Part shown: positions 1 through 64,000 of the stretch, in pieces | Layout: every line of letters begins with the position of its first letter | Numbering within the stretch: position 1 is the stretch's first letter | Assembly: GCF_900475285.1 (NCBI RefSeq) | Contig: NZ_LS483370.1 | Coordinates: 2,432,001-2,496,000, forward strand | Origin: Pseudomonas taetrolens | GTDB taxonomy: Bacteria; Pseudomonadota; Gammaproteobacteria; Pseudomonadales; Pseudomonadaceae | DNA: 64,000 nt | Direction of reading: 5' to 3' | Translations under genes and position numbers: made by a program | The notes under the pieces: generated by a model | What the model saw: only the letters and a program-made list of their open reading frames with translations | Databases searched by the model: none | Told to the model about the DNA's origin: nothing

Positions 1-617
1 TGGTGTTCGCCTTGGCGACTCCCCAGTGGATCACCCCCGAATTCAGTCTTGCGGCCATCCTGAATCTGTCGCTACCCCTTGTCCTCGTGGCGCTGACAGG
101 GCAATTCATGCCGGGCATGGCGGTGTTGCGCAATGCAGGTTTCAACACGCCGGCCAGCCCGATCATCAGCGCCAGCGCCCTTGGCGCAATGCTGCTGGCA
201 CCCTTTGGCTGCCATGGCCTGAATCTGGCAGCGGTAACTGCCAGCCTGTGTGCGGGCAAGGAAGCCCACGAGAACCCAAAGCGGCGCTATATCGCCGCGC
301 TGTCGGGGAGTGCGACTTACCTGGTGTTCGGTATTGCGGGGGCTACGCTGGTATCGCTGTTCGCCGCATTCCCGGCCGCCTTGATCGCAGCGCTGGCGGG
401 GTTGGCGCTCTACGGTGCCATCAGTGATGCACTGGTGCGTAGCCTGGCTGAGCCCAAGGAGCGCGACGCCGGGTTGTTCACCTTTCTGGTCACCGCGTCG
501 GGCGTGTCTTTTCTTGGAATGTCGGCCGCGTTCTGGGGGCTGATGTTTGGTTTGCTCGCCCACTTTTTGATCGTTGCCCGGCGACCGGTGACCGCTGCCT
601 GCTCCCCACAAAACTGA
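1..617 (+). CDS. benE: Benzoate/H+ symporter BenE family, C-terminal part (cut by window start)
   Basis: About 204 residues, open at the left edge, ending at a TGA at 615-617. The protein is very hydrophobic, with six or seven likely membrane segments, and carries the BenE-type stretch VALTGQFMPGMAVLRNAGF followed by PASPIISASALGAMLLAPFG. Full BenE proteins are close to 400 residues, so roughly half is missing because of the window edge rather than a deletion. BenE proteins import benzoate with protons across the inner membrane. The first in-frame start in the window (GTG at 3) is probably not the real start. No ben catabolic genes are visible, so the substrate is inferred from the family only. 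Confidence 0.85.
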   Translation, partial: VFALATPQWITPEFSLAAILNLSLPLVLVALTGQFMPGMAVLRNAGFNTPASPIISASALGAMLLAPFGCHGLNLAAVTASLCAGKEAHENPKRRYIAALSGSATYLVFGIAGATLVSLFAAFPAALIAALAGLALYGAISDALVRSLAEPKERDAGLFTFLVTASGVSFLGMSAAFWGLMFGLLAHFLIVARRPVTAACSPQN

Positions 618-685
618 TACCGCCCGCGACGTTCAGCCCTGCGCCTGCCCGCAAATACCCTCTGTCTCCAAACCGGACAAACCAT

Positions 686-717
686 TTGACAATATAACCT
701 TTCGGTATAAGTTTATT
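686..717 (+). promoter_or_regulatory. Possible promoter of tsdBA
   Basis: A perfect TTGACA hexamer lies at 686-691 in an AT-rich patch ahead of the tsdB ribosome binding site. The -10 element is not clean: TATAAG at 706-711 is rather close, and TAAGTT at 708-713 is weaker but better spaced. Position and base composition fit a promoter, but this is only a suggestion. Confidence 0.3.
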
Positions 718-806
718 CCATAAAAGCAGCACATGGCCAAATGCCTGTCTGTCCTCAGGGACATGATGGCCATTGACGCTGCCATTAGCCGAAGGAGATA
801 AGAAAT

Positions 807-1472
807 ATGAATCTTGCAAAGAGATTCAGCCTCACCGCGAGTGTGAGCACCGCTGTTTTGATGCTGTCGATACCCGCCCATGCCGAAACTTCAGGACAGA
901 AAATCTACACCCAGGGAGGAGCGTCGCCGGCCGCTATGGCTTGCGCTGCCTGCCATGGTGCCAACGGTATGGGTACCGCCAGCGCCGGGTTTCCGCGCCT
1001 GGCAGGTCTGCCCGCCGGCTACATGTCCAAGCAGATTGAGGATTTTCGCTCTGGCAAGCGGGCCAATGGCGTGATGCAACCCATCGCCGTTGCCCTTGGC
1101 GATGCCGAAGTCGATGCTGTTGCCACCTATATGGCGGGGATGAGCCCCGGTGCTGCGAGCACGGCACTCGACCCGACAGGACCTGTCACCAGCGCGGTAG
1201 AAAAAATCGTGAAGCAAGGCGACTGGAGCCGGAACATTCCTGCCTGCGTCGCCTGCCATGGAGAGGGCAATACCGGTGTGGGCAGCAGCTTCCCGCCGTT
1301 GATGGGGCAATCCGGTGTTTACCTCGCGGCACAGTTGAATGCCTGGCGCAGCGGCACCCGCAAAAATGACCCCAATGACCTGATGGGGCATGTCGCCCGC
1401 TCGCTGAGCGACACTGAGGTGAAAGACATCGCCACGTATTTCGACAGCCTGAACGGGGAGGCGAGCCAATGA
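807..1472 (+). CDS. tsdB: Diheme cytochrome c4-type protein TsdB, electron acceptor of TsdA
   Basis: 221 residues with a Sec signal peptide ending near SIPAHA (about residue 26), so periplasmic. It is two tandem cytochrome c domains with heme-binding motifs at C46-A-A-C49-H50 and C147-V-A-C150-H151, the cytochrome c4 layout. A strong ribosome site (AAGGAGA) precedes the ATG. The stop overlaps the start of the next gene by 4 bp (ATGA), so the two are translationally coupled. In Pseudomonas stutzeri a diheme TsdB is encoded directly before thiosulfate dehydrogenase TsdA and accepts its electrons. The same arrangement here supports the name. A general cytochrome c4 is the alternative. Confidence 0.8.
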   Translation: MNLAKRFSLTASVSTAVLMLSIPAHAETSGQKIYTQGGASPAAMACAACHGANGMGTASAGFPRLAGLPAGYMSKQIEDFRSGKRANGVMQPIAVALGDAEVDAVATYMAGMSPGAASTALDPTGPVTSAVEKIVKQGDWSRNIPACVACHGEGNTGVGSSFPPLMGQSGVYLAAQLNAWRSGTRKNDPNDLMGHVARSLSDTEVKDIATYFDSLNGEASQ

Positions 1473-2434
1473 ATTTCCCAGTGAAAGTGTTGCTGACTGT
1501 CGGGATTGCGGTGCCACTGCTCGCGGCCAAAACGTACTACGAAGAGCGGGATATGAAACCGCTCCCGGCGCCTTCAGCGGTGCAGCCGACCGTGGCTGCA
1601 GACACGCCAGCGCCCTCGGCAAAACCGTCCAGCGGGGTTTTTACACCGCCGGATGAGTCTCAACTGCCGGATAATGCCTTTGGCGAACTGGCGCTGCAGG
1701 GGCGAAATATTTTCGTCAACACACCGCAAAATGCTGCCGAATTCGTCGGTAACGGGCTTAGCTGCAGTAACTGCCACCTTGACCAGGGCCGTAAGGCGGA
1801 TTCCGCTCCCCTGTGGGGGGCTTATGGCATGTACCCGGCCTATCGAAAAAAGAACGACAAGGTCAATACCTTTACCGAACGGATGCAAGGCTGCTTTGAG
1901 TTCAGTATGAATGGCAAGGCACCGTCCAGTGACAGCCACGTCATGAAGGCGTTGAGCACGTATGCGTATTGGCTGGCGACTCAGGCCCCCATCGGTGAGA
2001 GCCTTCCTGGCCGTCTTTACCCTGTGATTCCCGCGCCTGAAAAAGGCTACGATCTGGCCAAAGGCAAACAGATCTACGCTGAGCAATGTGCGATCTGTCA
2101 TGGCGATGAAGGGCAGGGGCAAAAGTCCGCAGGCAAATTTGTCTTCCCGCCGCTCTGGGGCAAAGACTCTTACAACTGGGGCGCCGGGATGCACCGCATC
2201 AATACGGCAGCCGGCTTCATCAAGCAAAACATGCCCCTCGGTAAGGGCAATACCCTGAGCGATGAAGAGGCCTGGCACGTGGCTGCCTATGTCAACAGCC
2301 ATGAAAGGCCTCAGGACCCGCGCCTTGTCGACGGCTCCGTTGAAAAGACCCGTAAAAAGTTCCATGAAGGCGATGGCGTGAACTTGTATGGCGAGTCCGT
2401 CAACGGCGTACTGCTGGGGCAGGGCACTGATTGA
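1469..2434 (+). CDS. tsdA: Thiosulfate dehydrogenase TsdA (diheme c-type cytochrome)
   Basis: 321 residues with an N-terminal hydrophobic signal or anchor. The first heme site is C99-S-N-C102-H103 and the second is C207-A-I-C210-H211. Between them, ERMQGCFEFSMNGK places a cysteine (C142) where TsdA proteins have the unusual axial Cys ligand of heme 1. M255 (NMPLGKGN) is a plausible heme 2 ligand. TsdA oxidises two thiosulfate molecules to tetrathionate in the periplasm, passing electrons to TsdB and on to the respiratory chain. It overlaps tsdB by 4 bp. The Cys ligand context makes this more specific than a generic cytochrome c call. Confidence 0.85.
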   Translation: MNFPVKVLLTVGIAVPLLAAKTYYEERDMKPLPAPSAVQPTVAADTPAPSAKPSSGVFTPPDESQLPDNAFGELALQGRNIFVNTPQNAAEFVGNGLSCSNCHLDQGRKADSAPLWGAYGMYPAYRKKNDKVNTFTERMQGCFEFSMNGKAPSSDSHVMKALSTYAYWLATQAPIGESLPGRLYPVIPAPEKGYDLAKGKQIYAEQCAICHGDEGQGQKSAGKFVFPPLWGKDSYNWGAGMHRINTAAGFIKQNMPLGKGNTLSDEEAWHVAAYVNSHERPQDPRLVDGSVEKTRKKFHEGDGVNLYGESVNGVLLGQGTD

Positions 2435-2460
2435 CCTCCTGACGGTAAGCGACTAATAGC

Positions 2461-2484
2461 CCTGCAGGAGCGCGCTCCTGCAGG
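2461..2484. repeat. REP-like perfect palindrome, possible terminator of tsdBA
   Basis: A 24 bp perfect palindrome built around GGAGCGCGCTCC lies 27 bp after the tsdA stop. The CCTGCAGGAGCG start resembles the repetitive extragenic palindromes common between Pseudomonas genes. It can form a strong hairpin but has no T tract, so it is a REP-type element more than a classical terminator. Confidence 0.5.
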
Positions 2485-2618
2485 TGCTGCTGATTGTGGG
2501 AATTTCCCACGCGCCATTGCCGTGACTTATCCGTTGCTTATAGTCTAGGGCGACTCTCTGGCTGAATCCTTTTAGTCCTCCACGTCACCGGTGCCTTGCT
2601 GCACCTACGGATCTGTTG

Positions 2619-3308
2619 ATGAATGCACCGCGAACTGCTAATAGCCCAATCAAGGCCGTGATTTTCGATATGGACGGCTTGTTACTGGACACGGAAGGTA
2701 TCTACACCGAAGTCACGCGGATCATTGCCGAACGTTATGGCCGTACCTACGACTGGGAAATCAAGCAGCACATCATTGGCCGTGGGGCCATGGATCTGGC
2801 CGAGTACATCGTCACGGCGCTGGAGTTACCGATCACGGCCAGCGAGTTCCTGGAAATCCGCGAACCGCTGATCAGCGAGCGTTTCCCCAAGGCATTGGGC
2901 ATGCCGGGCGCTGAAGCCCTGGTGCGGCATCTCAAAGCGCACAATATTCCGATCGCCGTGGGCACCAGTTCATCGAGCCACTCATTCGCTCACAAGACCA
3001 CCTTGCACCGTGAATGGTTTGACCTGTTCGACACTATTGTCACCGCCGATGATCCCGAGGTCGGGGCGGCCAAGCCGGCACCCGATATCTTCCTCACCGC
3101 CGCCCGCCGATTGGGCGTAGCGCCCGAAGACTGCCTGGTTTTCGAAGACTCACCCTTCGGCGTCACCGCCGCCAAAGCGGCGCACATGACCGCTATCGCC
3201 GTGCCGGACGAAGCCATGGCCGACAGCAAGTACCTCCATGCCGACCAGGTCATTCGCAAGCTGGCCGACTTCAACCTGGCCTCCTACGGACTGCCGGCGC
3301 AGGCATAA
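2619..3308 (+). CDS. HAD-superfamily hydrolase (subfamily IA, beta-phosphoglucomutase-like)
   Basis: 229 residues from the ATG at 2619; a TTG directly before it would add one residue. Motif I is D17-M-D19-G-L-L-L-D-T-E, the nucleophile and acid/base aspartates of HAD phosphatases. Motif II is VGTSSSSH, and motifs III/IV appear as KPAPDIFLTAARRLG followed by CLVFEDSPFG. The helical cap follows motif I, as in subfamily IA (GS1/beta-phosphoglucomutase group). It is a cytoplasmic Mg-dependent phosphatase whose substrate cannot be read from sequence. It stands alone between tsdA and the BCCT transporter, with only a weak ribosome site. Confidence 0.85.
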   Translation: MNAPRTANSPIKAVIFDMDGLLLDTEGIYTEVTRIIAERYGRTYDWEIKQHIIGRGAMDLAEYIVTALELPITASEFLEIREPLISERFPKALGMPGAEALVRHLKAHNIPIAVGTSSSSHSFAHKTTLHREWFDLFDTIVTADDPEVGAAKPAPDIFLTAARRLGVAPEDCLVFEDSPFGVTAAKAAHMTAIAVPDEAMADSKYLHADQVIRKLADFNLASYGLPAQA

Positions 3309-3487
3309 GGGCCACTGATGCAGCGGCACCTGTTGCCAGCTCAGAGAAGTAACCGTCAGCGCTGGGGAGATGACGTCATACGCATTTCCCCCGGTGCTCT
3401 TCTATAGTGGATTAGCGTTGCTCCTCTGTTCAAGATTGACCGCGCAACTACTGAAGTCTGATGCCCTTGTAATGCAGGAGCAAACCC

Positions 3488-5716
3488 ATGCCGATCGAGC
3501 CATCCGACAACAAAAACACCACAGCCGCTCCGGACGGGCAGCAAACCGTCAAGATACCTGCGCCACTTGAACGCAGCCGGTTCGGCGGTACGCAACGTCG
3601 CCATGAGCGCCCGGACGAAGACGACGCACCCGTGTCACGCAGTGACCTCAGCAAAGGCCCTGAGGAAGTGCTTGAGGACCGCGAAGCACATATCAACTGG
3701 AGCGTTCTGCTGATCTCGTCACTGGTGATCCTGGCGTTCTCGATCTGGGCCATTGTCATGCCCGATGAAGCACGCACGACGATGAAAACAGCCGTCGACT
3801 GGATTGCGATCAACCTCGGTTGGTACTACGTGGTCACGATCACCTTAGTGATCGGCTTCGTACTTTGGGTGGCGTTCTCCAAGGAGGGCGATGTGCGAAT
3901 CGGCCCCGACCACTCACGGCCGCAGTACAAGCTCGTGACCTGGGTCGCGATGCTGTTTGCTGCCGGTGTCGGGATCGACATGCTCTTCTACTCAGTTACA
4001 GGGCCGGTGGTGCAGTACCTTTACCCACCCTCCGGCGAGGGCAGTACATCGGCAGCAAGGCAGGATGCAGTGGTCTGGACCATGTTCCACTACGGCATCG
4101 CAGGCTGGGCAATGTATGCATTACTCGGTATGGCCATGGGGTATTTCGCCTATCGCTGGGACATGCCGTTGTCGATCCGTGCGGCTCTCTATCCGCTGCT
4201 CGGCAAACGTGTACGTGGCCCCTTGGGCGACGGCATCAGCATCATTGCGCTGGTGGGCACCGTGTTCGGTGTGGCGACATCAATGGGCATCGGCGTCGTG
4301 TTGCTAAGCGTCGGGTTCTCGCTGATTTTCGGCTTTGAACAGGGCCTCACGCTGCAAATCGCGCTGGTCATCGGCGCTGTGATCCTGACCATCGCCGCCA
4401 CCACCTCCGGTGTCGATCGCGGCATCCGCTGGATCGCCGAGCTGAACCTCTGGAGCGCGGTGGCGATGATGCTTTACATCCTTTTCACCGGGCAAACGGC
4501 ATTTCTCCTGAACGCTCTGGTCGAAAACATCGGCCAGTTCATTGTCACGTTCCCCGCGCGCACGCTGCAAACCTTCGCCTATGAGCCTGAGGGTGCCGAG
4601 TGGATGGGCGGATGGACGCTATTCTTCTGGGCGTTCTGGCTTGCGTGGGGGCCCTTTGTTGGCGTTTTCCTCGCCCGTATTTCGCGCGGGCGGACGCTGC
4701 GCGAATTCGTGATTGCAGCAATCACTGCCCCGGTCCTGTGCGACTTCATTATCGTCTCGCTGTTCGGCAACTCGGCGCTGTTCGAGGTGCTGCAGGGCAA
4801 CACGGCATTTGCCGAGCTTGCGGTCCAGAGTCCAGAGCAAGGCTGGTACGCACTCCTGGGGATGTTTCCCGGCTCGACTTTCCTGATTTGGCTGGCAACG
4901 CTCTCGGGGCTGTTGTTCTACCTCACCAGCGCAAACTCGGGGGCAATGGTGATGTCCAACTTCTCGGCCTCAATTCCGGATCCGTCGCACGACGGACCCA
5001 GTTGGCTACGTATCTTCTGGGCAATCCTCACGGCGGTGCTGACAATCGCGATGCTGTTCGCCGGCGGAGTCACAACCATGGAGTACGCGACGCTGATTTT
5101 CGCGCTTCCGGTGACGATTGTTGCCTATCTGGTGATGGCATCGTTCTACAAGGTGCTGAGAATGGAGCGGGCCGAACGTGAAGGGCGGGTGCTGCGCAGA
5201 CCTTCGATAGCGCCAATCGGTGGGCATGTCCCGGAAAGGTCGTGGAAGCAGCGGCTTGAACAGCTGCGCGCCTACCCGTCGCTGCGCCAGGTGACTCAGT
5301 TCCTTGATCGAACCGTACGCCCGGCGCTCGACGAAGTCGCTGCGGAGTTCCGGAATCAGGGCTACAACATCGAGCAGGACACGACTACCAATGTGAACGG
5401 TATCGAGGAACCCCTGCTGCGAGTGTCCATGGACGCTTTTCGCGATTTTTACTACCACGTCGCCGTTGTCGAAGCGCCGGTACCGATGTTCAGTGGCCGA
5501 ATGTCGCGTGAAACCGATGTCTACTACCGGCTGGAGGTTTACACCCAGACCGGCTCTGGAGGCTATGACCTGATGGGCCTGACCAAACAGCAGATCATTG
5601 ACGACGTCCTCGAGCGATACGAGGCACACCTTGCATTCCTCACTTTCTCCTCGCAGACCGATACTGCATCCGTCCTGACACCGCCGAAGGGGGCAGGGGA
5701 ACAAGCCGGGTCTTAA
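3488..5716 (+). CDS. betT: BCCT-family choline/betaine transporter (BetT-like)
   Basis: 742 residues. A hydrophilic N-terminal tail of about 70 residues is followed by twelve predicted membrane segments carrying the BCCT signature (WTLFFWAFWLAWGPFVG, then ARISRGRTLREF). A cytoplasmic C-terminal domain of about 170 residues follows, as in high-affinity BetT choline carriers. BCCT carriers import quaternary amines such as choline or glycine betaine with Na+ or H+, and long BetT tails are known to sense osmolarity. AGGAG lies at good distance from the ATG. The N-terminal tail is longer than in E. coli BetT. No bet oxidation genes lie in the window, so choline versus betaine or carnitine is open. 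Confidence 0.85.
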   Translation: MPIEPSDNKNTTAAPDGQQTVKIPAPLERSRFGGTQRRHERPDEDDAPVSRSDLSKGPEEVLEDREAHINWSVLLISSLVILAFSIWAIVMPDEARTTMKTAVDWIAINLGWYYVVTITLVIGFVLWVAFSKEGDVRIGPDHSRPQYKLVTWVAMLFAAGVGIDMLFYSVTGPVVQYLYPPSGEGSTSAARQDAVVWTMFHYGIAGWAMYALLGMAMGYFAYRWDMPLSIRAALYPLLGKRVRGPLGDGISIIALVGTVFGVATSMGIGVVLLSVGFSLIFGFEQGLTLQIALVIGAVILTIAATTSGVDRGIRWIAELNLWSAVAMMLYILFTGQTAFLLNALVENIGQFIVTFPARTLQTFAYEPEGAEWMGGWTLFFWAFWLAWGPFVGVFLARISRGRTLREFVIAAITAPVLCDFIIVSLFGNSALFEVLQGNTAFAELAVQSPEQGWYALLGMFPGSTFLIWLATLSGLLFYLTSANSGAMVMSNFSASIPDPSHDGPSWLRIFWAILTAVLTIAMLFAGGVTTMEYATLIFALPVTIVAYLVMASFYKVLRMERAEREGRVLRRPSIAPIGGHVPERSWKQRLEQLRAYPSLRQVTQFLDRTVRPALDEVAAEFRNQGYNIEQDTTTNVNGIEEPLLRVSMDAFRDFYYHVAVVEAPVPMFSGRMSRETDVYYRLEVYTQTGSGGYDLMGLTKQQIIDDVLERYEAHLAFLTFSSQTDTASVLTPPKGAGEQAGS

Positions 5717-5782
5717 GCTGGCAACTTGTCCCCGAACGGCTACCTGCTGTGCAAGCAGCCCTTACCAATCACTGGAGCCTGT

Positions 5783-6163
5783 ATGTTGATCGACCATCTT
5801 GACCACCTGGTATTGACGACCTGCGACGTCGACGCCTGCAAGGATTTCTATACCCGGGTCCTGGGCATGCGTGCCGAGACCTTTGGCAGCGGTCGTTTGG
5901 CGTTCCATTTCGGCGAGCAGAAAATCAACGTCCACGAGCGTGGACATGAGATAAACCCCAAAGCCCATTTACCCGTCCCCGGTTCGCTGGATCTCTGCTT
6001 CATCGCCAGTGAAGGGCTGGATCGTGTGATCGCGCATTTGAATGAACAGCGCTGGCCCATTCTGGAGGGGCCTGTACCGCGAACCGGGGCCACAGGCCCC
6101 ATTCGTTCGGTGTACCTGAGAGATCCGGACCTGAACCTGATCGAGATTGCCGAAAAGGCCTGA
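5783..6163 (+). CDS. VOC (glyoxalase/dioxygenase fold) family protein
   Basis: 126 residues from the ATG at 5783. The reading frame is open further upstream, but the fold begins at MLIDHLDHLVLTT. The two beta-alpha-beta-beta-beta halves are recognisable: DHLVLTTCDVDACKDFYTRVLGM, and later SVYLRDPDLNLIEIAE with the typical terminal acidic metal ligand. An N-terminal-half His (DHLVL) is also kept. The family covers glyoxalase I, fosfomycin-resistance proteins and extradiol dioxygenases. This short, single-module form is usually annotated only as VOC protein. It follows the BCCT gene on the same strand but with no clear functional link. Confidence 0.8.
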   Translation: MLIDHLDHLVLTTCDVDACKDFYTRVLGMRAETFGSGRLAFHFGEQKINVHERGHEINPKAHLPVPGSLDLCFIASEGLDRVIAHLNEQRWPILEGPVPRTGATGPIRSVYLRDPDLNLIEIAEKA

Positions 6164-6200
6164 CGTCGAGCCTCGTGCGCCTCGACGTCAACCCAGGCTG

Positions 6201-7352
6201 TCACTGAGGCTTGTCAGCGGCATCTTCTTGCGCAGCCGTATCGATACTTACCACCACCGACATGCCCGGACGCAGCCGCTCGCTCTGCTCCTGGCCTTCA
6301 TCCACGGTGATACGCACCGGCACCCGCTGTGAAATCTTGACGAAGTTGCCGGTGGCGTTGTCCGCCTGCAACAGGCTGAACTCCGACCCGGTTGCCGGTG
6401 AGATACGCTGCACCCGGCCCTGGAATTTGCGGTGACCCAGCGCATCCACAGTGAAGCTCGCCGGCTGGCCGACCTTCACGTTGTCCATCTGGGTTTCCTT
6501 CATGTTGGCAATCACCCAGAACTGGTTGGGCACCAATGCCATCAACTGCGCACCGGAGTTCACATAGCCCCCCAGACGCACACCGATTTGTCCAAGCTGG
6601 CCGTCCTTTGGCGCGATGATGCGGGTGTTGGACAAATCGATCCGGGCCAGTTGAACGGCCGCTTCCGCACTGGCCACGGCGGCCTCCAGCGAGCCCCGGT
6701 TAACGATGACGGTTTGCAGGTCCTGTCGCGCAATTTCCAGGTTTGCCTGGGCCTGGGCCACCGCGGCTATGGCCTGAGCGTTCGCGGCCAGCGTAACGTC
6801 GAGCTCGCGCCGGGACACGGAGCCGTCATCGACCAGCGCCTGGTTACGTCGCAGATCGGCCGCGCTTTTACGCGCCTGCGCCTGCGCATCGGCAACACCG
6901 GCCTGGCGCAGCTTGATCGTAGCTTCGGCACTGTTGCGTTGCTGCACCACGTTGGCCAGCGCGGCTTTTTGCACTGCCAGTTGCGCCAGGGACTGATCAA
7001 GGCGCTGCCTGTAGATCCGGTCGTCGAGGCGCACCAGCAGGTCACCGGCTTTCACGAACTGAAAGTCCTGCACCGGCACTTCGTATACATAGCCGCTCAG
7101 CTGCGGGCCGATGATGGTCACCTGACCGCGCACGAGGGCGTTTTCCGTGGTTTCGATCGAGCTGCTGAACGGCGGCAATTGCCAGGCGTACAACACCACC
7201 AGCACCCCGGCCAGGGCAACACCCGCAAAACCCAGGCTGGACATAATGCGCACAGGCCGAGAACGAGGTTCAGTGTTCGCAGTGGGCGGCGGCTCGGAGC
7301 CCTCAGGCGTGGCGGCAATGGCGTTGGTGGTTGTGGTCGTCGGTTCGGTCAT
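6201..7352 (-). CDS. emrA: HlyD/EmrA-type membrane fusion protein of an efflux pump
   Basis: 383 residues from the ATG at 7352, which overlaps the stop of the upstream MFS gene by 4 bp (ATGA). A Thr/Pro-rich cytoplasmic tail and one membrane segment (roughly residues 45-65) are followed by a biotinyl-lipoyl-like half, a long alpha-helical hairpin rich in Ala/Gln/Arg, the second lipoyl half (TRIIAPKDGQLGQIGVRLGG) and a beta-barrel ending in VPVRITVDEGQ. This is the EmrA layout. The protein bridges the inner-membrane MFS pump to an outer-membrane channel, which is not encoded next to it. The upstream in-frame extension is not used because it has no start site with a ribosome signal. Confidence 0.85.
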   Translation of the reverse strand: MTEPTTTTTNAIAATPEGSEPPPTANTEPRSRPVRIMSSLGFAGVALAGVLVVLYAWQLPPFSSSIETTENALVRGQVTIIGPQLSGYVYEVPVQDFQFVKAGDLLVRLDDRIYRQRLDQSLAQLAVQKAALANVVQQRNSAEATIKLRQAGVADAQAQARKSAADLRRNQALVDDGSVSRRELDVTLAANAQAIAAVAQAQANLEIARQDLQTVIVNRGSLEAAVASAEAAVQLARIDLSNTRIIAPKDGQLGQIGVRLGGYVNSGAQLMALVPNQFWVIANMKETQMDNVKVGQPASFTVDALGHRKFQGRVQRISPATGSEFSLLQADNATGNFVKISQRVPVRITVDEGQEQSERLRPGMSVVVSIDTAAQEDAADKPQ

Positions 7353-9013
7353 GTAGAGGTGGCACCGCTGGGTTGTACGGAAGGAATGGCGGGAGTCGGG
7401 GCGACAGCCTTGGTGGTGCACCTCAACCATAACGCACGAATGGAGATCCAGATCATGGTCAGTATGGCTATGACGGCAATCAGCATGAACACATCGTTAT
7501 AGGCCAGCACATTGGCCTCACGGGTGGCGGCCGCGGCCAGACTGCGGATGCCCTGCAGGTTGCGCAGACTTGGGTCGGCGATCAATGAACCGACGGCCGA
7601 ACCGCCGCTCTGCACCCGCGCTTCGACACGAGGATCGAGCAAGGTCAGGTGCTCGACGATGTGACTGGAGTGAAATTTCTCGCGCACGATCTGGAACGTC
7701 CCCAGCAGCGCTGCACCGATCAGGCCGCCCAGGTTCTGGCAGATCCCGAACAGCACCGAGAAACTGATCAGGTTGCGCGGGTTGCTCAATACATTGCCCA
7801 TGCCATAGATCATGGTCGGGCCGAGGAAAAATGTCCCGCCGAAAGCCAGGAGAAACTGGCTGATATAGAGGTTTCCCGGGCGCGTCAGGTTGTTGGAGTA
7901 GCTGTCCATCACTGAACCGGTGGCCATCAGCGCCAACGAAATGATCACGGGCAGGTACAGGTGTTTCGGGTTGATCGTCAGCGCGCTGATGACGAGACCG
8001 GCCACGCTGCCCAGCAGCATGACCACATACAGGCTGTGCAACTGCTGGCTGCTCATGTTCAGCGTCTGCATGAAGCCAACCGCTCCGGTGGACTGCTCCG
8101 ACAGCACCATGCGGATCAGAATCACTGACAGGCCCAGACGGATCATGGTCCCGCTGCCCAGCCAGCGGGTCATCAACATGGGATTGTCGCGGTTATGCTC
8201 GATGGCCAGCCCCGCCATGATCAGCACTATTGACCCCACCGACGCATAACCGATCCAGGTTGCCTCGAGCCACCAGTCGATGCGCCCCAGGGACAGCACG
8301 GCACACAGCAGGGCCACGCCGCTGGCCAATAATGTGAAGGTGAGAAAATCAAGGGCCTCGAAGGTCTTGAAGCGATCGCCCGGTGGCAGCTTGAGCAGGA
8401 ACACACAGCCCAGCGACAGCAGCGCCATACCCAGCTCAAACAGGTAGAGCCCGCGCCACTCGGCAATCTGCAGCAGATCTTCAGAGAACAACCGGGCCAG
8501 CGGCAAGGCCAACTGCGAAGCCCCCAGGCCCAGCACCAGCGCCTTCAGCCGCCACTTGCTCGGGAACGCCTGGATCATGTAGTACAGGCCCAGCGAGGTC
8601 AGTGCCGCACCCACCATGCCATGGGCCGCCCGTACGGCAATCGCCGAGTTGAGGTCGTTGACGAACAAGTGAGCGAAGGTGACCAGCGCATAGAGCACCA
8701 GAAACACCTCAGTGAATGCCCTCAGGCCAAACTGCTGGCGAAACTTGACCAGCAGCAGGTTCATCGAGACGTTGGTCATGACATACGCGGCCGGCAGCCA
8801 GGCCATTTCCGCAGTGGTTGCGCCGAGTGAACCCTGCAGATAAGGCAGGTTGGCAATCACCAGCGAGTTACCCAGGCCACCGGTCAACGCCACCAGTAAA
8901 CCTACCAGCGCAAAGGCCAAACGTTTTAAGGATGGGTGTTCAGGCGTTGAAGGCGAGCCCGGAAGGGACGGCTTTTCATGGGGCAGCCAGTCACGCGGGG
9001 TGTAGTCTTTCAT
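7349..9013 (-). CDS. emrB: DHA2-family MFS drug efflux transporter (EmrB-like)
   Basis: 554 residues with about fourteen predicted membrane segments, the number typical of DHA2 drug:H+ antiporters. The first segment has GGLGNSLVIANLPYLQGSLG, and MAWLPAAYVMTN corresponds to the family's helix 2 region. It is first in a two-gene operon, its stop overlapping the start of the fusion protein. Together they form an EmrAB-type pump for hydrophobic or aromatic compounds. No dedicated regulator is adjacent, and the export substrate is unknown. Confidence 0.85.
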   Translation of the reverse strand: MKDYTPRDWLPHEKPSLPGSPSTPEHPSLKRLAFALVGLLVALTGGLGNSLVIANLPYLQGSLGATTAEMAWLPAAYVMTNVSMNLLLVKFRQQFGLRAFTEVFLVLYALVTFAHLFVNDLNSAIAVRAAHGMVGAALTSLGLYYMIQAFPSKWRLKALVLGLGASQLALPLARLFSEDLLQIAEWRGLYLFELGMALLSLGCVFLLKLPPGDRFKTFEALDFLTFTLLASGVALLCAVLSLGRIDWWLEATWIGYASVGSIVLIMAGLAIEHNRDNPMLMTRWLGSGTMIRLGLSVILIRMVLSEQSTGAVGFMQTLNMSSQQLHSLYVVMLLGSVAGLVISALTINPKHLYLPVIISLALMATGSVMDSYSNNLTRPGNLYISQFLLAFGGTFFLGPTMIYGMGNVLSNPRNLISFSVLFGICQNLGGLIGAALLGTFQIVREKFHSSHIVEHLTLLDPRVEARVQSGGSAVGSLIADPSLRNLQGIRSLAAAATREANVLAYNDVFMLIAVIAILTMIWISIRALWLRCTTKAVAPTPAIPSVQPSGATST

Positions 9014-9336
9014 TCAAAGGCCTTAAAAACACGGCTGGACTCATGAGCGCGACAGCCGGGCTCAGTGGCACTATCTTCTCATGATTATCGCCAAGGATTG
9101 CACCATGCCCGATATTGCCTCAACGGCTGTGCCGTCGCCAGATGTGCACGACGTAGACGGCACGCAGCAGCCAGGCACCGGTCGTAAAAAGCAGCGCGGG
9201 CCAAATGGTTCAATGCACTGGCGTGAAACGCACGATACCCAACAAATTTCTCGCTTGCAGCGTTTCGGCTGGCAAAGGGCCGGCCAAGGCGGTGCGGTAT
9301 CACGCATAAGCGGGTCGAGTCCGGGTTGTTACTTTT
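9014..9336. other. Intergenic region, no recognisable gene
   Basis: 323 bp between two minus-strand transporter genes. Short open frames exist on both strands, but none has a ribosome site plus a recognisable product. It must contain the promoter of the emrB-emrA pair near its left end. I see no repeat or strong hairpin. Confidence 0.4.
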
Positions 9337-10665
9337 TCATGCCACCGTTTTCATGTCCGCAAGCTGGGGATTTCGCGGGCGCGACACGCTCAGCCCCAGA
9401 AGTCCGCCGATCACCAGTGCCCCTGCCATGAAGTACATGGCCGCCTGGGTGTTGCCGGTGAGCTGCGTCAACCAGCCGACCACAATCGTGCTGAAGAACC
9501 CTGCGACATTCCCCAGTGAGTTGATCAACGCAATCCCGGCCGCCGCCGCAGCGCCGCCGACCACAGCCGTGGGCATGCCCCAGAACACGGGCAAGCTGCT
9601 GATCATGGCTGCGGTGCCGATGGTCAGACCGATCATCGACAGCAACAGGCTGTCGCCGAACAAGGTGCCGAACACGACGCCGCCAGCGCCGATAAAGGCG
9701 CAGACACCGAGGTGCCAGCGATATTCGCGATGGCGGTCGGAGCTGCGTCCCACCAGTACCATGCTCAGGGTCGCCACGGAGTAGGGGATTGCAGTCAGTA
9801 CACCGATGGCCCACGGTTCGGCCACGCCGCTGTTGCGGATGATGGTCGGCATCCAGAAGCTGATCACGTACTGCCCCAAGACCAGGCAGAAATAAACCGC
9901 GCCCAGCAGCCAGATTTTCGGATTCAATAAACCGTCGCGCACCGAATTTCGGGGCTTATCCATGGCTTCGCGGTCCAGGGCCGCCTGCATCCCGCGCTTT
10001 TCTTCGGGGCTGAGCCAGGGGGCATCGGCGATGCGGTCACGCAGCAGGAAGAACACTGCAGCCCCCAGCGCCACTGCCGGCAGGCCTTCAATCACGAACA
10101 GCCATTGCCAGCCGGCATAACCTGCGACGCCATCGAGCGACTGCATGATCAGCCCGGAAATCAGCGAGCCGAGCATGCTCGAGATCGGCAGGGCAGCGAT
10201 GAACAATGAAATCATCACCCCGCGCCGATGACTCGGGAACCAGGTGGTGAGGTAGAAAATAATCCCGGGGAAGAAACCGGCTTCGGCGACGCCAATCAGA
10301 AAGCGCAGCACGTAAAAACTCATCGGCGTTTCGATAAACATCATGGCGGCCGAGAGCAGGCCCCAGGTCATCATGATCCGTGCGATCCAGCGCCGGGCGC
10401 CAAACCGGTGCAGTGCAATATTGCTGGGGATCTCGAACATCAGGTAACCGACAAAAAACACACCGGCGCCTAACCCGTAAACGGCATCGCTGAACTTCAA
10501 GTCATCGAGCATCTGCAATTTGGCAAAGCCGACATTCACCCGGTCGAGGTAAGCCACCAGATAGCAGACGATCAGTAGCGGTATGACCCGCCACGCGGTT
10601 TTTCGGTAGGCCGATTGCAGGGCATGGTCCGGCATGTCACCGGGTTGCGGCGATAACGTGTTCAT
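9337..10665 (-). CDS. MFS transporter, anion:cation symporter (phthalate/tartrate permease-like) family
   Basis: 442 residues with twelve membrane segments. Helix 1-2 reads CYLVAYLDRVNVGFAKLQM, the signature of the ACS family that includes phthalate, tartrate, glucarate and 4-hydroxyphenylacetate permeases. FLIGVAEAGFFPGIIFYLTTW is the equally typical helix 4-5 region. It imports an organic acid with protons. The LysR gene and FAD-linked oxidase gene lie directly upstream on the same strand, so the three probably form an uptake-plus-oxidation unit for a 2-hydroxy acid. The substrate itself cannot be read. Confidence 0.85.
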   Translation of the reverse strand: MNTLSPQPGDMPDHALQSAYRKTAWRVIPLLIVCYLVAYLDRVNVGFAKLQMLDDLKFSDAVYGLGAGVFFVGYLMFEIPSNIALHRFGARRWIARIMMTWGLLSAAMMFIETPMSFYVLRFLIGVAEAGFFPGIIFYLTTWFPSHRRGVMISLFIAALPISSMLGSLISGLIMQSLDGVAGYAGWQWLFVIEGLPAVALGAAVFFLLRDRIADAPWLSPEEKRGMQAALDREAMDKPRNSVRDGLLNPKIWLLGAVYFCLVLGQYVISFWMPTIIRNSGVAEPWAIGVLTAIPYSVATLSMVLVGRSSDRHREYRWHLGVCAFIGAGGVVFGTLFGDSLLLSMIGLTIGTAAMISSLPVFWGMPTAVVGGAAAAAGIALINSLGNVAGFFSTIVVGWLTQLTGNTQAAMYFMAGALVIGGLLGLSVSRPRNPQLADMKTVA

Positions 10666-10719
10666 CTCGAGCCTCTTTCTTGTTGTTGTAGGGGCGTTCC
10701 TGAAATGGCAGGGCTCACC

Positions 10720-11658
10720 TCAGAGGGCGCGGCCTCCCGGCCAGTCACCGCATTCGCACATGCTGCGCACGACTTCGCGGATCAACTCACTGATCAGTGT
10801 TTTAAGCGGGCTGGCGGGCATCGAGGCACAGCTGCAGATACCCAGGGTTCTGGAAAATCCGTCCACGGCTATCCGGTGCGCAACCAGGCGCCCGTCTTCG
10901 ATTTCACGCATGGCCAGATTCAACGGCATGATGGTGTGGCCAATGCCGGCTTCGACCGCACTTTTGAGAATGTGTACCGAGTTGACCTCCATGGCGATAT
11001 CACCCGCTGCCAATCCGCGCTCTTTCACCGCACGCTCGACGAGGGTGCGCGTGCAGTGGCCATGGGCCTGGCTGGGGAACACCAGCGGCCGGGCCAGCGC
11101 TTGCGCCAGCGAAACCTCGCCCGCAGCAGGTGCGTCGGGGGCATTGGCCCGGTGGATGAGGTAAAAATCCTCTTCGATCAACGGACTGAACAGCACCTGC
11201 GGTGGCAAATCGAGAGAGGAAAACAGTGCCAGGTCTACGCGACCACGAGTCAGTTGATCCATGACATTACCGGTCAACTCTTCGTTGAGATGGAATGACA
11301 CCTGCGGGTAACGCGCAGCCACCGCGCGCAGCAATGGCATGGCGAGAAGGGTTGCAACACTTTGCGGCAGCGCAACAATGATCGATCCGCTGACCAACTC
11401 CGGGCTGCTGCTGACGGCGGCGCGGGCATCGACCAGATGTTTGAGCATGCCCAGGGCATATTCATAAAAGACCTTGCCGGCCTCACTGGGAGTCACCCCG
11501 TTGTGGCTGCGATGAAACAACTGCACACCCAGTTCGTCTTCCAGCGCGGACATCTGCTTGCTCAATGCCGATTGCGCCACATGCACCTGGCGAGCGGCCC
11601 GGGACAGACTGCCGCAGTCGATCACGGCGACAAAATATTTGATCTGGCGGATTTCCAT
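10720..11658 (-). CDS. LysR-family transcriptional regulator
   Basis: 312 residues. An N-terminal winged helix-turn-helix (MEIRQIKYFVAVIDCGSLSR, then AQSALSKQMSALEDELGVQLF) precedes a periplasmic-binding-protein-like effector domain. The style (helix LSKQMSALE, effector segment SVATLLAMPLLRAV) is close to the Nac/Cbl-like group. It lies between the FAD oxidase gene (53 bp upstream) and the MFS gene (54 bp downstream), all on the minus strand. It may control both and could sense the hydroxy acid they handle. AGGAAG upstream supports the start. Confidence 0.85.
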   Translation of the reverse strand: MEIRQIKYFVAVIDCGSLSRAARQVHVAQSALSKQMSALEDELGVQLFHRSHNGVTPSEAGKVFYEYALGMLKHLVDARAAVSSSPELVSGSIIVALPQSVATLLAMPLLRAVAARYPQVSFHLNEELTGNVMDQLTRGRVDLALFSSLDLPPQVLFSPLIEEDFYLIHRANAPDAPAAGEVSLAQALARPLVFPSQAHGHCTRTLVERAVKERGLAAGDIAMEVNSVHILKSAVEAGIGHTIMPLNLAMREIEDGRLVAHRIAVDGFSRTLGICSCASMPASPLKTLISELIREVVRSMCECGDWPGGRAL

Positions 11659-11711
11659 GGGGGCGCTTCCTGCAGGGCTCGTACATACGGGGCCGGTGAT
11701 GGTACAGCGCG

Positions 11712-13130
11712 TCAGCCTTTCGAGTGCCCGCGAGGAAAGATCTTCCCGGGGTTCATCAGTTGTTTCGGGTCGAGGGCCGCCTTGATCGCTTTCATGACGT
11801 CCACGGCATTCTCGCCGTGTTCAACGGCCATGTAGTGCTGTTTGGTCAACCCGATCCCGTGTTCGCCCGTGCAACTGCCGTGCATGGCAATCGCACGCTC
11901 GGCCAGCCGATGAGCCACCGCTTCGGCGCGCTGGACTTCACCCTGATCCTCGGGATCAACCAGAATCAACGCATGGAAGTTGCCATCACCCACGTGACCG
12001 AAAATCGGAGCGAGCAGGCCATTTTCGGCAAGGTCGGCGGCAGTGGCCTCGATACAGTCGGCAAGCCGCGAAATCGGCACCACGGCATCGGTGGTCAGGG
12101 CGCGGCAACCGGGACGCAGGGCCAGGGCCGCGAAATAAGCGTCGTGCCGTGCTTGCCACAAACGGCTGCGGTCTTCCGGGTGCACTGCCCACTCAAAGTC
12201 CAGCCCCTGATGCTCGTCGGCCACCATCCGCACCGTCTCGATCTGTTCCTTTACCCCTGCTTCAGAGCCGTGCAATTCGAAGAACAGCGAGGGCGCCTCG
12301 CGCAGTTGTGTTTTGCTGTAGGCATTGAGTGCGCCCATGGTCAACGCGTCGAGCAGTTCGATACGGGCAATGGGCACGCCGAGCTGAATCGTCTGAATGA
12401 CCGCGCGGACAGCAAGATCAACACTTGGAAATCGGCAGACGGCCGCCGAGATCGCTTCGGGAATCGGGTGCAACTTGACGGTCAGCTCGGCGATGGTCGC
12501 CAGCGTACCGCCTGAGCCCACCAGCAAATGCGTCAAGTCGTAGCCGGCCGAGGACTTGCGTGCCCGTCCGCCGGTATTGATCACCCGGCCATCAGCCAGC
12601 ACGGCGGTCATGCCCAGCACGTTTTCGCGCATCGTGCCGTAGCGCACGGCGTTGGTTCCGGAGGCCCGAGTCGCCGCCATACCGCCCAGGGAGGCATCTG
12701 CGCCCGGATCGATCGGGAAGAACAGTCCTGTGCCATGCAATGCGGCGTTCAACTGCTTGCGGGTCACGCCGGGTTGCACGGTGGCGTCCATGTCGTCGAC
12801 ACGGATCTCGAGAATTCGGTTCATGCCCGAAACATCAATGCTCACACCGCCGTGTGATGCCTGCAACCAGCCCTCCAGGGACGTGCCGCTGCCATAGGCA
12901 ATCATGGGGACATCGTTGCGATAGCAGGCGGCGCTGATGTCGACGATATCGTCAAGGCTGTTGGCGTACGCCACGGCGTCCGGCGGCATGGGGTCGAGTG
13001 CGGAAATATCGCTGCCATGGTGCTCACGCACGCTGGCCGCGGTAGAAAATCGTGTGCCGAGCAATTGGCACAGCTCATCGCGCAATGATTGCGGGAGGGC
13101 CGGGCGGTCACAAGCAGCAGGGAAGGTCAT
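11712..13130 (-). CDS. FAD-linked oxidase, D-lactate/glycolate dehydrogenase (GlcD/Dld) family
   Basis: 472 residues. The N-terminal PCMH-type FAD domain has YGSGTSLEGW and the conserved DPGADASLGGMAATRASGTN region. The C-terminal FAD-oxidase domain ends with GHVGDGNFHALILVDPE and HGSCTGEHGIGLTKQHYM, both hallmarks of GlcD/LDHD enzymes, whose His residues bind metal and substrate. These proteins oxidise D-2-hydroxy acids such as D-lactate, glycolate or 2-hydroxyglutarate to 2-oxo acids and pass electrons to quinone or cytochrome. GGAG precedes the ATG. With the downstream LysR and ACS transporter genes it suggests a carbon-source utilisation unit. Exact substrate unknown. Confidence 0.85.
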   Translation of the reverse strand: MTFPAACDRPALPQSLRDELCQLLGTRFSTAASVREHHGSDISALDPMPPDAVAYANSLDDIVDISAACYRNDVPMIAYGSGTSLEGWLQASHGGVSIDVSGMNRILEIRVDDMDATVQPGVTRKQLNAALHGTGLFFPIDPGADASLGGMAATRASGTNAVRYGTMRENVLGMTAVLADGRVINTGGRARKSSAGYDLTHLLVGSGGTLATIAELTVKLHPIPEAISAAVCRFPSVDLAVRAVIQTIQLGVPIARIELLDALTMGALNAYSKTQLREAPSLFFELHGSEAGVKEQIETVRMVADEHQGLDFEWAVHPEDRSRLWQARHDAYFAALALRPGCRALTTDAVVPISRLADCIEATAADLAENGLLAPIFGHVGDGNFHALILVDPEDQGEVQRAEAVAHRLAERAIAMHGSCTGEHGIGLTKQHYMAVEHGENAVDVMKAIKAALDPKQLMNPGKIFPRGHSKG

Positions 13131-13321
13131 CGAGCAATCTCCGGTTATTGTTCGCGGCGTAAAGCCTGCGGCATTTGTAGGGAGTTATCGCTCATCTTAG
13201 GCAGCCTTGGGTCAACACTCGTAGTGCTGATTTCAGATGGAGCCATCTGGAAAAGAGATGGCCATTAATGTCAAAAATGACCGGGCATGCACCTCGGTGC
13301 GTATTCCGCCGGAGTGGGTGT

Positions 13322-14239
13322 TCAGCGCCGGGCAGAGAGTTGTTGCGGCGCCAGAAATGCATCGTGGAAGTAGTTACGAAACGCCTGCATGGCCGGGCTG
13401 AACTCACGCTCGCGGTGCCAGGCCAGCCCCACGCTCATAGGCGTTACCTCGTCGGTGATGGTCAGGGTTTCGATGCGTTTGCCTTCCAGTGACCAAGGCC
13501 GGTGCACCAGGTCCGACAGGATCGCCACGCCGCTGCCATTGGCAACCATGCTGCGAACCGCTTCCACCGAGCTGGTACGCACGCGCACGTTGGGTTGACG
13601 CTGGGCATGCTCCCAATAACGCATGGCGCTTTGTTCGGCTTCGTCGACCGTCAGCAGAATGTAGGGCTCTTTCGCCACGTCATCGAGGCTGACCGCGGTA
13701 CGCTCACACAGAGGGTGATGGCTGGGCAGCCATAATCGGCGTTCGGAGTTGAAAAGGGTCTCCGAGATGATATCCGGGTGCGTCAGGTTGGCGGTGAGCA
13801 CAACCGCCATGTCGAATCGGCCCTCCAGCAGGCCTTGCTCGATGGCGCTGCGTTCTTGCTCATGGACTTCGATCGCCACATCCGGGTGCCAGTGCTCCAG
13901 CCGTTGCAGATGATGCGGCAAGAAATAACCGATGACGGTGTAACTGGCCGCCAACCGCAACAGGCCACTGGCGCGTATATCCGGCAGCGGGCTGTTCAGC
14001 GCGTCATCGACGCTGCGCAAAATCACGTAGGCCCGATTCAGAAAGTGCCGACCGGCATCGGTCAGGTTCATACCCTGGGCCGAACGCTGAAATAACAGCG
14101 TGCCAAGCAAGGCTTCCAGCTCCTTGATCGCAGTGGTGACCGCCGATTGTGAAATGTTCAGGTGCAGGGCTGCTTGAGAAATTTGCCCGACCTCGGCAGT
14201 GGCAACGAAATAGCGGACCTGGCGCAAGGTGAGTGACAT
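13322..14239 (-). CDS. LysR-family regulator, likely of the pxp operon
   Basis: 305 residues from the ATG at 14239 (an upstream in-frame start would add six residues). The N-terminal helix-turn-helix reads MSLTLRQVRYFVATAEVGQI, then SQSAVTTAIKELEALLGTLLF. A LysR effector domain follows. It is transcribed away from the YcsF/PxpA operon, with about 125 bp between starts. That gap contains two interrupted dyads of the T-N11-A kind bound by LysR proteins (see 14258-14298). Divergent arrangement plus operator makes it the probable activator of pxpA-accB-accC-pxpB-pxpC. The inducer is unknown. Confidence 0.85.
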   Translation of the reverse strand: MSLTLRQVRYFVATAEVGQISQAALHLNISQSAVTTAIKELEALLGTLLFQRSAQGMNLTDAGRHFLNRAYVILRSVDDALNSPLPDIRASGLLRLAASYTVIGYFLPHHLQRLEHWHPDVAIEVHEQERSAIEQGLLEGRFDMAVVLTANLTHPDIISETLFNSERRLWLPSHHPLCERTAVSLDDVAKEPYILLTVDEAEQSAMRYWEHAQRQPNVRVRTSSVEAVRSMVANGSGVAILSDLVHRPWSLEGKRIETLTITDEVTPMSVGLAWHREREFSPAMQAFRNYFHDAFLAPQQLSARR

Positions 14240-14257
14240 GAGGACTCCGGCCGACAA

Positions 14258-14298
14258 GGTATCTGTTTTTCAGAAGATACCCTATCTGTTAATAGATC
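14258..14298. promoter_or_regulatory. LysR-type operator between regulator and pxp operon
   Basis: GGTATCT at 14258-14264 is an exact inverted match of AGATACC at 14275-14281. A second dyad, ATCT-N6-AGAT, follows at 14284-14297. A strong recognition dyad plus a nearby activation dyad in a divergent promoter is the usual LysR arrangement. Confidence 0.6.
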
Positions 14299-14364
14299 TT
14301 CCCAAGGGGCAAGCAGGAATCTAACGTGGCCTGCATGAAGTCACAAGCGTCAGGAGCAAGCAGC

Positions 14365-15123
14365 ATGCAAGCAGTAGATTTCAATTCGGACATGGGCGAA
14401 GGCTTCGGCCCATGGACCATCGGTGACGGTGTTGACGATGAGCTGATGGCCTTTATCAGTTCAGCCAATATCGCCACTGGCTTTCACGCCGGCGACCCTG
14501 GCACCATGCGCCGCACCGTCGAGCAGGCCAGGCGCCTGGGGGTGGCTGTCGGCGCCCATCCGGGGTTCAGAGATCTGGTCGGCTTTGGCCGTCGGCACAT
14601 CAATGCGCCTGCGCAGGAACTGGTCGACGACATTCTTTATCAGTTGGGTGCCCTGCGTGAAATCGCCCGGGCACAAGGTGTCTCCCTGCAACATATCAAG
14701 CCCCACGGTGCGCTTTACATGCACCTGGCCCGGGATGAAGAAGCGGCCCGATTACTGGTGGAAAACCTCCAGCGCCTGGAACCCGGGTTACTGCTGTATT
14801 GCATGCCGGGGTCAGTGATCTGCCGGGTCGCCCAAGCGCTCGGCCAGCCCGTGATTCGCGAGTTCTATGCCGACCGTGAGTACGACCTCAGCGGCTCCAT
14901 CGTGTTCACCCGTCATGTACGCGCCCTCGATCCGGCCACCGTGGCCGCACGGGTGCTGCGCGCCTGTCAGGAGGGCGTGGTGCGCACGGTCGAAGGCGAA
15001 GACCTGAGCATTGAATTCGATTCCATCTGTTTGCACAGCGACACGCCGGGGGCTCTGGCGCTGGTCGAAGCCACGCGTCATGCGCTGGATAATGCCGGGA
15101 TCAAGGTGCGCGCACCACGCTGA
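14365..15123 (+). CDS. pxpA: LamB/YcsF family protein, 5-oxoprolinase subunit PxpA-like
   Basis: 252 residues from the ATG at 14365, which has CAGGAG upstream; the frame is open slightly earlier. It starts with the family signature [17 protein letters not shown] and contains [20 protein letters not shown] and [18 protein letters not shown], all standard for YcsF/PxpA. In E. coli and Bacillus, PxpA with PxpB and PxpC forms the ATP-dependent 5-oxoprolinase that opens pyroglutamate to glutamate. It is first in a five-gene operon that also carries biotin carrier and carboxylase genes. The true substrate of this biotin-containing version could therefore differ from 5-oxoproline. Confidence 0.85.
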
Positions 15124-15215
15124 TACCCAAGAAAGACGGGTACGCAGATACCCGCCGTTGAACAGCTCTTCATTTTTTGCCTGCCTTTCTACAAGTATTC
15201 CAAAAAGGAACTGAC

Positions 15216-15461
15216 ATGGCCGAACATAACGTCATTACCCCGTTGCCCGGGACCTTCTACCGTAAAGCCACTCCGGAATCGGCGAACTTCGTCGAAGCGG
15301 GGGACCAGGTCGGCGCCGATACAGTTATTGGCCTGATCGAAGTCATGAAGCAGTTTTCCGAATTGACCGCCGGGGCCTCCGGTCGCCTCAACGCCTTCCT
15401 GGTCGAAGACGGTGATCCGGTTGAACCGGGCCAGGTTGTTGCTTCACTCGATTTGATATGA
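15216..15461 (+). CDS. Biotin carboxyl carrier protein-like subunit
   Basis: 81 residues, a single biotinyl-lipoyl domain with no N-terminal extension. The biotinylation site is EVMKQF with K45 as acceptor, a variant of the usual AMKM. AAAAAGGAA lies just before the ATG at 15216. It sits 92 bp after pxpA and 10 bp before the biotin carboxylase gene, so it would carry CO2 from that enzyme to a carboxyltransferase. It is shorter than housekeeping AccB (about 155 residues) and is probably dedicated to this operon. Confidence 0.85.
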   Translation: MAEHNVITPLPGTFYRKATPESANFVEAGDQVGADTVIGLIEVMKQFSELTAGASGRLNAFLVEDGDPVEPGQVVASLDLI

Positions 15462-15471
15462 GGGGGCGATC

Positions 15472-16845
15472 ATGACTCAAGCCATTCATAAATTGCTGGT
15501 CGCCAACCGTGGCGAGATTGCCGTGCGCATTATTCATGCAGCCAAAGCACTGGGCATTCCTACCGTCGCGGCCTGCAGTGAGGCGGACCTTGACTCTCTG
15601 GCGGCACGGATCGCGGACGAAGTTCACCTGCTGGGCCCGGCCCGTGCGGATAAAAGCTACCTGAACGTCGAGGCGTTGCTGGCTGCCTTGAAAGCCACTG
15701 GCGCCAATGCCGTACACCCCGGTTATGGTTTTCTCTCGGAGAATGCCGACTTTGCGGAAGCGGTGATGGCCGCCGGAGCGATTTTCGTCGGCCCAGACCC
15801 CGATACGATCCGCCGCATGGGTGATAAAGCCGAGGCACGGCGTACCGCGCAAGCGGCGGGGGTCCCCGTGGTACCAGGCTCCCCCGGTGAACTGTTTGAC
15901 GTCAGTGCTGCGTTAAAAGCGGCTGAGTCGGTGGGTTTCCCCTTGCTGATCAAAGCCTCTGCCGGTGGTGGGGGGCGTGGTATTCGCTTGGCAGAAAACG
16001 CTCAACAGCTGGCTGAAGAGTTTCCTCGTTCACAACGCGAAGCCCAGGCAGCGTTCGGCAATGGCGCCGTCTACCTGGAGCGTTTTATCAGCAAGGCGCG
16101 GCACATCGAAGTCCAGGTATTGGGGGATGGCCAGCACGCGGTGCATCTCTTCGAGCGCGAGTGCTCGCTGCAACGGCGTCGACAGAAAATCTTTGAGGAG
16201 GCACCATCGCCGGTCCTCAGCCAGCAACAGCGCGAAACGCTCTGCGCCAGCGCCGTGCGCCTCACCGAATCCCTGAATTACAAGGGTGCCGGAACCCTGG
16301 AATACCTGTACGACGACGCGACAGGCGAGTTTTTCTTTATCGAGATGAACACCCGGATTCAGGTCGAGCACCCCGTCAGCGAATTGATCACGGGCGTCGA
16401 CCTGGTGCAGGAGATGTTGCGCATTGCTGGCGGCGAGCCGCTGGGCTACACGCAACGCGACATTCAACTCAACGGCGCAGCCTTGCAAATGCGGCTGAAT
16501 GCCGAAGACCCGGCCCGGGATTTTTTCCCCAGCCCGGGCACCGTCGAGTCGCTGAACTGGCCCCAAGGCGATGGGATTCGCGTCGACACCCATCTGTATC
16601 AAGGCTACCGCGTGCCGCCTTACTATGACTCGCTATTGGCCAAGCTGATCGTTCACGGCGCTGATCGCGCCGAAGCTCTGGCCCGAGCACGAATCGCTGT
16701 AGAGCAAACCACGCTGACCGGCATGGCCAGCACCCTGGCGTTGCACGGCGAACTGCTGGAGCAACCGTGGTTGCAGAGCGCCGACTTCAACACGGGCACC
16801 CTGGAAACCTGGCTGGCCGAGCGCCGCGCTGGAGGTGAAGCATGA
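15472..16845 (+). CDS. Biotin carboxylase (AccC-like) of the pxp operon
   Basis: 457 residues. N-terminal biotin-carboxylase domain (LLVANRGEIAVRI, GYGFLSENADFAEAV), central ATP-grasp with a glycine-rich loop (KASAGGGGRGIRLA), the catalytic ERDCSLQRRRQK-type segment seen as ERECSLQRRRQKIFEEAPS, and FFIEMNTRIQVEHPVSE. It carboxylates biotin on the preceding carrier protein using ATP and bicarbonate. The stop overlaps the pxpB start by 4 bp. It is likely a dedicated paralogue of AccC rather than the fatty-acid enzyme, because it is embedded among PxpA/B/C genes. Similarity to the biotin carboxylase half of urea carboxylase is expected. Confidence 0.9.
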   Translation: MTQAIHKLLVANRGEIAVRIIHAAKALGIPTVAACSEADLDSLAARIADEVHLLGPARADKSYLNVEALLAALKATGANAVHPGYGFLSENADFAEAVMAAGAIFVGPDPDTIRRMGDKAEARRTAQAAGVPVVPGSPGELFDVSAALKAAESVGFPLLIKASAGGGGRGIRLAENAQQLAEEFPRSQREAQAAFGNGAVYLERFISKARHIEVQVLGDGQHAVHLFERECSLQRRRQKIFEEAPSPVLSQQQRETLCASAVRLTESLNYKGAGTLEYLYDDATGEFFFIEMNTRIQVEHPVSELITGVDLVQEMLRIAGGEPLGYTQRDIQLNGAALQMRLNAEDPARDFFPSPGTVESLNWPQGDGIRVDTHLYQGYRVPPYYDSLLAKLIVHGADRAEALARARIAVEQTTLTGMASTLALHGELLEQPWLQSADFNTGTLETWLAERRAGGEA

Positions 16846-17714
16846 GCGAACCCATCCGCTACAGCTTTGGCGCCGATGAACATTTGTTCGCCGAAGTCAG
16901 CGACAGCATGTCCCTGGATGCGTTTTTCAAGGGGTTGGCCGTTACCCGTGCGGTGGAGCGTCTGGCGCTGGATGGCGTCCTCGATGTGTGCCTGGCCAAT
17001 GCGTCGTTCCAGATTCGTTTTGACCCGGACCGCATTGCTCCCCATACCTTGCTCGAAGCCGTCAAAGGTGCTGAAGCCGAGGCGGTGGCAGAGCGCACCT
17101 TGCAGACCCGGATCATCGAAATCCCGGTGCTCTACAACGATCCCTGGACCCACGAAACCCTGATGCGCTTTCGCGACCGTCATCAGGATCCGGACGCCAC
17201 CGACCTGGAATACGCTGCGCGGATCAACGGCCTGGCGGATGTCGAGGCATTCATTGCAGCCCATAGCGGGGCCCCGTGGTTTGTTTCGATGGTCGGTTTC
17301 GTCGCGGGTTTGCCATTCATGTTCCAGATGGTCGAGCGTGAACGTCAGTTGCAGGTGCCCAAGTACCTGCGCCCCCGCACCGACACGCCGAAATTGACCT
17401 TGGGTCACGGCGGTTGTTTTGGTTGCATTTACTCGGTGCGCGGCGCCGGCGGCTATCAGATGTTTGGCGTTACTCCGGCACCGATCTACGACCCGGAACA
17501 GAACCTGGCCTACCTGAAGGAACACATGGTGTTTTTTCGCCCAGGTGACATCGTGCAGTTCAAACCCATGGACCGTGAGGCCTATGACCACGCCGTGGCC
17601 GAAGTGGAAGCGGGGCGCTTCGACCTGCGGATTCGCCCGGTGGAGTTTTCGCTGGATGCGTTTCTGGCCGACCCGGTCGGCTACCCCAAATCGCTGCAGG
17701 AGGTATTGCCATGA
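16842..17714 (+). CDS. pxpB: PxpB/KipI-like allophanate-hydrolase-subunit-1 protein
   Basis: 290 residues; typical PxpB/KipI proteins are nearer 220-240, so it has extra N-terminal sequence. The AHS1 domain is seen in the central FVSMVGFVAGLPFMFQMVERE and TLGHGGCFGCIYSVRGAGGYQMFG stretches, which match the cyclophilin-like KipI fold. With PxpC it forms the ATP-using part of 5-oxoprolinase in E. coli; related domains act as the carboxyltransferase of urea carboxylase. It overlaps the genes on both sides by 4 bp. Given the biotin carrier and carboxylase next door, a carboxyltransferase-like role is possible. Confidence 0.8.
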   Translation: MSEPIRYSFGADEHLFAEVSDSMSLDAFFKGLAVTRAVERLALDGVLDVCLANASFQIRFDPDRIAPHTLLEAVKGAEAEAVAERTLQTRIIEIPVLYNDPWTHETLMRFRDRHQDPDATDLEYAARINGLADVEAFIAAHSGAPWFVSMVGFVAGLPFMFQMVERERQLQVPKYLRPRTDTPKLTLGHGGCFGCIYSVRGAGGYQMFGVTPAPIYDPEQNLAYLKEHMVFFRPGDIVQFKPMDREAYDHAVAEVEAGRFDLRIRPVEFSLDAFLADPVGYPKSLQEVLP

Positions 17715-18685
17715 TCAAGGTTATCAAGCCAGGTCTCGCCACCTCGGTACAGGATCTGGGCCGCGAAGGCTATTACCACTTGGGGATTCCGCCTTCCGGT
17801 GCCCTTGATCAGTATGCCCTGAGTGCAGCCAATCAACTGGTCGGCAACCCGGCCGGCCTGGCGGCGCTGGAATGCACGTTGCTGGGGCCTGAACTGGAGT
17901 TTCAGCAGGACGCCCTGGTGGCAATTTGTGGCGCGCACATGACACCACGGCTCGACGGCGCAGAAATGCACCACGACACCGCATTTTCGGTGAAAGCCGG
18001 GCAAGTGCTGCGCTTTGACTTCCCCAAGGCGGGCGCACGCACTTATATAGCCGTGGCCGGCGGGATCGATGTGCCTGTGGTGCTTGGCAGTCGCTCCACG
18101 TATGCCTTGGGCGCACTGGGTGGCTATCAGGGACGCAGGCTGGTCGCAGGTGATGAACTGCCGATCGGCGTTGCCAGTGGCAAGGGCCGTGCAGGCGCCA
18201 GCCTGCCCATGGCGCTGCGACAATCTCTGGGTGGTGAGATCACGCTGCGCGTCGTGCCGGGCCTGTACTACCACCGCTTGACCGAATCGGCAGCCAAGAG
18301 CTTCTTCGCCGAGTCCTGGACCGTCGGCTCGGAAGCCGATCGCATCGGCTATCGTGTCAAGGGTGGCAGCCCGCTGGACTTTCAACCCCGTGAACAACCC
18401 TTTGGCGCCGGCTCTGATCCGTCGAACATCGTCGACAGCTGCTACCCGATCGGTTCAATCCAGGTTCCGGCCGGGCTCGAGCCCATCGTGTTACTGCGTG
18501 ACGCGGTGTCCGGTGGTGGCTACGCGATGATCGGCACCGTGATCAGTGCCGACCTCGACCTGGTCGGCCAGATGCAACCCAACCAAAAGGCCCGGTTTGT
18601 GGCCGTCACCCTAGAAGAGGCGCTGGAAGCACGGCGTTCCTACAAGAAAAAGCTCAGTTGCCTGAGCACGCTGTTTCCTTCCTGA
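17711..18685 (+). CDS. pxpC: PxpC/KipA-like biotin-dependent carboxyltransferase family protein
   Basis: 324 residues with the AHS2 pattern from its start: MIKVIKPGLATSVQDLGREG, then GIPPSGALDQYALSAANQLVGN, and later TYIAVAGGIDVPVVLGSRSTY, all standard for KipA/PxpC and the urea carboxylase carboxyltransferase domain. It partners PxpB, and the two are fused in some bacteria. Last gene of the operon, followed by a hairpin at 18720-18751. The reaction is either ATP-dependent 5-oxoproline hydrolysis or a biotin-dependent carboxylation of an amide-like substrate. Sequence alone does not decide. Confidence 0.85.
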   Translation: MIKVIKPGLATSVQDLGREGYYHLGIPPSGALDQYALSAANQLVGNPAGLAALECTLLGPELEFQQDALVAICGAHMTPRLDGAEMHHDTAFSVKAGQVLRFDFPKAGARTYIAVAGGIDVPVVLGSRSTYALGALGGYQGRRLVAGDELPIGVASGKGRAGASLPMALRQSLGGEITLRVVPGLYYHRLTESAAKSFFAESWTVGSEADRIGYRVKGGSPLDFQPREQPFGAGSDPSNIVDSCYPIGSIQVPAGLEPIVLLRDAVSGGGYAMIGTVISADLDLVGQMQPNQKARFVAVTLEEALEARRSYKKKLSCLSTLFPS

Positions 18686-18719
18686 TTCTGCCCGAGCCTC
18701 CCGCGGGCCGCTTCAATCG

Positions 18720-18751
18720 ACAGGCCGTTGCACGTCACTGCAGCGGCCTGT
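18720..18751 (+). terminator. Hairpin after the pxp operon
   Basis: ACAGGCCG at 18720-18727 pairs exactly with CGGCCTGT at 18744-18751, and flanking bases extend the stem with one mismatch. A TGTGCTTG tail follows rather than a pure T run. It is placed 34 bp after pxpC, as expected for a terminator. Confidence 0.5.
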
Positions 18752-18885
18752 GTGCTTGCACAGGATGCCTGCAACCCGACCGTCCGCGAAACAGACGGAA
18801 CTCCTGCCTGACTGTGAACCTCTCACTACCTGTCATCTGATTCCCCCGCGACAGGATTCACGGGGTCATCCACATTGAGGTAAAC

Positions 18886-19221
18886 ATGCGCAATCTACTA
18901 TCAGCATCAATTATTGCCGGCTTGTTGTGCGCGGTGCCTTTGGCCTCGCAAGCCGCCGACGAAGTGGCCAGTGACTGCAAGCCAGGGCAAATACTGGCCG
19001 ATTCCATGGACCTGACCAGTTGCTATGGAAACGGCGACAAGGCACCGGATCAATTTATCCGTGAAGAGATGGCGATCAAAAACTGGAAGTCCAAAGGCCT
19101 GCCGCAGCCGGATGAACATACGCAATGGGTCGAAATGAGCGGGCACTATGTGCTGGTCAATCGCGCGAATTCCGTGATCAAGGAAATCCGTACCCCGAAC
19201 GCCAAGGTCTTGACCCACTGA
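18886..19221 (+). CDS. RcnB-like small periplasmic protein
   Basis: 111 residues with a clear Sec signal peptide (cleavage near ASQAADE, residue 24). The mature part ends in WVEMSGHYVLVNRANSVIKEI, similar to the RcnB-type domain (W..Y-V-L-V-....-I-I-..I) of Ni/Co homeostasis proteins and related Pseudomonas proteins of unknown role. Two cysteines (DCKPGQ and TSCYGN) could form a disulfide. Monocistronic, ending at a symmetrical hairpin. The RcnB assignment is by pattern only; metal binding is not visible. Confidence 0.6.
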   Translation: MRNLLSASIIAGLLCAVPLASQAADEVASDCKPGQILADSMDLTSCYGNGDKAPDQFIREEMAIKNWKSKGLPQPDEHTQWVEMSGHYVLVNRANSVIKEIRTPNAKVLTH

Positions 19222-19222
19222 T

Positions 19223-19258
19223 AGAGGCTGTCTAGGTCCCGCAGCCTGGACAGCCTCT
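19223..19258. terminator. Shared bidirectional hairpin between convergent genes
   Basis: AGAGGCTGTC at 19223-19232 is exactly complementary to GACAGCCTCT at 19249-19258. It lies right after the RcnB-like stop and 5 bp before the end of the minus-strand gene, so it could stop transcription from both sides. No strong T tract. Confidence 0.55.
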
Positions 19259-19263
19259 GGCGT

Positions 19264-19536
19264 TCAGGGTTCAGGCGTATCCGGTTGAGGCCCAGGCAGG
19301 GTCGTGGTGCTGTCGTCCCTGTTTTGAGGCCCATTGCCATCCGTGTTCATGCCGCCTTGACGGCCTGCATCATTTCCCTGAATACGCGGGTCCATCGAAG
19401 GGTGGGTCGGCACATCCGTGTCGTTAAGGTTTTTCGCATCATTTTTGAGCGTGGGCTCCACACGCTGGGGAGCCGATGGCCGGGGCGGAGCTGCCGCATC
19501 AGTGGAGACCGGTATAGTGGCAAACGGTGTGTCCAT
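19264..19536 (-). CDS. Hypothetical proline- and asparagine-rich protein
   Basis: 90 residues from the ATG at 19536; a TTG five codons upstream is an alternative. No signal peptide, membrane segment or cysteine. The composition is low-complexity, rich in Pro, Thr, Asn, Asp and Gly, with repeated QGG/NGP-type turns, so it is probably disordered. It converges with the RcnB-like gene at a shared hairpin. I do not recognise the family. The absence of a good ribosome site leaves some doubt that it is translated. Confidence 0.45.
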   Translation of the reverse strand: MDTPFATIPVSTDAAAPPRPSAPQRVEPTLKNDAKNLNDTDVPTHPSMDPRIQGNDAGRQGGMNTDGNGPQNRDDSTTTLPGPQPDTPEP

Positions 19537-19666
19537 ACAGGATTGTATCAATTGATTTTCTTGGCTTTATGCGGCAGATTCATGCCATGAACAATTACAG
19601 TTTCCGTTGCGCAAGTTCAATTATTATCGCCTTCACATAGGTGGTGGGGCTGCGTACGATCTGCCG

Positions 19667-19692
19667 AACCCCGCCTCAAAAGCGGGGTTTTT
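19667..19692 (+). terminator. Rho-independent terminator with no gene in front
   Basis: AACCCCGC and GCGGGGTT pair across a 7-base loop, followed by five Ts: a textbook intrinsic terminator. The plus-strand stretch before it (about 19555-19666) has no credible coding sequence, so it may end a small RNA. It could also act on read-through ahead of the next gene. Confidence 0.7.
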
Positions 19693-19728
19693 CATTCCTG
19701 CTTCTGAGGCTCATACAGGAGCACAGGA

Positions 19729-20175
19729 ATGGACGCACTTACCCGAACTCTCAAAGAGACAATCGAAGCCGCTGATCGCGCTATCACAGCCGAAGACTTC
19801 GACGAACTGATGAAGTTTTATGCGGATGACGCCAGTCTCGTGGTCAAACCAGGATTGACCGTCTCAGGCAAAGAGAGCATCCGCCGAGCTTTTGTCGCCA
19901 TTGCGGATCATTTCAATAACAGCATCGTTGTCACACAGGGTGAGATCCAAGTTATACAAGGAGGTGATGTAGCTCTCGTTATCATGGAGACCTTGCTACA
20001 GGCCACGGATAAGGCCGGTGTGAAAATTGAGATTTCGCGCAGGGCGACCTACGTGTTTCGACAAATCTCGGAAAAGTGGCTATGCGTAGTGGACAACTCC
20101 TATGGGACGACGCTACTTGATAGCGTCGTCGGATCGCAGGACATCAAAAGGGTAGTGCCTACCTCCTGCAAGTAG
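19729..20175 (+). CDS. SnoaL/NTF2-like (YybH/SgcJ type) small protein
   Basis: 148 residues, no signal peptide. The NTF2-like fold is suggested by IEAADRAITAEDFDELMKFYADDASLVV at the start, GKESIRRAFVAI in the middle, and the closing strands RRATYVFRQISEKWLCVVDNSYGT. The family includes ketosteroid isomerase-like and calcium/calmodulin kinase II association-domain proteins of mostly unknown function that bind small hydrophobic ligands. CAGGAGCACAGG before the ATG is a good ribosome site. Base use is somewhat more AT-rich than the neighbours, which may hint at acquisition. No operon partner. Confidence 0.75.
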   Translation: MDALTRTLKETIEAADRAITAEDFDELMKFYADDASLVVKPGLTVSGKESIRRAFVAIADHFNNSIVVTQGEIQVIQGGDVALVIMETLLQATDKAGVKIEISRRATYVFRQISEKWLCVVDNSYGTTLLDSVVGSQDIKRVVPTSCK

Positions 20176-20317
20176 GCTCCATCACCCACAAACGAAAGGC
20201 GGCAGTTTAGCGATCAGCAAGGTGTGTCTGCCAGACGCTTACCTCTATTCGGCCGCGTGCTTATATTTATTCACCTCAGCGCCCAAGTACTTCATCGTGT
20301 ATCGCTATCGCAGCGAC

Positions 20318-20575
20318 TTAAGTGTCAACCTGTAACACCACACGTTTATTGTCCTTGGCAGGCACATGAACAACCCTTCCGTTCAAGTGTTCCCCCGAAG
20401 AAAGAGTCATGTTCAAGGCGTGAGCCTTGTGCAGATCCTGTGTGACGGGGGATAACACCTGCACTTGAAAAGTTTCAGCACTGATGAATGTGATGATCAC
20501 GTCGCAATCAATACTGTGGGCAACCGGCCCAAAAAGAGTGTCACGCAAGTAACTCAAGTGCGCACCTACAATCAT
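20318..20575 (-). CDS. Small hypothetical protein (85 aa) in tandem with a Yip1 gene
   Basis: 85 residues from the ATG at 20575, supported by a strong GGAGG eight bases upstream. It begins 38 bp after the Yip1-family gene on the same strand, so the two are probably co-transcribed. It has no signal peptide or membrane segment. Its beta-rich composition, with VIITFISAETFQVQVLSPV and NGRVVHVPAKDNKRVVLQV, suggests a small beta-barrel. The longer open frame in this phase is only an overlap with the Yip1 gene. Function unknown. Confidence 0.65.
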   Translation of the reverse strand: MIVGAHLSYLRDTLFGPVAHSIDCDVIITFISAETFQVQVLSPVTQDLHKAHALNMTLSSGEHLNGRVVHVPAKDNKRVVLQVDT

Positions 20576-20613
20576 TGGCTGATCCTCCAGGTCCCGATTA
20601 CGCCTCGGGTGGG

Positions 20614-21228
20614 CTAGGGCACTGTCAGCGGACGCATGTACTCCGGCGTCAACCCGTTGAGCCAGAACAGAATCATGCACACCAGAACGGAAACGAGCAC
20701 CAGTACGCCAACCCCCCAAACCGAAGCCGCGTACAGCAAGCCTCGGTCTTGAGTCAGGCGCATGAACTTCGGCAAGCCCACAAACAACAGAAACGTGGCG
20801 TAGGCCCCCGCCGCAATCAAGGCCGCCACGGCCAGCCAGCGGCTGGGGTAGAGCCCGGTGATTCCGGCAAGGAAATACGGGGTGGCGGTGTAGGCCGCAA
20901 AGCCGATGCACTGGTTCAGGGTGGGGCGGGCCTCGAAGGAGCGCGACATCCAGCGAATGAATCCGCCCATCAACAGCGTGCCAATCAGGGTCGTCAGGTA
21001 CAGCAATACGCTCAGTTGCAGGGCGCTGACGGGGCTGAGCCGAACCCGCTCTTCGCCGGCCAGGCTCCAGCCAAGCCAGGTAACCCCGATATACAGGCAC
21101 ACACTGGGCAGCAAGGCCCAGAGCAACAAATGGGGAAGATAGTGCCGGGGCTGCTGATCCTCTTCGGTACGGATATCGACCCAGGCATGATCCGGGTGGG
21201 TCAGGAGTTTTACGATGTGCGTTCTCAT
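20614..21228 (-). CDS. Yip1 family (DUF1282) inner-membrane protein
   Basis: 204 residues from the ATG at 21228, preceded by CTGGAGGCAG. A short cytoplasmic start (MRTHIVKLLTHPDHAWVDIR, typical of the family) is followed by five predicted membrane segments, with FAAYTATPYFLAGITGLYPS as the conserved Yip1 core. Bacterial Yip1/DUF1282 proteins are envelope proteins of unknown role, often induced by stress. It is first in a likely two-gene unit with the 85-residue protein. Confidence 0.8.
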   Translation of the reverse strand: MRTHIVKLLTHPDHAWVDIRTEEDQQPRHYLPHLLLWALLPSVCLYIGVTWLGWSLAGEERVRLSPVSALQLSVLLYLTTLIGTLLMGGFIRWMSRSFEARPTLNQCIGFAAYTATPYFLAGITGLYPSRWLAVAALIAAGAYATFLLFVGLPKFMRLTQDRGLLYAASVWGVGVLVLVSVLVCMILFWLNGLTPEYMRPLTVP

Positions 21229-21714
21229 GGCTGCCTCCAGTTCGCGAATATCGCAAGGGCCCTGCACATATGGAGGAGGCCGTGCCACAAGAGGTTCAAG
21301 TTTTATACGGCGCGTTCACTGCGCCGTTCAAAGCCTTGCGAAGCACTGCCACTGGTCCGGGCCTGAAGCAAAAGAATGGAATTATTTGTCTCTGGCCGGC
21401 TCTTCCGGATAGAAGCGCCTGATGCCTCACACGTATTCGTGGTCGGAGCCTGTCATGCCAGTACTGAATGTTTACCCTGTGTTTTTATCCCGAGTCCCCC
21501 CTGACAACTCAGTCGTTGGCCATCCGCACCTGTCCCGTACGTATATCCGGCGGTGGACGCCATGAGTGTGTTCGAGTCCTTGCGAGGCATACCCGCGCGC
21601 AGGCAGGACGGCGGTCCACTGCGCAGCCTGTATCACCGACCGGCCGGTCTGTTCGCCACCCGACGTTTCATTGAACTGCGCGGCTGCTTGCGCTGACTTG
21701 AAAGGAAACCCGTC
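21229..21714. other. Gene-poor stretch with one possible 44-codon ORF
   Basis: 486 bp between the Yip1 gene and a truncated gene. A plus-strand ORF of 44 codons (21562-21696, MSVFESLRGIPARR...) ends 18 bp before the next ATG, but its ribosome site is weak and I recognise no family. The rest holds presumed promoters and no clear repeat. With the broken gene that follows, this may be a decayed region. Confidence 0.35.
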
Positions 21715-21903
21715 ATGGTCGACTCGACGCTCTCTTCTCCGGCACCCTTGCCTGCAACGCTGCCCCGCGCGGATCAGGCGCTGTTGCATCTGGGCCGACG
21801 CCTGCAGGCTGACGGCTATCGTTTTATCACGCCGACGCCCTTGACCCATCAACGCGTCAATGCACGTACCGGCCATGAAAGAACTGGAAAACCCCGGTTA
21901 TGA
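21715..21903 (+). pseudogene. Truncated gene, start of a probable SAM-dependent methyltransferase
   Basis: A good ribosome site (GAAAGGA) and ATG open a 62-codon frame. Residues about 19-52 (ADQALLHLGRRLQADGYRF, then TPLTHQRVNART) resemble the start of a Pseudomonas class I methyltransferase of more than 200 residues. After ARTG the frame runs into unrelated sequence and stops at 21901-21903. An out-of-frame MKELENPGYEQVERIA... continues to 21955. The pattern fits an internal deletion that removed most of the gene. Attribution is from memory of the family's N-terminus and needs a search. Confidence 0.5.
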
Positions 21904-21961
21904 ACAGGTTGAGCGAATTGCCGTGGTGCTCCTTACCGTCACCTGCCTGAAGTGATCGCCC

Positions 21962-23101
21962 ATGATCAACATGCCGCTTTCAAATGACCCTTGCCTGCAA
22001 CGCTTCGGCATCGAAGAAGAGTATTTCATCACCGACCTGCGCAGCCGGCGTATGGTCGCCGAACCGTCTGCCTGGGTGCTTGATGCTTGCCGAGAGGCCA
22101 TCGGGCAAGGGTTCGCCTACGAATTGCTCCAGGGGCAAATCGAGGTGGCATCGCCGATCTTTGACAGTGCGGCTCAAGCAACAGCCTATTTGAGCCGGGT
22201 GAGGCGTGACCTTAATCAGACGCTGGCCGAGCATGGCCTGGGCGTTATCTGCAGCGGTTCGCACCCGCTGGCTGAGTGGAAAGCCCAGCGCATCACGGTC
22301 CAGTCGCACTATCAGCAGTTGCTTGGAGAGTACGAAATCGTCGCTCGACGCAGCGTGGTGTGCGGCCTGCATGTGCATGCAGAGATCCCGAGCGGAGTCG
22401 ATCGGGTTGCGGTCATGAACGAAGTGTTGCCATGGCTCCCCATGCTGCTGGCGCTGAGTGTTTCCTCGCCTTTCTGGCAAGGGCAATTAACCGGCTACTT
22501 CAGTTATCGACAAGTGGCATGTGATGAGTGGCCACGCATGGGCGTTCCTGAGTATTTGCCCGACGATCAGGCTTTTGAGCACTACCTCGCGTTGCTGCAT
22601 CAGACCCGCGCGGCGGACAAGGAAGTCGATGTGTGGTGGGGCTGTCGGCCTTCGCTGCGTTACCCCACGCTGGAGTTACGCATGACCGATGCCTGTCCAC
22701 GGCTGATCGACGCCCTGATGCTCGCCAGCTTGTACCGGGTGATGGTCAAGCACGCATGCCTGTTGCCGGCCCCCGGTAGCCATTACCGTCCCGAAAGTCA
22801 TTGGATGCTCAAGGAAAACCGCATTCAGGCCCGGCGTTGGGGCCCTTATGGGCGCTTCGTGCTGCTGCCCGATACGACACCAATGTCGTTGGCGCAATGG
22901 CTCGATCGGGCTCAGCAGACCTTTGCTGCAACGGCCCGAATACTGGGTGAAGACGGTGTTTTTGACCAGGCCCGGCAAATATTGCAGGTCGGCACCAGTG
23001 CCGAGCGTCAAGTGCGGTGCTTCGACAGGCCACACACTTCAGCGCTGGTGCGTCGGCAAGCGGTGGTTGATCTTTTGCTCGAAGAGAGCGCAGAGGGTTG
23101 A
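21962..23101 (+). CDS. ybdK: YbdK-type carboxylate-amine ligase (glutamate-cysteine ligase family 2)
   Basis: 379 residues; ATG at 21962 or 21971. The start carries the family hallmark FGIEEEYFITDLRSRR. CGLHVHAEIPSG and the late LELRMTDACPR complete the GCS2 ATP-dependent ligase pattern. E. coli YbdK has weak gamma-glutamylcysteine ligase activity and its physiological role is unsettled. It lies directly after the truncated methyltransferase-like gene, which may once have been its operon partner. No signal peptide, so cytoplasmic. Confidence 0.85.
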   Translation: MINMPLSNDPCLQRFGIEEEYFITDLRSRRMVAEPSAWVLDACREAIGQGFAYELLQGQIEVASPIFDSAAQATAYLSRVRRDLNQTLAEHGLGVICSGSHPLAEWKAQRITVQSHYQQLLGEYEIVARRSVVCGLHVHAEIPSGVDRVAVMNEVLPWLPMLLALSVSSPFWQGQLTGYFSYRQVACDEWPRMGVPEYLPDDQAFEHYLALLHQTRAADKEVDVWWGCRPSLRYPTLELRMTDACPRLIDALMLASLYRVMVKHACLLPAPGSHYRPESHWMLKENRIQARRWGPYGRFVLLPDTTPMSLAQWLDRAQQTFAATARILGEDGVFDQARQILQVGTSAERQVRCFDRPHTSALVRRQAVVDLLLEESAEG

Positions 23102-23196
23102 AAGCAGGGGCACGAGCCGCGAAGGAGGGGCGCGAGTGCCATGGCCGTAGGGTTGTAACGTCTAGGGCACTCGTTCGTTGTGACATGCAGAGGGGG

Positions 23197-24585
23197 TCAG
23201 ACGCTCAGCAGCGCAATCATCGCCGGTACGGTCAGCACCGCAGTATAGAACCCCATGAATTGCACGCCGATGTTGAAACCGAGGAAGCGCGACAGAAAAC
23301 CTCCGAGCAGTCCCACGGTAATGATCACCAACAAACCAAGCGCGCCACCTTCCCAAATGCCGATCACCAGGATCAACCCGACAAACGTGGCGATGACCGC
23401 TTCATGGCTGATTTTGCGCGAGACATAAGACGCCGCGCGGTGGGCGTAATTCATGGTGAAGGGGTAGGCGATCAGGATGGCAACCACCACGGCCAGCATC
23501 CCATAGCCCAGAAACTCCCAGGTACTGAGCAGTGAGTGGAGGTTGTGCACCTGGCCTGTTGCACTGTCGACGCTGAAGCGCGGTGGGGCATTGAACAGCG
23601 GTGCGGCGGGGCCTGCCGCAACCGGGCTCAGAGGCAAGCCAAAGGCAATCAACGGGATCAGCGCTTCAGCAATGTAAGTCGACTCGGTCACACCATTGCG
23701 CGCGGTAATGACCGTGGTCAGGCGGTGGTAAACGTGCTTGATCCGGGCCCCGACAATCTCGCCCATGATCACAGTCATGGCCACGGGACTGAAGACAAAC
23801 GTTGCACTGGAAATCACTGCGGTAATGGCCGTCCAGGTGCTTTGCTGGCGGTCGAGTACTTTGAGTGGATTAGGGAAAAAACCGCCCCAGCTTTTGACAT
23901 CAGATGAAAGAGAGAAGGTACGAACCTGATCGCGACGCATTTTTGCCCGTTCAGCGGGCGCGAGCATCGAAAACAGGGCGGCGATCAACGGGCCTATCGC
24001 GATCCCCAGAAAATAGCTGACGCTGAGTTTGACTCCGTATTGCCCGGTAAAGCTTTGCAAGCCGACAATCACCATGACAAACGGAATCAGGGTCAGCACC
24101 GCGGCCCAGCGCCCGGCAGAGAAGTAGGCGATGGCGATGGCGGCAGCAAGGAAGACCCACGGTGCAGCGTGCTTGATCACATCGCCGAACGGTGCCAGCA
24201 GCACTGCGAACAGCACGGCCATCGGTACAGCGATCAACGCTGCAATCACGGCTCCCGAGATCATCTTGCGCAGTGCAATGTGCGGCACCCCCAGGTTGCG
24301 CAAAAAGTTGGCTTCGCGCATCAACGGTGTTGCCATGGTGTCACCGGGAATGCCCAGCAATGCCGTCGGTACGGCGTGGGTCATGTGCTTGGCGACAGCG
24401 CCGGCAAGGAAAAACGTCAACACTCCCGGCGCTGGCACGCCCAGCAACACCACCAGCAGAGTAAGCGGGGCGAGGGTAGTGGTTTCGTCACTGCCCGAAA
24501 TCAGGCCGATGCCGGCAAAAATCACGGCACCGAGAACGCCCATGCCCAAGGCGATCAGAACCTGATCCATCAGCACGGCCATCAT
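23197..24585 (-). CDS. TctA-like tripartite tricarboxylate-type permease, possible mevalonate transporter
   Basis: 462 residues with about twelve hydrophobic segments. Start at 24585, overlapping the preceding stop by 4 bp (ATGA), with AAAGGAG ahead. Glycine-rich loops such as HAVPTALLGIPGDTMATPLM and FGLPLSPVAAGPAAPLF match the two conserved loops of TctA permeases. Tripartite carriers normally need a periplasmic binding protein and a small TctB. Here a short membrane protein replaces TctB and no binding protein is seen. Third in a unit led by HMG-CoA reductase, so mevalonate or mevalonolactone is the likely cargo. This is an inference from context. Confidence 0.75.
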   Translation of the reverse strand: MMAVLMDQVLIALGMGVLGAVIFAGIGLISGSDETTTLAPLTLLVVLLGVPAPGVLTFFLAGAVAKHMTHAVPTALLGIPGDTMATPLMREANFLRNLGVPHIALRKMISGAVIAALIAVPMAVLFAVLLAPFGDVIKHAAPWVFLAAAIAIAYFSAGRWAAVLTLIPFVMVIVGLQSFTGQYGVKLSVSYFLGIAIGPLIAALFSMLAPAERAKMRRDQVRTFSLSSDVKSWGGFFPNPLKVLDRQQSTWTAITAVISSATFVFSPVAMTVIMGEIVGARIKHVYHRLTTVITARNGVTESTYIAEALIPLIAFGLPLSPVAAGPAAPLFNAPPRFSVDSATGQVHNLHSLLSTWEFLGYGMLAVVVAILIAYPFTMNYAHRAASYVSRKISHEAVIATFVGLILVIGIWEGGALGLLVIITVGLLGGFLSRFLGFNIGVQFMGFYTAVLTVPAMIALLSV

Positions 24586-25055
24586 TGCCGGGCTCCTTTG
24601 CCAAACACCCCGGGGACAGACTCTGGCACAGGCCGCGGAGTGACCGCTGCGGTGTGCTGGGCTTTTTCGTGATCGACGAACAGGTCCAGCAGATCCATTT
24701 CACGTAGCTCGGCGACCACCTGGGGTGGCAAATCGGAGATCTTGCCGAGGTCGCCGAACTCCCGCTGCAAGTCCATCAACACTTCGGCCCGCCAGGCGGG
24801 ATCGGCTTGGTGCTCAACCACAATACGCTTGGGCTTGAACAGCGCAGCACTGACAGCGCCTCCTGCCAGGCATCCCAGGATGCCGATCAGCATTGCATAC
24901 GCCCGGGCCATCTGGGCTGAAGCAACCAGGCCGAGGAGGATATGCTGCGCCAGGAAAAATGCGCCGAGGCTGATGACAGCACCAATGAGGATGGCGCACA
25001 CCAGGTGACGACTATTGACCGTGTCGCCCCATACTTCATATAGATCGGCCTTCAA
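24582..25055 (-). CDS. Small membrane protein, putative partner of the TctA-like permease
   Basis: 157 residues from a TTG at 25055, chosen because GGGAG precedes it and residues upstream look non-coding. Two hydrophobic segments (HLVCAILIGAVISLGAFFLA and a glycine/alanine-rich second one) are followed by a cytoplasmic tail of about 80 residues rich in charge. It sits between mvaA and the permease gene, coupled to the latter by ATGA. TctB proteins normally have four segments, so this is at most a reduced analogue. No named family recognised. Confidence 0.6.
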   Translation of the reverse strand: MKADLYEVWGDTVNSRHLVCAILIGAVISLGAFFLAQHILLGLVASAQMARAYAMLIGILGCLAGGAVSAALFKPKRIVVEHQADPAWRAEVLMDLQREFGDLGKISDLPPQVVAELREMDLLDLFVDHEKAQHTAAVTPRPVPESVPGVFGKGARQ

Positions 25056-25167
25056 AGTAATTCTCCCACTGCCCTTATGGGCTGTTGTTGTTATAAACGT
25101 GAAGAGACAAGCCTCAGCCCCGCGCACCGACCTCCGTTCGGCGCGGCGTTCGCCCTGGGTGCCCCCG

Positions 25168-26454
25168 TCACTGCGCCCGTTTTTCTTTCAGCAGTTCGCT
25201 GGCGTGATCGGCACGAACATCCCGTGCTTGCACCATGCGCTTGACCAGCCAATCCACTTCGTCGCCACGAGCACCGGCAGAGAGCGCGATATTACGGGCA
25301 TGCAACGCCATGTGGCCACGCTGGATACCTTCGGTGGACAGCGCACGCAACGCGCCGAGATTTTGTGCGAGGCCTACCGCTACTGCGATTTCTGCCAGTT
25401 CCTGGGCCGTTTTTACCCCGAGAATACGCAACGACAGTTGAGCCAGCGGATGGGTTTTGGTCGCGCCACCGACCAGTCCAACCGGCATCGGCATTTCAAG
25501 TGTGCCGACGAGATGCCCCTGGCCATCCTTTTCCCAGGTGGTCAGTGAACCGTAATGCCCTTCGCGGCAGGCGTAGGCATGTGCGCCGGCCTCGACAGCG
25601 CGCCAGTCGTTGCCTGTGGCGACGATCAATGGATCGATGCCGTTCATGATGCCTTTGTTGTGGGTCGCCGCACGGTACGGGTCAATCACGGCAAAATTGT
25701 AGGCATCGAGAATGCCCTCAATCACGTCCTCACCCTTGAACTCGGGCGTGGTGAGAAGGGCAGGTGCAATCCGGATTTGTGCGCGGGCCAGACGCAGATC
25801 GGCAAGGTTGGAGAGGATGCGCAGGCGTACTTTGCCGCCAGTGATTTCTTCAATCAGCGGTGCCACGGCTTCTGCCATCGTGTTGACCGTGTTCGCGCCC
25901 ATGGCATCCCGGACGTCGACGATCAGATGTGCCACCAGCATCGGGCCGCGAGGACTTTGGGCGAAGGTGTGGACTTCAATGTCACGACAGCCTCCGCCCA
26001 GCGTGTTCAACAGTTGATCCTTGCGATTAGCCAGTTCGATGATTTCATCTTTGCGGCGCAACAGGCTCAAGCGCGCGTTGTACGGATCCGACACCTCGAC
26101 GATCTGCACCTGGGCGCGCATCAGCGGCAAACTGCTGGAAGTCTGGAAACCGCCGGCGTCGCGGGCCAGCTTGGCCATAAACGACGCCGCCGCCACCACC
26201 GAGGGTTCCTCGACCACCAGCGGTACGATCACGTCGCGCCCATTGATTTGAAAGTTACTGGCCACGGCATACGGCAACTCGAATGTGCCAATCACGTTTT
26301 CAATCATGCCGTCGGCGATTTCCAGTGACAGCGCCCCCGGATCACGCAGCAACGCGACATCGGCTTCCGGCAGGTTCAGTACTGTTTGCAAGTGATCCAG
26401 GCGCGAAGAAGGGGACATGCCCCGGAACATCGGGAGGCGGGAATCGATAGTCAT
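25168..26454 (-). CDS. mvaA: HMG-CoA reductase, class II, degradative
   Basis: 428 residues, the same length as the well-studied Pseudomonas mevalonii enzyme and very similar throughout. Catalytic Glu is E83 ([11 protein letters not shown]). The Lys/Asp pair lies in [15 protein letters not shown] and [15 protein letters not shown], and the catalytic His is in [12 protein letters not shown]. In P. mevalonii the enzyme runs in the oxidative direction, turning mevalonate into HMG-CoA with NAD+. HMG-CoA lyase then gives acetyl-CoA and acetoacetate, but no lyase gene is in this window. First gene of the unit; AGGA before the ATG. A divergent MocR gene is the likely regulator. Confidence 0.95.
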
Positions 26455-26522
26455 GAAAGAGGTCCTGTAGCGGTTCTTATTGTTGATGAACCTAACTTAA
26501 ACCGCCTCTCGTCGACAAAGAA

Positions 26523-26557
26523 GGTACAGTTTTGACAGACAGTACCCAAGCTGTACC
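26523..26557. promoter_or_regulatory. Likely MocR operator in the mvaA/mocR divergent promoter
   Basis: GGTACAG at 26523-26529 is the exact inverse of CTGTACC at 26551-26557, with a third related copy, CAGTACC, at 26540-26546. All lie in the gap between mvaA and the MocR gene. Repeated GTACC half-sites fit binding by a GntR/MocR dimer. Confidence 0.55.
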
Positions 26558-26590
26558 CTCAACTGTCTTTCGAATCGCGGAGCTTGCGTC

Positions 26591-27961
26591 ATGGCGCATC
26601 AAACCCTTGCCCAGCGTTTTTCAGCCACGTTTGTCGAGCAGATCGTCAACGGCACCTATCGCATCGGCGACCGCTTGCCGTCCCTTCGCGAGTGCATGCG
26701 CCTGCACGGATACTCCAAGAACACAGTGATCAACGCTTATGAGTTGCTGACGACCCAAGGCTATGTCGAGGCCCGGCACGGTCAGGGCTTTTTCGTCAAA
26801 ACCGGGACGGCAAAAAGCGCCGAACCCGAAGATCCGCCGCCCTATGCGCGAGCCATGGACACGATTTGGTTAATGCGCCAGCAATTTGTCCGCGAGCCGG
26901 GACATTCCCCGTTGGGCGAAGGCTTTCCGCCGGTCGAATGGCTGATGGACATGCGCCTGGACCGGTTTACCCGACAGATCATGCGCACCGGTGTCACCAC
27001 CCTGTTTCGCTACGGCAATCGCCTGGGCAACCCCGGGCTACGTCAGCATCTGGTGCAAAAGCTTGCCGGCTACACCATCGCAGCCACACCCCGGCAGATT
27101 GTCACGACCCATGGTGCCAACCACGCGCTGGATTTGATCATTCGCCGTTTCGTGGCCCCCGGCGACTGCGTACTGGTTGAAAACCCGGGTTACTACCCGT
27201 TGTTTGGCAAATTGCAATTGCAGGGCGCACGCATGCTGGCCGTTCCGCGGCTGGCCGACGGGCCAGACATCGATGTGCTCAGACACGTGCTGAAAACACA
27301 GCGGCCCAAGCTCTTTTTCATTCAGTCGGTCGGGCATAACCCAACCGCTTCGGATATTTCCCCCAGCAAGGCCCATCAGTTGGTGCAAATTGCTGAAGAG
27401 CACCAACTGATACTGGTCGACGACGATGCGCTCGCCGACTACAAACCGACCTCGGCAATCAGGGTGTCGGCACTGGATCAGCTCAAGCGCACGCTCTATG
27501 TCGGCAGTTTTTCCAAGTCGATATCAGCGGCATTGCGCGTAGGCTTCATTGCCGGCAACAAAGAGGTGATTGATGAACTGGGTGACTTGAAGATGCTCTT
27601 GCACACCAGCTCATCGGAGTTCTGCGAACGCGCAGTGGATGTCATCCTTGGCGAGGGGCATTTCCTGCGACATCTGATGCGCTTGCAGGAACGCGCCAGA
27701 ACAGCGACGGCCCAGAGCTTGCAGTTACTTGACGACATCGGCGCCGAGGTTTTTGCCCGCCCCGAACAAAGCCTTTACCTGTGGGCAAGATTCCCATCGT
27801 TTGATGATGCAAGAGAGCTGACGCGAAAGCTGCTGCCCAAAGGTTTCATGATTGCCCCCGGGCATATTTTTTCGCCTGTGCAATCAGACGTTAACCCATG
27901 GACGAGACTGAATGTCGCCTATCTGAACAACCCGTTGTTGAAGGCGGCGCTTTCCAGGTGA
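26591..27961 (+). CDS. MocR-family regulator (GntR HTH plus aminotransferase-like domain)
   Basis: 456 residues. An N-terminal GntR winged helix (QRFSATFVEQIVNGTYRIGDRLPSLRECM, KNTVINAYELLTTQGYV) is joined to a fold-type I PLP aminotransferase domain. The PLP site has VDDDALADY and the lysine motif VGSFSKSISAALRVGF. MocR regulators sense amino-type ligands or PLP through this domain. Transcribed away from mvaA with repeated GTACC half-sites between, so it probably controls mevalonate use. That would be an unusual regulator for this pathway. Confidence 0.85.
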   Translation: MAHQTLAQRFSATFVEQIVNGTYRIGDRLPSLRECMRLHGYSKNTVINAYELLTTQGYVEARHGQGFFVKTGTAKSAEPEDPPPYARAMDTIWLMRQQFVREPGHSPLGEGFPPVEWLMDMRLDRFTRQIMRTGVTTLFRYGNRLGNPGLRQHLVQKLAGYTIAATPRQIVTTHGANHALDLIIRRFVAPGDCVLVENPGYYPLFGKLQLQGARMLAVPRLADGPDIDVLRHVLKTQRPKLFFIQSVGHNPTASDISPSKAHQLVQIAEEHQLILVDDDALADYKPTSAIRVSALDQLKRTLYVGSFSKSISAALRVGFIAGNKEVIDELGDLKMLLHTSSSEFCERAVDVILGEGHFLRHLMRLQERARTATAQSLQLLDDIGAEVFARPEQSLYLWARFPSFDDARELTRKLLPKGFMIAPGHIFSPVQSDVNPWTRLNVAYLNNPLLKAALSR

Positions 27962-28036
27962 GGGTTGGCCGATACGGACCCGGCGGCTGTGATTTTTGCT
28001 GAGACTGCCAGGGTTTCTGTATTCAACGACGCGGTT

Positions 28037-28072
28037 TGTATCGCTACGTATCAGCAGGCGGCTCTGATACGT
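28037..28072. promoter_or_regulatory. GTATC direct repeats and palindrome ahead of the DUF2790-dipZ unit
   Basis: TGTAT at 28037-28041 and CGTAT at 28047-28051 are 10 bp apart, start to start. ACGTATCAG at 28046-28054 is also an exact inverse of CTGATACGT at 28064-28072. The 10 bp spacing is typical for OmpR-type regulators, and the same half-site recurs at 29888, 32031 and 35078. Confidence 0.6.
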
Positions 28073-28203
28073 GGCGATTTACACGTGCGTGTTCTCGACA
28101 CAGACAAGATACCTCGCAGGCTTTTAATAGGTTCATCGAGGCCAATCTGCACCGCCTCGGTTCAACCCAACGAACTGCCTATTGAAGCCTTGAGGGAACC
28201 GCC

Positions 28204-28467
28204 ATGAACACCAAAGCCATCTACGCCACCTTCCTGTTTGCCGCCCTGAGCCTGTGCACGCTTTCAGCCCGGGCCGAAACCAGTGTCACCCCGAAGCCCT
28301 ACAGCTACGGCTCGCAGCTGGACATCAAGAAAGTGCTGTCGCTCAAGCAAGAGGCCACAACGGGCTGCGGCATTGTCGATGCCCGCATGACCTACCTGGA
28401 TTCTCACGACAAGGTCCAGGTTATGAGCTACCGAACATTTGCTGACGGCTGCATCGGGGAAAACTGA
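28204..28467 (+). CDS. DUF2790 small exported protein
   Basis: 87 residues with a Sec signal peptide (cleavage near LSARAET, about residue 24). The mature part has YGSQLDIKKVLSLKQEATTGCGIVDARMTYLDSHDKVQVMSYRTFADGC, the DUF2790 pattern (LDI.KV, C-G-V-V-.A.M.Y.DS.G). DUF2790 genes in Pseudomonas are often found close to metal-responsive two-component systems. Ribosome site GAGGGAACC. It opens the copper-linked locus, downstream of the GTATC repeats. Function unknown; two conserved cysteines may form a disulfide or bind metal. Confidence 0.8.
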   Translation: MNTKAIYATFLFAALSLCTLSARAETSVTPKPYSYGSQLDIKKVLSLKQEATTGCGIVDARMTYLDSHDKVQVMSYRTFADGCIGEN

Positions 28468-28514
28468 GTCTTGGTTGACCTGCCGACACTGCCTTTTGAT
28501 ACAGGAAGCCACTC

Positions 28515-28544
28515 ATGAACAGCCTCACCTGTTTTACACGGTGA
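28515..28544 (+). other. Possible 9-codon leader ORF overlapping the dipZ start region
   Basis: An ATG with a good ribosome site (ACAGGAAG) opens a frame MNSLTCFTR and stops at TGA 28542-28544. This overlaps an in-frame GTG for dipZ (28541) and ends six bases before its first ATG (28550). It could be a translational coupler, or a sign that dipZ once started here and suffered a frameshift. Confidence 0.35.
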
Positions 28545-28549
28545 CCCGC

Positions 28550-29800
28550 ATGCTACTTATCGCGTTTCTGGGCGGCATATTGACCGTTCTCAGCCCCTGC
28601 ATCCTGCCCGTCGTGCCGTTCCTGTTCGCGGGTGTTGACCGCTCTCGCGCCTCGATCCTGCTGACTCTGGGCGGCATGGTCTTGACCTTCGCCCTGATCT
28701 CGAGCCTGGCGGTGGTGAGCAGTGAGTGGGTGGTGCACGCCAGTCACAGCGGCCGTCAGGTCGCTCTGGTCGTGATGGCGTTGTTCGCCTTGTCATTGCT
28801 TTCGGCGCGTATCGGCGGCTGGCTGGCCCGGCCATTCGTATGGCTGGGCAACCGGATCTCGCCCGACACGCGCACGATGTCCGCCCCGCTGAGGTCAGTG
28901 CTGATCGGTATCGCCACGGGGCTGCTGTGGGCGCCGTGCGCTGGTCCGATCCTAGGGGTCATCCTCACGGGGGCCATGCTGCAAGGTGCCAATGTACACA
29001 CCAGCCTGTGGTTGGTGGCCTATGGCCTGGGCAGCGCGTTGTCTCTTGGAACCTTGATCTTCGCCGGTCGCGGCCTGGTCAATCGTCTGAAAGCGTCAAT
29101 CCCGATCACTGGCGTGTTACGTCGCGGGGCCGGAGTCGCGGTACTGGCTGCGGTATCGGTGATGTTCACCGGAGCCGACAAAACCTTGCTGGCCGGCACC
29201 TCATCCGAAAGCGTCAGCCGTATCGAGAACAGGGTACTGAGTGCCGTACCGAAAATGCTCGATTACCTGGTCAGCAAGGGCAGGGCCGACATGCGCCTTG
29301 CTCCTGCACAGCGCGCGATGCCGTCGTTATCCGGCGCGGTCGATTGGCTCAACTCGCCAGCACTGAGCAGTGAGTCGCTCAAGGGCAAAGTGGTGCTGGT
29401 GGATTTCTGGACTTACGATTGCATCAATTGCCAGCGCACGCTGCCTTACGTGAAAGGCTGGGCGAGAAAGTACGAGAAGGACGGTCTCGTGGTCATCGGC
29501 GTCCATACCCCGGAATACGGCTATGAACGGATCATTGACAACGTCAAGGATCAGGTCAGGAAGCTCGACATCACCTATCCGGTGGCCATCGATAATAACT
29601 ACGCGATCTGGAATAACTATGGTAACCAGTACTGGCCTGCTCACTACCTGATCGACGCCACGGGGCAGGTGCGTTACACCCACTTCGGTGAAGGGGGCTA
29701 TGACACTCAGGAGAAGCAGATTCAGACATTACTGGCGGAGGCGAAATCCGGGAACACTACTCAGATGCCGGATGCCAGCCCGTCGCAGCCCCATCGGTGA
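28550..29800 (+). CDS. dipZ: DipZ-like CcdA/thioredoxin fusion protein
   Basis: 416 residues from the ATG at 28550 (GTG at 28541 possible). A CcdA/DsbD-like membrane domain with six segments carries the paired cysteines C17 (LSPCILPVVPF) and C130 (WAPCAGPIL). After a linker, a thioredoxin-like domain has C291-I-N-C294 (YDCINCQRTLPY). Such proteins move reducing power across the membrane to periplasmic thiols. M. tuberculosis DipZ has a further C-terminal domain that is absent here. Placed beside a copper-RiPP system, it could keep precursor or metallochaperone cysteines reduced. That is an inference. Confidence 0.8.
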   Translation: MLLIAFLGGILTVLSPCILPVVPFLFAGVDRSRASILLTLGGMVLTFALISSLAVVSSEWVVHASHSGRQVALVVMALFALSLLSARIGGWLARPFVWLGNRISPDTRTMSAPLRSVLIGIATGLLWAPCAGPILGVILTGAMLQGANVHTSLWLVAYGLGSALSLGTLIFAGRGLVNRLKASIPITGVLRRGAGVAVLAAVSVMFTGADKTLLAGTSSESVSRIENRVLSAVPKMLDYLVSKGRADMRLAPAQRAMPSLSGAVDWLNSPALSSESLKGKVVLVDFWTYDCINCQRTLPYVKGWARKYEKDGLVVIGVHTPEYGYERIIDNVKDQVRKLDITYPVAIDNNYAIWNNYGNQYWPAHYLIDATGQVRYTHFGEGGYDTQEKQIQTLLAEAKSGNTTQMPDASPSQPHR

Positions 29801-29867
29801 ATGGTGTGTTTCACGGCACCCGGGGCGAAGGCTTTAGCAAAACGATCAGCCCGGGATTTGCATCTGC

Positions 29868-29902
29868 GTGTATCCATGCGGCGCTCGATACACTGCAATA
29901 CA
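29868..29902. promoter_or_regulatory. TGTAT repeats ahead of the response regulator
   Basis: On the minus strand two TGTAT half-sites (ATACA at 29888-29892 and 29898-29902 on the plus strand) are spaced 10 bp. GTGTATC at 29868-29874 is also an exact inverse of GATACAC at 29887-29893. This suggests autoregulation by the encoded OmpR-type protein. Confidence 0.6.
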
Positions 29903-29970
29903 AAGCCCGGCGGGCAGATGCCTCGTGCCTCGGTATGCTGGGAAACTGCACACACTGAGAGGTTGAAGGG

Positions 29971-30711
29971 ATGGAACACATCGATCATGTGTTAATCGTC
30001 GATGATGATCGCGAGATCAGAGAACTGGTGGGCAACTACCTGACGAAAAACGGATTGCGCACCACGGTGGTGGCAGACGGCCGCCAGATGCGCGCTTTTC
30101 TGGACGCCAATCAGGTTGACCTGATCGTGCTCGACATCATGATGCCGGGCGATGACGGTCTCTTGCTGTGCCGCGAACTGCGGGCCGGCAAGCACAAGAA
30201 GACGCCGGTGTTGATGCTGACCGCGCGCAACGATGAAACCGACCGCATCATCGGCCTGGAGATGGGCGCCGATGACTACCTGAGCAAGCCGTTCTCTGCC
30301 CGTGAGTTACTCGCACGAATCAACGCCGTACTCCGGCGCACGCGAATGCTGCCGCCCAATCTGGTGGTCAGCGAGAGCGGCCGGCTGTTGGGGTTCGGTC
30401 GCTGGCGTCTCGATACCACCGCTCGCCACCTGCTTGACCAGGACGACACCCTGGTCGCCCTGAGCGGGGCCGAATACCGTCTGCTGCGGGTTTTCCTCGA
30501 TCACGCACAACGGGTACTCAGTCGCGATCAATTGCTCAATCTGACCCAGGGTCGCGACGCCGACTTGTTCGATCGCTCCATCGACCTGCTGGTCAGCCGT
30601 CTGCGTCAGCGCTTGCTGGATGACGCCCGTGACCCGGCCTACATCAAGACGGTGCGCAGTGAGGGGTACGTGTTCACCTTTGCCGTCGAAATCCTGCCGG
30701 AGCAACCATGA
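29971..30711 (+). CDS. OmpR-family response regulator, probable copper/RiPP locus regulator
   Basis: 246 residues. The receiver domain has acidic residues D11-D13 (VLIVDDDRE), phospho-acceptor D55 (IVLDIMMPG) and the lysine in DDYLSKPFSARELL. The C-terminal winged helix is LSGAEYRLLRVFLDH to RSEGYVF. Start at the ATG at 29971. The stop overlaps the kinase start (ATGA). Its own upstream region and three others in the locus carry TGTAT pairs 10 bp apart, the spacing used by OmpR-type dimers. It is the natural candidate to control dipZ, the maturation operon and the precursor. Confidence 0.9.
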   Translation: MEHIDHVLIVDDDREIRELVGNYLTKNGLRTTVVADGRQMRAFLDANQVDLIVLDIMMPGDDGLLLCRELRAGKHKKTPVLMLTARNDETDRIIGLEMGADDYLSKPFSARELLARINAVLRRTRMLPPNLVVSESGRLLGFGRWRLDTTARHLLDQDDTLVALSGAEYRLLRVFLDHAQRVLSRDQLLNLTQGRDADLFDRSIDLLVSRLRQRLLDDARDPAYIKTVRSEGYVFTFAVEILPEQP

Positions 30712-32015
30712 ATCGCGTGCTGCACTGGCCGCGCACGCTGGCCTCACGCCTGTCCTTGATCTTTCTTGTCGGCCTGATTCTCGCGCAGGCCCTGTCATTC
30801 GGAGCCCAGTATTACGAGCGCTACGAGAGCGCGAAGTCGATGATGCTGGGTAACCTCGAAACCGACGTCTCGACCTCCATCGCCATTCTCGACCGTTTGC
30901 CCGCGGCTGAGCGCCCGGGCTGGCTCGAGCGCCTGCAACGCACTAACTACGGCTATCTGTTGAAAGAGCGCGACCCCGGCGTGCCCATGGACCGGGACAA
31001 TCTGCCGATCGCCGTACACTCGATCAAAGACGCCCTCGGCCATGACTATGAGTTGACGTTCGAGGAAATTCCCGGTCCCCGACAACATTTCCAGGCGCAG
31101 TTGCAGCTGAGCGACGGCAACCCTGTCACCCTCGACGTCTGGCCCGCGATGATGCCACTGTCGCCATGGTTACCCATTGCCCTGTTCGGTCAGTTCGTCC
31201 TGATGATTGGCTGCACCTGGCTCGCCGTCAGAATTGCCGTTCGGCCACTGACCCGGCTGAGCGAGGCGGTCGAAAAGCTCGACCCCAATGCGCATCCGGT
31301 GCGCCTGGATGAAAGCGGCCCCACCGAAGTGGCACATGCGGCCAAGGCCTTTAACACCATGCAGGAACGTATCGCGGCCTACCTCAAGGAACGCATGCAA
31401 CTGCTCGCGGCCATCTCCCATGACCTGCAAACGCCGATTACCCGCATGAAGCTGCGCGCGGAGTTCGCCGACGATTCAATCGAGAAGGACAAACTGGTCC
31501 ATGACCTCAACGAAATAGAACACCTGGTGCGTGAAGGCATTGCCTATGCGCGGAGCATTCATGGAGCGACCGAGGCCAGTTGCCGGATCAATCTTGATTC
31601 GTTCCTCGACAGCCTGGTGTTTGACTATCAGGACACCGGCAAGGCCGTGACCCTGGCCGGGAAAAGTGGCGCAATCATCGACACCCGCCCCCATGCCCTG
31701 CGACGGATTCTGGTCAATCTGGTGGACAACGCGGTGAAGTTCTCCGGTGCCGCCGAAGTGCGGGTGGAAGGGCAGAGCCCTGCCGGCCTGTCGATCAAGG
31801 TACTGGATCGTGGCCCGGGGATTTCCGAGGACGTGTTGCACGAAGTCCTCAAACCGTTCTATCGCGTAGAGAACTCCCGCAACCGCAGTACCGGCGGTAC
31901 CGGCCTGGGGCTGGCCATCGCTCAGCAATTGGCCGAGGCCATTGGTGGCTCGCTGACCCTGAGCAACCGCGAAGGCGGGGGGCTCTGCGTGACGTTGCGT
32001 CTGACGGCCCGGTAA
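30708..32015 (+). CDS. Sensor histidine kinase partner of the 29971 regulator
   Basis: 435 residues. Membrane segment at about 13-35, a periplasmic sensor loop of roughly 120 residues, a second segment near 156-176, HAMP linker (VRPLTRLSEAVEKL), H-box with H238 (LLAAISHDLQTPITRMKLR) and the catalytic N (LVNLVDNAVKFS), G1 (LDRGPGISED) and G2 (TGGTGLGLAIAQQLAEAIGG) boxes. Coupled to the regulator by ATGA. The periplasmic loop has no cysteine and few histidines, so a direct copper site like that of CusS is not obvious. The signal remains open. Confidence 0.9.
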   Translation: MNRVLHWPRTLASRLSLIFLVGLILAQALSFGAQYYERYESAKSMMLGNLETDVSTSIAILDRLPAAERPGWLERLQRTNYGYLLKERDPGVPMDRDNLPIAVHSIKDALGHDYELTFEEIPGPRQHFQAQLQLSDGNPVTLDVWPAMMPLSPWLPIALFGQFVLMIGCTWLAVRIAVRPLTRLSEAVEKLDPNAHPVRLDESGPTEVAHAAKAFNTMQERIAAYLKERMQLLAAISHDLQTPITRMKLRAEFADDSIEKDKLVHDLNEIEHLVREGIAYARSIHGATEASCRINLDSFLDSLVFDYQDTGKAVTLAGKSGAIIDTRPHALRRILVNLVDNAVKFSGAAEVRVEGQSPAGLSIKVLDRGPGISEDVLHEVLKPFYRVENSRNRSTGGTGLGLAIAQQLAEAIGGSLTLSNREGGGLCVTLRLTAR

Positions 32016-32030
32016 TACATCAGCGGCTTT

Positions 32031-32045
32031 TGTATGGCACTGTAT
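32031..32045 (+). promoter_or_regulatory. TGTAT direct repeat ahead of the maturation operon
   Basis: TGTAT at 32031-32035 and again at 32041-32045, exactly 10 bp apart, lie just after the kinase stop and about 140 bp before the next gene. They match the repeats at the other three promoters of this locus, so the operon from 32188 probably has its own regulated promoter. Confidence 0.6.
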
Positions 32046-32187
32046 CGACCACTGCCGTGCACACACAACATTGCACAACGGCGGGTTTCAGACATCACGG
32101 ACATACACGCACTTGCAAGACTCCCAACGGTCGGCTGGCCATCCGGACGCCCCGGATGGCCAAGGCCATTGCCACAGGAGTTTTGCC

Positions 32188-32811
32188 ATGACGCCCCAAC
32201 CCTTCAAAGGCTGGCCTCTGTTCAGCCTGCTTGCAGTGTTCATCCTGATAATGAGCGCGCTGGCCGTGGCGCTGCAGCCAGACCTGATCGAGGGACTGCG
32301 CAGCGCCATTCGCGCCACTGCACGCTCATCCTTTGTCCTGTTTCTCACGGCTTTTACCGCCTCCGCCTTTGCTGTCCTGATCCCTTCGCCTGTCACTAAA
32401 GCCCTGGTGCGCGAGCGACGTTTTATCGGGCTGGCCTTCGCCTTTTCCCATGCCGTTCATGCCGTATTGATCTATGCCTACGGGCAACTGAACACCGGGT
32501 TCTGGCCGATGCGCTCGCTCATCGACAACACCCCGGGCACGGTCGCCTATGGATTCATTCTGCTCATGGCGATCACCTCGTTCAAAGGTCCGGCACAACT
32601 GCTGGGAGCAAAAGCCTGGAAGACCCTGCATACCACCGGCCTGTGGATCATCGTTGCCGTGTTCGCCTACGCCAACTTCAAACGCATCCCCATGAGTGCC
32701 TGGTACATCCTGCCGTTCGGCATGGTCTGTGCCGCGGTCGCCATTCGCCTGGTGGGCAAGTTGGCCCAGGCCAACAAGCGCCGCCAGCAACCCGCAAGGG
32801 CTGCAGCCTAG
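32188..32811 (+). CDS. Ferric-reductase-like transmembrane protein
   Basis: 207 residues from the ATG at 32188 with ACAGGAG ahead. Six hydrophobic segments contain RRFIGLAFAFSHAVHAVLIYAYG and KTLHTTGLWIIVAVFAYANF. The paired histidines in the first (SHAVHAV) and the lone one in the second (LHTTG) fit the heme-binding ferric-reductase/MsrQ membrane fold. First gene of an operon continuing with DoxX, MNIO and DUF2063 genes. It may supply electrons at the membrane or reduce Cu(II) to Cu(I). The role in this system is inferred, not known. Confidence 0.7.
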   Translation: MTPQPFKGWPLFSLLAVFILIMSALAVALQPDLIEGLRSAIRATARSSFVLFLTAFTASAFAVLIPSPVTKALVRERRFIGLAFAFSHAVHAVLIYAYGQLNTGFWPMRSLIDNTPGTVAYGFILLMAITSFKGPAQLLGAKAWKTLHTTGLWIIVAVFAYANFKRIPMSAWYILPFGMVCAAVAIRLVGKLAQANKRRQQPARAAA

Positions 32812-32844
32812 CCCGAATCCGAACCGATCACAGAGGATCAAACC

Positions 32845-33369
32845 ATGCACGCAACCCCTACATCCGCCCTGAAGTGGCTTCACCTGAACCTTGATCGCGC
32901 CGCAGGCTGGGTTGCCCCCCTCAGCCTGCGAGTGTTCCTGGCGTGGGAGTTTTTCGAGGCTGGCCTGCAAAAGTGGAACGGCGAAAATTGGTTCCAGGAC
33001 ATCCAGTCCGCTTTTCCTTTTCCATTCAACCATGTCCCGGCGACGCTGAACTGGCAGCTCTCGATGTGGGCCGAACTGCTCTGCGCCATTGCCTTGTTTG
33101 CAGGCCTGGGAACACGTCTCTCGGCCTTTATCCTGATCGTGGTCACGCTCGTGGCGACCGCAACCGTCCACTGGCCAGCCGATTGGTCGACATTCAGCGA
33201 ACTGGCCCGGGGCTACGCCATCAGCAACACAGGCTACGGCAACTACAAACTGCCTCTGATTTACCTTGTGGCGCTCGTGCCGCTGCTCTTTACCGGCGCA
33301 GGAAAGCTGAGCCTGGACGCGCTCATCGCACGATATTTCAGATTGGCGACGACCTTGGGCGCGAAGTAA
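32845..33369 (+). CDS. hvfX: DoxX-family membrane protein, HvfX/GigD-like
   Basis: 174 residues with four predicted membrane segments. The DoxX pattern is seen in [20 protein letters not shown] and in [20 protein letters not shown]. DoxX-family genes accompany DUF692 and DUF2063 genes in the gig/buf/hvf copper- and gold-responsive operons, where the product is named HvfX, GigD or BufD. It lies 33 bp after the ferric-reductase-like gene and 53 bp before the maturase gene. Its molecular role is not established in any of these systems. Confidence 0.8.
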
Positions 33370-33422
33370 CTCTGGGGGCTCGGAAGCTCATTTTCCTGAT
33401 ACAGAATCGGAGCATTCAACGT

Positions 33423-34283
33423 ATGCGAACAACTCTCTCACCATCCATGCCGGCAGGCGCAGGGCTCGGACTACGCCGTGCACTGCTGAATATGCTGCGT
33501 GACGCCCCCAGCGGTGATTTCGACTTTCTGGAAGTGGCCCCGGAAAACTGGATCGGCATCGGTGGCGCTCACGGTGACGCCCTGCAGTCGCTTGCCGAAC
33601 GCTACCCGCTGTCGTGCCACGGCCTGTCCCTGTCGCTCGGGGGCAGTGCTGCGCTCGACACAGACTTTTTGCAGCAGATTCGCGGATTTCTCGACCGTTT
33701 CAACGTGCCGTTTTACAGCGAGCACCTGAGCTACTGCAGCGACGACGGGCATCTGTACGACCTGTTGCCTTTGCCATTCACCGAAGAGGCGGTTTTTCAT
33801 GTCGCGGCGCGGATCCGTTGCGCACAGGACATCCTCGGGCGACGGTTGGCGGTGGAGAACGTCTCCTACTACGCTGCAGCCCATCAGGACATGGATGAAC
33901 TGGCCTTCACCAATGCGGTACTGCGCGAAGCCGACTGCGACCTCTTGCTCGACGTCAATAATGTGTACGTTAACTCGGTGAATCACGGGTTTGACCCTAA
34001 GGCTTTTCTGGCGGGCGTGGAACCCGGCCGGGTGATCGCCATGCATGTGGCCGGTCATTATGATGAAGCCGACGACTTGATCATCGACAGTCATGGCGCT
34101 GCGGTGAAACCCGTGGTCTGGTCGCTGCTGGCGCAAGCCTATGGGCTGTTTGGTACGAAGCCGACACTGCTTGAACGCGATTTCAATTTCCCTCCTTACG
34201 CAGCGCTGGTCGCCGAGCTGGATACCATCCGGCGGCTGCAAGGCGAGGCAAACGCACTGGTGCGGGAGGCCCACAATGGTTGA
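33423..34283 (+). CDS. hvfB: MNIO-family (DUF692) RiPP maturase, HvfB/BufB-like
   Basis: 286 residues from the ATG at 33423. The DUF692 TIM-barrel signatures are present: [69 protein letters not shown], and [19 protein letters not shown]. The His, Asp, Asn and Glu residues in these motifs are the ligands of the multinuclear iron site in MNIO enzymes. The family turns precursor-peptide cysteines into oxazolone/thioamide or thiooxazole groups. The stop overlaps the partner gene by 8 bp. The EGKCG precursor gene about 1 kb downstream makes this function very likely here. Confidence 0.9.
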
Positions 34284-35046
34284 CATCTCGCCGGACTTGC
34301 ACAGCCAGCAGCTTGCGTTGACCCGTTACCTGCGCGACCCGGACCGCCATGCACCGCCTGCGGGGATGGATGCCGCGAGGGCGAGCATCTACCTCGACCT
34401 GGTATTCAACAATCTGTCGGGCGTGCTGGGCGGAACATTTCCGGTGCTGATTGCAGTGCTGGGTGAGGCTGGCTGGCGTGACCTGATACGACGATTCCTG
34501 CGTGAGCACCGGGCGAAAACACCGTATTTCGGTGAAATCGCGCAGGAGTTTGTGGCATTTGTCGCCTGCCTGGAGGTGTCGTCAGATCAAGCACAACCCG
34601 GGTATCCGTTCCTGCCTGAGCTCGCCCATTACGAGTGGGTGGAGATGGCCTTGCAACAGTTCGAAGCGCCGCCGTTTCAGGGGGGCGATATCGAGCACAT
34701 GCTTGATCGCCCGCTCAGGCTATCACCGCTCGCCTGGCCGCTGGCCTACACCTGGGCCGTACACCGCCTCGGGCCCGGGCACCTGCCGGACGTAGCGCCG
34801 GAACAGCCAACCTTACTGTTGATCCGGCGCTTGCCGGCAGGGCAGGTGCGGTTCTGCGAACTCAGTCCGCTGGCATGGCGTCTGCTGCAGCGAATCGAGC
34901 AATTCCCTGAACTGAATGGTCAGGCGCAGTTGCAGGGTTTGGCCGGGGAGGCCGGCGCGACAGATTTGCCCCGCTTCATGGCCGATGCACGGGTGCTCCT
35001 GGACCAGCTGCATGAGCAGGCCGTCGTCGGCGTGGTGGAGGCGTGA
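34276..35046 (+). CDS. hvfC: DUF2063 (HvfC/BufC-like) RiPP maturation partner
   Basis: 256 residues starting inside the end of hvfB (8 bp overlap), so tightly coupled. The N-terminal DUF2063 domain ([41 protein letters not shown]) is followed by a C-terminal part with [19 protein letters not shown], typical of HvfC/BufC. These partners bind the precursor and present it to the MNIO enzyme. Despite the domain's older label of putative DNA-binding, a peptide-recognition role is the current view. Confidence 0.9.
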
Positions 35047-35077
35047 CCGTGCCTTCTATCAAGCGCGGCCCTGCCTT

Positions 35078-35156
35078 TGTATCGCGGTGTATCGGCGGGA
35101 CGTATCCCGGGGTTGGCTTACAAATGCGTTTGCCACGGGATACATCAGGGATACAT
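35078..35156. promoter_or_regulatory. TGTATC repeats in the promoter region of the RiPP precursor
   Basis: TGTATCG at 35078-35084 and again at 35088-35094, exactly 10 bp apart. A second pair in the opposite orientation (ATACAT at 35140 and 35151, spaced 11 bp) follows, with another GTATCCC at 35102. This 285 bp gap separates hvfC from the precursor gene. The precursor thus probably has its own promoter under the local regulator. Confidence 0.6.
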
Positions 35157-35331
35157 GGCTGCGGCTAAATGGTCTTGCCCGAATGAAGTTGCCCGATCGA
35201 GGTGAAGGTTGTTTGCGCGCATGTCGCTGCGCAACTCCCGGTTTACCTCTTCGCCGGGTGCTTCCCTGAGGCAGCCCAGCCCTTGTGGCACGACCCGCGG
35301 CCTGGCCGCACACAGCTTCTGGAGAAACACT

Positions 35332-35862
35332 ATGTACCGTATCCCGTTATCGAATAAAAAATCCCTCGGCCTTGCCGCTATCGCGTTAGCCGGGGGCATG
35401 AGCCTGGCGTCATCTGCAGCCTTTGCTGCAGCCCCCCTGCCTCAGGGCTATCAATTGGCCGCAGCGGACAAAACCGGGGAGGGCAAGTGTGGTGAGGGCA
35501 AATGTGGTGCCAGTGAAGCCACTGACAAGGCCGCTACCACCGAAGGCAAGTGCGGAGAAGGCAAATGCGGGGCCAGCGAAGCCAGTGGCAAGTCCGCCGC
35601 GGCTGAAGGCAAGTGCGGGGAAGGCAAATGCGGCGACGCGTCCTTCACCCGTACCGACACCAACGGTGATGGCCGGGTTTCGCTCAAGGAACTCCTCACC
35701 GTAGCCCCGAAAGGCGCTGAGGAATTCAAAGCGATTGACACGAACAACGATGGTTACCTCTCCGAAGCCGAGGTCTACTCGTTCAGGAGCAACCAGTACA
35801 CCGCCAACGGCAAAAAAGTCCCCACCGAACTGTTCACCCGTCTGAGCAAAGCCCGGAGCTGA
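35332..35862 (+). CDS. hvfA: EF-hand-fused EGKCG RiPP precursor (HvfA/bufferin-like copper-binding protein)
   Basis: 176 residues from the ATG at 35332 with GGAG ahead. A signal peptide ends near AFAAAP (about residue 32), so the product is exported. Residues 50-101 hold three blocks of EGKCGEGKCG separated by ASEA-type linkers: six EGKCG units with the protein's only cysteines (C53, C58, C74, C79, C95, C100). The C-terminal half carries two complete EF-hand loops, D109-E120 and D136-E147. EGKCG is the modification motif of HvfA and of bufferin-type RiPPs, whose cysteines become copper-binding heterocycles. A calcium-binding module on the same chain is unusual. Role in periplasmic copper buffering is inferred. 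Confidence 0.9.
   Translation: MYRIPLSNKKSLGLAAIALAGGMSLASSAAFAAAPLPQGYQLAAADKTGEGKCGEGKCGASEATDKAATTEGKCGEGKCGASEASGKSAAAEGKCGEGKCGDASFTRTDTNGDGRVSLKELLTVAPKGAEEFKAIDTNNDGYLSEAEVYSFRSNQYTANGKKVPTELFTRLSKARS
35479..35634 (+). repeat. Three coding repeats of the paired EGKCG motif
   Basis: Codons 50-101 of the precursor. Three copies of a ten-residue EGKCGEGKCG block start at residues 50, 71 and 92, an exact 21-residue period. The first linker is ASEATDKAATT and the second is ASEASGKSAAA. The regular period suggests expansion by tandem duplication of a 63 bp unit. Confidence 0.9.
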
Positions 35863-35875
35863 TCCCGGCACGTGC

Positions 35876-35925
35876 ACCGCTCTCCCTTTCTGCGGTTACA
35901 GATGGGGAGGGCGGTTAGTTTTCTG
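35876..35925 (+). terminator. Terminator of the precursor gene
   Basis: ACCGCTCTCCC at 35876-35886 pairs with GGGAGGGCGGT at 35905-35915 (one U-G pair), and a T-rich tail (TAGTTTTCT) follows. It lies 14 bp after the precursor stop and separates it from the RND operon. Confidence 0.6.
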
Positions 35926-36023
35926 CCCCGCCGTTGAGACTGAAAAATTGCTTGACCTTCCAAGAGTGGGAAGTCGGATAAGTACATGCAAACCATGTCG
36001 ACTCCCGTGCGAAGGGCAAAACA

Positions 36024-37190
36024 ATGAAAGTAAAACCCGTCATCCTGATCACTGCGGCGATAAGCGTCGCGCTCACTATGACCGGATGCAGGGAGACGGT
36101 GTCTACCGCCACTCCTGTGCAGCCACCGAGCGTGCCGGTAGCCACGGTGAGCGTTCGCCCCGTGACACCCTTTTTTGAGTTCACCGGTTCATTGACAGCG
36201 ATCAAGCGGGTTGAGCTGCGTCCGCGGGTCGCCGGCTATCTTCAGGATGTCAGCGTTCCGGAGGGCCGCTTTGTCAAGAAAGGGGACAGGCTTTTTGTCA
36301 TCGACCCCCGGGAGTTTCAGGCCGCGACAAACGCCGCTGCGGCTCACCTGCGTGAAACCAAAGCGGCATCCAGGCTTGCGCAGGCGCAATACGCGCGGGC
36401 CGAACGGCTGTTCGCTCAAAAGGTCGTCGCCCGTGATCGGCTCGACACCGCAACAGCCTCCCTCAATGCCAGCAGAGCACAGGTCGACGCCGCAAAGGCC
36501 GCACTGGAGGCTGCACAACTGGACCTGAGTTTCACCCGTATCACGGCCCCGATCAGTGGCCGTGTGGGCCAAACCCTCGTCACCGAGGGCAATTACGTCG
36601 CCAGTGGTGTGACACCGCTCACGACCATCGTGTCGAACAATCCCCTGCATGTTTATTTCGATGTCGATGAACGCACCTATCTACACTCCCTTGCCCAAGG
36701 CCGGAGCAACGCCAAGCCCTATGGGGCCCGGCCGGCAAACGTCAGGGTAGCGCTGCTCACCGACGAGACGTATTCACGGACCGCTCACCTCGACTTCATC
36801 TCCAACACCGCGGACCGCGGGACCGGAACCATGCGGGTCCGCGCGGTAGTCGATAACCCCGACGGGCAATTGACCCCCGGACTGTTTGTCAGGGTCAAAC
36901 TGGAGACCGGGGCGCCGCAAACCAGGGTGCTGGTGTCCGATCAGTCGATCGGTACCCACCAGGGCAGCCGTTATGTGCTGGTGGTCGACAAGGACGATAC
37001 GACCCAATACCGCGCCGTCGAAACCGGCAACATGCTCGACGGTTTGCGCGTGATCGAGCACGGCCTGCAGCCGGGCGAACGCATCGTCGTCAAGGGGCTG
37101 GTGCGTCCGGGCATGCACGTCACGCCGCAGCCTGTCGCGATTGACGGTACACCCGTTGCGGTGCAGCAAACCGTGGGGGCCGCGAAATGA
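36024..37190 (+). CDS. RND efflux periplasmic adaptor (MexE/AcrA-like lipoprotein)
   Basis: 388 residues. Lipoprotein signal peptide with lipobox TMTGC (Cys near residue 22), so anchored to the inner membrane. Lipoyl halves (RVAGYLQDVSVPEGRFVKKG and ITAPISGRVGQTLVTEGNYV) flank a short helical hairpin (about 95-160), followed by beta-barrel and membrane-proximal domains. Closest in style to MexE. Stop overlaps the pump gene by 4 bp. It links the RND pump to the outer-membrane channel encoded two genes on. Confidence 0.9.
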   Translation: MKVKPVILITAAISVALTMTGCRETVSTATPVQPPSVPVATVSVRPVTPFFEFTGSLTAIKRVELRPRVAGYLQDVSVPEGRFVKKGDRLFVIDPREFQAATNAAAAHLRETKAASRLAQAQYARAERLFAQKVVARDRLDTATASLNASRAQVDAAKAALEAAQLDLSFTRITAPISGRVGQTLVTEGNYVASGVTPLTTIVSNNPLHVYFDVDERTYLHSLAQGRSNAKPYGARPANVRVALLTDETYSRTAHLDFISNTADRGTGTMRVRAVVDNPDGQLTPGLFVRVKLETGAPQTRVLVSDQSIGTHQGSRYVLVVDKDDTTQYRAVETGNMLDGLRVIEHGLQPGERIVVKGLVRPGMHVTPQPVAIDGTPVAVQQTVGAAK

Positions 37191-40100
37191 ATTTTCCACG
37201 CTTCTTTATTGATCGCCCGGTGTTTGCCATCGTCCTTTCGATTTTGATGATGATCGCTGGAATCGTTGCGTTTTTTCAGTTGCCGCTCAGCGAATATCCG
37301 GCAGTCACCCCGCCCACCGTGCAAGTGACCGCCGCCTACCCGGGCGCCAACCCCAAGGTCATTGCTGACACGGTGGCAGCACCACTGGAACAGGCGATTA
37401 CCGGGGTCGAGGGCATGCTGTACATGTCGTCGCAGTCGGCAACGGATGGCCAGATGACCCTGACGGTCACCTTCGCACAGGGCACCGATGCCGATATGGC
37501 TCAGATCCAGGTGCAAAACAGGGTCTCGCGCGTGCTCTCGCGTTTGCCTGAAGAGGTACAGCGCCAGGGCATCGTCACGAAGAAAACCTCGCCGGACATT
37601 CTGATGGTGGTTCACCTGTTGTCGCCCGACAAGCGCTTCGACCCGCTGTTCATTTCCAATTACGCCTACCTCCAGGTGCGCGATGAGTTGTCACGCATCC
37701 CGGGCATCAGCGACGTCCTGGTTTGGGGCGCCGGCGAATACAGCATGCGGCTCTGGCTCGATCCGGATCTGATCGCCGCACGCGGGCTGACGGCCGGCAA
37801 CGTGATTGCCGCCGTGCGCGAACAGAACGTGCAAGTCGCCGCCGGTTCCGTGGGCCAGGCGCCCAATTCCAGTGCGGCATTCCAGGTGACGGTGAACACG
37901 CTCGGGCGGTTGACCGACGAGGAGCAGTTCGGCGACATCATCATTCGTACGGGCAGCGAAGGGCAGGTCACGCGTTTACGCGATGTCGCCCGCATCGAAA
38001 TGGGCGCTGATGGTTACGCACTGCGCAGCCTGCTTGACGGCGAACCGGCCGTTGCGCTGCAGATCATTCAGAGTCCAGGCGCCAACGCACTGGATGTTTC
38101 CCGGGCGGTACGCGACACCATGCAGCGGCTTGAAACCCACTTCCCGGAAGGACTTGTCTCGCGCATCGCCTATGACCCGACAGTCTTCGTCCAGGCGTCC
38201 CTCGAGTCGGTTGCGATCACACTGCTGGAAGCGATTCTGCTGGTGGTGATCGTGGTCGTGGTGTTCCTGCGTAACTGGCGGGCTTCGCTTATCCCCCTGA
38301 TGGCGGTGCCGGTGTCATTGGTCGGGACCTTTGCGGTCATGCATCTGCTGGGTTTTTCGCTCAACACGTTGTCGCTGTTTGGCTTGGTGCTGTCGATCGG
38401 GATCGTGGTGGACGACGCCATCGTGGTGGTCGAGAACGTAGAGCGTCACATCGACAATGGCGAGGAGCCCACGCAAGCTGCCAAGCGCGCGATGGCGGAG
38501 GTCACCGGCCCGATCATTGCGATCACCTCGGTGCTGGCCGCCGTTTTCATTCCGACCGCGTTCCTGAGCGGTCTGCAGGGTGAGTTCTATCGTCAGTTCG
38601 CCTTGACCATCGCGATCTCGACCCTCCTGTCGGCGGTTAACTCGCTCACCCTCAGTCCGGCGCTGGCCGGCATGCTGTTGCGACCCCGTCTCGACGCTGT
38701 CGAGCTTGATCCGAATAGTCTGCGAGGGCGCGCTGATCGTGTGTTGCAAGCCCTGAGCCGACCCTTCCAGCGTGCGCCTGACGCTTACAGCAAGACGGTA
38801 CGCAAGGTTTTGCGACGCCGGGGCGGGGCGCTGGTGGTTTATGGCGGACTGCTCGTGCTGACCTTCTTCGTGTTCCAGTCGGTGCCCCCGGGGTTCGTGC
38901 CGATGCAGGACAAATATTACCTGGTGGCGATCGCCCAGTTACCCAATGCGGCATCGCTGGATCGAACCGAAGAAGTCGTCAAGCAGATGACCCGGATCGC
39001 GCTGGCCGAACCGGGTGTCGAAAGCGTTGTCGCCTTCCCGGGGCTGTCGATCAACGGTTTCGTCAATGTGCCCAACGCGGCGGTGATGTTCATCATGCTT
39101 GATCCGTTCAAAGCTCGAACGACGCCCGATCTGTCCGCGAGCGCGATCACGGGCCGTCTGCAAGCGCAATTCAGCAGCCTCCCGGACGGCTTTCTCGGCG
39201 TGTTCCCGCCACCCCCGGTGCCCGGTCTTGGAGCCACCGGCGGCTTCAAAATGCAGATTGAAGACCGCGGCGGGGCCGGGCTCGAAGCCCTGGTCCAACA
39301 GACCCATATCCTGATGACCAAAGCCTCTGAATCAGGACTGGTGGCCGGCCTCATGACCAGTTTTGATGTCAATGCCCCGCAACTCGACGTGGTTATCGAC
39401 CGGACCCGGGTCAAAAGCCAGGGTGTCCTGCTGGCAGATGTATTCGAAGCGCTCCAGGTCTATCTGGGCTCGTTGTATGTCAACGACTTCAACCGCTTCG
39501 GCCGCACCTACAAAGTGATGGCCCAGGCGGATACCGAGCATCGAATGCAAGCCGAAGCCATTACCCGCTTGCAGGTGCGCAACGCTGCCGGGGACATGCT
39601 GCCTTTATCCTCGTTTGTCACGGTCACGCCAGGCTCAGGACCGGACCGGGTGATTCGCTACAACGGCTATCCTTCGGCCGATATCACGGGCGGCGCGATG
39701 CCGGGCATCAGTTCGGGGCAGGCGGTGGCTGCCATGGAGCGCCTGGCGCAGGAAGTGCTGCCTGAAGACATGAGCTTCGAGTGGACCGACCTGACGTATC
39801 AGCAAAAGCTCGCCGGAGACTCGGCGCTGTTCATTTTCCCGCTGTGCGTACTGCTCGCTTATCTGATCCTTGCCGCGCAATACAACAGCTGGTTGCTGCC
39901 TCTGGTGGTCATGCTGATCGTCCCGATGTGTCTGCTGAGCGCGATCATTGGCGTGTGGCTGGTGGGCGGCGACAACAACGTGTTCGTCCAGATCGGGTTG
40001 ATTGTGCTGGTCGGTCTGGCCGCCAAGAATGCCATCCTCATTGTCGAGTTTGCGCGAAGCCGTGAAGCCGAAGGCGCAACCGCACTGGAGGCCGTTATCG

Positions 40101-40366
40101 AGGCGTGTCGACTGCGGCTGCGACCGATCCTGATGACCTCACTGGCGTTCGTTGCCGGCGTTGTACCGCTGGTGTTGGCCAGTGGCGCCGGGGCGGAGAT
40201 GCGCCATGCCATGGGCATTGCTGTCTTCGCCGGCATGCTCGGCGTGACGCTGTTCGGGTTGTTCCTGACACCGGTGTTTTATGGGGTGGTACGCGGCCTG
40301 GCAGCACGCTTCGCGCAGCACAGGTCAACAACAACGGCGACCCGCAGGGCGGAGAGCGCATCATGA
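37187..40366 (+). CDS. RND multidrug efflux pump, HAE1 family (MexF-like)
   Basis: 1059 residues, the normal length for HAE1 pumps. It starts MNFPRFFIDRPVFAIVLSIL, with twelve membrane segments and two large periplasmic loops. The proton-relay aspartates lie in LVLSIGIVVDDAIVVVENVER, and the relay Lys is expected in the GLAAKNAILIVEFAR segment. This is a drug-type rather than a heavy-metal (CusA) pump, since the Met clusters of CusA are absent. MexF-type pumps export chloramphenicol, quinolones and aromatic metabolites. Middle gene of a three-gene operon with ATGA overlaps on both sides. Confidence 0.9.
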   Translation: MNFPRFFIDRPVFAIVLSILMMIAGIVAFFQLPLSEYPAVTPPTVQVTAAYPGANPKVIADTVAAPLEQAITGVEGMLYMSSQSATDGQMTLTVTFAQGTDADMAQIQVQNRVSRVLSRLPEEVQRQGIVTKKTSPDILMVVHLLSPDKRFDPLFISNYAYLQVRDELSRIPGISDVLVWGAGEYSMRLWLDPDLIAARGLTAGNVIAAVREQNVQVAAGSVGQAPNSSAAFQVTVNTLGRLTDEEQFGDIIIRTGSEGQVTRLRDVARIEMGADGYALRSLLDGEPAVALQIIQSPGANALDVSRAVRDTMQRLETHFPEGLVSRIAYDPTVFVQASLESVAITLLEAILLVVIVVVVFLRNWRASLIPLMAVPVSLVGTFAVMHLLGFSLNTLSLFGLVLSIGIVVDDAIVVVENVERHIDNGEEPTQAAKRAMAEVTGPIIAITSVLAAVFIPTAFLSGLQGEFYRQFALTIAISTLLSAVNSLTLSPALAGMLLRPRLDAVELDPNSLRGRADRVLQALSRPFQRAPDAYSKTVRKVLRRRGGALVVYGGLLVLTFFVFQSVPPGFVPMQDKYYLVAIAQLPNAASLDRTEEVVKQMTRIALAEPGVESVVAFPGLSINGFVNVPNAAVMFIMLDPFKARTTPDLSASAITGRLQAQFSSLPDGFLGVFPPPPVPGLGATGGFKMQIEDRGGAGLEALVQQTHILMTKASESGLVAGLMTSFDVNAPQLDVVIDRTRVKSQGVLLADVFEALQVYLGSLYVNDFNRFGRTYKVMAQADTEHRMQAEAITRLQVRNAAGDMLPLSSFVTVTPGSGPDRVIRYNGYPSADITGGAMPGISSGQAVAAMERLAQEVLPEDMSFEWTDLTYQQKLAGDSALFIFPLCVLLAYLILAAQYNSWLLPLVVMLIVPMCLLSAIIGVWLVGGDNNVFVQIGLIVLVGLAAKNAILIVEFARSREAEGATALEAVIEACRLRLRPILMTSLAFVAGVVPLVLASGAGAEMRHAMGIAVFAGMLGVTLFGLFLTPVFYGVVRGLAARFAQHRSTTTATRRAESAS

Positions 40367-41811
40367 AGAACACCTATCGAACGGTAATGCTCCCGCTAAG
40401 TGCGCTGATCCTGCTGGCTGGATGCATGAGCGTGGGGCCCGACTACACACCGCCTTCGCAGCCGTCGTCGCAGTTTCCGGCGAGCTTTGGCGAGCTCCCG
40501 GCGGGGCTGGCTCCAGGGAATGTCGAGGTCGAGTGGTGGCGGGTCTTCGACGAACCCGCGCTCACGGCGTTGATCCAGCGGGCGCTGGTGGCAAATCTCG
40601 ACATCGGCATCGCTGCCGTACGGCTAGAAGAGGCACAGGCCATGTTGCGCGAAAGCCGACAGGGTTTTCTGCCTCGCGGGGGGCCCGCGCTGGGCTATGA
40701 GAACCGCCGTGGCAGTGACGTCGAAACGTCGCCAGGCCAGTCTCGGCAGAACGAAACCTACCGCAGCGCACTCGATGCCTCCTGGGAAATCGATCTCTTC
40801 GGGCGGGTCAGAAGGTCCGTGGAAGCGGGCAGGGCCCACGCGGGCTCTCGCGAAGCGCTGTTGCGCGGTGTACAAGCGGGCGTCGCTGCCGAGGTGGCCG
40901 CCACCTGGTTTGAACTGCGTGGTCTTGAGGCTGAACTGGCCGTGGTGAACGACATCAGCCGTAGCCAGCGAGAGAGCCTGGAGATGGTCGAGCGTCGGGT
41001 GAGCGCGCAATCTGCCACCGAACTCGACCGGCTCCGCGCCGAGTCGTTGTTGCGCAGTGTCGAGGCGGTAGCGCCCGAACTGGAGCGGCGTCGGGCGACC
41101 TCGGTCAACGCCCTGGCCATTCTGCTTGGGGAAGCCCCGCAACTGTTCAAGCTGCCTGCCACCCCACCGCAGCGTGAAGCGCTGACCATCCGTACGATCG
41201 CGGTGGACAATCCTGCCGGACTGCTCGCCCGCCGATCCGATATTGCCGCCGCCGAACGGGCGCTTGCGGCGGCGACAGCCCGGATCGGGGTTGAAACCGC
41301 GGGTCTGTACCCCGAGATCCAGGTACAAGGTTCGATTGGCTTTGTAGCGGGAAGTCTCGATGCCTTGGGGAGCGGGGGCACGCAGTCCAGCTTCATCGCC
41401 CCGATGATTCGCTGGAACCTGCTCGATATTGGCCGCGTGCGCGCCCGGATCGCCGCCAGTGAGTCGCGGGCCCAGGAAGCATTGATCGTCTACGACCAGA
41501 CGGTCTTGCGTGCCCTGCAGGAAACCGATAACGCCTTCAAGGCCAATAGCGCCGCGGGCAGCACACTGAAGCTGCGGCTGCAGGCATCAACGGCGAACCG
41601 TGAGGCGGCACGACTTGCCCGTTTACAGTTTTCCGAAGGCGAGGGTGTTTACCTGGATGTGCTCGAAGCCGAACGATCCGACTTTACCAGCCGCCGCGCC
41701 CTGACCATCGCGCGCACCAACCAGCGGCTTGCCATCGTCAGCCTCTACAAAGCATTGGGCGGTGGCTGGGAGATGTGTACACGGGAGGGTCAAGATTGCC
41801 AGCCACGATGA
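40363..41811 (+). CDS. Outer-membrane efflux channel (OprN/NodT-type lipoprotein)
   Basis: 482 residues from the ATG at 40363, overlapping the pump stop by 4 bp. The long frame upstream is only an overlap. A lipoprotein signal (ILLAGC) is followed by VGPDYTPPSQP, the classic start of NodT/OprM-family channels. Two duplicated OEP domains follow, with WEIDLFGRVRRSVEAG in the first and the RWNLLDIGRVRARIAASE counterpart in the second. It completes the tripartite pump in the order adaptor, pump, channel, as in mexEF-oprN. Confidence 0.9.
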   Translation: MKNTYRTVMLPLSALILLAGCMSVGPDYTPPSQPSSQFPASFGELPAGLAPGNVEVEWWRVFDEPALTALIQRALVANLDIGIAAVRLEEAQAMLRESRQGFLPRGGPALGYENRRGSDVETSPGQSRQNETYRSALDASWEIDLFGRVRRSVEAGRAHAGSREALLRGVQAGVAAEVAATWFELRGLEAELAVVNDISRSQRESLEMVERRVSAQSATELDRLRAESLLRSVEAVAPELERRRATSVNALAILLGEAPQLFKLPATPPQREALTIRTIAVDNPAGLLARRSDIAAAERALAAATARIGVETAGLYPEIQVQGSIGFVAGSLDALGSGGTQSSFIAPMIRWNLLDIGRVRARIAASESRAQEALIVYDQTVLRALQETDNAFKANSAAGSTLKLRLQASTANREAARLARLQFSEGEGVYLDVLEAERSDFTSRRALTIARTNQRLAIVSLYKALGGGWEMCTREGQDCQPR

Positions 41812-41844
41812 TGGACGGCTGAGGTCAGGCTGGCTCTGGATCGA

Positions 41845-42477
41845 TTACTTGCCGGACAAATAGGCCAGGCGCATGTCGCAGGCCCAGCCGTCGAGTACCG
41901 GTTTGAAATCATCCAGGGTCATCGCCTGCTTGTCATTTGGCAGCGTCAACCCGGTTCCTTTGCGGATTACCTGCGCGACAACGACTTGATTGGTGGCATC
42001 CAGCACCGCGACTTCGGTGGCGGTACTGACTCCGGCGGCGAGCAGGGTCACGGGCAACCACTCATAAAACCGCAAACTCTGGGTGGAGGCCGACACCGAG
42101 ATAATGGCGGGTTTGACGATCAATGTGTTGGGCCCCGGGGTGGTGACAACCGTCATGACTTTGCCTAACTCGTGCTTGAGCGCGGCATCGTAATAATGAC
42201 GAATGTCCGCAAGCATGGCCTTTGAACGCCGTTCAGTGGGCTGTTGCTGCGTATGAAGCTGGCTCGGCTCGATATACACACGGGTGTAGTGTTTGATATC
42301 AAGCGTCGGGTCTACCCAGGACAGTACGCTTTGCCCTGACGCCACCTGTTTCTCGGTGAGCTTGCTGTAATCCTGCAAAAACCCCGAATATTCTTCGGGA
42401 GCAACGGTTTTGTTCGCACACGCGGTGAGCGACATCGCCAGGGCCATCAGTAGCGGCAGTGAGCGGTTTCTTGGCAT
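41845..42477 (-). CDS. DUF3313 lipoprotein
   Basis: 210 residues from the ATG at 42477, chosen because a lipoprotein signal peptide (SLPLLMALAMSLTAC) directly follows. A TTG at 42531 that overlaps the preceding stop is the alternative. The mature part has EEYSGFLQDYSKLTE and YTRVYIEPSQL, the DUF3313 pattern. The family has no known function and is often found as an outer-membrane or periplasmic lipoprotein. Converges with the RND operon at a 33 bp gap. The gene above it is probably co-transcribed. Confidence 0.8.
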   Translation of the reverse strand: MPRNRSLPLLMALAMSLTACANKTVAPEEYSGFLQDYSKLTEKQVASGQSVLSWVDPTLDIKHYTRVYIEPSQLHTQQQPTERRSKAMLADIRHYYDAALKHELGKVMTVVTTPGPNTLIVKPAIISVSASTQSLRFYEWLPVTLLAAGVSTATEVAVLDATNQVVVAQVIRKGTGLTLPNDKQAMTLDDFKPVLDGWACDMRLAYLSGK

Positions 42478-42527
42478 GTAATCGGCATTCCTGAGAGGAG
42501 GGGTGTCATGGGTGTTGTTCGCAGTAC

Positions 42528-42812
42528 TCAAGCGCCTGCGCTGCCATCAGAACTGACGACGTTCAATTGACCGTTGGCCATTAACCATTGGGTAAGTTCG
42601 GCAACGGATACCGAATGGGAGTACTCCACCCACTGTTCGCACTCCGGGCTGTAGTGCTCGATGTAGCGGACCAGAACGATACGGTCCAGGTCGCTGGAAA
42701 GCGCCAGGCGAGACTCCTGGAAAAGTACCGGGCCGGTGCCACAGACGTTGCTGGTACGCTGGTTCAGAATAAAAGCATCAGCGCTTTGGGCCTTGTCGCT
42801 AAAGGTCGGCAT
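42528..42812 (-). CDS. Hypothetical protein (94 aa) upstream of the DUF3313 gene
   Basis: 94 residues from the ATG at 42812 (ATG at 42821 also possible). No signal peptide or membrane segment. Features seen are two cysteines (NVCGTG, SPECEQW) and an acidic, tyrosine-rich middle (RYIEHYSPECEQWVEYSHS). It sits between a divergent two-component pair and the DUF3313 lipoprotein gene on its own strand, with about 50 bp to the latter. I do not recognise the family. Coding looks real from composition and the lack of a competing frame. Confidence 0.55.
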   Translation of the reverse strand: MPTFSDKAQSADAFILNQRTSNVCGTGPVLFQESRLALSSDLDRIVLVRYIEHYSPECEQWVEYSHSVSVAELTQWLMANGQLNVVSSDGSAGA

Positions 42813-42932
42813 CGAGAGCATCCCGCAATGAAGTGCCTGCAGTGTGCATGAGCGGTTTTGCCGGGAGATGTCTGGTTGATGTCCGCCGGGCAAAGATATT
42901 TCTCGATTGAAATATATGACCTTGGCTGCAGA

Positions 42933-43685
42933 ATGGTTTTAGATACCCTCCCTTTTGCCCATGGACCGCTGAATGTGAGCAGGTTACTGATCGTCGACGA
43001 CGATGTAGAAATCCTATTGCTGCTGGAGAAGTTCTTTCTTTTGCATGCTTATGACGTCGAACTGGCCACCCACGGCGAAGCCATGTGGGCGGCCATTGGG
43101 CGTCAGCGGCCGGACCTGATCATTCTCGACCTCATGCTTCCCGGCGAAGGCGGGCTCAGCCTGTGCCAGAAACTACGCCTCAACACCGGCATCCCGATTG
43201 TGATGCTGACCGCCATGGGCGAGTTGAGTGACCGCATCGTAGGCCTGGAGCTGGGTGCCGATGACTACCTGACCAAACCTTTTGATCCTCGCGAATTACT
43301 GGCCAGGCTGCGGGCTGTACTGCGTCGGGCCAGCGATCCGGTCGTTCCGCGCAATGAAGACGCACGTCTGGTGATCCACTTTGCGGGCTGGCAACTGGAC
43401 GTTACCCGTCGCGAGTTGCGCTCGTCTGCCGATGTCATGATTCCGCTCTCCGGCGGTGAGTTCGATCTGCTGGTGGTCTTCCTTGAGCACCCCGAACGCA
43501 TCCTCACCCGGGAACAATTGATCGATCTGACCCGCGGGCAGAACCACGAAGCCTTTGATCGCAGCATTGACGTGCAGGTCAGCCGCCTGAGACGAAAAAT
43601 AGAGTCGGACAGCAAGCGCCCGGACCTGATTCGGACCGTGCGCAATGGCGGGTACATGTTTGACGCCAAGGTGACGCGAACATGA
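42933..43685 (+). CDS. OmpR-family response regulator
   Basis: 250 residues from the ATG at 42933; a GTG at 42975, directly before RLLIVDDDVEI, would give the more usual short N-terminus and is a real alternative. Phospho-acceptor D66 (LIILDLMLPGEGG, counted from 42933) and DDYLTKPFDPRELL are present. The C-terminal winged helix ends RTVRNGGYMF. Coupled to the following kinase by ATGA. It lies after the RND operon and divergent from the hypothetical/DUF3313 pair, and could control either. No TGTAT repeats were seen upstream, so it is not part of the copper-locus regulon. Confidence 0.85.
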   Translation: MVLDTLPFAHGPLNVSRLLIVDDDVEILLLLEKFFLLHAYDVELATHGEAMWAAIGRQRPDLIILDLMLPGEGGLSLCQKLRLNTGIPIVMLTAMGELSDRIVGLELGADDYLTKPFDPRELLARLRAVLRRASDPVVPRNEDARLVIHFAGWQLDVTRRELRSSADVMIPLSGGEFDLLVVFLEHPERILTREQLIDLTRGQNHEAFDRSIDVQVSRLRRKIESDSKRPDLIRTVRNGGYMFDAKVTRT

Positions 43686-45031
43686 TGAGGCTGATTCCCC
43701 ACGTTGACACGCTTCGACGCCGGATTGCCCTGACCATTGTCACGGCGATGCTGGCTTCGCTCTTGCTCTATGCCCTGTTTGTCCAGGTCGCGGGAGTCTG
43801 GGCAAAACCGCCCGTCGATCAAATCGGCTTGCTGGATCAGGTCGCGGCCACGACACGCATCATCCAGGCGGCCCCGGCGCACATACGGCCACAATTGGCC
43901 GCCGCTGCGAGCAACCCCACCCTGGGTGTGTTCTGGAGCCAGCACCGAGGTGATTTCGAGCTTCCGGGGCCGGGCACCTCGATAGACCTGAACAACTCGC
44001 CGGTTCTGCATGAGTTGCTGGAGGGCGCCCAGCACAAGATAGAAGTTTTTCAGCCCGCCAACTGGCCCGCCGAAAGCCCGCAGGCGCGCTATGTCATGCT
44101 GTTGCAATTGAGCGACAACAGCTGGTTGTCGTTTACCCCTCCGCAACGGAGCTGGGGAATGAGCTCAGCGTTGCGCTTTGCGGTGGTGATTGCCCTGGGT
44201 CTGGTGGCCACCTGGCTGGTTGCCTGGTTCGCCACACGGCAACTGGCTGACCCCCTTCAGCGCTTTACCAATGCCGTGCAACGCTTTGGTACTGACTTGA
44301 ACGCACCGGCCATTGAAGTCGAAGGGCCCCATGAAATTCGCCAGGCGATCATTGCCTACAACACCATGCAGGCGAAAATCCAGCAGTTCATTGCCGAACG
44401 CACGCACATGCTGGCGTCCATTTCCCATGACTTGCGGGCGCCACTGACCCGCATACGTCTGCGATGTGAATTCCTCGAGGACATCGATCAACAACGCAAG
44501 CTGATCCGCGACACCGATGAAATGCAATCGATGATCAACTACGCGCTGGGCTTTTTTCGCGATGAGGCCCGTCAGGAGCCCGCCACCACCTTCGACCTCT
44601 CTGAATTGCTGCAAACGGTGATCGATGACTACAGCGATCAGGGCATCGTCGTCGATTTTTCAGGGCCCGCCCACCTGGTGTATTTCGGCCGCCCGGTAGA
44701 CATCAAAAGAATCACCGCCAACGTGCTGGAAAATGCCGTGAAGTATGCCCGGCATCCGCGCATTGAATTGATCAATGACCTACGCACGGTGCGCATCGAA
44801 GTCAGCGATGAAGGGCCGGGGATTCCCGAGTCGGAGCTGGAGAATGTATTCGTCCCGTTCTTCCGCCTGGAACCCTCACGCAACCGTAATACCGGTGGCG
44901 TAGGGCTTGGCCTGTCCTCCGCGCGGGCAATCGCACGCAAGCACGGCGGAGACCTGCTCTTGCAAAACCGCAAGGGCGGCGGGCTCTTCGCACAGATCGA
45001 GTTGCCGCATGCGCCGTTGAAGCCATCCTGA
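43682..45031 (+). CDS. Sensor histidine kinase partner of the 42933 regulator
   Basis: 449 residues. Membrane segments at about 15-40 and 163-183 frame a periplasmic loop of about 120 residues. HAMP linker, H-box with H249 (MLASISHDLRAPLTRIRLR), N-box (NVLENAVKYA), G1 (VSDEGPGIPESE) and G2 (TGGVGLGLSSARAIARKHGG) are all intact. Ends at a hairpin shared with xenA. The signal is unknown. The neighbouring drug efflux operon makes an envelope or antimicrobial signal plausible. Confidence 0.9.
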   Translation: MMRLIPHVDTLRRRIALTIVTAMLASLLLYALFVQVAGVWAKPPVDQIGLLDQVAATTRIIQAAPAHIRPQLAAAASNPTLGVFWSQHRGDFELPGPGTSIDLNNSPVLHELLEGAQHKIEVFQPANWPAESPQARYVMLLQLSDNSWLSFTPPQRSWGMSSALRFAVVIALGLVATWLVAWFATRQLADPLQRFTNAVQRFGTDLNAPAIEVEGPHEIRQAIIAYNTMQAKIQQFIAERTHMLASISHDLRAPLTRIRLRCEFLEDIDQQRKLIRDTDEMQSMINYALGFFRDEARQEPATTFDLSELLQTVIDDYSDQGIVVDFSGPAHLVYFGRPVDIKRITANVLENAVKYARHPRIELINDLRTVRIEVSDEGPGIPESELENVFVPFFRLEPSRNRNTGGVGLGLSSARAIARKHGGDLLLQNRKGGGLFAQIELPHAPLKPS

Positions 45032-45040
45032 AGTGTCAAA

Positions 45041-45065
45041 GATTGCCGCCCACAGCGCGGCAATC
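45041..45065. terminator. Bidirectional terminator between kinase gene and xenA
   Basis: GATTGCCGC at 45041-45049 pairs exactly with GCGGCAATC at 45057-45065 over a 7-base loop. AAA precedes it, giving a T run for the minus strand, and TT follows. It lies between two convergent genes only 45 bp apart. Confidence 0.65.
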
Positions 45066-45076
45066 TTCGGGTCAAG

Positions 45077-46168
45077 TTATCGGTAGCGCTCAAGCCAATG
45101 GGCGTACGGCGCCGGGAGTGTCCAGGATGCCCTGTCAACGCCCAGCTCTTTGGCGGCAAAGTACGGCCAGTGTGGATCAGCCAGGTGAGCCCGTCCTACG
45201 GACACCAAGTCCAGCTGGCGAGACTCGATGGCGGCGTGTGCCAGCTGCGGAGTACCGAAACCCCATGCAGAAGTCACGGGCAAACCCGTCTCCCGACGCA
45301 CGCGCTCGGCGATAGGGCCCATAAAGGCCGGGCCCCAGGGAATATGGGTATCCGGGATGGTGAACCCGACACTGACGCTCAACAGGTCAAGCCCGCCGTC
45401 CTTGAAACGCCGCGCCAGTTCAATCGACTCGGTCAGGGTTTGCTCGTCGCGGCCGTCATACTCGATGACGCCAAAGCGGGCAGTGAGCGGCAGGTTCTCT
45501 GGCCACACTTCACGCACGGCGGCCAACGTCTCCAGCAGGAACCGGCTGCGGTTTTCAAAGCTGCCACCGTATGCATCGGTGCGCTGATTGGAATGCTCGG
45601 AGAAGAAACTCTGGCCCAAATACCCGTGCGCAAAATGCAGCTCGATCCATTCAAAACCCGCTTCGCGAGCCCGGCGCGCAGCATCAACGAAGTCCTGGCG
45701 AACGCGGGCGATGTCTTCCAGGGTCATTTCCTGGGGAACCTTCGGCAGGTTGGCGCCGAACGCTATGGGGGAGGGGCCAATCGTGTCCCAGCCATTCGGG
45801 TTGCCATCTGCGATGTGGTCATCGCCTTCCCAGGGACGGTTAGCGCTCGCCTTGCGTCCGGCATGAGCAATTTGAATACCAGGCACGGAGCCAGCAGCCT
45901 TGATCGCTTTGACGGCGGGCACAAATGCCTGGGCATGGGCGTCGCTCCAGATACCTGCACATCCGGGTGTGATGCGTCCCTCAGGGGAGACGGCTGTTGC
46001 CTCAACAACGACCAGACCTGCGCCACCTCGTGCCAGACTTGCCAAGTGGACGAGGTGCCAGTCATTGACCATGCCGTCATCTGCCATGTACTGACACATC
46101 GGCGGAATGGCGATACGGTTTCTTAAGGTGACGTCCTTCAGAGTGAATGGCTCGAACAGGGCTGACAT
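45077..46168 (-). CDS. xenA: Xenobiotic reductase A, old yellow enzyme family
   Basis: 363 residues, the same length as Pseudomonas putida XenA and very similar. Start at the ATG at 46168 with GAGGAA ahead; the open frame further upstream is not coding. C25 (IPPMCQY), which tunes the FMN in XenA, is present. So are the substrate-binding histidines in ELHFAHGYLGQSFFSEHSN and the FMN phosphate site in SVGRAHLADP. XenA uses NADPH to reduce nitroglycerin, enones and quinones such as 8-hydroxycoumarin. A divergent ArsR gene and a palindrome overlapping the promoter suggest control by electrophiles. Confidence 0.92.
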   Translation of the reverse strand: MSALFEPFTLKDVTLRNRIAIPPMCQYMADDGMVNDWHLVHLASLARGGAGLVVVEATAVSPEGRITPGCAGIWSDAHAQAFVPAVKAIKAAGSVPGIQIAHAGRKASANRPWEGDDHIADGNPNGWDTIGPSPIAFGANLPKVPQEMTLEDIARVRQDFVDAARRAREAGFEWIELHFAHGYLGQSFFSEHSNQRTDAYGGSFENRSRFLLETLAAVREVWPENLPLTARFGVIEYDGRDEQTLTESIELARRFKDGGLDLLSVSVGFTIPDTHIPWGPAFMGPIAERVRRETGLPVTSAWGFGTPQLAHAAIESRQLDLVSVGRAHLADPHWPYFAAKELGVDRASWTLPAPYAHWLERYR

Positions 46169-46198
46169 CGGTAAGTTCCTCATAGGTTGATTCGCTTG

Positions 46199-46214
46199 TT
46201 CGATAGTAATCGAA
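46199..46214. promoter_or_regulatory. Palindromic operator between xenA and the ArsR gene
   Basis: TTCGAT at 46199-46204 and ATCGAA at 46209-46214 form a perfect dyad with a 4-base centre. On the minus strand the dyad overlaps TACTAT, a fair -10 for xenA, with TTTCAA 18 bp upstream. An ArsR dimer bound here would block xenA and perhaps its own gene. Confidence 0.6.
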
Positions 46215-46252
46215 ATATGGCGCTCATTGAAACCCTTCGTTATCATCCGCTC

Positions 46253-46552
46253 ATGCGAGCCTTCAAACATCCCCTCCCATCCGATTTCATCCTCGAGCGT
46301 TTGCTTTACGCCTTGAGCGACCCTGTACGCATGGAGATTGTTCGGTATCTCGCGGGGGTCAATGAAGCATCGTGTGGCGAGCTCGACGGCGGCCGGCCCA
46401 AATCCAGCATGTCCCATCACTTCCGGGTATTGCGCGATGCCGGGCTGGTTCACACGCGAAACGTGGGAACGACCCATATGAACTCACTGCGGGCAGAGGA
46501 ACTGAACCTGCGTTTCCCGGGTTTGCTGGATTGCATCCTTTCCCAAGCGTAA
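46253..46552 (+). CDS. ArsR-family winged-helix regulator, probable xenA repressor
   Basis: 99 residues from the ATG at 46253; ATG at 46217 would give 111. Neither has a good ribosome site, so the start is uncertain. Core: ERLLYALSDPVRMEIVRYLAG, then the recognition helix region KSSMSHHFRVLRDAGLVHTRNVGTTHMNSLRAEEL. The metal-binding CVC motif of classical ArsR is missing; the single conserved-type Cys is in EASCGEL. That fits redox or electrophile sensing rather than metal sensing. Divergent from xenA with a perfect dyad between. Confidence 0.8.
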   Translation: MRAFKHPLPSDFILERLLYALSDPVRMEIVRYLAGVNEASCGELDGGRPKSSMSHHFRVLRDAGLVHTRNVGTTHMNSLRAEELNLRFPGLLDCILSQA

Positions 46553-46655
46553 GTTCCCCAAAGCCCCCTGCATCCACTCGATTCGCTGGGTCACACCCAG
46601 CGCCTCCAGCGAACGGTCCGGGCATAAAAATCGTCAATCAATCGTTAAGGGAAGC

Positions 46656-47303
46656 ATGAATCGTCCGCTGTTTGTTTCCCTGGATGGGCCCAAAGGCACC
46701 GGTAAAACCACACTGTTGGAAGCCGTTACGAAAGTACTGAGGGCTGGCAACAACAAAGTGATCCGGCTTTGCGAGAAAAAAAGCGATCCCTACAGGGCTG
46801 AAACAATGGCCCTCGTCAACAGGCTTGTGAGAAACCCCGCACCGGAACTGGAGTGGCAGGTGTGTGAACGCCTGGCGGATAGCCGTGCCTGGATGACCCG
46901 ACACGTGCTGGCTAAACAGCCGCCCGGCTGCATCATCCTGATCGATCGCTGGTACCCGTCGGATGCTGCGTTTCGCCGGATTGTCCCGTTTGCAGACATT
47001 CTGCAGTTGAACATGGACCGACACGTGCAGGTGCCAGACCTGCATGTCGGGGTTGTCACGAGCCCTGAGATTTCATGGGCGAGGGCAGCGGCACGAACCC
47101 GCGGTCTGAGCAGCACGGTACTGCATACGCTGGAAGAACATGCCGCGTGCAGCACCGCGTTCGAGCGAGCGGTTGCAGATCACGGCTGGGTGTTATGCCG
47201 TAATGAAGGAACCCTCGAAGACGCCACGAGCCAGGTCGTTTCTGAGATCAACAGGGCCCTTCAATGCCAGGATCCAGGTGACGGTGAGCGTTCGCCTGCC
47301 TGA
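46656..47303 (+). CDS. P-loop nucleotide kinase-like protein (thymidylate kinase fold)
   Basis: 215 residues, cytoplasmic. Walker A is GPKGTGKTT at residues 11-19, and LIDRWYPSDAAFR matches the DR(Y/W) motif of thymidylate and deoxynucleoside kinases. A lid-like basic segment (ARAAARTRGLSS) follows. Overall organisation fits dTMP kinase, but the length and poor match elsewhere point away from housekeeping Tmk. It could phosphorylate another nucleotide or be an orphan paralogue. GGGAAGC before the ATG. No functional neighbour. Confidence 0.65.
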   Translation: MNRPLFVSLDGPKGTGKTTLLEAVTKVLRAGNNKVIRLCEKKSDPYRAETMALVNRLVRNPAPELEWQVCERLADSRAWMTRHVLAKQPPGCIILIDRWYPSDAAFRRIVPFADILQLNMDRHVQVPDLHVGVVTSPEISWARAAARTRGLSSTVLHTLEEHAACSTAFERAVADHGWVLCRNEGTLEDATSQVVSEINRALQCQDPGDGERSPA

Positions 47304-47405
47304 CGATCAACGGCTACAGCGCCTCTTTTAACGGGAGGCGCCACTCGCACAGTCGCACTTCAGCCGTGTATTCAGACGCGAAACCGGCTTGTCACCGCAG
47401 GTGGG

Positions 47406-48248
47406 TCATTTCAGCCGATCAAGCAATGCCTTGCCGACCTGATTGGCCGAGGACGGGTTCTGGCCCGTGATCAATTCGCGATCGATGACCACATAAGGGG
47501 TCCAGTTCGAAGCGTTGCTGCGGTAAAGCCCCCCGGCCTGTTCCAGCGCGGTCTGCGGGTAAAACTTCATCGCGCCACCGTTGAGCAGCCCTTTGGCTTC
47601 TTCCTCCTCCTTGTTGCTGATCACGGTCATCTTGTAACCCGCATAAATCCAGTCGGCACTGCCTTTGACCGGTTTCGCACGCTGGAGTTGGCGCGTGAAG
47701 TTCTCGGCATCCGGCAAGGTCGACAGCAGGGCAATCGGGCCATGACAAACGAGCGCAGTGGTCTTGCCCTGCTCATGGAAGTCCTTCAACAAACGCCCCA
47801 GTGGGCGGCTGTGGAGCAGATCCTGCATGGGGGCATGCCCGCCGGGAATGTACACCGCGTCGAAATGCGCATAACCGAGCTGCTCTACACGGGAAAGGCT
47901 GATGACCGGTGATTGTTCCGGCAGGTTCAATTTCAGTTGAGCAAGCAAGTCCTTATACGTCTGAAGTTCGGCTTCATCGTTGTTGAAGTACATTTTATCG
48001 ATGGACGTTTTGTCCACCGTCGGGGCATTGCCGTTGGGAGTCGCAAAGGTGACGTGATGGCCAGCGTCAAGCAGCAGCTTCACCGGTTGCAAAAGCTCGT
48101 TCAGGTAGAAACCGGTCGCAAACACCTTACCGTCCTTCAAATCGAGCTTCGGCGAATCGGAAAGCACCACAAGTACGTTGCCGGCGCTGGCGCCCAGGCT
48201 GGTGCTGGCGAGGGCTGCGGCCAGGGCGATACGGGTCAGTGTTTTCAT
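47406..48248 (-). CDS. Exported DJ-1/PfpI family protein (type 1 glutamine amidotransferase-like)
   Basis: 280 residues with a Sec signal peptide (cleavage near LGASAGN, residue 22), unusual for this mostly cytoplasmic family. The nucleophile elbow is C168-H169-G (TALVCHGPIALL), and YIPGGHAPMQDLL supplies the conserved glycines before it. The layout resembles Hsp31/YhbO-type glyoxalase III or chaperone proteins. Divergent from a LysR gene with about 120 bp between starts, which probably regulates it. Enzyme activity is inferred from the intact Cys-His pair. Confidence 0.85.
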   Translation of the reverse strand: MKTLTRIALAAALASTSLGASAGNVLVVLSDSPKLDLKDGKVFATGFYLNELLQPVKLLLDAGHHVTFATPNGNAPTVDKTSIDKMYFNNDEAELQTYKDLLAQLKLNLPEQSPVISLSRVEQLGYAHFDAVYIPGGHAPMQDLLHSRPLGRLLKDFHEQGKTTALVCHGPIALLSTLPDAENFTRQLQRAKPVKGSADWIYAGYKMTVISNKEEEEAKGLLNGGAMKFYPQTALEQAGGLYRSNASNWTPYVVIDRELITGQNPSSANQVGKALLDRLK

Positions 48249-48367
48249 GTCGGTTCCAGAGTTAATCGGGCGAACAGTTGCCGCCGCTGCCCGGATACTC
48301 TATTGATGTGTCAGATGGCGATAAACAACCGCCAATGCAATTCATTTGGACTTTGGAAGCAATAATA

Positions 48368-49273
48368 ATGTCACGCAGATTCGACCATCTTGGGGATGTG
48401 GAAGTCTTTATTCGTGTGGTTGAACAGGGCACTGTCAGTGCTGCTGCCGTGGCCCTGGCAACCACGCCTTCGGTGCTCAGCCGTGCATTGAGCCGGCTTG
48501 AATCACGTCTTGGCGTGCAATTATTGCGACGCACCACCCGCAAGCTCAGCCTGACCGATGCCGGCAAGCTGTACCTGGAACAAATGCGCTCTGCCTTTAC
48601 CCGGATTGAAGAAGCCGAGCGCAACATCCGCGGCCAGGAAGGCGAGTTAAGCGGGGGCGTCAGGCTCAGTGTGCCGACCACTTACGGTCATCATCGTTTG
48701 CCGCCGATGCTCAGTGCATTCACCCGACAATTCCCGGCGGTGCGGGTTGAGCTGAGCATCACTAACCGTAATGTCGACCTGGTCGCCGAAGGCTACGATC
48801 TGGCAATTCGTCTTGGACATTTGCCGGACAGCGGTCTGGTGGGCCGCAAGCTGGAAGATGCACGGCTATGCCTGGTCGCTTCACCTGCATACCTGGCGCG
48901 TGCCGGCGTTCCCACCACGCTTGAAACGTTACGCAAGCACGTTTGCCTGCCGTTCATCATGCCCAGCAGTGGCAAGATCGGGCCCTGGCTGTTCTGCCTT
49001 GACGGGAAAAATATCGAATGGCTACCGCAGGCCAATGTACAAGTGTCGGATGATGTCCTGGGTATTGTTTCCCTGGCCGAAAGCGGTCTGGGCATTTGCC
49101 AGACCTATGACTTCATCGTGCGCAGTAAAGTGCAGAGCGGGCAACTGGTGGAAATTCTTCCAGCCCTGAGCGGGCGCAGCCGGCCATTCTCGATCATTTA
49201 CCCGCCTCACCGACAATTGTCGGCCGCATCCCGAGCATTGATTGAGTTCATCCTCGACAACACCCCGTCCTGA
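48368..49273 (+). CDS. LysR-family regulator, likely of the divergent PfpI gene
   Basis: 301 residues from the ATG at 48368 with GGAAG ahead; earlier in-frame starts exist. N-terminal HTH: FDHLGDVEVFIRVVEQGTVSAAAVALATTPSVLSRALSRLE, and the effector domain follows (GGVRLSVPTTYGHHRLPPML). It belongs to the large YafC/DsdC-like group that commonly represses or activates a divergent oxidoreductase-type gene. It also precedes kynU on the same strand, but a 346 bp gap and the divergent gene make the PfpI gene the better target. Confidence 0.85.
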   Translation: MSRRFDHLGDVEVFIRVVEQGTVSAAAVALATTPSVLSRALSRLESRLGVQLLRRTTRKLSLTDAGKLYLEQMRSAFTRIEEAERNIRGQEGELSGGVRLSVPTTYGHHRLPPMLSAFTRQFPAVRVELSITNRNVDLVAEGYDLAIRLGHLPDSGLVGRKLEDARLCLVASPAYLARAGVPTTLETLRKHVCLPFIMPSSGKIGPWLFCLDGKNIEWLPQANVQVSDDVLGIVSLAESGLGICQTYDFIVRSKVQSGQLVEILPALSGRSRPFSIIYPPHRQLSAASRALIEFILDNTPS

Positions 49274-49619
49274 CCGTGCTGGATGACACGCGCCTGCGCC
49301 GCGCAGGAGTTATCCCGTAGCCCCCGACTGACCTGCGCATCAATGCCCGAGCCAGGGCCAGAATCTGCCGCGACAAAACTGACGATCAGAGCCAACGCGT
49401 GGCGCAGGGGCGGTTGATGATCGCCAGCTATAACAGTCCAGAATACTTGGCGCAGGCTTTTCTATTTTCGGGTAATGGCATGTGCGGTTAGCATCAAGCC
49501 ACTTCGCAGCGGCCTGTCTACCGGTTTGCAGTGCAAGGAGGATCGCTGCCCGTTGCGGGCCCGATCAGCAAGCGGCCCGTTAGCCCCACCCGTATAAGAA
49601 CAATTGAGAAGGAGCGTTT
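49274..49619. other. Intergenic region ahead of kynU
   Basis: 346 bp between the LysR gene and kynU. No credible ORF. An extra ribosome-site-like AAGGAGGATC occurs near 49535 without a usable gene behind it. The kynU ribosome site (GAGAAGGAG) is at its end. The kynU promoter and any leader must lie here. I cannot assign an operator. Confidence 0.4.
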
Positions 49620-50864
49620 ATGTCCACGTCCACCCCCGGCACCCGAGCGGACTTTGAATACCTTGATCAGAGGGATGAGTTGCGCAGCTCCCGTGAGCGT
49701 TTCGACTTGCCTGAGGGCGAAATCTACCTCGATGGCAACTCGTTGGGCGCAATGCCTGCGCACATTCCGGCGCGGATTGAGAAAGTGATCAAGCAGGAAT
49801 GGGCTCATGGCCTGATTCGTTCCTGGAATGATGCCGACTGGTACCCGGCACCCCAGCGTACCGGGGCGAAAATTGCCGGGTTGATTGGCGCACAAGGCCA
49901 CGAAGTCATTGTTGCCGACTCGACCTCGATCAATCTGTTTAAAGTGCTGGTCGCCGCCACCCGCTTGCGGCCTGGCCGTCGGGTGATTCTGGCCGAACGC
50001 GGCAACTTTCCGACTGACGTTTACATTGCCGATGGTGTGGCCGAATTGACGGGCAACCAATTACGCTGCGTCGAGCCGGACGACATCCTTGATGCCTTGG
50101 ATGAAGAGGTTGCGATTGTGTCGCTGACACATGTCAACTTCAAATCCGGCAAGCGCTACGACATGGCGCGCATCACTGAGCGGGCCCATGCGGTCGGCGC
50201 GCTGGTGGTATGGGACTTGTGCCACTCGGCCGGTGCCATGCCCATTGCGCTGAACGAGGTCAATGCCGACTTCGCCGTGGGTTGCGGCTACAAATACCTC
50301 AATGGCGGTCCGGGTGCTCCGGCATTTGTGTTCGTTGCCGAGCGTCATATTCCCCATATGCGCCAACCGATCACGGGCTGGCATGGACATGCCAAACCGT
50401 TCGATTTCGATCATCACTTCCGGCCTCACCCCAGCATCGGCCGCATGCTCGCAGGCACTGCGCCGCAACTGGGTGTATTGGCACTGGAAGCGGCGCTGGA
50501 GGTATTCGATGACGTCGACCTCAATGCGCTTCGACAAAAAAGCGTGGCTTTGGGCGACCTGTTCATTTCGCTGTGCGATCAGCAGTTGGCCGGCCTGGGC
50601 GTCGAGTTGCGCTCTCCGCGCGACGGCGAACAGCGTGGCAGCCAAGTGTCGCTGGCCCATGAACAGGCTTACGCCGTGATGCAGGCATTGATCGCCCGCG
50701 GCATCGTTGGCGACTTCCGTGCGCCCGACATCCTGCGGTTTGGTTTTGCACCGCTGTACATCCGCTATGTGGACATTTGGGACAGCGTGGTCGCCTTGCG
50801 AGAAATCCTCGAACAAAAAGAATGGGATCGCCCTGAGTTTCTGGCCCGCAAGTCAGTGACCTGA
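49620..50864 (+). CDS. kynU: Kynureninase
   Basis: 414 residues. PLP fold-type I enzyme: DLPEGEIYLDGNSLGAMP at the start, WDLCHSAGA with D199 (pyridine N contact) and H202, and the Schiff-base lysine K225 in GCGYKYLNGGPGAPAF. TGWHGHAKPFDFD is another family hallmark. It splits L-kynurenine to anthranilate plus alanine, or 3-hydroxykynurenine to 3-hydroxyanthranilate plus alanine. The facing nba operon degrades 3-hydroxyanthranilate, so the hydroxylated substrate is likely. No kynA, kynB or kynurenine 3-monooxygenase lies in the window. AAGGAG precedes the ATG; next gene 31 bp on. Confidence 0.93.
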   Translation: MSTSTPGTRADFEYLDQRDELRSSRERFDLPEGEIYLDGNSLGAMPAHIPARIEKVIKQEWAHGLIRSWNDADWYPAPQRTGAKIAGLIGAQGHEVIVADSTSINLFKVLVAATRLRPGRRVILAERGNFPTDVYIADGVAELTGNQLRCVEPDDILDALDEEVAIVSLTHVNFKSGKRYDMARITERAHAVGALVVWDLCHSAGAMPIALNEVNADFAVGCGYKYLNGGPGAPAFVFVAERHIPHMRQPITGWHGHAKPFDFDHHFRPHPSIGRMLAGTAPQLGVLALEAALEVFDDVDLNALRQKSVALGDLFISLCDQQLAGLGVELRSPRDGEQRGSQVSLAHEQAYAVMQALIARGIVGDFRAPDILRFGFAPLYIRYVDIWDSVVALREILEQKEWDRPEFLARKSVT

Positions 50865-50895
50865 GCCCCTCCCACCGATTCGGAGCAATTGTGCA

Positions 50896-52311
50896 ATGAC
50901 AAAAACAACTAGCACCTTCGAACACTTGATGGATCGTGAAAAAGGCTTGAAACAAAGCCTTACCAGCGGCCAGTTGTCGATGATCGCCATTGGTGGCGCC
51001 ATCGGCACCGGGCTGTTTCTGGGCAGCGGATTTGCCATTGGTTTTGCCGGCCCCAGTGTGCTGGTCAGCTATGGCATCGGCGCCCTGATTGCCCTGTTGT
51101 TGATGGGCTGTCTGGCGGAGATGACCGTGCGCCATCCCACGTCGGGTTCGTTTGGTTCGTTCGCCGAGTTTTACGTGGCGCCCTGGTTCGGGTTCGCGAT
51201 TCGCTACGCCTATTGGTCGTCGATTGTATTCGCCGTGGGTACCGAAATCACCGCCGCGGCGATGTACATGAAGTACTGGTATCCGGACGTGCCGGGCGGT
51301 TACTGGATGGTTGCGTTTTCCATGGCACTGATCATCGCCAACGCCTTCAGCGTCAAGGTGTTTGGCGCCATTGAATACGTGTTTTCGCTGATCAAGCTGT
51401 GCGCGATTGTGGTGTTCATTCTGTTGGGGGCTTATGTGGTATACGGCGCTCCGGCCGATACCGGCATCGGTTTTGCCAATTACACCAATGACCGCGGATT
51501 TTTCCCGAACGGCTGGTGGGGTACCTGGGTGGCGGTGATTGTGGCGTTCTTCAGTTACCTGAGCATCGAGATGATCGCGGTGGCGGCGGGCGAGGCCAAG
51601 GATCCGCAACGCGCAGTCACGCGTGCGTTCCGGATCACCGTGGTGCGCCTGGTCGTGTTTTACCTGCTGACCATCGCGCTGGTATTGGCGATTGTGCCCT
51701 GGGGCCAGAACAGCGGGGGCCAGAGCCCGTTCGTGACGGTGATGGCAGCGACCGGCGTGCCTTATGCAGGAGCAGTGTTTAACGCGGTGATTCTGATCGC
51801 GGCGCTGTCAGCGATGAACAGCCAGCTCTACATCACCACGCGATTGATGTTCAGCTTGTCGCGGGCCGGTCAGGCGCCCTCGGTATTTGGCCGCGTGAAC
51901 AGTAAAGGTGTACCGCTGCCGGCACTGTTGTTGTCCTCGGTAGGGATCGGTCTGGCTACGCTGCTGTACCTGGCCTACCCGGAAAAAGCCTTCACCTTGA
52001 TGATGTCCATTGCGATGTTCGGTGCAATGTTCACCTGGGCCGGGATTTTCCTCACGCACTTGTTCTTCCGTCGGCGTCAGGCTGGCCAGCCTTTGGCTTT
52101 CAAACTGTGGGGCTACCCATGGACCAGCCTTGGCGGGTTGTTGTTGATGCTGGCAGTCATGATCACCACGCTTTTCACTGAAGAGTTTGCCCCGACCTTG
52201 CTCTGCGGCGTGCCGTTCCTGGCGGTGATCCTGCTGATCTACTTCCTGCGCTTTCGGCAAAAAAACCTCGTACTGACCGACGCGCCCAAGCCGTTGCCAC
52301 TGCAACGCTGA
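50896..52311 (+). CDS. Amino-acid permease, APC superfamily (AAT/AroP-like)
   Basis: 471 residues, twelve membrane segments. The conserved start LTSGQLSMIAIGGAIGTGLFLGSG and helix 6 (FFSYLSIEMIAVAAGEAKDPQRAV) are the AAT-family signatures shared by aromatic, GABA and other amino-acid permeases. It is 31 bp downstream of kynU and upstream of an OprD porin gene. It is therefore the likely inner-membrane importer for kynurenine, hydroxykynurenine or tryptophan in this pathway. The substrate is inferred from context only. Confidence 0.88.
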   Translation: MTKTTSTFEHLMDREKGLKQSLTSGQLSMIAIGGAIGTGLFLGSGFAIGFAGPSVLVSYGIGALIALLLMGCLAEMTVRHPTSGSFGSFAEFYVAPWFGFAIRYAYWSSIVFAVGTEITAAAMYMKYWYPDVPGGYWMVAFSMALIIANAFSVKVFGAIEYVFSLIKLCAIVVFILLGAYVVYGAPADTGIGFANYTNDRGFFPNGWWGTWVAVIVAFFSYLSIEMIAVAAGEAKDPQRAVTRAFRITVVRLVVFYLLTIALVLAIVPWGQNSGGQSPFVTVMAATGVPYAGAVFNAVILIAALSAMNSQLYITTRLMFSLSRAGQAPSVFGRVNSKGVPLPALLLSSVGIGLATLLYLAYPEKAFTLMMSIAMFGAMFTWAGIFLTHLFFRRRQAGQPLAFKLWGYPWTSLGGLLLMLAVMITTLFTEEFAPTLLCGVPFLAVILLIYFLRFRQKNLVLTDAPKPLPLQR

Positions 52312-52442
52312 GTGGCTATGCCTGACCACGGACGGTCCGGCACTTTCTTCTGCTGATGCATTGACCGGGCACCGGCTTGCCCTGGTCGATTGCGCGTGCC
52401 GATAAATCAGGTTTCGGCGCGCCTTCCACCTTGGGGATTGTC

Positions 52443-53768
52443 ATGAATAACACCAGAGCCCTTGTTCTGTTGTTGGCCAGCGCCTGCGCGCTGCCTGCAT
52501 TCGGCGCTGAGCTAACGGCACCTGGGGACGGGTTTATCGCAGGCAGTGATGTCGAAGTATTGCTGCGCAACTCCTACTTCAATCGCAGCAAGGAAGACGG
52601 TCGCCGTGACGCTCGCGACTGGACCCAGGGCGTACTCGGCCACTTCAACTCCGGCTTTACCCAAGGCACCCTTGGGGTTGGCGTAGAAGCGTTTGCGTAC
52701 CTGGGCTTGAAGCTGGATGCACCCGCCGACAAATCCGGCACGGGCAACTTGCCCGTGCATGATGATGGCCAACCGGCGGACAACTATTCCAAAGTCGGCG
52801 CTGCGCTCAAGCTGCGTTTGTCCAACAGCGTTCTGAAGGTGGGCGAACAACGACCGCAGACACCGGTGTTTGGCGTCAGCCATTTTCGAATCGTGCCGCA
52901 GACCGCCACTGGTTTGTCACTGATCAGTCGCGAAGTCGAAGGGCTTGAAGTTCAGGCCGGGCACTTCACTGCTGCTACCAGCCCCGTCACCACCCATGCC
53001 GATGGTGATCTGTGGGCTGTCATGGCCGGCGTGACGACGCCAACCGCAGACTACCTGGGCGGCAGCTATCAATTGACGCCGCAGGTCAGCGTCAGCCTGT
53101 ACGGCTCGCGTTTCGAGGACATCTGGAACCAGTACTACGTCAACCTCGAAAGCCGTACCGATATCGACACGCTGAATCAGTTCGGGCTAGGCCTTAGCGC
53201 GTATCGCACCCTGGATACGGGGCGGGCCAGGGCCGGTGAGATCGACAACACCAGTGTCGGTCTGTCGACCTTCTGGCGCCATGGCGCACACCGCTGGCTG
53301 TTGGGCTTGCAGAAAATCGATGGCGACACGCCGTTCGATTACCTGGGCGTGGGCGACAACGACCGCAATGGTCGTAACGGCAACGATCAGGGGGCCTCGA
53401 TTCAGTTGCCCAACGCTGCGCAATTTTCCGACTTCAACGGCCCGCAGGAGAAATCCTGGCAGGTGCGTTACGACGTGTCGCTGGCGACTTACGGCGTGCC
53501 CGGCCTGACCTTCATGAGCCGCTACGTGCGCGGGTGGGGCATCGATGGCAGCCACATTGCCGCCACAGGCCCTTATTCCGGGCGCTACGGCGACGATGGC
53601 AAACATCACGAAACCAATCTGGAAGTGCGCTACATCGTCCAGTCCGGCCCCGCCAAAGGTTTGAGTGTGCGGGCGCGCCAAGCCTGGCATCGGGCGAACA
53701 GCGACCAGGGCTCGGGCAACCTCGACGACTTCCGGCTGATTACCGATTACCCCATCGACATTTTGTGA
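52443..53768 (+). CDS. OprD-family outer-membrane porin
   Basis: 441 residues from the ATG at 52443. Signal peptide ends near LPAFGAE (residue 22). The mature start GFIAGSDVEVLLRNSYFNRSKEDGRRD and the segment ARDWTQGVLGHFNSGFTQGTLGVGVEAFAYLGLKLD are the OprD hallmark, followed by alternating beta strands. OprD members take up amino acids (OccD) or aromatic acids (OccK). The neighbouring permease gene suggests that both carry the same aromatic amino acid. The last residues do not end in the usual terminal aromatic residue. Confidence 0.9.
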   Translation: MNNTRALVLLLASACALPAFGAELTAPGDGFIAGSDVEVLLRNSYFNRSKEDGRRDARDWTQGVLGHFNSGFTQGTLGVGVEAFAYLGLKLDAPADKSGTGNLPVHDDGQPADNYSKVGAALKLRLSNSVLKVGEQRPQTPVFGVSHFRIVPQTATGLSLISREVEGLEVQAGHFTAATSPVTTHADGDLWAVMAGVTTPTADYLGGSYQLTPQVSVSLYGSRFEDIWNQYYVNLESRTDIDTLNQFGLGLSAYRTLDTGRARAGEIDNTSVGLSTFWRHGAHRWLLGLQKIDGDTPFDYLGVGDNDRNGRNGNDQGASIQLPNAAQFSDFNGPQEKSWQVRYDVSLATYGVPGLTFMSRYVRGWGIDGSHIAATGPYSGRYGDDGKHHETNLEVRYIVQSGPAKGLSVRARQAWHRANSDQGSGNLDDFRLITDYPIDIL

Positions 53769-53862
53769 GGACGGTGCGCGGCACCGGCCTGTGTTTTTTC
53801 AACCCACCACCCTTGGCAATGACCTGTAAGGCCCAACCGGGCACCACCCCCTGGAGTGAATA

Positions 53863-55617
53863 ATGAAAACAATGCGACTCCCCCTCAAATCCAGTGCGCC
53901 ATTCCTCAAAGGCACGCTGACCACATGTGTGATGTTGGCGCTCTGGTCCACAGCCCACGCTGACAGTTCGGCCCCGGTCAACATCACCGATCCGTTCGTC
54001 AAACAGCAGACGGCGTTGTCCGTGGACAAGATCCCGGCCATGCCCGCACCCGGCAGCTATGGCATGGACAAAGCGACGGGCAAGTTCACCCACCCTGTGG
54101 CGACGCCATTCAGTCACGAAGGCGAGCCGTTTGCCGGTGAGCTGGATTACTGGGACACCAAGAGCTACATCAAGAACATGACCGTCGAGGCGTACTACCC
54201 GATCACGGTCGAGCCGTTCCACACCTGGCAGAATATCGTCGACTTCGACGGCAAGCGTTACCTCTACCAGTACGTTCGGCGCAATCTGAAGATCTTCGAT
54301 ATCACTCATCCCAAGGACGTGAAGCTGGTGTTCACCAAGGGTTCGACCTGGGGCCCTGAAGGCCCGAGTGCCGAAGAAAACCCCTACGCCCCCGACGATA
54401 TGTTTGGTGCAGCAACGGTGCAGTGGAACAAGAAACTGGGCAAAAACATCATGGTCCAGTCCTTCGAAGTACGGCGTTTTGGCGTACTGAATGATAAATA
54501 CCGCGAACCGGACAAAGTCGAAGCCATCCGCAAATCCAGGCACCTCAAGGGCTTCAAGGTCTATGAGATGAACGGACCGCTGCCCAACGACTGGAAACTG
54601 ATCGCCACCCGCACCAGCGACATCGAGCATCCCGATGCACCGATTGGCGAGCAACAGGGCTCCGGTGTACGCGACATCCCGGCTTACTTCGGTGGCGACG
54701 TCATGTACGTGGCCGCCGCACCCAGCGATAAATATGCGCTGACCGAATACCCCAACGACTTGTACAACGCCGGTTACCAGTCCTGGGACATGTCGGACCC
54801 AAGCAACCCGAAACTGTTGCAGATGCTCACCGTGCCAGGGCAAATCGTCGGCGATCCACAGCACGAAGCCGTGTTCAAGGCCAACCCGCGTGCCGGCAAC
54901 CGGGCTTCATGGATGGGCGCACGCATGTCGCTGTTCATTCCGACACCCGTCGAGCAGGGCGGCAAGTATGGCTATGCGGCAATGGGCGGGATGGGGCTCT
55001 ATGTGGTGGACATTACCCAGGCCGACAACATGAAAGTGGTCAGCCATCTGGAGTTTCCGGTAAGCGTAGCGGGCACCGAAGGCGACAGCATTGACGTCTC
55101 GCAAGTGGAGAAGACCGGCATCCTCTATTTCAGTGGTTACCCGCTGTCGGAAGATTGCTTCGAGGCCAAAAAAGACATTTTCGCGGTCAACGTCAGCGAC
55201 CCGAAAAAACCGGTCATAGAGTCTGTACTGCCCCGCCCGATGCCACCTAAAGACGCTGCGTTCACCGATTATTGCCAGCGCAAAGGCAGCTTTGGGCCCA
55301 AGCGTTCGGGTTACTACACCCAGCCGGGGATCTCGCGGGAGGGGATCCTGCCCTACGCGTTCTACAACGCTGGGGTGCAGGTATTTGATGTGCGCGAACC
55401 CGGCAAGCCGACCATCGGTGCGTACTTCGTGCCGCCGTTCGATACCAAGAACGTGGCGAGTTACGCCATGGGCAACCTGACCCACGGGACCTACACCGAG
55501 TACGACCGCAATTTGATCTGGGTCTTCACCAATCATGGTTTCTACGCATTGTCGACGCCGTTGCTGGGCACGCCGAGCTTCACCGCGCCGAGCAAACCGT
55601 GGCCGGCCCGAGACTGA
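53863..55617 (+). CDS. LVIVD-repeat (beta-propeller) exported protein
   Basis: 584 residues with a signal peptide cleaved near STAHADS (about residue 31). Repeated LVIVD-type blades are seen as YVRRNLKIFDITHPKDVKLVF, LYVVDITQADNMKVVSHLEF, IFAVNVSDPKKPVIESVL and VQVFDVREPGKPTIGAYF. These short repeats build a propeller. Two cysteine patches (SEDCFEAK, TDYCQRKG) may form a disulfide. Ribosome site CTGGAG. It lies between the OprD porin and a second porin in a catabolic gene group. Related proteins occur near aromatic and amino-acid catabolic genes, but their function is unknown. Confidence 0.8.
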   Translation: MKTMRLPLKSSAPFLKGTLTTCVMLALWSTAHADSSAPVNITDPFVKQQTALSVDKIPAMPAPGSYGMDKATGKFTHPVATPFSHEGEPFAGELDYWDTKSYIKNMTVEAYYPITVEPFHTWQNIVDFDGKRYLYQYVRRNLKIFDITHPKDVKLVFTKGSTWGPEGPSAEENPYAPDDMFGAATVQWNKKLGKNIMVQSFEVRRFGVLNDKYREPDKVEAIRKSRHLKGFKVYEMNGPLPNDWKLIATRTSDIEHPDAPIGEQQGSGVRDIPAYFGGDVMYVAAAPSDKYALTEYPNDLYNAGYQSWDMSDPSNPKLLQMLTVPGQIVGDPQHEAVFKANPRAGNRASWMGARMSLFIPTPVEQGGKYGYAAMGGMGLYVVDITQADNMKVVSHLEFPVSVAGTEGDSIDVSQVEKTGILYFSGYPLSEDCFEAKKDIFAVNVSDPKKPVIESVLPRPMPPKDAAFTDYCQRKGSFGPKRSGYYTQPGISREGILPYAFYNAGVQVFDVREPGKPTIGAYFVPPFDTKNVASYAMGNLTHGTYTEYDRNLIWVFTNHGFYALSTPLLGTPSFTAPSKPWPARD

Positions 55618-55721
55618 ACACGCCGTAACTGACGCCTCAACATAAAAATAATTAAGAAAAGTCTGGCGGTGGCTTGGCGACAAGCCACCGACCAGCACTT
55701 TCGTCGTGTCCGGAGTTTTTC

Positions 55722-56747
55722 ATGCGTAAACTATTGTTCGTCATTCCTTTGCTGAGTGGTGCTTGCTACGCGGAGTTCAAGGTGTCCGGGGTGGTTGACC
55801 TGACGTATGAAGTGGCACATTCGGGAGGCGATACCGTGGACCGGTTGACAGGTGCGGGGCTCAGCGCCAACCGCATTCAGTTCAAGTGGACCCAGGCGGT
55901 GAACGATGACATCAAGCTCAATGCTGTCTACGAAGCCATGTACAACCCTCATTCCGACGACTCGACCGGCAAACGCGAAGTCTATTACCAGATCATTTCC
56001 GAACGTTGGGGGACGCTGAGCGCGGGTCGCCAGGACACGCCGTCAGCCAACAGCTACGGCTACGCCGACCCGTTGTACGGCAACGACTACAGCCTGATCA
56101 ATAACGTCCAGGTGTTTTATGCACCGTGGCGAGAGGACAACTCGCTGATGTACATCAGCCCGCGGTACGAGGGTTTTCAATTTCGCGGCATGGCCACCCT
56201 GGGCGAAAACGACGGCAGCCGCGACGGCGTGGTCTACAGCACCAGCATCGATTACTGGGCGGACAGCCCGTGGTATTTCGCCGCCGCCGTGGACCGCAAA
56301 TACCAGCGCAACCTGTGGGATAACCACACCATGGAGCAGGCGACCGATGCCTACTTCACGCTGGTCTACACCATGGGCACCACAGACCTGACGGCGGTCT
56401 ATCATCGTTATACCGGTTACTACGCCTATGCCCCCTGGGTCGATTTCGAGTCCAACGGAAGCGACCTGCAGTTGGGCATCCGCCACAACTTCTGGGGCAA
56501 CCAGAACGTTGCGTTCAGCGTGGTCTACAAGGATGACCGCAAGAACGAAGCATTGAGCGACGCAAGCGGTATCAACCTGGCCTACATCTATAACCTCAAC
56601 AAACAGACTGACCTCTACGCCGTGTATGGGTACGTTCACCATAACCGTGATTCCGAGGTGCGCTACCCGGTCAGTTGGAACCTGGAAAGCCCGCTGCGCA
56701 ACGAAAACCCCGAAGGATTGCAAATGGGCGTGCGCTACAGGTTCTGA
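55722..56747 (+). CDS. General porin (trimeric gram-negative porin family)
   Basis: 341 residues from the ATG at 55722 with CGGAG ahead. A short signal peptide (cleavage near GACYAEF, residue 18) is followed by FKVSGVVDLTYEVAHS, a typical porin first strand. Alternating strands, a loop-3-like region with SAGRQDTPSANSYGYADPLYG, and a C-terminal ...MGVRYRF ending in the outer-membrane-insertion phenylalanine complete the pattern. Distinct from the OprD porin before it. Ends at a 15 bp perfect stem. A second substrate channel for the kynurenine-type compound is the simplest role. Confidence 0.85.
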   Translation: MRKLLFVIPLLSGACYAEFKVSGVVDLTYEVAHSGGDTVDRLTGAGLSANRIQFKWTQAVNDDIKLNAVYEAMYNPHSDDSTGKREVYYQIISERWGTLSAGRQDTPSANSYGYADPLYGNDYSLINNVQVFYAPWREDNSLMYISPRYEGFQFRGMATLGENDGSRDGVVYSTSIDYWADSPWYFAAAVDRKYQRNLWDNHTMEQATDAYFTLVYTMGTTDLTAVYHRYTGYYAYAPWVDFESNGSDLQLGIRHNFWGNQNVAFSVVYKDDRKNEALSDASGINLAYIYNLNKQTDLYAVYGYVHHNRDSEVRYPVSWNLESPLRNENPEGLQMGVRYRF

Positions 56748-56760
56748 TGGTTTGCTGTTT

Positions 56761-56801
56761 CGGCTCAGTCAAGTGAGAGGCAGAGGCACTTGACTGAGCC
56801 G
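56761..56801 (+). terminator. Terminator of the kynU-porin group
   Basis: CGGCTCAGTCAAGTG (56761-56775) is an exact inverse of CACTTGACTGAGCCG (56787-56801), a 15 bp stem with an 11-base loop, just after the porin stop. A strong hairpin, without a pure T tract. Confidence 0.65.
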
Positions 56802-56856
56802 CCTCGATTCCCGCCCCCGATTTTCCCGCCAGCGACTTCCCCCCGAATCACCGCGT

Positions 56857-56890
56857 AAAAAGCCCTGCTGCGATCACTCGCAGCAGGGCT
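56857..56890 (-). terminator. Rho-independent terminator of the nba operon
   Basis: Read on the minus strand, AGCCCTGCTGCG pairs exactly with CGCAGCAGGGCT over a 6-base loop and is followed by a run of Ts. It lies 19 bp after the nbaD stop and is a textbook intrinsic terminator. Confidence 0.85.
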
Positions 56891-56909
56891 TGGTGCCGCT
56901 TGAATCGCC

Positions 56910-58900
<1,991 letters not shown>

Positions 58901-58904
<4 letters not shown>

Positions 58905-59686
58905 GCCTCTCCTTGTTTGGCTGCCACGCTGAAACCGCACTCGCCGAAGCCGGCAACTTCCACGCTGACACACGCACCAGGACTCAAGGCCTCTGCAGCG
59001 GTCGCGGCACCGGCCATAATCAAACTGCCGGCGGGCAGGGCGATTTCTGCCCGGGCCAGCAACTGCGAAGCCTGCACCAGGCTGCGTAGCGGATGCCCGA
59101 GGATGGCGGCGGTTGAGCCGGCCTGAACCACTCGGCCATTGATGCGCATCAGCACCCCGGCGTTGTTCAACTGGGCGAAGTCTCTGGACCAGGCGCCAAC
59201 CACGAGGCCGGATGAAGAGCAGTTGTCAGCGACCACGTCTTCAAGGCTGAACTTGAACGCTTGGTAACGTGAGTCGATGATCTCGATCGCAGGCGCTACG
59301 GCTTCCAGGTAGTCGACCGCTTCCAGTGCGGTCAGCGGTCGGTCGATGGTACGCCGAGTGATAAAGCACACCTCCGGTTCAACCCGCGGGTGGATGAAGC
59401 GCTGCAGGTCGACGACACCGCCATCCTCTTCGAGCATGGCGTCGGTGAGCCAGCCCCAGATCAGGCTGTCGACGCCCATCTGCATCATCTTCGCGCGGCT
59501 GGTAAAGCCCAGTTTGAGGCCGATCTGGCGCTCGCCGGCAGCGTAGCGGTGTTGCATCGAGGCACGCTGGATCAGGTAGGCCTCGTCGAGGCTAAACGGT
59601 GTATGGGTACTGAATTGCGCCACGGCTTCGGCTTTACGGGCTGCCTGGTCCAGGGCCTTGGCGATGTGAGCGATATCGGTGCTCAT
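58901..59686 (-). CDS. nbaG: 4-oxalocrotonate decarboxylase
   Basis: 261 residues from the ATG at 59686, preceded by AAGGAGC. Member of the fumarylacetoacetate-hydrolase-like hydratase/decarboxylase family: [17 protein letters not shown], and [14 protein letters not shown], whose acidic residues bind Mg2+. [10 protein letters not shown] follows. It decarboxylates 4-oxalocrotonate to 2-oxopent-4-enoate and works in a complex with the hydratase nbaH, to which it is related in sequence. The stop overlaps nbaF. The frame continues upstream without a start signal, so it is not used. Confidence 0.9.
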
Positions 59687-59736
59687 GGGTGTAGCTCCTT
59701 GCACGATTTCAGAGGGTCCAGCGCGATGTTCCGGGC

Positions 59737-59755
59737 AGGAGCGGGCATGCTCGCG
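59737..59755. repeat. REP-like palindrome inside the nba operon
   Basis: AGGAGCGGGCATGCTCGCG in the 109 bp gap between nbaI and nbaG resembles Pseudomonas repetitive extragenic palindromes. It may lower read-through or stabilise the upstream transcript. It is the largest internal gap of the operon. Confidence 0.4.
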
Positions 59756-59795
59756 ATTGATCGCGATCACGTCCGCTGCGCCAGGGGGTATCGGG

Positions 59796-60815
59796 TTAGC
59801 GTTTCAGCAGATCCAGAGCGACATCGACGATCATGTCTTCCTGGCCGCCGACCATGCGCCGTTTGCCAAGCTCGACGAGGATATCCACGGTTTTGAGGCC
59901 GTATTTGTGCGCGGCAACTTCGGCGTGGCGCAGGAAACTGGAGTACACCCCGGCGTAGCCAAGGGCCAAGGTCTCGCGGTCAACGCGTACCGGGCGATCC
60001 TGTAGTGGGCGCACGATATCGTCGGCGGCGTCCATCAAGGTGTAGAGGTCGGTGCCGTGGTTCCAGCCCATGCGCTGCGCAGCGGCAATAAACACTTCAA
60101 GCGGCGCATTGCCGGCACCCGCGCCCATGCCGGCAAGGCTGGCATCGATGCGGTCACAGCCTTCCTCAACCGCAACAATAGAATTGGCCACACCCAGGCT
60201 CAGGTTATGGTGGGCATGCACACCGGTCTGGGTCTCGGGCTTGAGCACGGCTTTGAGGGCCTGGAAACGCTCACGAATATCCTGCATGCCCATCGCGCCA
60301 CCGGAGTCGACCACGTAGATGCAGGTGGCGCCATAGCCCTCCATCAACAATGCCTGAGCGGACAATTGCTGCGGGCTGATCATGTGGCTCATCATCAGAA
60401 AACCGACAGTGTCCATACCCAGCGTGCGGGCATACTCGATGTGCTGGCGCGAGACATCGCCTTCGGTGCAATGGGTGGCCACCCGCACAATGCGCGCTCC
60501 GGCCTGATACGCATTTTTGAGGTCATGCAGGGTGCCAATGCCAGGCAGCAAGAGTGTTGCGACTTTGGCGTGAGTCAGCACATCACTCACGGCTTCTATC
60601 CATTGCAGATCGGTATGGGCGCCAAAGCCATAGTTGAAGCTTGAACCCTGCAAACCGTCACCGTGGGCGACTTCGATCGAATCAACACGTGCCTGATCCA
60701 GCGCACGGGCGATGGCCTGCACCTGGCTCAGTGAGTACTGGTGCCGGATCGCATGCATGCCGTCGCGTAGGGTGACATCGGAAATGTAGAGCTTTTTGCC
60801 GGGGTTGAACGTCAT
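59796..60815 (-). CDS. nbaI: 4-hydroxy-2-oxovalerate aldolase
   Basis: 339 residues. DmpG-type aldolase with an HMGL-like TIM barrel: [20 protein letters not shown] holds the Arg-Asp pair, and the metal-binding [13 protein letters not shown] is intact. The C-terminal communication domain is present ([14 protein letters not shown]). It splits 4-hydroxy-2-oxovalerate into pyruvate and acetaldehyde, passing the aldehyde through a tunnel to NbaJ, encoded 11 bp upstream. Confidence 0.95.
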
Positions 60816-60826
60816 CGCAAATCTCC

Positions 60827-61765
60827 TCAGGCGTTAAGCATCGACTGCGCCATACGCTCGGCGGTGGCCAAGGCAGCGGAGGTCATGATGTCGAGGTTGC
60901 CGGCATAAGCAGGCAAATAGTGGGCAGCGCCTTCAACTTCGAGGAACACCGTCGTCTTCAGCCCGCTGAAATGCCCGTGGCCGGGAATCAGCAGCGGCGC
61001 GTCGGCACTGATCACGTCGAACTGGACTTTTTGTTTAAGGCGATACCCCGGCACGTAAGCCTGTACCGCTTGCGCCATGCGCTCGATGGACGCCTCGACG
61101 CTGGCCTGATCGGCAGCCTCGGACAGCACATACACGGTGTCGCGCATCATCAACGGCGGCTCGGCTGGGTTCATCACGATGATCGCCTTGCCCTTGGCTG
61201 CGCCGCCGATCACCTCAATTGCCCGCGAAGTGGTTTCGGTGAATTCATCGATGTTGGCGCGGGTGCCGGGGCCGGCAGATTTACTGGCAATCGAGGCGAT
61301 GATCTCGGCGTAATGCACTTTGGCGACGCGCGATACCGCGGCCACCATCGGGATAGTGGCCTGCCCGCCGCAGGTGACCATGTTGACATTGAGCTGATCC
61401 ATGATCTGATCCAGGTTCACCACGGGCACACAGTACGGGCCGATAGCCGCCGGTGTCAGGTCAATCAGGCGGATGCCCGGCCTGGCTTTGCGCAACAAGG
61501 CCGCGTTGTGCACGTGGGCAGTAGCCGATGTGGCGTCGAAGACGAAATCGATGTCGGCAAACTGCGCCATTTCAATCAACCCTTCGACACCCTGATGGGT
61601 GGTCGCCACGCCCATGCGCCGGGCACGGGCCAGGCCGTCGGAATGCTCGTCGATACCGACCATGACCGCCATCTGCAAATACCGGGCGTTGCGCAATACC
61701 TTGATCATCAGGTCGGTACCGATGTTGCCGGAACCGACGATGGCGATATTCAGTTTCTGATTCAT
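60827..61765 (-). CDS. nbaJ: Acetaldehyde dehydrogenase (acylating)
   Basis: 312 residues from the ATG at 61765; the longer open frame upstream overlaps nbaH and is not coding. Rossmann motif [16 protein letters not shown] at the start and catalytic cysteine in [14 protein letters not shown], both standard for DmpF/BphJ enzymes. It oxidises acetaldehyde with NAD+ and CoA to acetyl-CoA, in a channelling complex with NbaI. 14 bp after nbaH. Confidence 0.95.
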
Positions 61766-61779
61766 GCAGGGCTCCACGA

Positions 61780-62592
61780 TCACGATTGCAGGTCGAAGGC
61801 AGCGGTGACGCTGCCCAGCCCCTGGATATGGGCGGTGAACACATTGCCCGGCCGCGCCGCCACCATCGGGCCGAGGGCACCGGTCAGCAGAATGTCGCCA
61901 GCGCGCAATGGCGTCCCCAGCCGCGCCAGGGTGTCGGCCAGCCATACGGCGGCGTTCAACGGGTTGCCCAGGCAGGCGGCACCGGCGCCAACCGATACCG
62001 GCTCTGCGCCCAAAGTCATGCTCATGCCGCAGCGCACCAGATCCAGCCGCGACAGCTGCACCGGACGAGTGCCCAGCACAAACAGGCCTGAGGAGGCATT
62101 ATCGGCAATGGTGTCGACCAGCTGGATATCCCACTGGGCGATCCGGCTGCCGACCACTTCGATGGCAGGCAAGGCGAATGCGGTCGCGCGAATCAGATCG
62201 GCGACGGTATGGCGCTCGTGGCACAGGTCGTGTTCCAGCACCAGGGCGATTTCCGCCTCGACCTTTGGTTGCCGGGTGTCGCTCCAGGCAATCGGCTGAT
62301 CGTCACCACGGGCCATACTGGCGAACAATTGGCCAAAGTCCGGTTGATCGACGCCCAACTGTTGCTGGACCGCACGTGAAGTCAGGCCGACTTTGCGCCC
62401 GACCGGACGCTGGCCAGCCTCGATGGCGGCCGTATTGTTGTACTGCTGCACGGCGTAGGCGAGGGCGACCGGATCGATTGAAGGGTCTGCGGCGAGGGCG
62501 CTGGCGATCAGTTCGCGCACCGGAGCGCACGGTTTCCCGTCGCGTTCGGCCTGGCGCAGCCGACGGGCCGCTTCTATAAGAGCTGCATGCAT
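61780..62592 (-). CDS. nbaH: 2-oxopent-4-enoate (2-hydroxypenta-2,4-dienoate) hydratase
   Basis: 270 residues from the ATG at 62592, chosen for the GGAG before it; a TTG 21 bp upstream overlaps nbaE. FAH-like hydratase: [17 protein letters not shown], then [17 protein letters not shown] with metal-binding acidic residues, and [10 protein letters not shown]. It adds water to 2-oxopent-4-enoate to give 4-hydroxy-2-oxovalerate, in complex with the decarboxylase NbaG. Starts 17 bp after nbaE. In strain KU-7 a gene called nbaX lies between these two; here nothing does. Confidence 0.92.
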
Positions 62593-62609
62593 GGGCGAAA
62601 CTCCGAGGC

Positions 62610-64000
62610 TCAAGGGTTGACGCAGATGGTGGTGATTTGCGAGTAGAAATCCAGCGAATGGCGGCCGCCTTCACGGCCCAGGCCTGACAGGCGCGTACCG
62701 CCAAACGGGGTGCGCAGATCGCGCAGGAACCAGGTGTTGACCCACACCATGCCGACCTTGAACCGCCGCGAGACCGTATGCGCGCGCTTCAAGTCGCGGG
62801 TCCACAAGGCAGTGGCCAGGCCGTAAGGCGAATCGTTGACGCGTCGCACGACTTCATCGTCCGCGTCGAACGGGGCAATGTGGCAAACCGGACCGAATAC
62901 CTCTTCACGCACACACCGCGCGTCATCGTTGAGGCCCGTCCAGATGGTCGGTTGCACGTAGGCACCGTTATCGCGCTCGTCACCAAAACACGGCACGCCG
63001 CCACCAGTGACGACGGTTGCACCTTCGTTGCGGGCCAATTCGAAGTAACCCAATACCTTGTCGCGATGCTTATGCGAAATCAGCGACCCCATGTTCACGC
63101 CATCTTCATCCGGGTAGCCGATTTTCAATGCTTCGGCACCGGCTTTCATGGCCGCCACAAAGCGCTCATAGATCGGCCGCTCGACATACACCCGCTCCGA
63201 GCACAGGCACACCTGACCGGCATTGGTGAAGCTGGAGCGCAAAACACCGGCCACCGCGGCGTCGAAATCACAGTCGGCAAACACGACGGCTGCGTTCTTG
63301 CCGCCCAGTTCGAACGACACATCACGCACGCCTTCGGCGGCGACCTTCATGATGGTTTCGCCGGTGCGCGACTCGCCGGTAAAGGTGATGGCATCCACAT
63401 CCGGGTTACGGATCAGAAACTCGCCGGCCGACCCCGGCCCGAAGCCGTGCACCAGGTTAAACACGCCTGCAGGCAACCCCGCTTCGTGCATGACTTCGGC
63501 GAGCAGGGTCGCGGTGGACGGTGAGTCCTCCGACGGTTTGATCACCACTGAGTTGCCACACGCCAATGCCGGGGCCACTTTCCAGGTCATCAACAGCATC
63601 GGCAGATTCCACGGCGAGATGATTGCCACCACACCGTGGGGCTTGCGCACCGAGTAACTGAACACATCACTGCCATCGGCAGTTCGCATCTCAAAACATT
63701 CACTGCCGGCCTGATTGATCAGCTCGGCGAAAGTGCGAAAGTTGTGAATCCCGCGGGCGATATCCAGGGTGCGCGCCTGTTGCACCGGGCGTCCGGTATC
63801 GGACACTTCGGCGGCGACAAACTCTTCGAAACGGCGCTCGATAATATCGGCAATACGCTGTAACAGCGCAGCCCGTTGACTGGCGCTGTACTCACTCCAA
63901 GGCCCGTACTGTGCGGCTTTTGCAGCCGCGACAGCACGGTCGACCAGCGCGTTGTCGGCTTCGCAGACATGGCTGAGCGTACGGCCATCAATGGGCGAAA
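62610..64000 (-). CDS. nbaE: 2-aminomuconate 6-semialdehyde dehydrogenase (cut by window end)
   Basis: 463 codons are inside the window and the frame stays open to the right edge. Aldehyde dehydrogenases of this type are about 490 residues, so only a short N-terminus is missing. Visible parts: NAD site ([19 protein letters not shown]), catalytic base region ([19 protein letters not shown]) and the nucleophile in [14 protein letters not shown]. The end reads [16 protein letters not shown]. It oxidises the semialdehyde made by NbaD to 2-aminomuconate with NAD+. First of the eight nba genes visible here; promoter and any regulator lie outside the window. Confidence 0.92.

Follow-up and report, generated by a model that had tools for sequence, protein, structure and literature searches.

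The locus at positions 28,037 to 35,925 of the window (the whole 64,000-nucleotide stretch of Pseudomonas taetrolens DNA that was analyzed) is best explained as the form that the bfmRS-efhP module takes in environmental Pseudomonas, working through a copper- and calcium-binding thiooxazole product, a reading to which we assign a probability of about 0.6. The block product appears to be a chemically modified, calcium-binding exported protein that probably binds copper as well, and the two-component system looks like BfmRS, the biofilm and virulence regulator of Pseudomonas aeruginosa. The parts of the module are tied together, as far as sequence can tell, by a recurring neighborhood and by promoter boxes that fit the response regulator encoded among them. 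Nine open reading frames, all on the plus strand, lie near the coordinates given in the preliminary description:

28204..28467, plus strand: small exported DUF2790 protein, 87 aa (PF10976, 61.3 bits, cut-off 27; signal peptide judged by eye)
28550..29800, plus strand: DipZ-like protein, with a CcdA/DsbD-type membrane part and a TlpA/ResA-like thioredoxin domain with a CINC motif (Pfam)
29971..30711, plus strand: OmpR-type response regulator, BfmR counterpart (PF00072, PF00486)
30708..32015, plus strand: sensor histidine kinase, BfmS counterpart (Pfam HAMP, HATPase_c)
32188..32811, plus strand: ferric-reductase-like haem-type membrane protein (fre), PA4103 counterpart (PF01794, 28.3 bits, cut-off 28)
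32845..33369, plus strand: HvfX, DoxX-family RiPP maturation protein, PA4104 counterpart (NF050144, 147 bits, cut-off 80)
33423..34283, plus strand: HvfB, MNIO-type RiPP maturase, PA4106 counterpart (NF003818, 410 bits, cut-off 360)
34276..35046, plus strand: HvfC, DUF2063 partner or recognition protein, PA4105 counterpart (NF050145, 250 bits, cut-off 142)
35332..35862, plus strand: HvfA/EfhP-type precursor (NF050137, 67 bits, cut-off 19.5; EF-hand_5)

Families were called with curated NCBIfam cut-offs and Pfam cut-offs. The gene list of the preliminary description is borne out, with the Hvf models listed here passing their curated cut-offs, as are the 8 bp overlap of hvfB and hvfC (34276-34283) and the compact RiPP core, claimed to lie within 3.1 kb and spanning 3.0 kb from hvfX to hvfA. 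Homologues of HvfB and HvfC are present in the PDB (3BWW, E 1.6e-78, and 3DEE, E 2.4e-5, respectively). Of the label "Hvf/bufferin-type" only the first half stands, since HvfB scores 269 bits with the bufferin maturase (BufB) model NF050167, below its cut-off of 310 bits. Pfam gave no DUF2282 match in the precursor.

The precursor has a signal-peptide-like N-terminus (judged by eye) plus a QGYQLAAA segment, and the six EGKCG units reported earlier are there (residues 50, 55, 71, 76, 92, and 97); its cysteines total exactly six. Overlooked at that stage were two canonical EF-hand loops, DTNGDGRVSLKE (109-120) and DTNNDGYLSEAE (136-147), which start 27 residues apart. The KCGExKCG_twice (HvfA domain) model NF050137 is passed and the full-length HvfA equivalog model NF050188 is failed (50.5 vs. 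95 bits), for which the EF-hand fusion may account. By its sequence the protein looks like EfhP (PA4107), which in the available text ends at residue 155 and has four EGKCG units and loops at 88-99 and 115-126 (PMC4053335, PMC11559002). The precursor of a relative locus, L123, is 154 aa long, its EGKCG units are at 48, 53, 70, and 75, and its EF loops are likewise 27 residues apart. HvfB is known to install copper-binding 5-thiooxazoles (PMC13419390), and up to four Cu are bound by an EGKCG product according to the accessible part of PMC13097082. Modification of the cysteines here, and copper binding by them, we infer. It is quite unlikely that the precursor is chiefly a calcium (perhaps iron) sensor as proposed for EfhP, with cysteines that are unmodified or iron-sensing. 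The two EF loops would suit such a role, and the available reports describe Ca2+ binding by recombinant EfhP (Kd 13.7 uM; PMC9132961) and a proposal by the EfhP authors that the EGKCG cysteines sense iron (PMC11559002). However, according to the text available, the recombinant protein came from E. coli, lacked the signal peptide and, we take it, was produced without HvfBC, so that modification falls outside that assay. In addition, 61 of the 64 HvfB genomes in the genus sample of 149 have an EGKCG precursor, and short precursors of 67-69 aa that lack EF-hands exist with similar upstream sites.

For the DipZ-like protein the start is most likely the ATG at 28550; queries and residue numbering run from 28514, a codon that is no start, and in this numbering Cys 29, 142, 303, and 306 are invariant over 39 alignment rows. 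Its thioredoxin part exceeds the Pfam cut-offs for AhpC-TSA and Redoxin, and its DsbD-type membrane part stays under them (22.7 vs. 24.9; 22.1 vs. 27.1). The membrane Cys pair and CxxC thioredoxin of a DipZ (CcdA-TlpA fusion) are both found; the name DipZ is that of the preliminary description. The fre protein has His 88, 91, and 148 invariant in 13 rows, its Ferric_reduct match is marginal, and it fails the curated MsrQ model (25.9 vs. 130 bits), which leaves a weak resemblance. The roles given below to both proteins are putative. The presence of two membrane proteins that supply electrons and have invariant redox residues, together with the weak MsrQ likeness, would also fit oxidant defense in place of copper buffering, where modified thiols absorb periplasmic reactive oxygen or chlorine species, DipZ and the MsrQ-like haem protein recycle them, and metal binding is secondary. 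In the available text, loss of efhP lowers the H2O2 resistance of strain FRD1 at high Ca2+ (PMC4053335), and oxidative stress is among the inducers of such clusters (PMC13097082). We nevertheless consider this reading unlikely: the H2O2 effect is reported for growth at high Ca2+, the MsrQ cut-off is not reached, and the EGKCG product studied binds Cu.

The gene types of the locus fit PA4101-PA4107 as printed in the accessible parts of PMC4148453, PMC4053335, and PMC4918941. The regulator is 87% identical to that of locus L123 and has 102 matches at E <= 1e-100 across 81 of the 149 genus genomes. The kinase passes the HAMP and HATPase_c cut-offs, with HisKA slightly short (25.7 vs. 26.9); its predicted model has a pLDDT of 76.6 and a pTM of 0.41. 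In the presumed periplasmic part of BfmS, a 55-row alignment contains no invariant Cys or His; Met46 is present in 55 of 55 rows (and in 90% or more of 30 rows in a second alignment) and His127 in 91%. The copper input ascribed to the sensor is without support, as BfmS lacks an invariant periplasmic Cys or His and the cue in the available print is osmotic stress (PMC10924945); for efhP the printed cues are Ca2+ and Fe (PMC11559002), and the accessible bfmRS and efhP literature yielded no metal response of the module. Upon loss of bfmS, PA4103-PA4107 are among seven genes up more than 10-fold (PMC4148453, available text). A private copper-sensing two-component system dedicated to the RiPP, as first described, is improbable. 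The regulator does lie within the unit, and the three top BfmR ChIP regions in P. aeruginosa are the operons of this module, but the accessible text of the same study counts 174 binding regions (PMC8025907), BfmS has no conserved Cys or His site, and 27 of the 149 genomes have bfmR without hvfB (10 show the reverse, at the thresholds used). The unit is conserved, yet not private.

One regulator motif is common to the promoters of the module, as read from the DNA. The printed box GATACAnnGC is present here at the regulator's own (bfmR), the PA4103-type, and the efhP-type promoters, and the sites are:

28037..28042, minus strand: GATACA before the DUF2790 gene (single exact hexamer; four GATAC[AG] in the gap)
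28498..28503, plus strand: GATACA before dipZ (may be chance)
29887..29896, plus strand: exact BfmR box GATACACTGC before bfmR (motif search; extra GATACA at 29869, minus strand)
32037..32046, minus strand: exact BfmR box GATACAGTGC before the ferric-reductase-like gene (motif search)
33398..33403, plus strand: GATACA before hvfB (may be chance)
35084..35093, minus strand: exact BfmR box GATACACCGC before hvfA (motif search; part of TGTATC-N42-68-GATACA)
35150..35159, plus strand: exact BfmR box GATACATGGC before hvfA (motif search; extra GATACA at 35139)

All four exact GATACAnnGC copies in the window fall within module promoters, and 10 of its 17 GATACA copies fall in the 1,162 intergenic bases of the module, where shuffles average 0.38. 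The arrangement TGTATC-N42-68-GATACA occurs at a single place in the 4.84-Mb genome, before hvfA. The longer printed motif TACAA-N3-GATACA has no exact match within the window; the PA4103 site in PAO1 is a one-mismatch variant of the box (PMC4148453, available text). The bfmR, DUF2790, fre, and hvfA promoters of relatives show a 21- to 61-fold enrichment of GATACA. Of the promoters of regulators with more than 80% identity, 52 of 53 contain the hexamer, as do 35 of 35 DUF2790 promoters (a region mostly common with bfmR), 12 of 13 fre promoters, and 25 of 25 hvfA promoters, counts that are not independent because the compared promoters are related. Before hvfX it is found in none of 14 loci that include fre, and hvfB is preceded by boxes in 44 of the 46 loci that lack an upstream precursor and in 1 of the 54 that have one. 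EfhP-like and short precursors distant from bfmR retain boxes (19/19 in one set and 13/14 in another). The other, EF-hand-free precursor type has no box in 10 of 10 cases from genomes without bfmR, nor at L188, whose genome does contain bfmR; boxes therefore track precursor lineage and not just the presence of bfmR. One or two GATACA copies also lie upstream of nine regulators with only 54-56% identity (the loci are titled Stenotrophomonas in seven cases, [Pseudomonas] hibiscicola in one, and Bacillus in one), so that the hexamer may lack specificity for BfmR.

The co-occurrence check suggested earlier revealed a recurring unit. The nine-gene locus is complete in 6 of 20 family loci retrieved (L117, L120, L121, L122, L125, and L136), and 4 of the 80 named loci contain it too (L001, L047, L048, and L071), a count that includes partial matches and loci cut by contig ends. 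In the 149 genus genomes, a close regulator match lies within 10 kb of 36 of 66 HvfB places and 43 of 52 short-form DipZ genes. EGKCG is missing from the surroundings of all 20 bfmR places that are not close to hvfB, 15 of which still have DUF2790, DipZ, or fre. In the named-locus sample, many hvfBC loci have no DipZ and haem protein close by. In many relatives the DUF2790 gene is divergent to bfmR. In the window, hvfB and bfmR are codirectional, unlike at the other 35 of 36 linked places, where they are opposed, a deviation that might be expected of a chance neighborhood of unrelated genes. That reading was already disfavored and deserves hardly any credence, as the unit recurs and unlinked precursors also share the boxes. 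That the genes are "not usually drawn as a unit" holds in part: seven of the nine were drawn in 2016 as PA4101-PA4107 (PMC4918941, Fig. 6 legend), and the portion available neither reads them as a RiPP cluster nor includes DUF2790-DipZ.

In the bfmRS-efhP-type module proposed here, BfmS would register an envelope disturbance and activate BfmR, which would amplify its own operon and turn on the other arms. HvfBC would convert the six EGKCG cysteines to 5-thiooxazole groups in the cytoplasm, and Sec would export the matured precursor. In the periplasm, Cu(I) or another soft metal like it would be bound by the thiooxazole thiols, and Ca2+ by the EF-hands, which in this way would link the folding of the product, or where it resides, to calcium. 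Electrons could pass from cytoplasmic thioredoxin via the membrane Cys pair of DipZ to CINC, and DipZ and the haem protein would hold the thiols or the metal reduced. More tentatively, with somewhat less than even odds, BfmRS may serve across Pseudomonas chiefly to operate a thiooxazole metallophore system gated by calcium. EfhP, known as a calcium sensor, would then be the unmodified state of a RiPP that an MNIO enzyme modifies, that binds Cu(I) or soft metals, and that DipZ and the haem protein keep reduced; periplasmic metal or redox load and calcium would jointly feed the biofilm and quorum-sensing switch. Should the precursor prove to be a modified metallophore, the calcium- and metal-binding data obtained with bare protein would have to be collected again for the matured one, and there would be a concrete output of BfmRS to assay. 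The genomes, with bfmR linked, unlinked, or absent and precursors with or without EF-hands, offer a comparative system.

Published work already covers both the core cluster and the control of efhP by BfmR. The joining of BfmRS to an MNIO RiPP and to DUF2790-DipZ was not found in the literature searched, and the accessible virulence, biofilm, and calcium literature gives no biochemical task for the BfmRS/EfhP module. The MNIO landscape paper mentions that EfhP, and likewise a ferric-reductase gene, occurs in a few clusters; its main text does not mention two-component, regulator, histidine kinase, thioredoxin, DsbD, or BfmR (PMC12452194). The window's precursor is of the second type, the Buf_EGKC|EF-hand_5 fusions of that paper. 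P. aeruginosa PA4101-PA4107 (bfmRS, PA4103-PA4104, PA4105-PA4106-efhP) shares the same seven gene types and, in the available reports, has the printed box at the same three promoter kinds. There it is described as a biofilm and virulence regulator beside a calcium protein, to which the RiPP reading is joined here. The window's locus differs in its six EGKCG units (four in EfhP) and in DUF2790-DipZ, which belong to the unit in many relatives. Bufferins and gig operons (BufABC) have a similar MNIO, DUF2063, and DoxX core, but differ in the maturase score and in DUF2282, as noted above. Compared via family models, the oxazolin HvfABCX of Haemophilus influenzae and captophorins such as fontiphorin (FonABC) are alike in the HvfB, HvfC, and HvfX models and in EGKCG, and to these the window's locus adds the EF-hand fusion, BfmRS-type control, the haem protein, and the DipZ arm.

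All nine genes that the preliminary description had placed in the module (those for the DUF2790 protein, the DipZ-like thiol protein, the OmpR-type regulator BfmR and its kinase BfmS, the ferric-reductase-like haem protein Fre, HvfX, the MNIO RiPP maturase HvfB, its DUF2063 partner HvfC and the EGKCG precursor HvfA) exist in the window, at about 28037..35925, every one on the + strand. HvfB, HvfC, HvfX and the EGKCG domain of the window proteins score above the curated NCBIfam cut-offs, while the cut-off of the full-length HvfA model is not passed by the window precursor. Pfam backs the DUF2790 protein, both two-component proteins (regulator and kinase) and, within the DipZ-like protein, its thioredoxin part; for the ferric-reductase-like protein it is marginal. 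A PDB search with the window regulator returned general OmpR relatives, a BfmR entry (5hm6, 6br7) among them, which we take to be the Acinetobacter protein of the same name. The filing of the locus as bufferin-type did not hold, since the BufB-type maturase cut-off is missed; likewise, MsrQ was rejected as an identity of the haem protein, because that model's cut-off is missed. HvfB is alignable with PDB 3BWW, which the accessible text of PMC13419390 terms closely related to Haemophilus HvfB. The six cysteines of the window precursor each lie within EGKCG; after these units come two canonical EF-hand loops with a spacing of 27 residues, which had gone unmentioned in the preliminary description.

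The BfmR box is given as GATACAnnGC (PMC4148453) and a longer BfmR motif as TACAA-N3-GATACA (PMC8025907), as far as the available parts of both papers extend. Four exact copies of GATACAnnGC occur in the window, at 29887, 32037, 35084 and 35150, every one in a module promoter. The pattern occurs 145 times in the 4.84 Mb genome (reversed control pattern, 55), a rate that predicts 0.035 copies for the module's 1,162 intergenic bases (P about 6e-8 for four). The core GATACA is the top hexamer of this intergenic DNA, which holds 10 of the window's 17, and TGTATC-N42-68-GATACA is found at one place genome-wide, the hvfA promoter. TACAA-N3-GATACA has zero exact matches in the window. The downstream RND genes were considered as part of the module and rejected, given the GATACA-free gap before them and the lack of an RND match in 80 named loci; in relatives, weak MFP matches only (26-30% identity) occur at some Stenotrophomonas and related loci. 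Other features of the window are as follows.

23197-27961: TctA/TctB-like transporter (by eye) with an HMG-CoA reductase, beside a MocR-type regulator (Pfam/NCBIfam); perhaps a mevalonate-use locus
25168-26454 (-): class II HMG-CoA reductase, by eye
36024-40366: RND efflux adaptor and pump, by eye, directly after hvfA
42975-43667: another OmpR-type regulator, sharing 47% identity with the BfmR counterpart

GATACA at promoters in 100 loci of relatives (80 named and 20 fetched; background 0.19 GATACA per kb): enrichment and promoters with a site
bfmR: 45-fold, 61/64 (11 of the 64 from regulators of <80% identity)
DUF2790: 61-fold, 35/35 (not independent of the bfmR count, since the two promoters overlap when divergent)
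fre: 21-fold, 12/13
hvfA: 43.5-fold, 25/25
hvfX: 3-fold, 6/39

Regulators more than 80% identical have a site in 52 of 53 promoters. When the hexamers found in 40% or more of the loci are ranked, GATACA comes top at the fre, hvfA and hvfB promoters, fourth at that of bfmR and fifth at that of DUF2790. The site before hvfX is found at none of 14 loci with fre and at four of seven with the regulator but without fre, consistent with a box placed ahead of whichever gene leads the operon. Before hvfB, it occurs at 44 of the 46 loci without an upstream precursor and at one of the 54 with one. Precursors far from hvfBC carry GATACA within 400 bases upstream in all 19 ORFs from the 20 fetched places, no ORF being called at L109. 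One or two GATACA also precede nine regulators of 54-56% identity that are located 7.5-7.9 kb from hvfB (L051, L054-L057, L060, L062, L063, L068), and these cases suggest that the hexamer may be used by a regulator family broader than BfmR.

Genomes without the regulator have GATACA at none of ten precursor promoters and EF loops in none of ten precursors (one of these ten genomes, G133, is 88% complete), and where the precursor lies beside hvfB and the regulator elsewhere in the genome, GATACA is present at 13 of 14 places. The one place without it, L188, shares its leader type with the no-regulator group and lacks both EF-hand and box, yet its genome contains the regulator. That boxes are set solely by the presence of bfmR in the genome is therefore rejected; since L188 bears the other precursor type, the boxes go with precursor lineage, with which regulator content is confounded. 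Their distribution supports, rather than proves, BfmR control of the precursor. The second precursor type, with SNPFAAQEL-like leaders and without EF-hand or upstream GATACA, is seen at L165-L174 and L188, and one genome (G063) holds both types. Precursors of 67-69 aa with EGKCGEGKCG and without EF-hands also occur, distant from hvfBC and preceded by GATACA sites (L097-L103, L110-L112, L114). At L037, L040, L047 and L048, EGKCG units flank the EF-hands on either side, indicating that the two modules have been shuffled.

Across 149 genus genomes, HvfB scores above the cut-off in 64 (66 places) and the regulator is present at E <= 1e-100 in 81 (102 places), the two together in 54 (Fisher p about 1e-10, relatedness ignored). 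This count uses just the 66 HvfB rows above the cut-off, with about one row per place in one further match list, and 52 of 82 DipZ rows, omitting 28 rows of the long form (open frames 588-628) and two fragments of G038. The regulator lies within 10 kb of HvfB at 36 of 66 HvfB places and short-form DipZ at 29 of 66; a regulator is within 10 kb for 43 of 52 short-form DipZ, and an EGKCG precursor is present anywhere in 61 of the 64 HvfB genomes. In a common layout, hvfA-hvfB-hvfC faces hvfX-fre and bfmSR, and DUF2790-dipZ diverges from bfmR. The window locus is atypical, as its hvfB and bfmR are co-directional and the remaining 35 of the 36 linked places have them opposite. Two Rheinheimera loci (L069, L074) keep the regulator, kinase, fre, hvfX and hvfABC. 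At L002-L049, all titled Pseudomonas, no ORF with two EGKCG-like units lies beside hvfB in 43 of 48 loci, and fre and hvfX are matched in 2/48 and 5/48, some loci ending at contig edges; these counts are a point against a tight unit. The 20 regulator places away from hvfB (L137-L156; eight second copies and 12 sole copies) have no EGKCG nearby (0/20), retain DUF2790, DipZ or fre at 15 and show GATACA before the regulator at 18. One of them (L143, 8465-9732) has a second bfmR copy lacking a kinase match; next to it lies a small repeat protein without Cys, with RVAEGGADRLQELRE units and a similar signal peptide. In a class-wide sample, few close regulator matches turn up: 8 of 368 other genomes reach E <= 1e-85, and in seven of these the identity is 60-64%.

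The proposal of a private copper sensor was rejected in that form on two counts: no Cys or His is invariant in the part of BfmS presumed to be periplasmic (Met46 is kept in 55/55 rows and His127 in 91%), and in P. aeruginosa 174 regions are bound by BfmR (PMC8025907, available text). A BfmS structure model searched with Foldseek gave top matches mostly to kinase cores such as CpxA, with no ligand indicated. In the accessible parts of the literature, the bfmRS promoter is induced 3.52- to 3.71-fold by NaCl or sucrose (PMC10924945), and the efhP promoter is responsive to Ca2+ and Fe (PMC11559002). No copper response of efhP or bfmRS appears in the available text of PMC8025907, PMC10924945, PMC11559002, PMC11195947 and PMC13209446, and a term search of PMC12538549 gave no hits; copper is at most a hypothetical cue of BfmS.

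HvfB and HvfC produce copper-binding 5-thiooxazoles on HvfA and are unreactive toward disulfide-bonded HvfA (PMC13419390), and an EGKCG product binds up to four Cu, with its cellular role left open (PMC13097082), according to the parts of these papers at hand. We propose that the precursor would be exported, that the product would bind Cu(I) with calcium coupled to it, and that reducing power would come from DipZ and the haem protein. Four Cys of DipZ are invariant in 39 rows and three His of the haem protein in 13. Calcium binding by EfhP was measured on signal-less protein made in E. coli, presumably without the maturase (PMC9132961, in part).

Fusions of EGKCG with EF-hands and their link to EfhP are already in print (PMC12452194), as is BfmR control of the efhP operon, with efhP up 11,268-fold (PMC8025907). 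BfmRS joined to an MNIO RiPP, DUF2790-DipZ tied to the bfmRS-hvf unit and BfmR boxes on unlinked precursors were not found in searches of open-licence PMC papers, mostly at the level of result listings; the link between BfmRS and the MNIO RiPP is testable. The genome of L123 has the precursor, hvfBC, hvfX, fre, kinase, regulator and DUF2790 in one stretch, in which DipZ has no match. Its precursor of 154 aa has EGKCG at 48, 53, 70 and 75 and EF loops 27 apart, starting at 87 and 114 in this numbering, and it fits the printed EfhP, which has four EGKCG (PMC11559002), a last residue 155 and loops at 88-99 and 115-126. In the available descriptions (PMC4148453, PMC4053335, PMC4918941), PA4101-4102 are bfmRS, PA4103 is ferric-reductase-like, PA4104 is DoxX, PA4105 is DUF2063, PA4106 is DUF692 and PA4107 is EfhP with two EF-hands, so that P. 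aeruginosa PA4101-PA4107 cover seven of the nine genes of the window.
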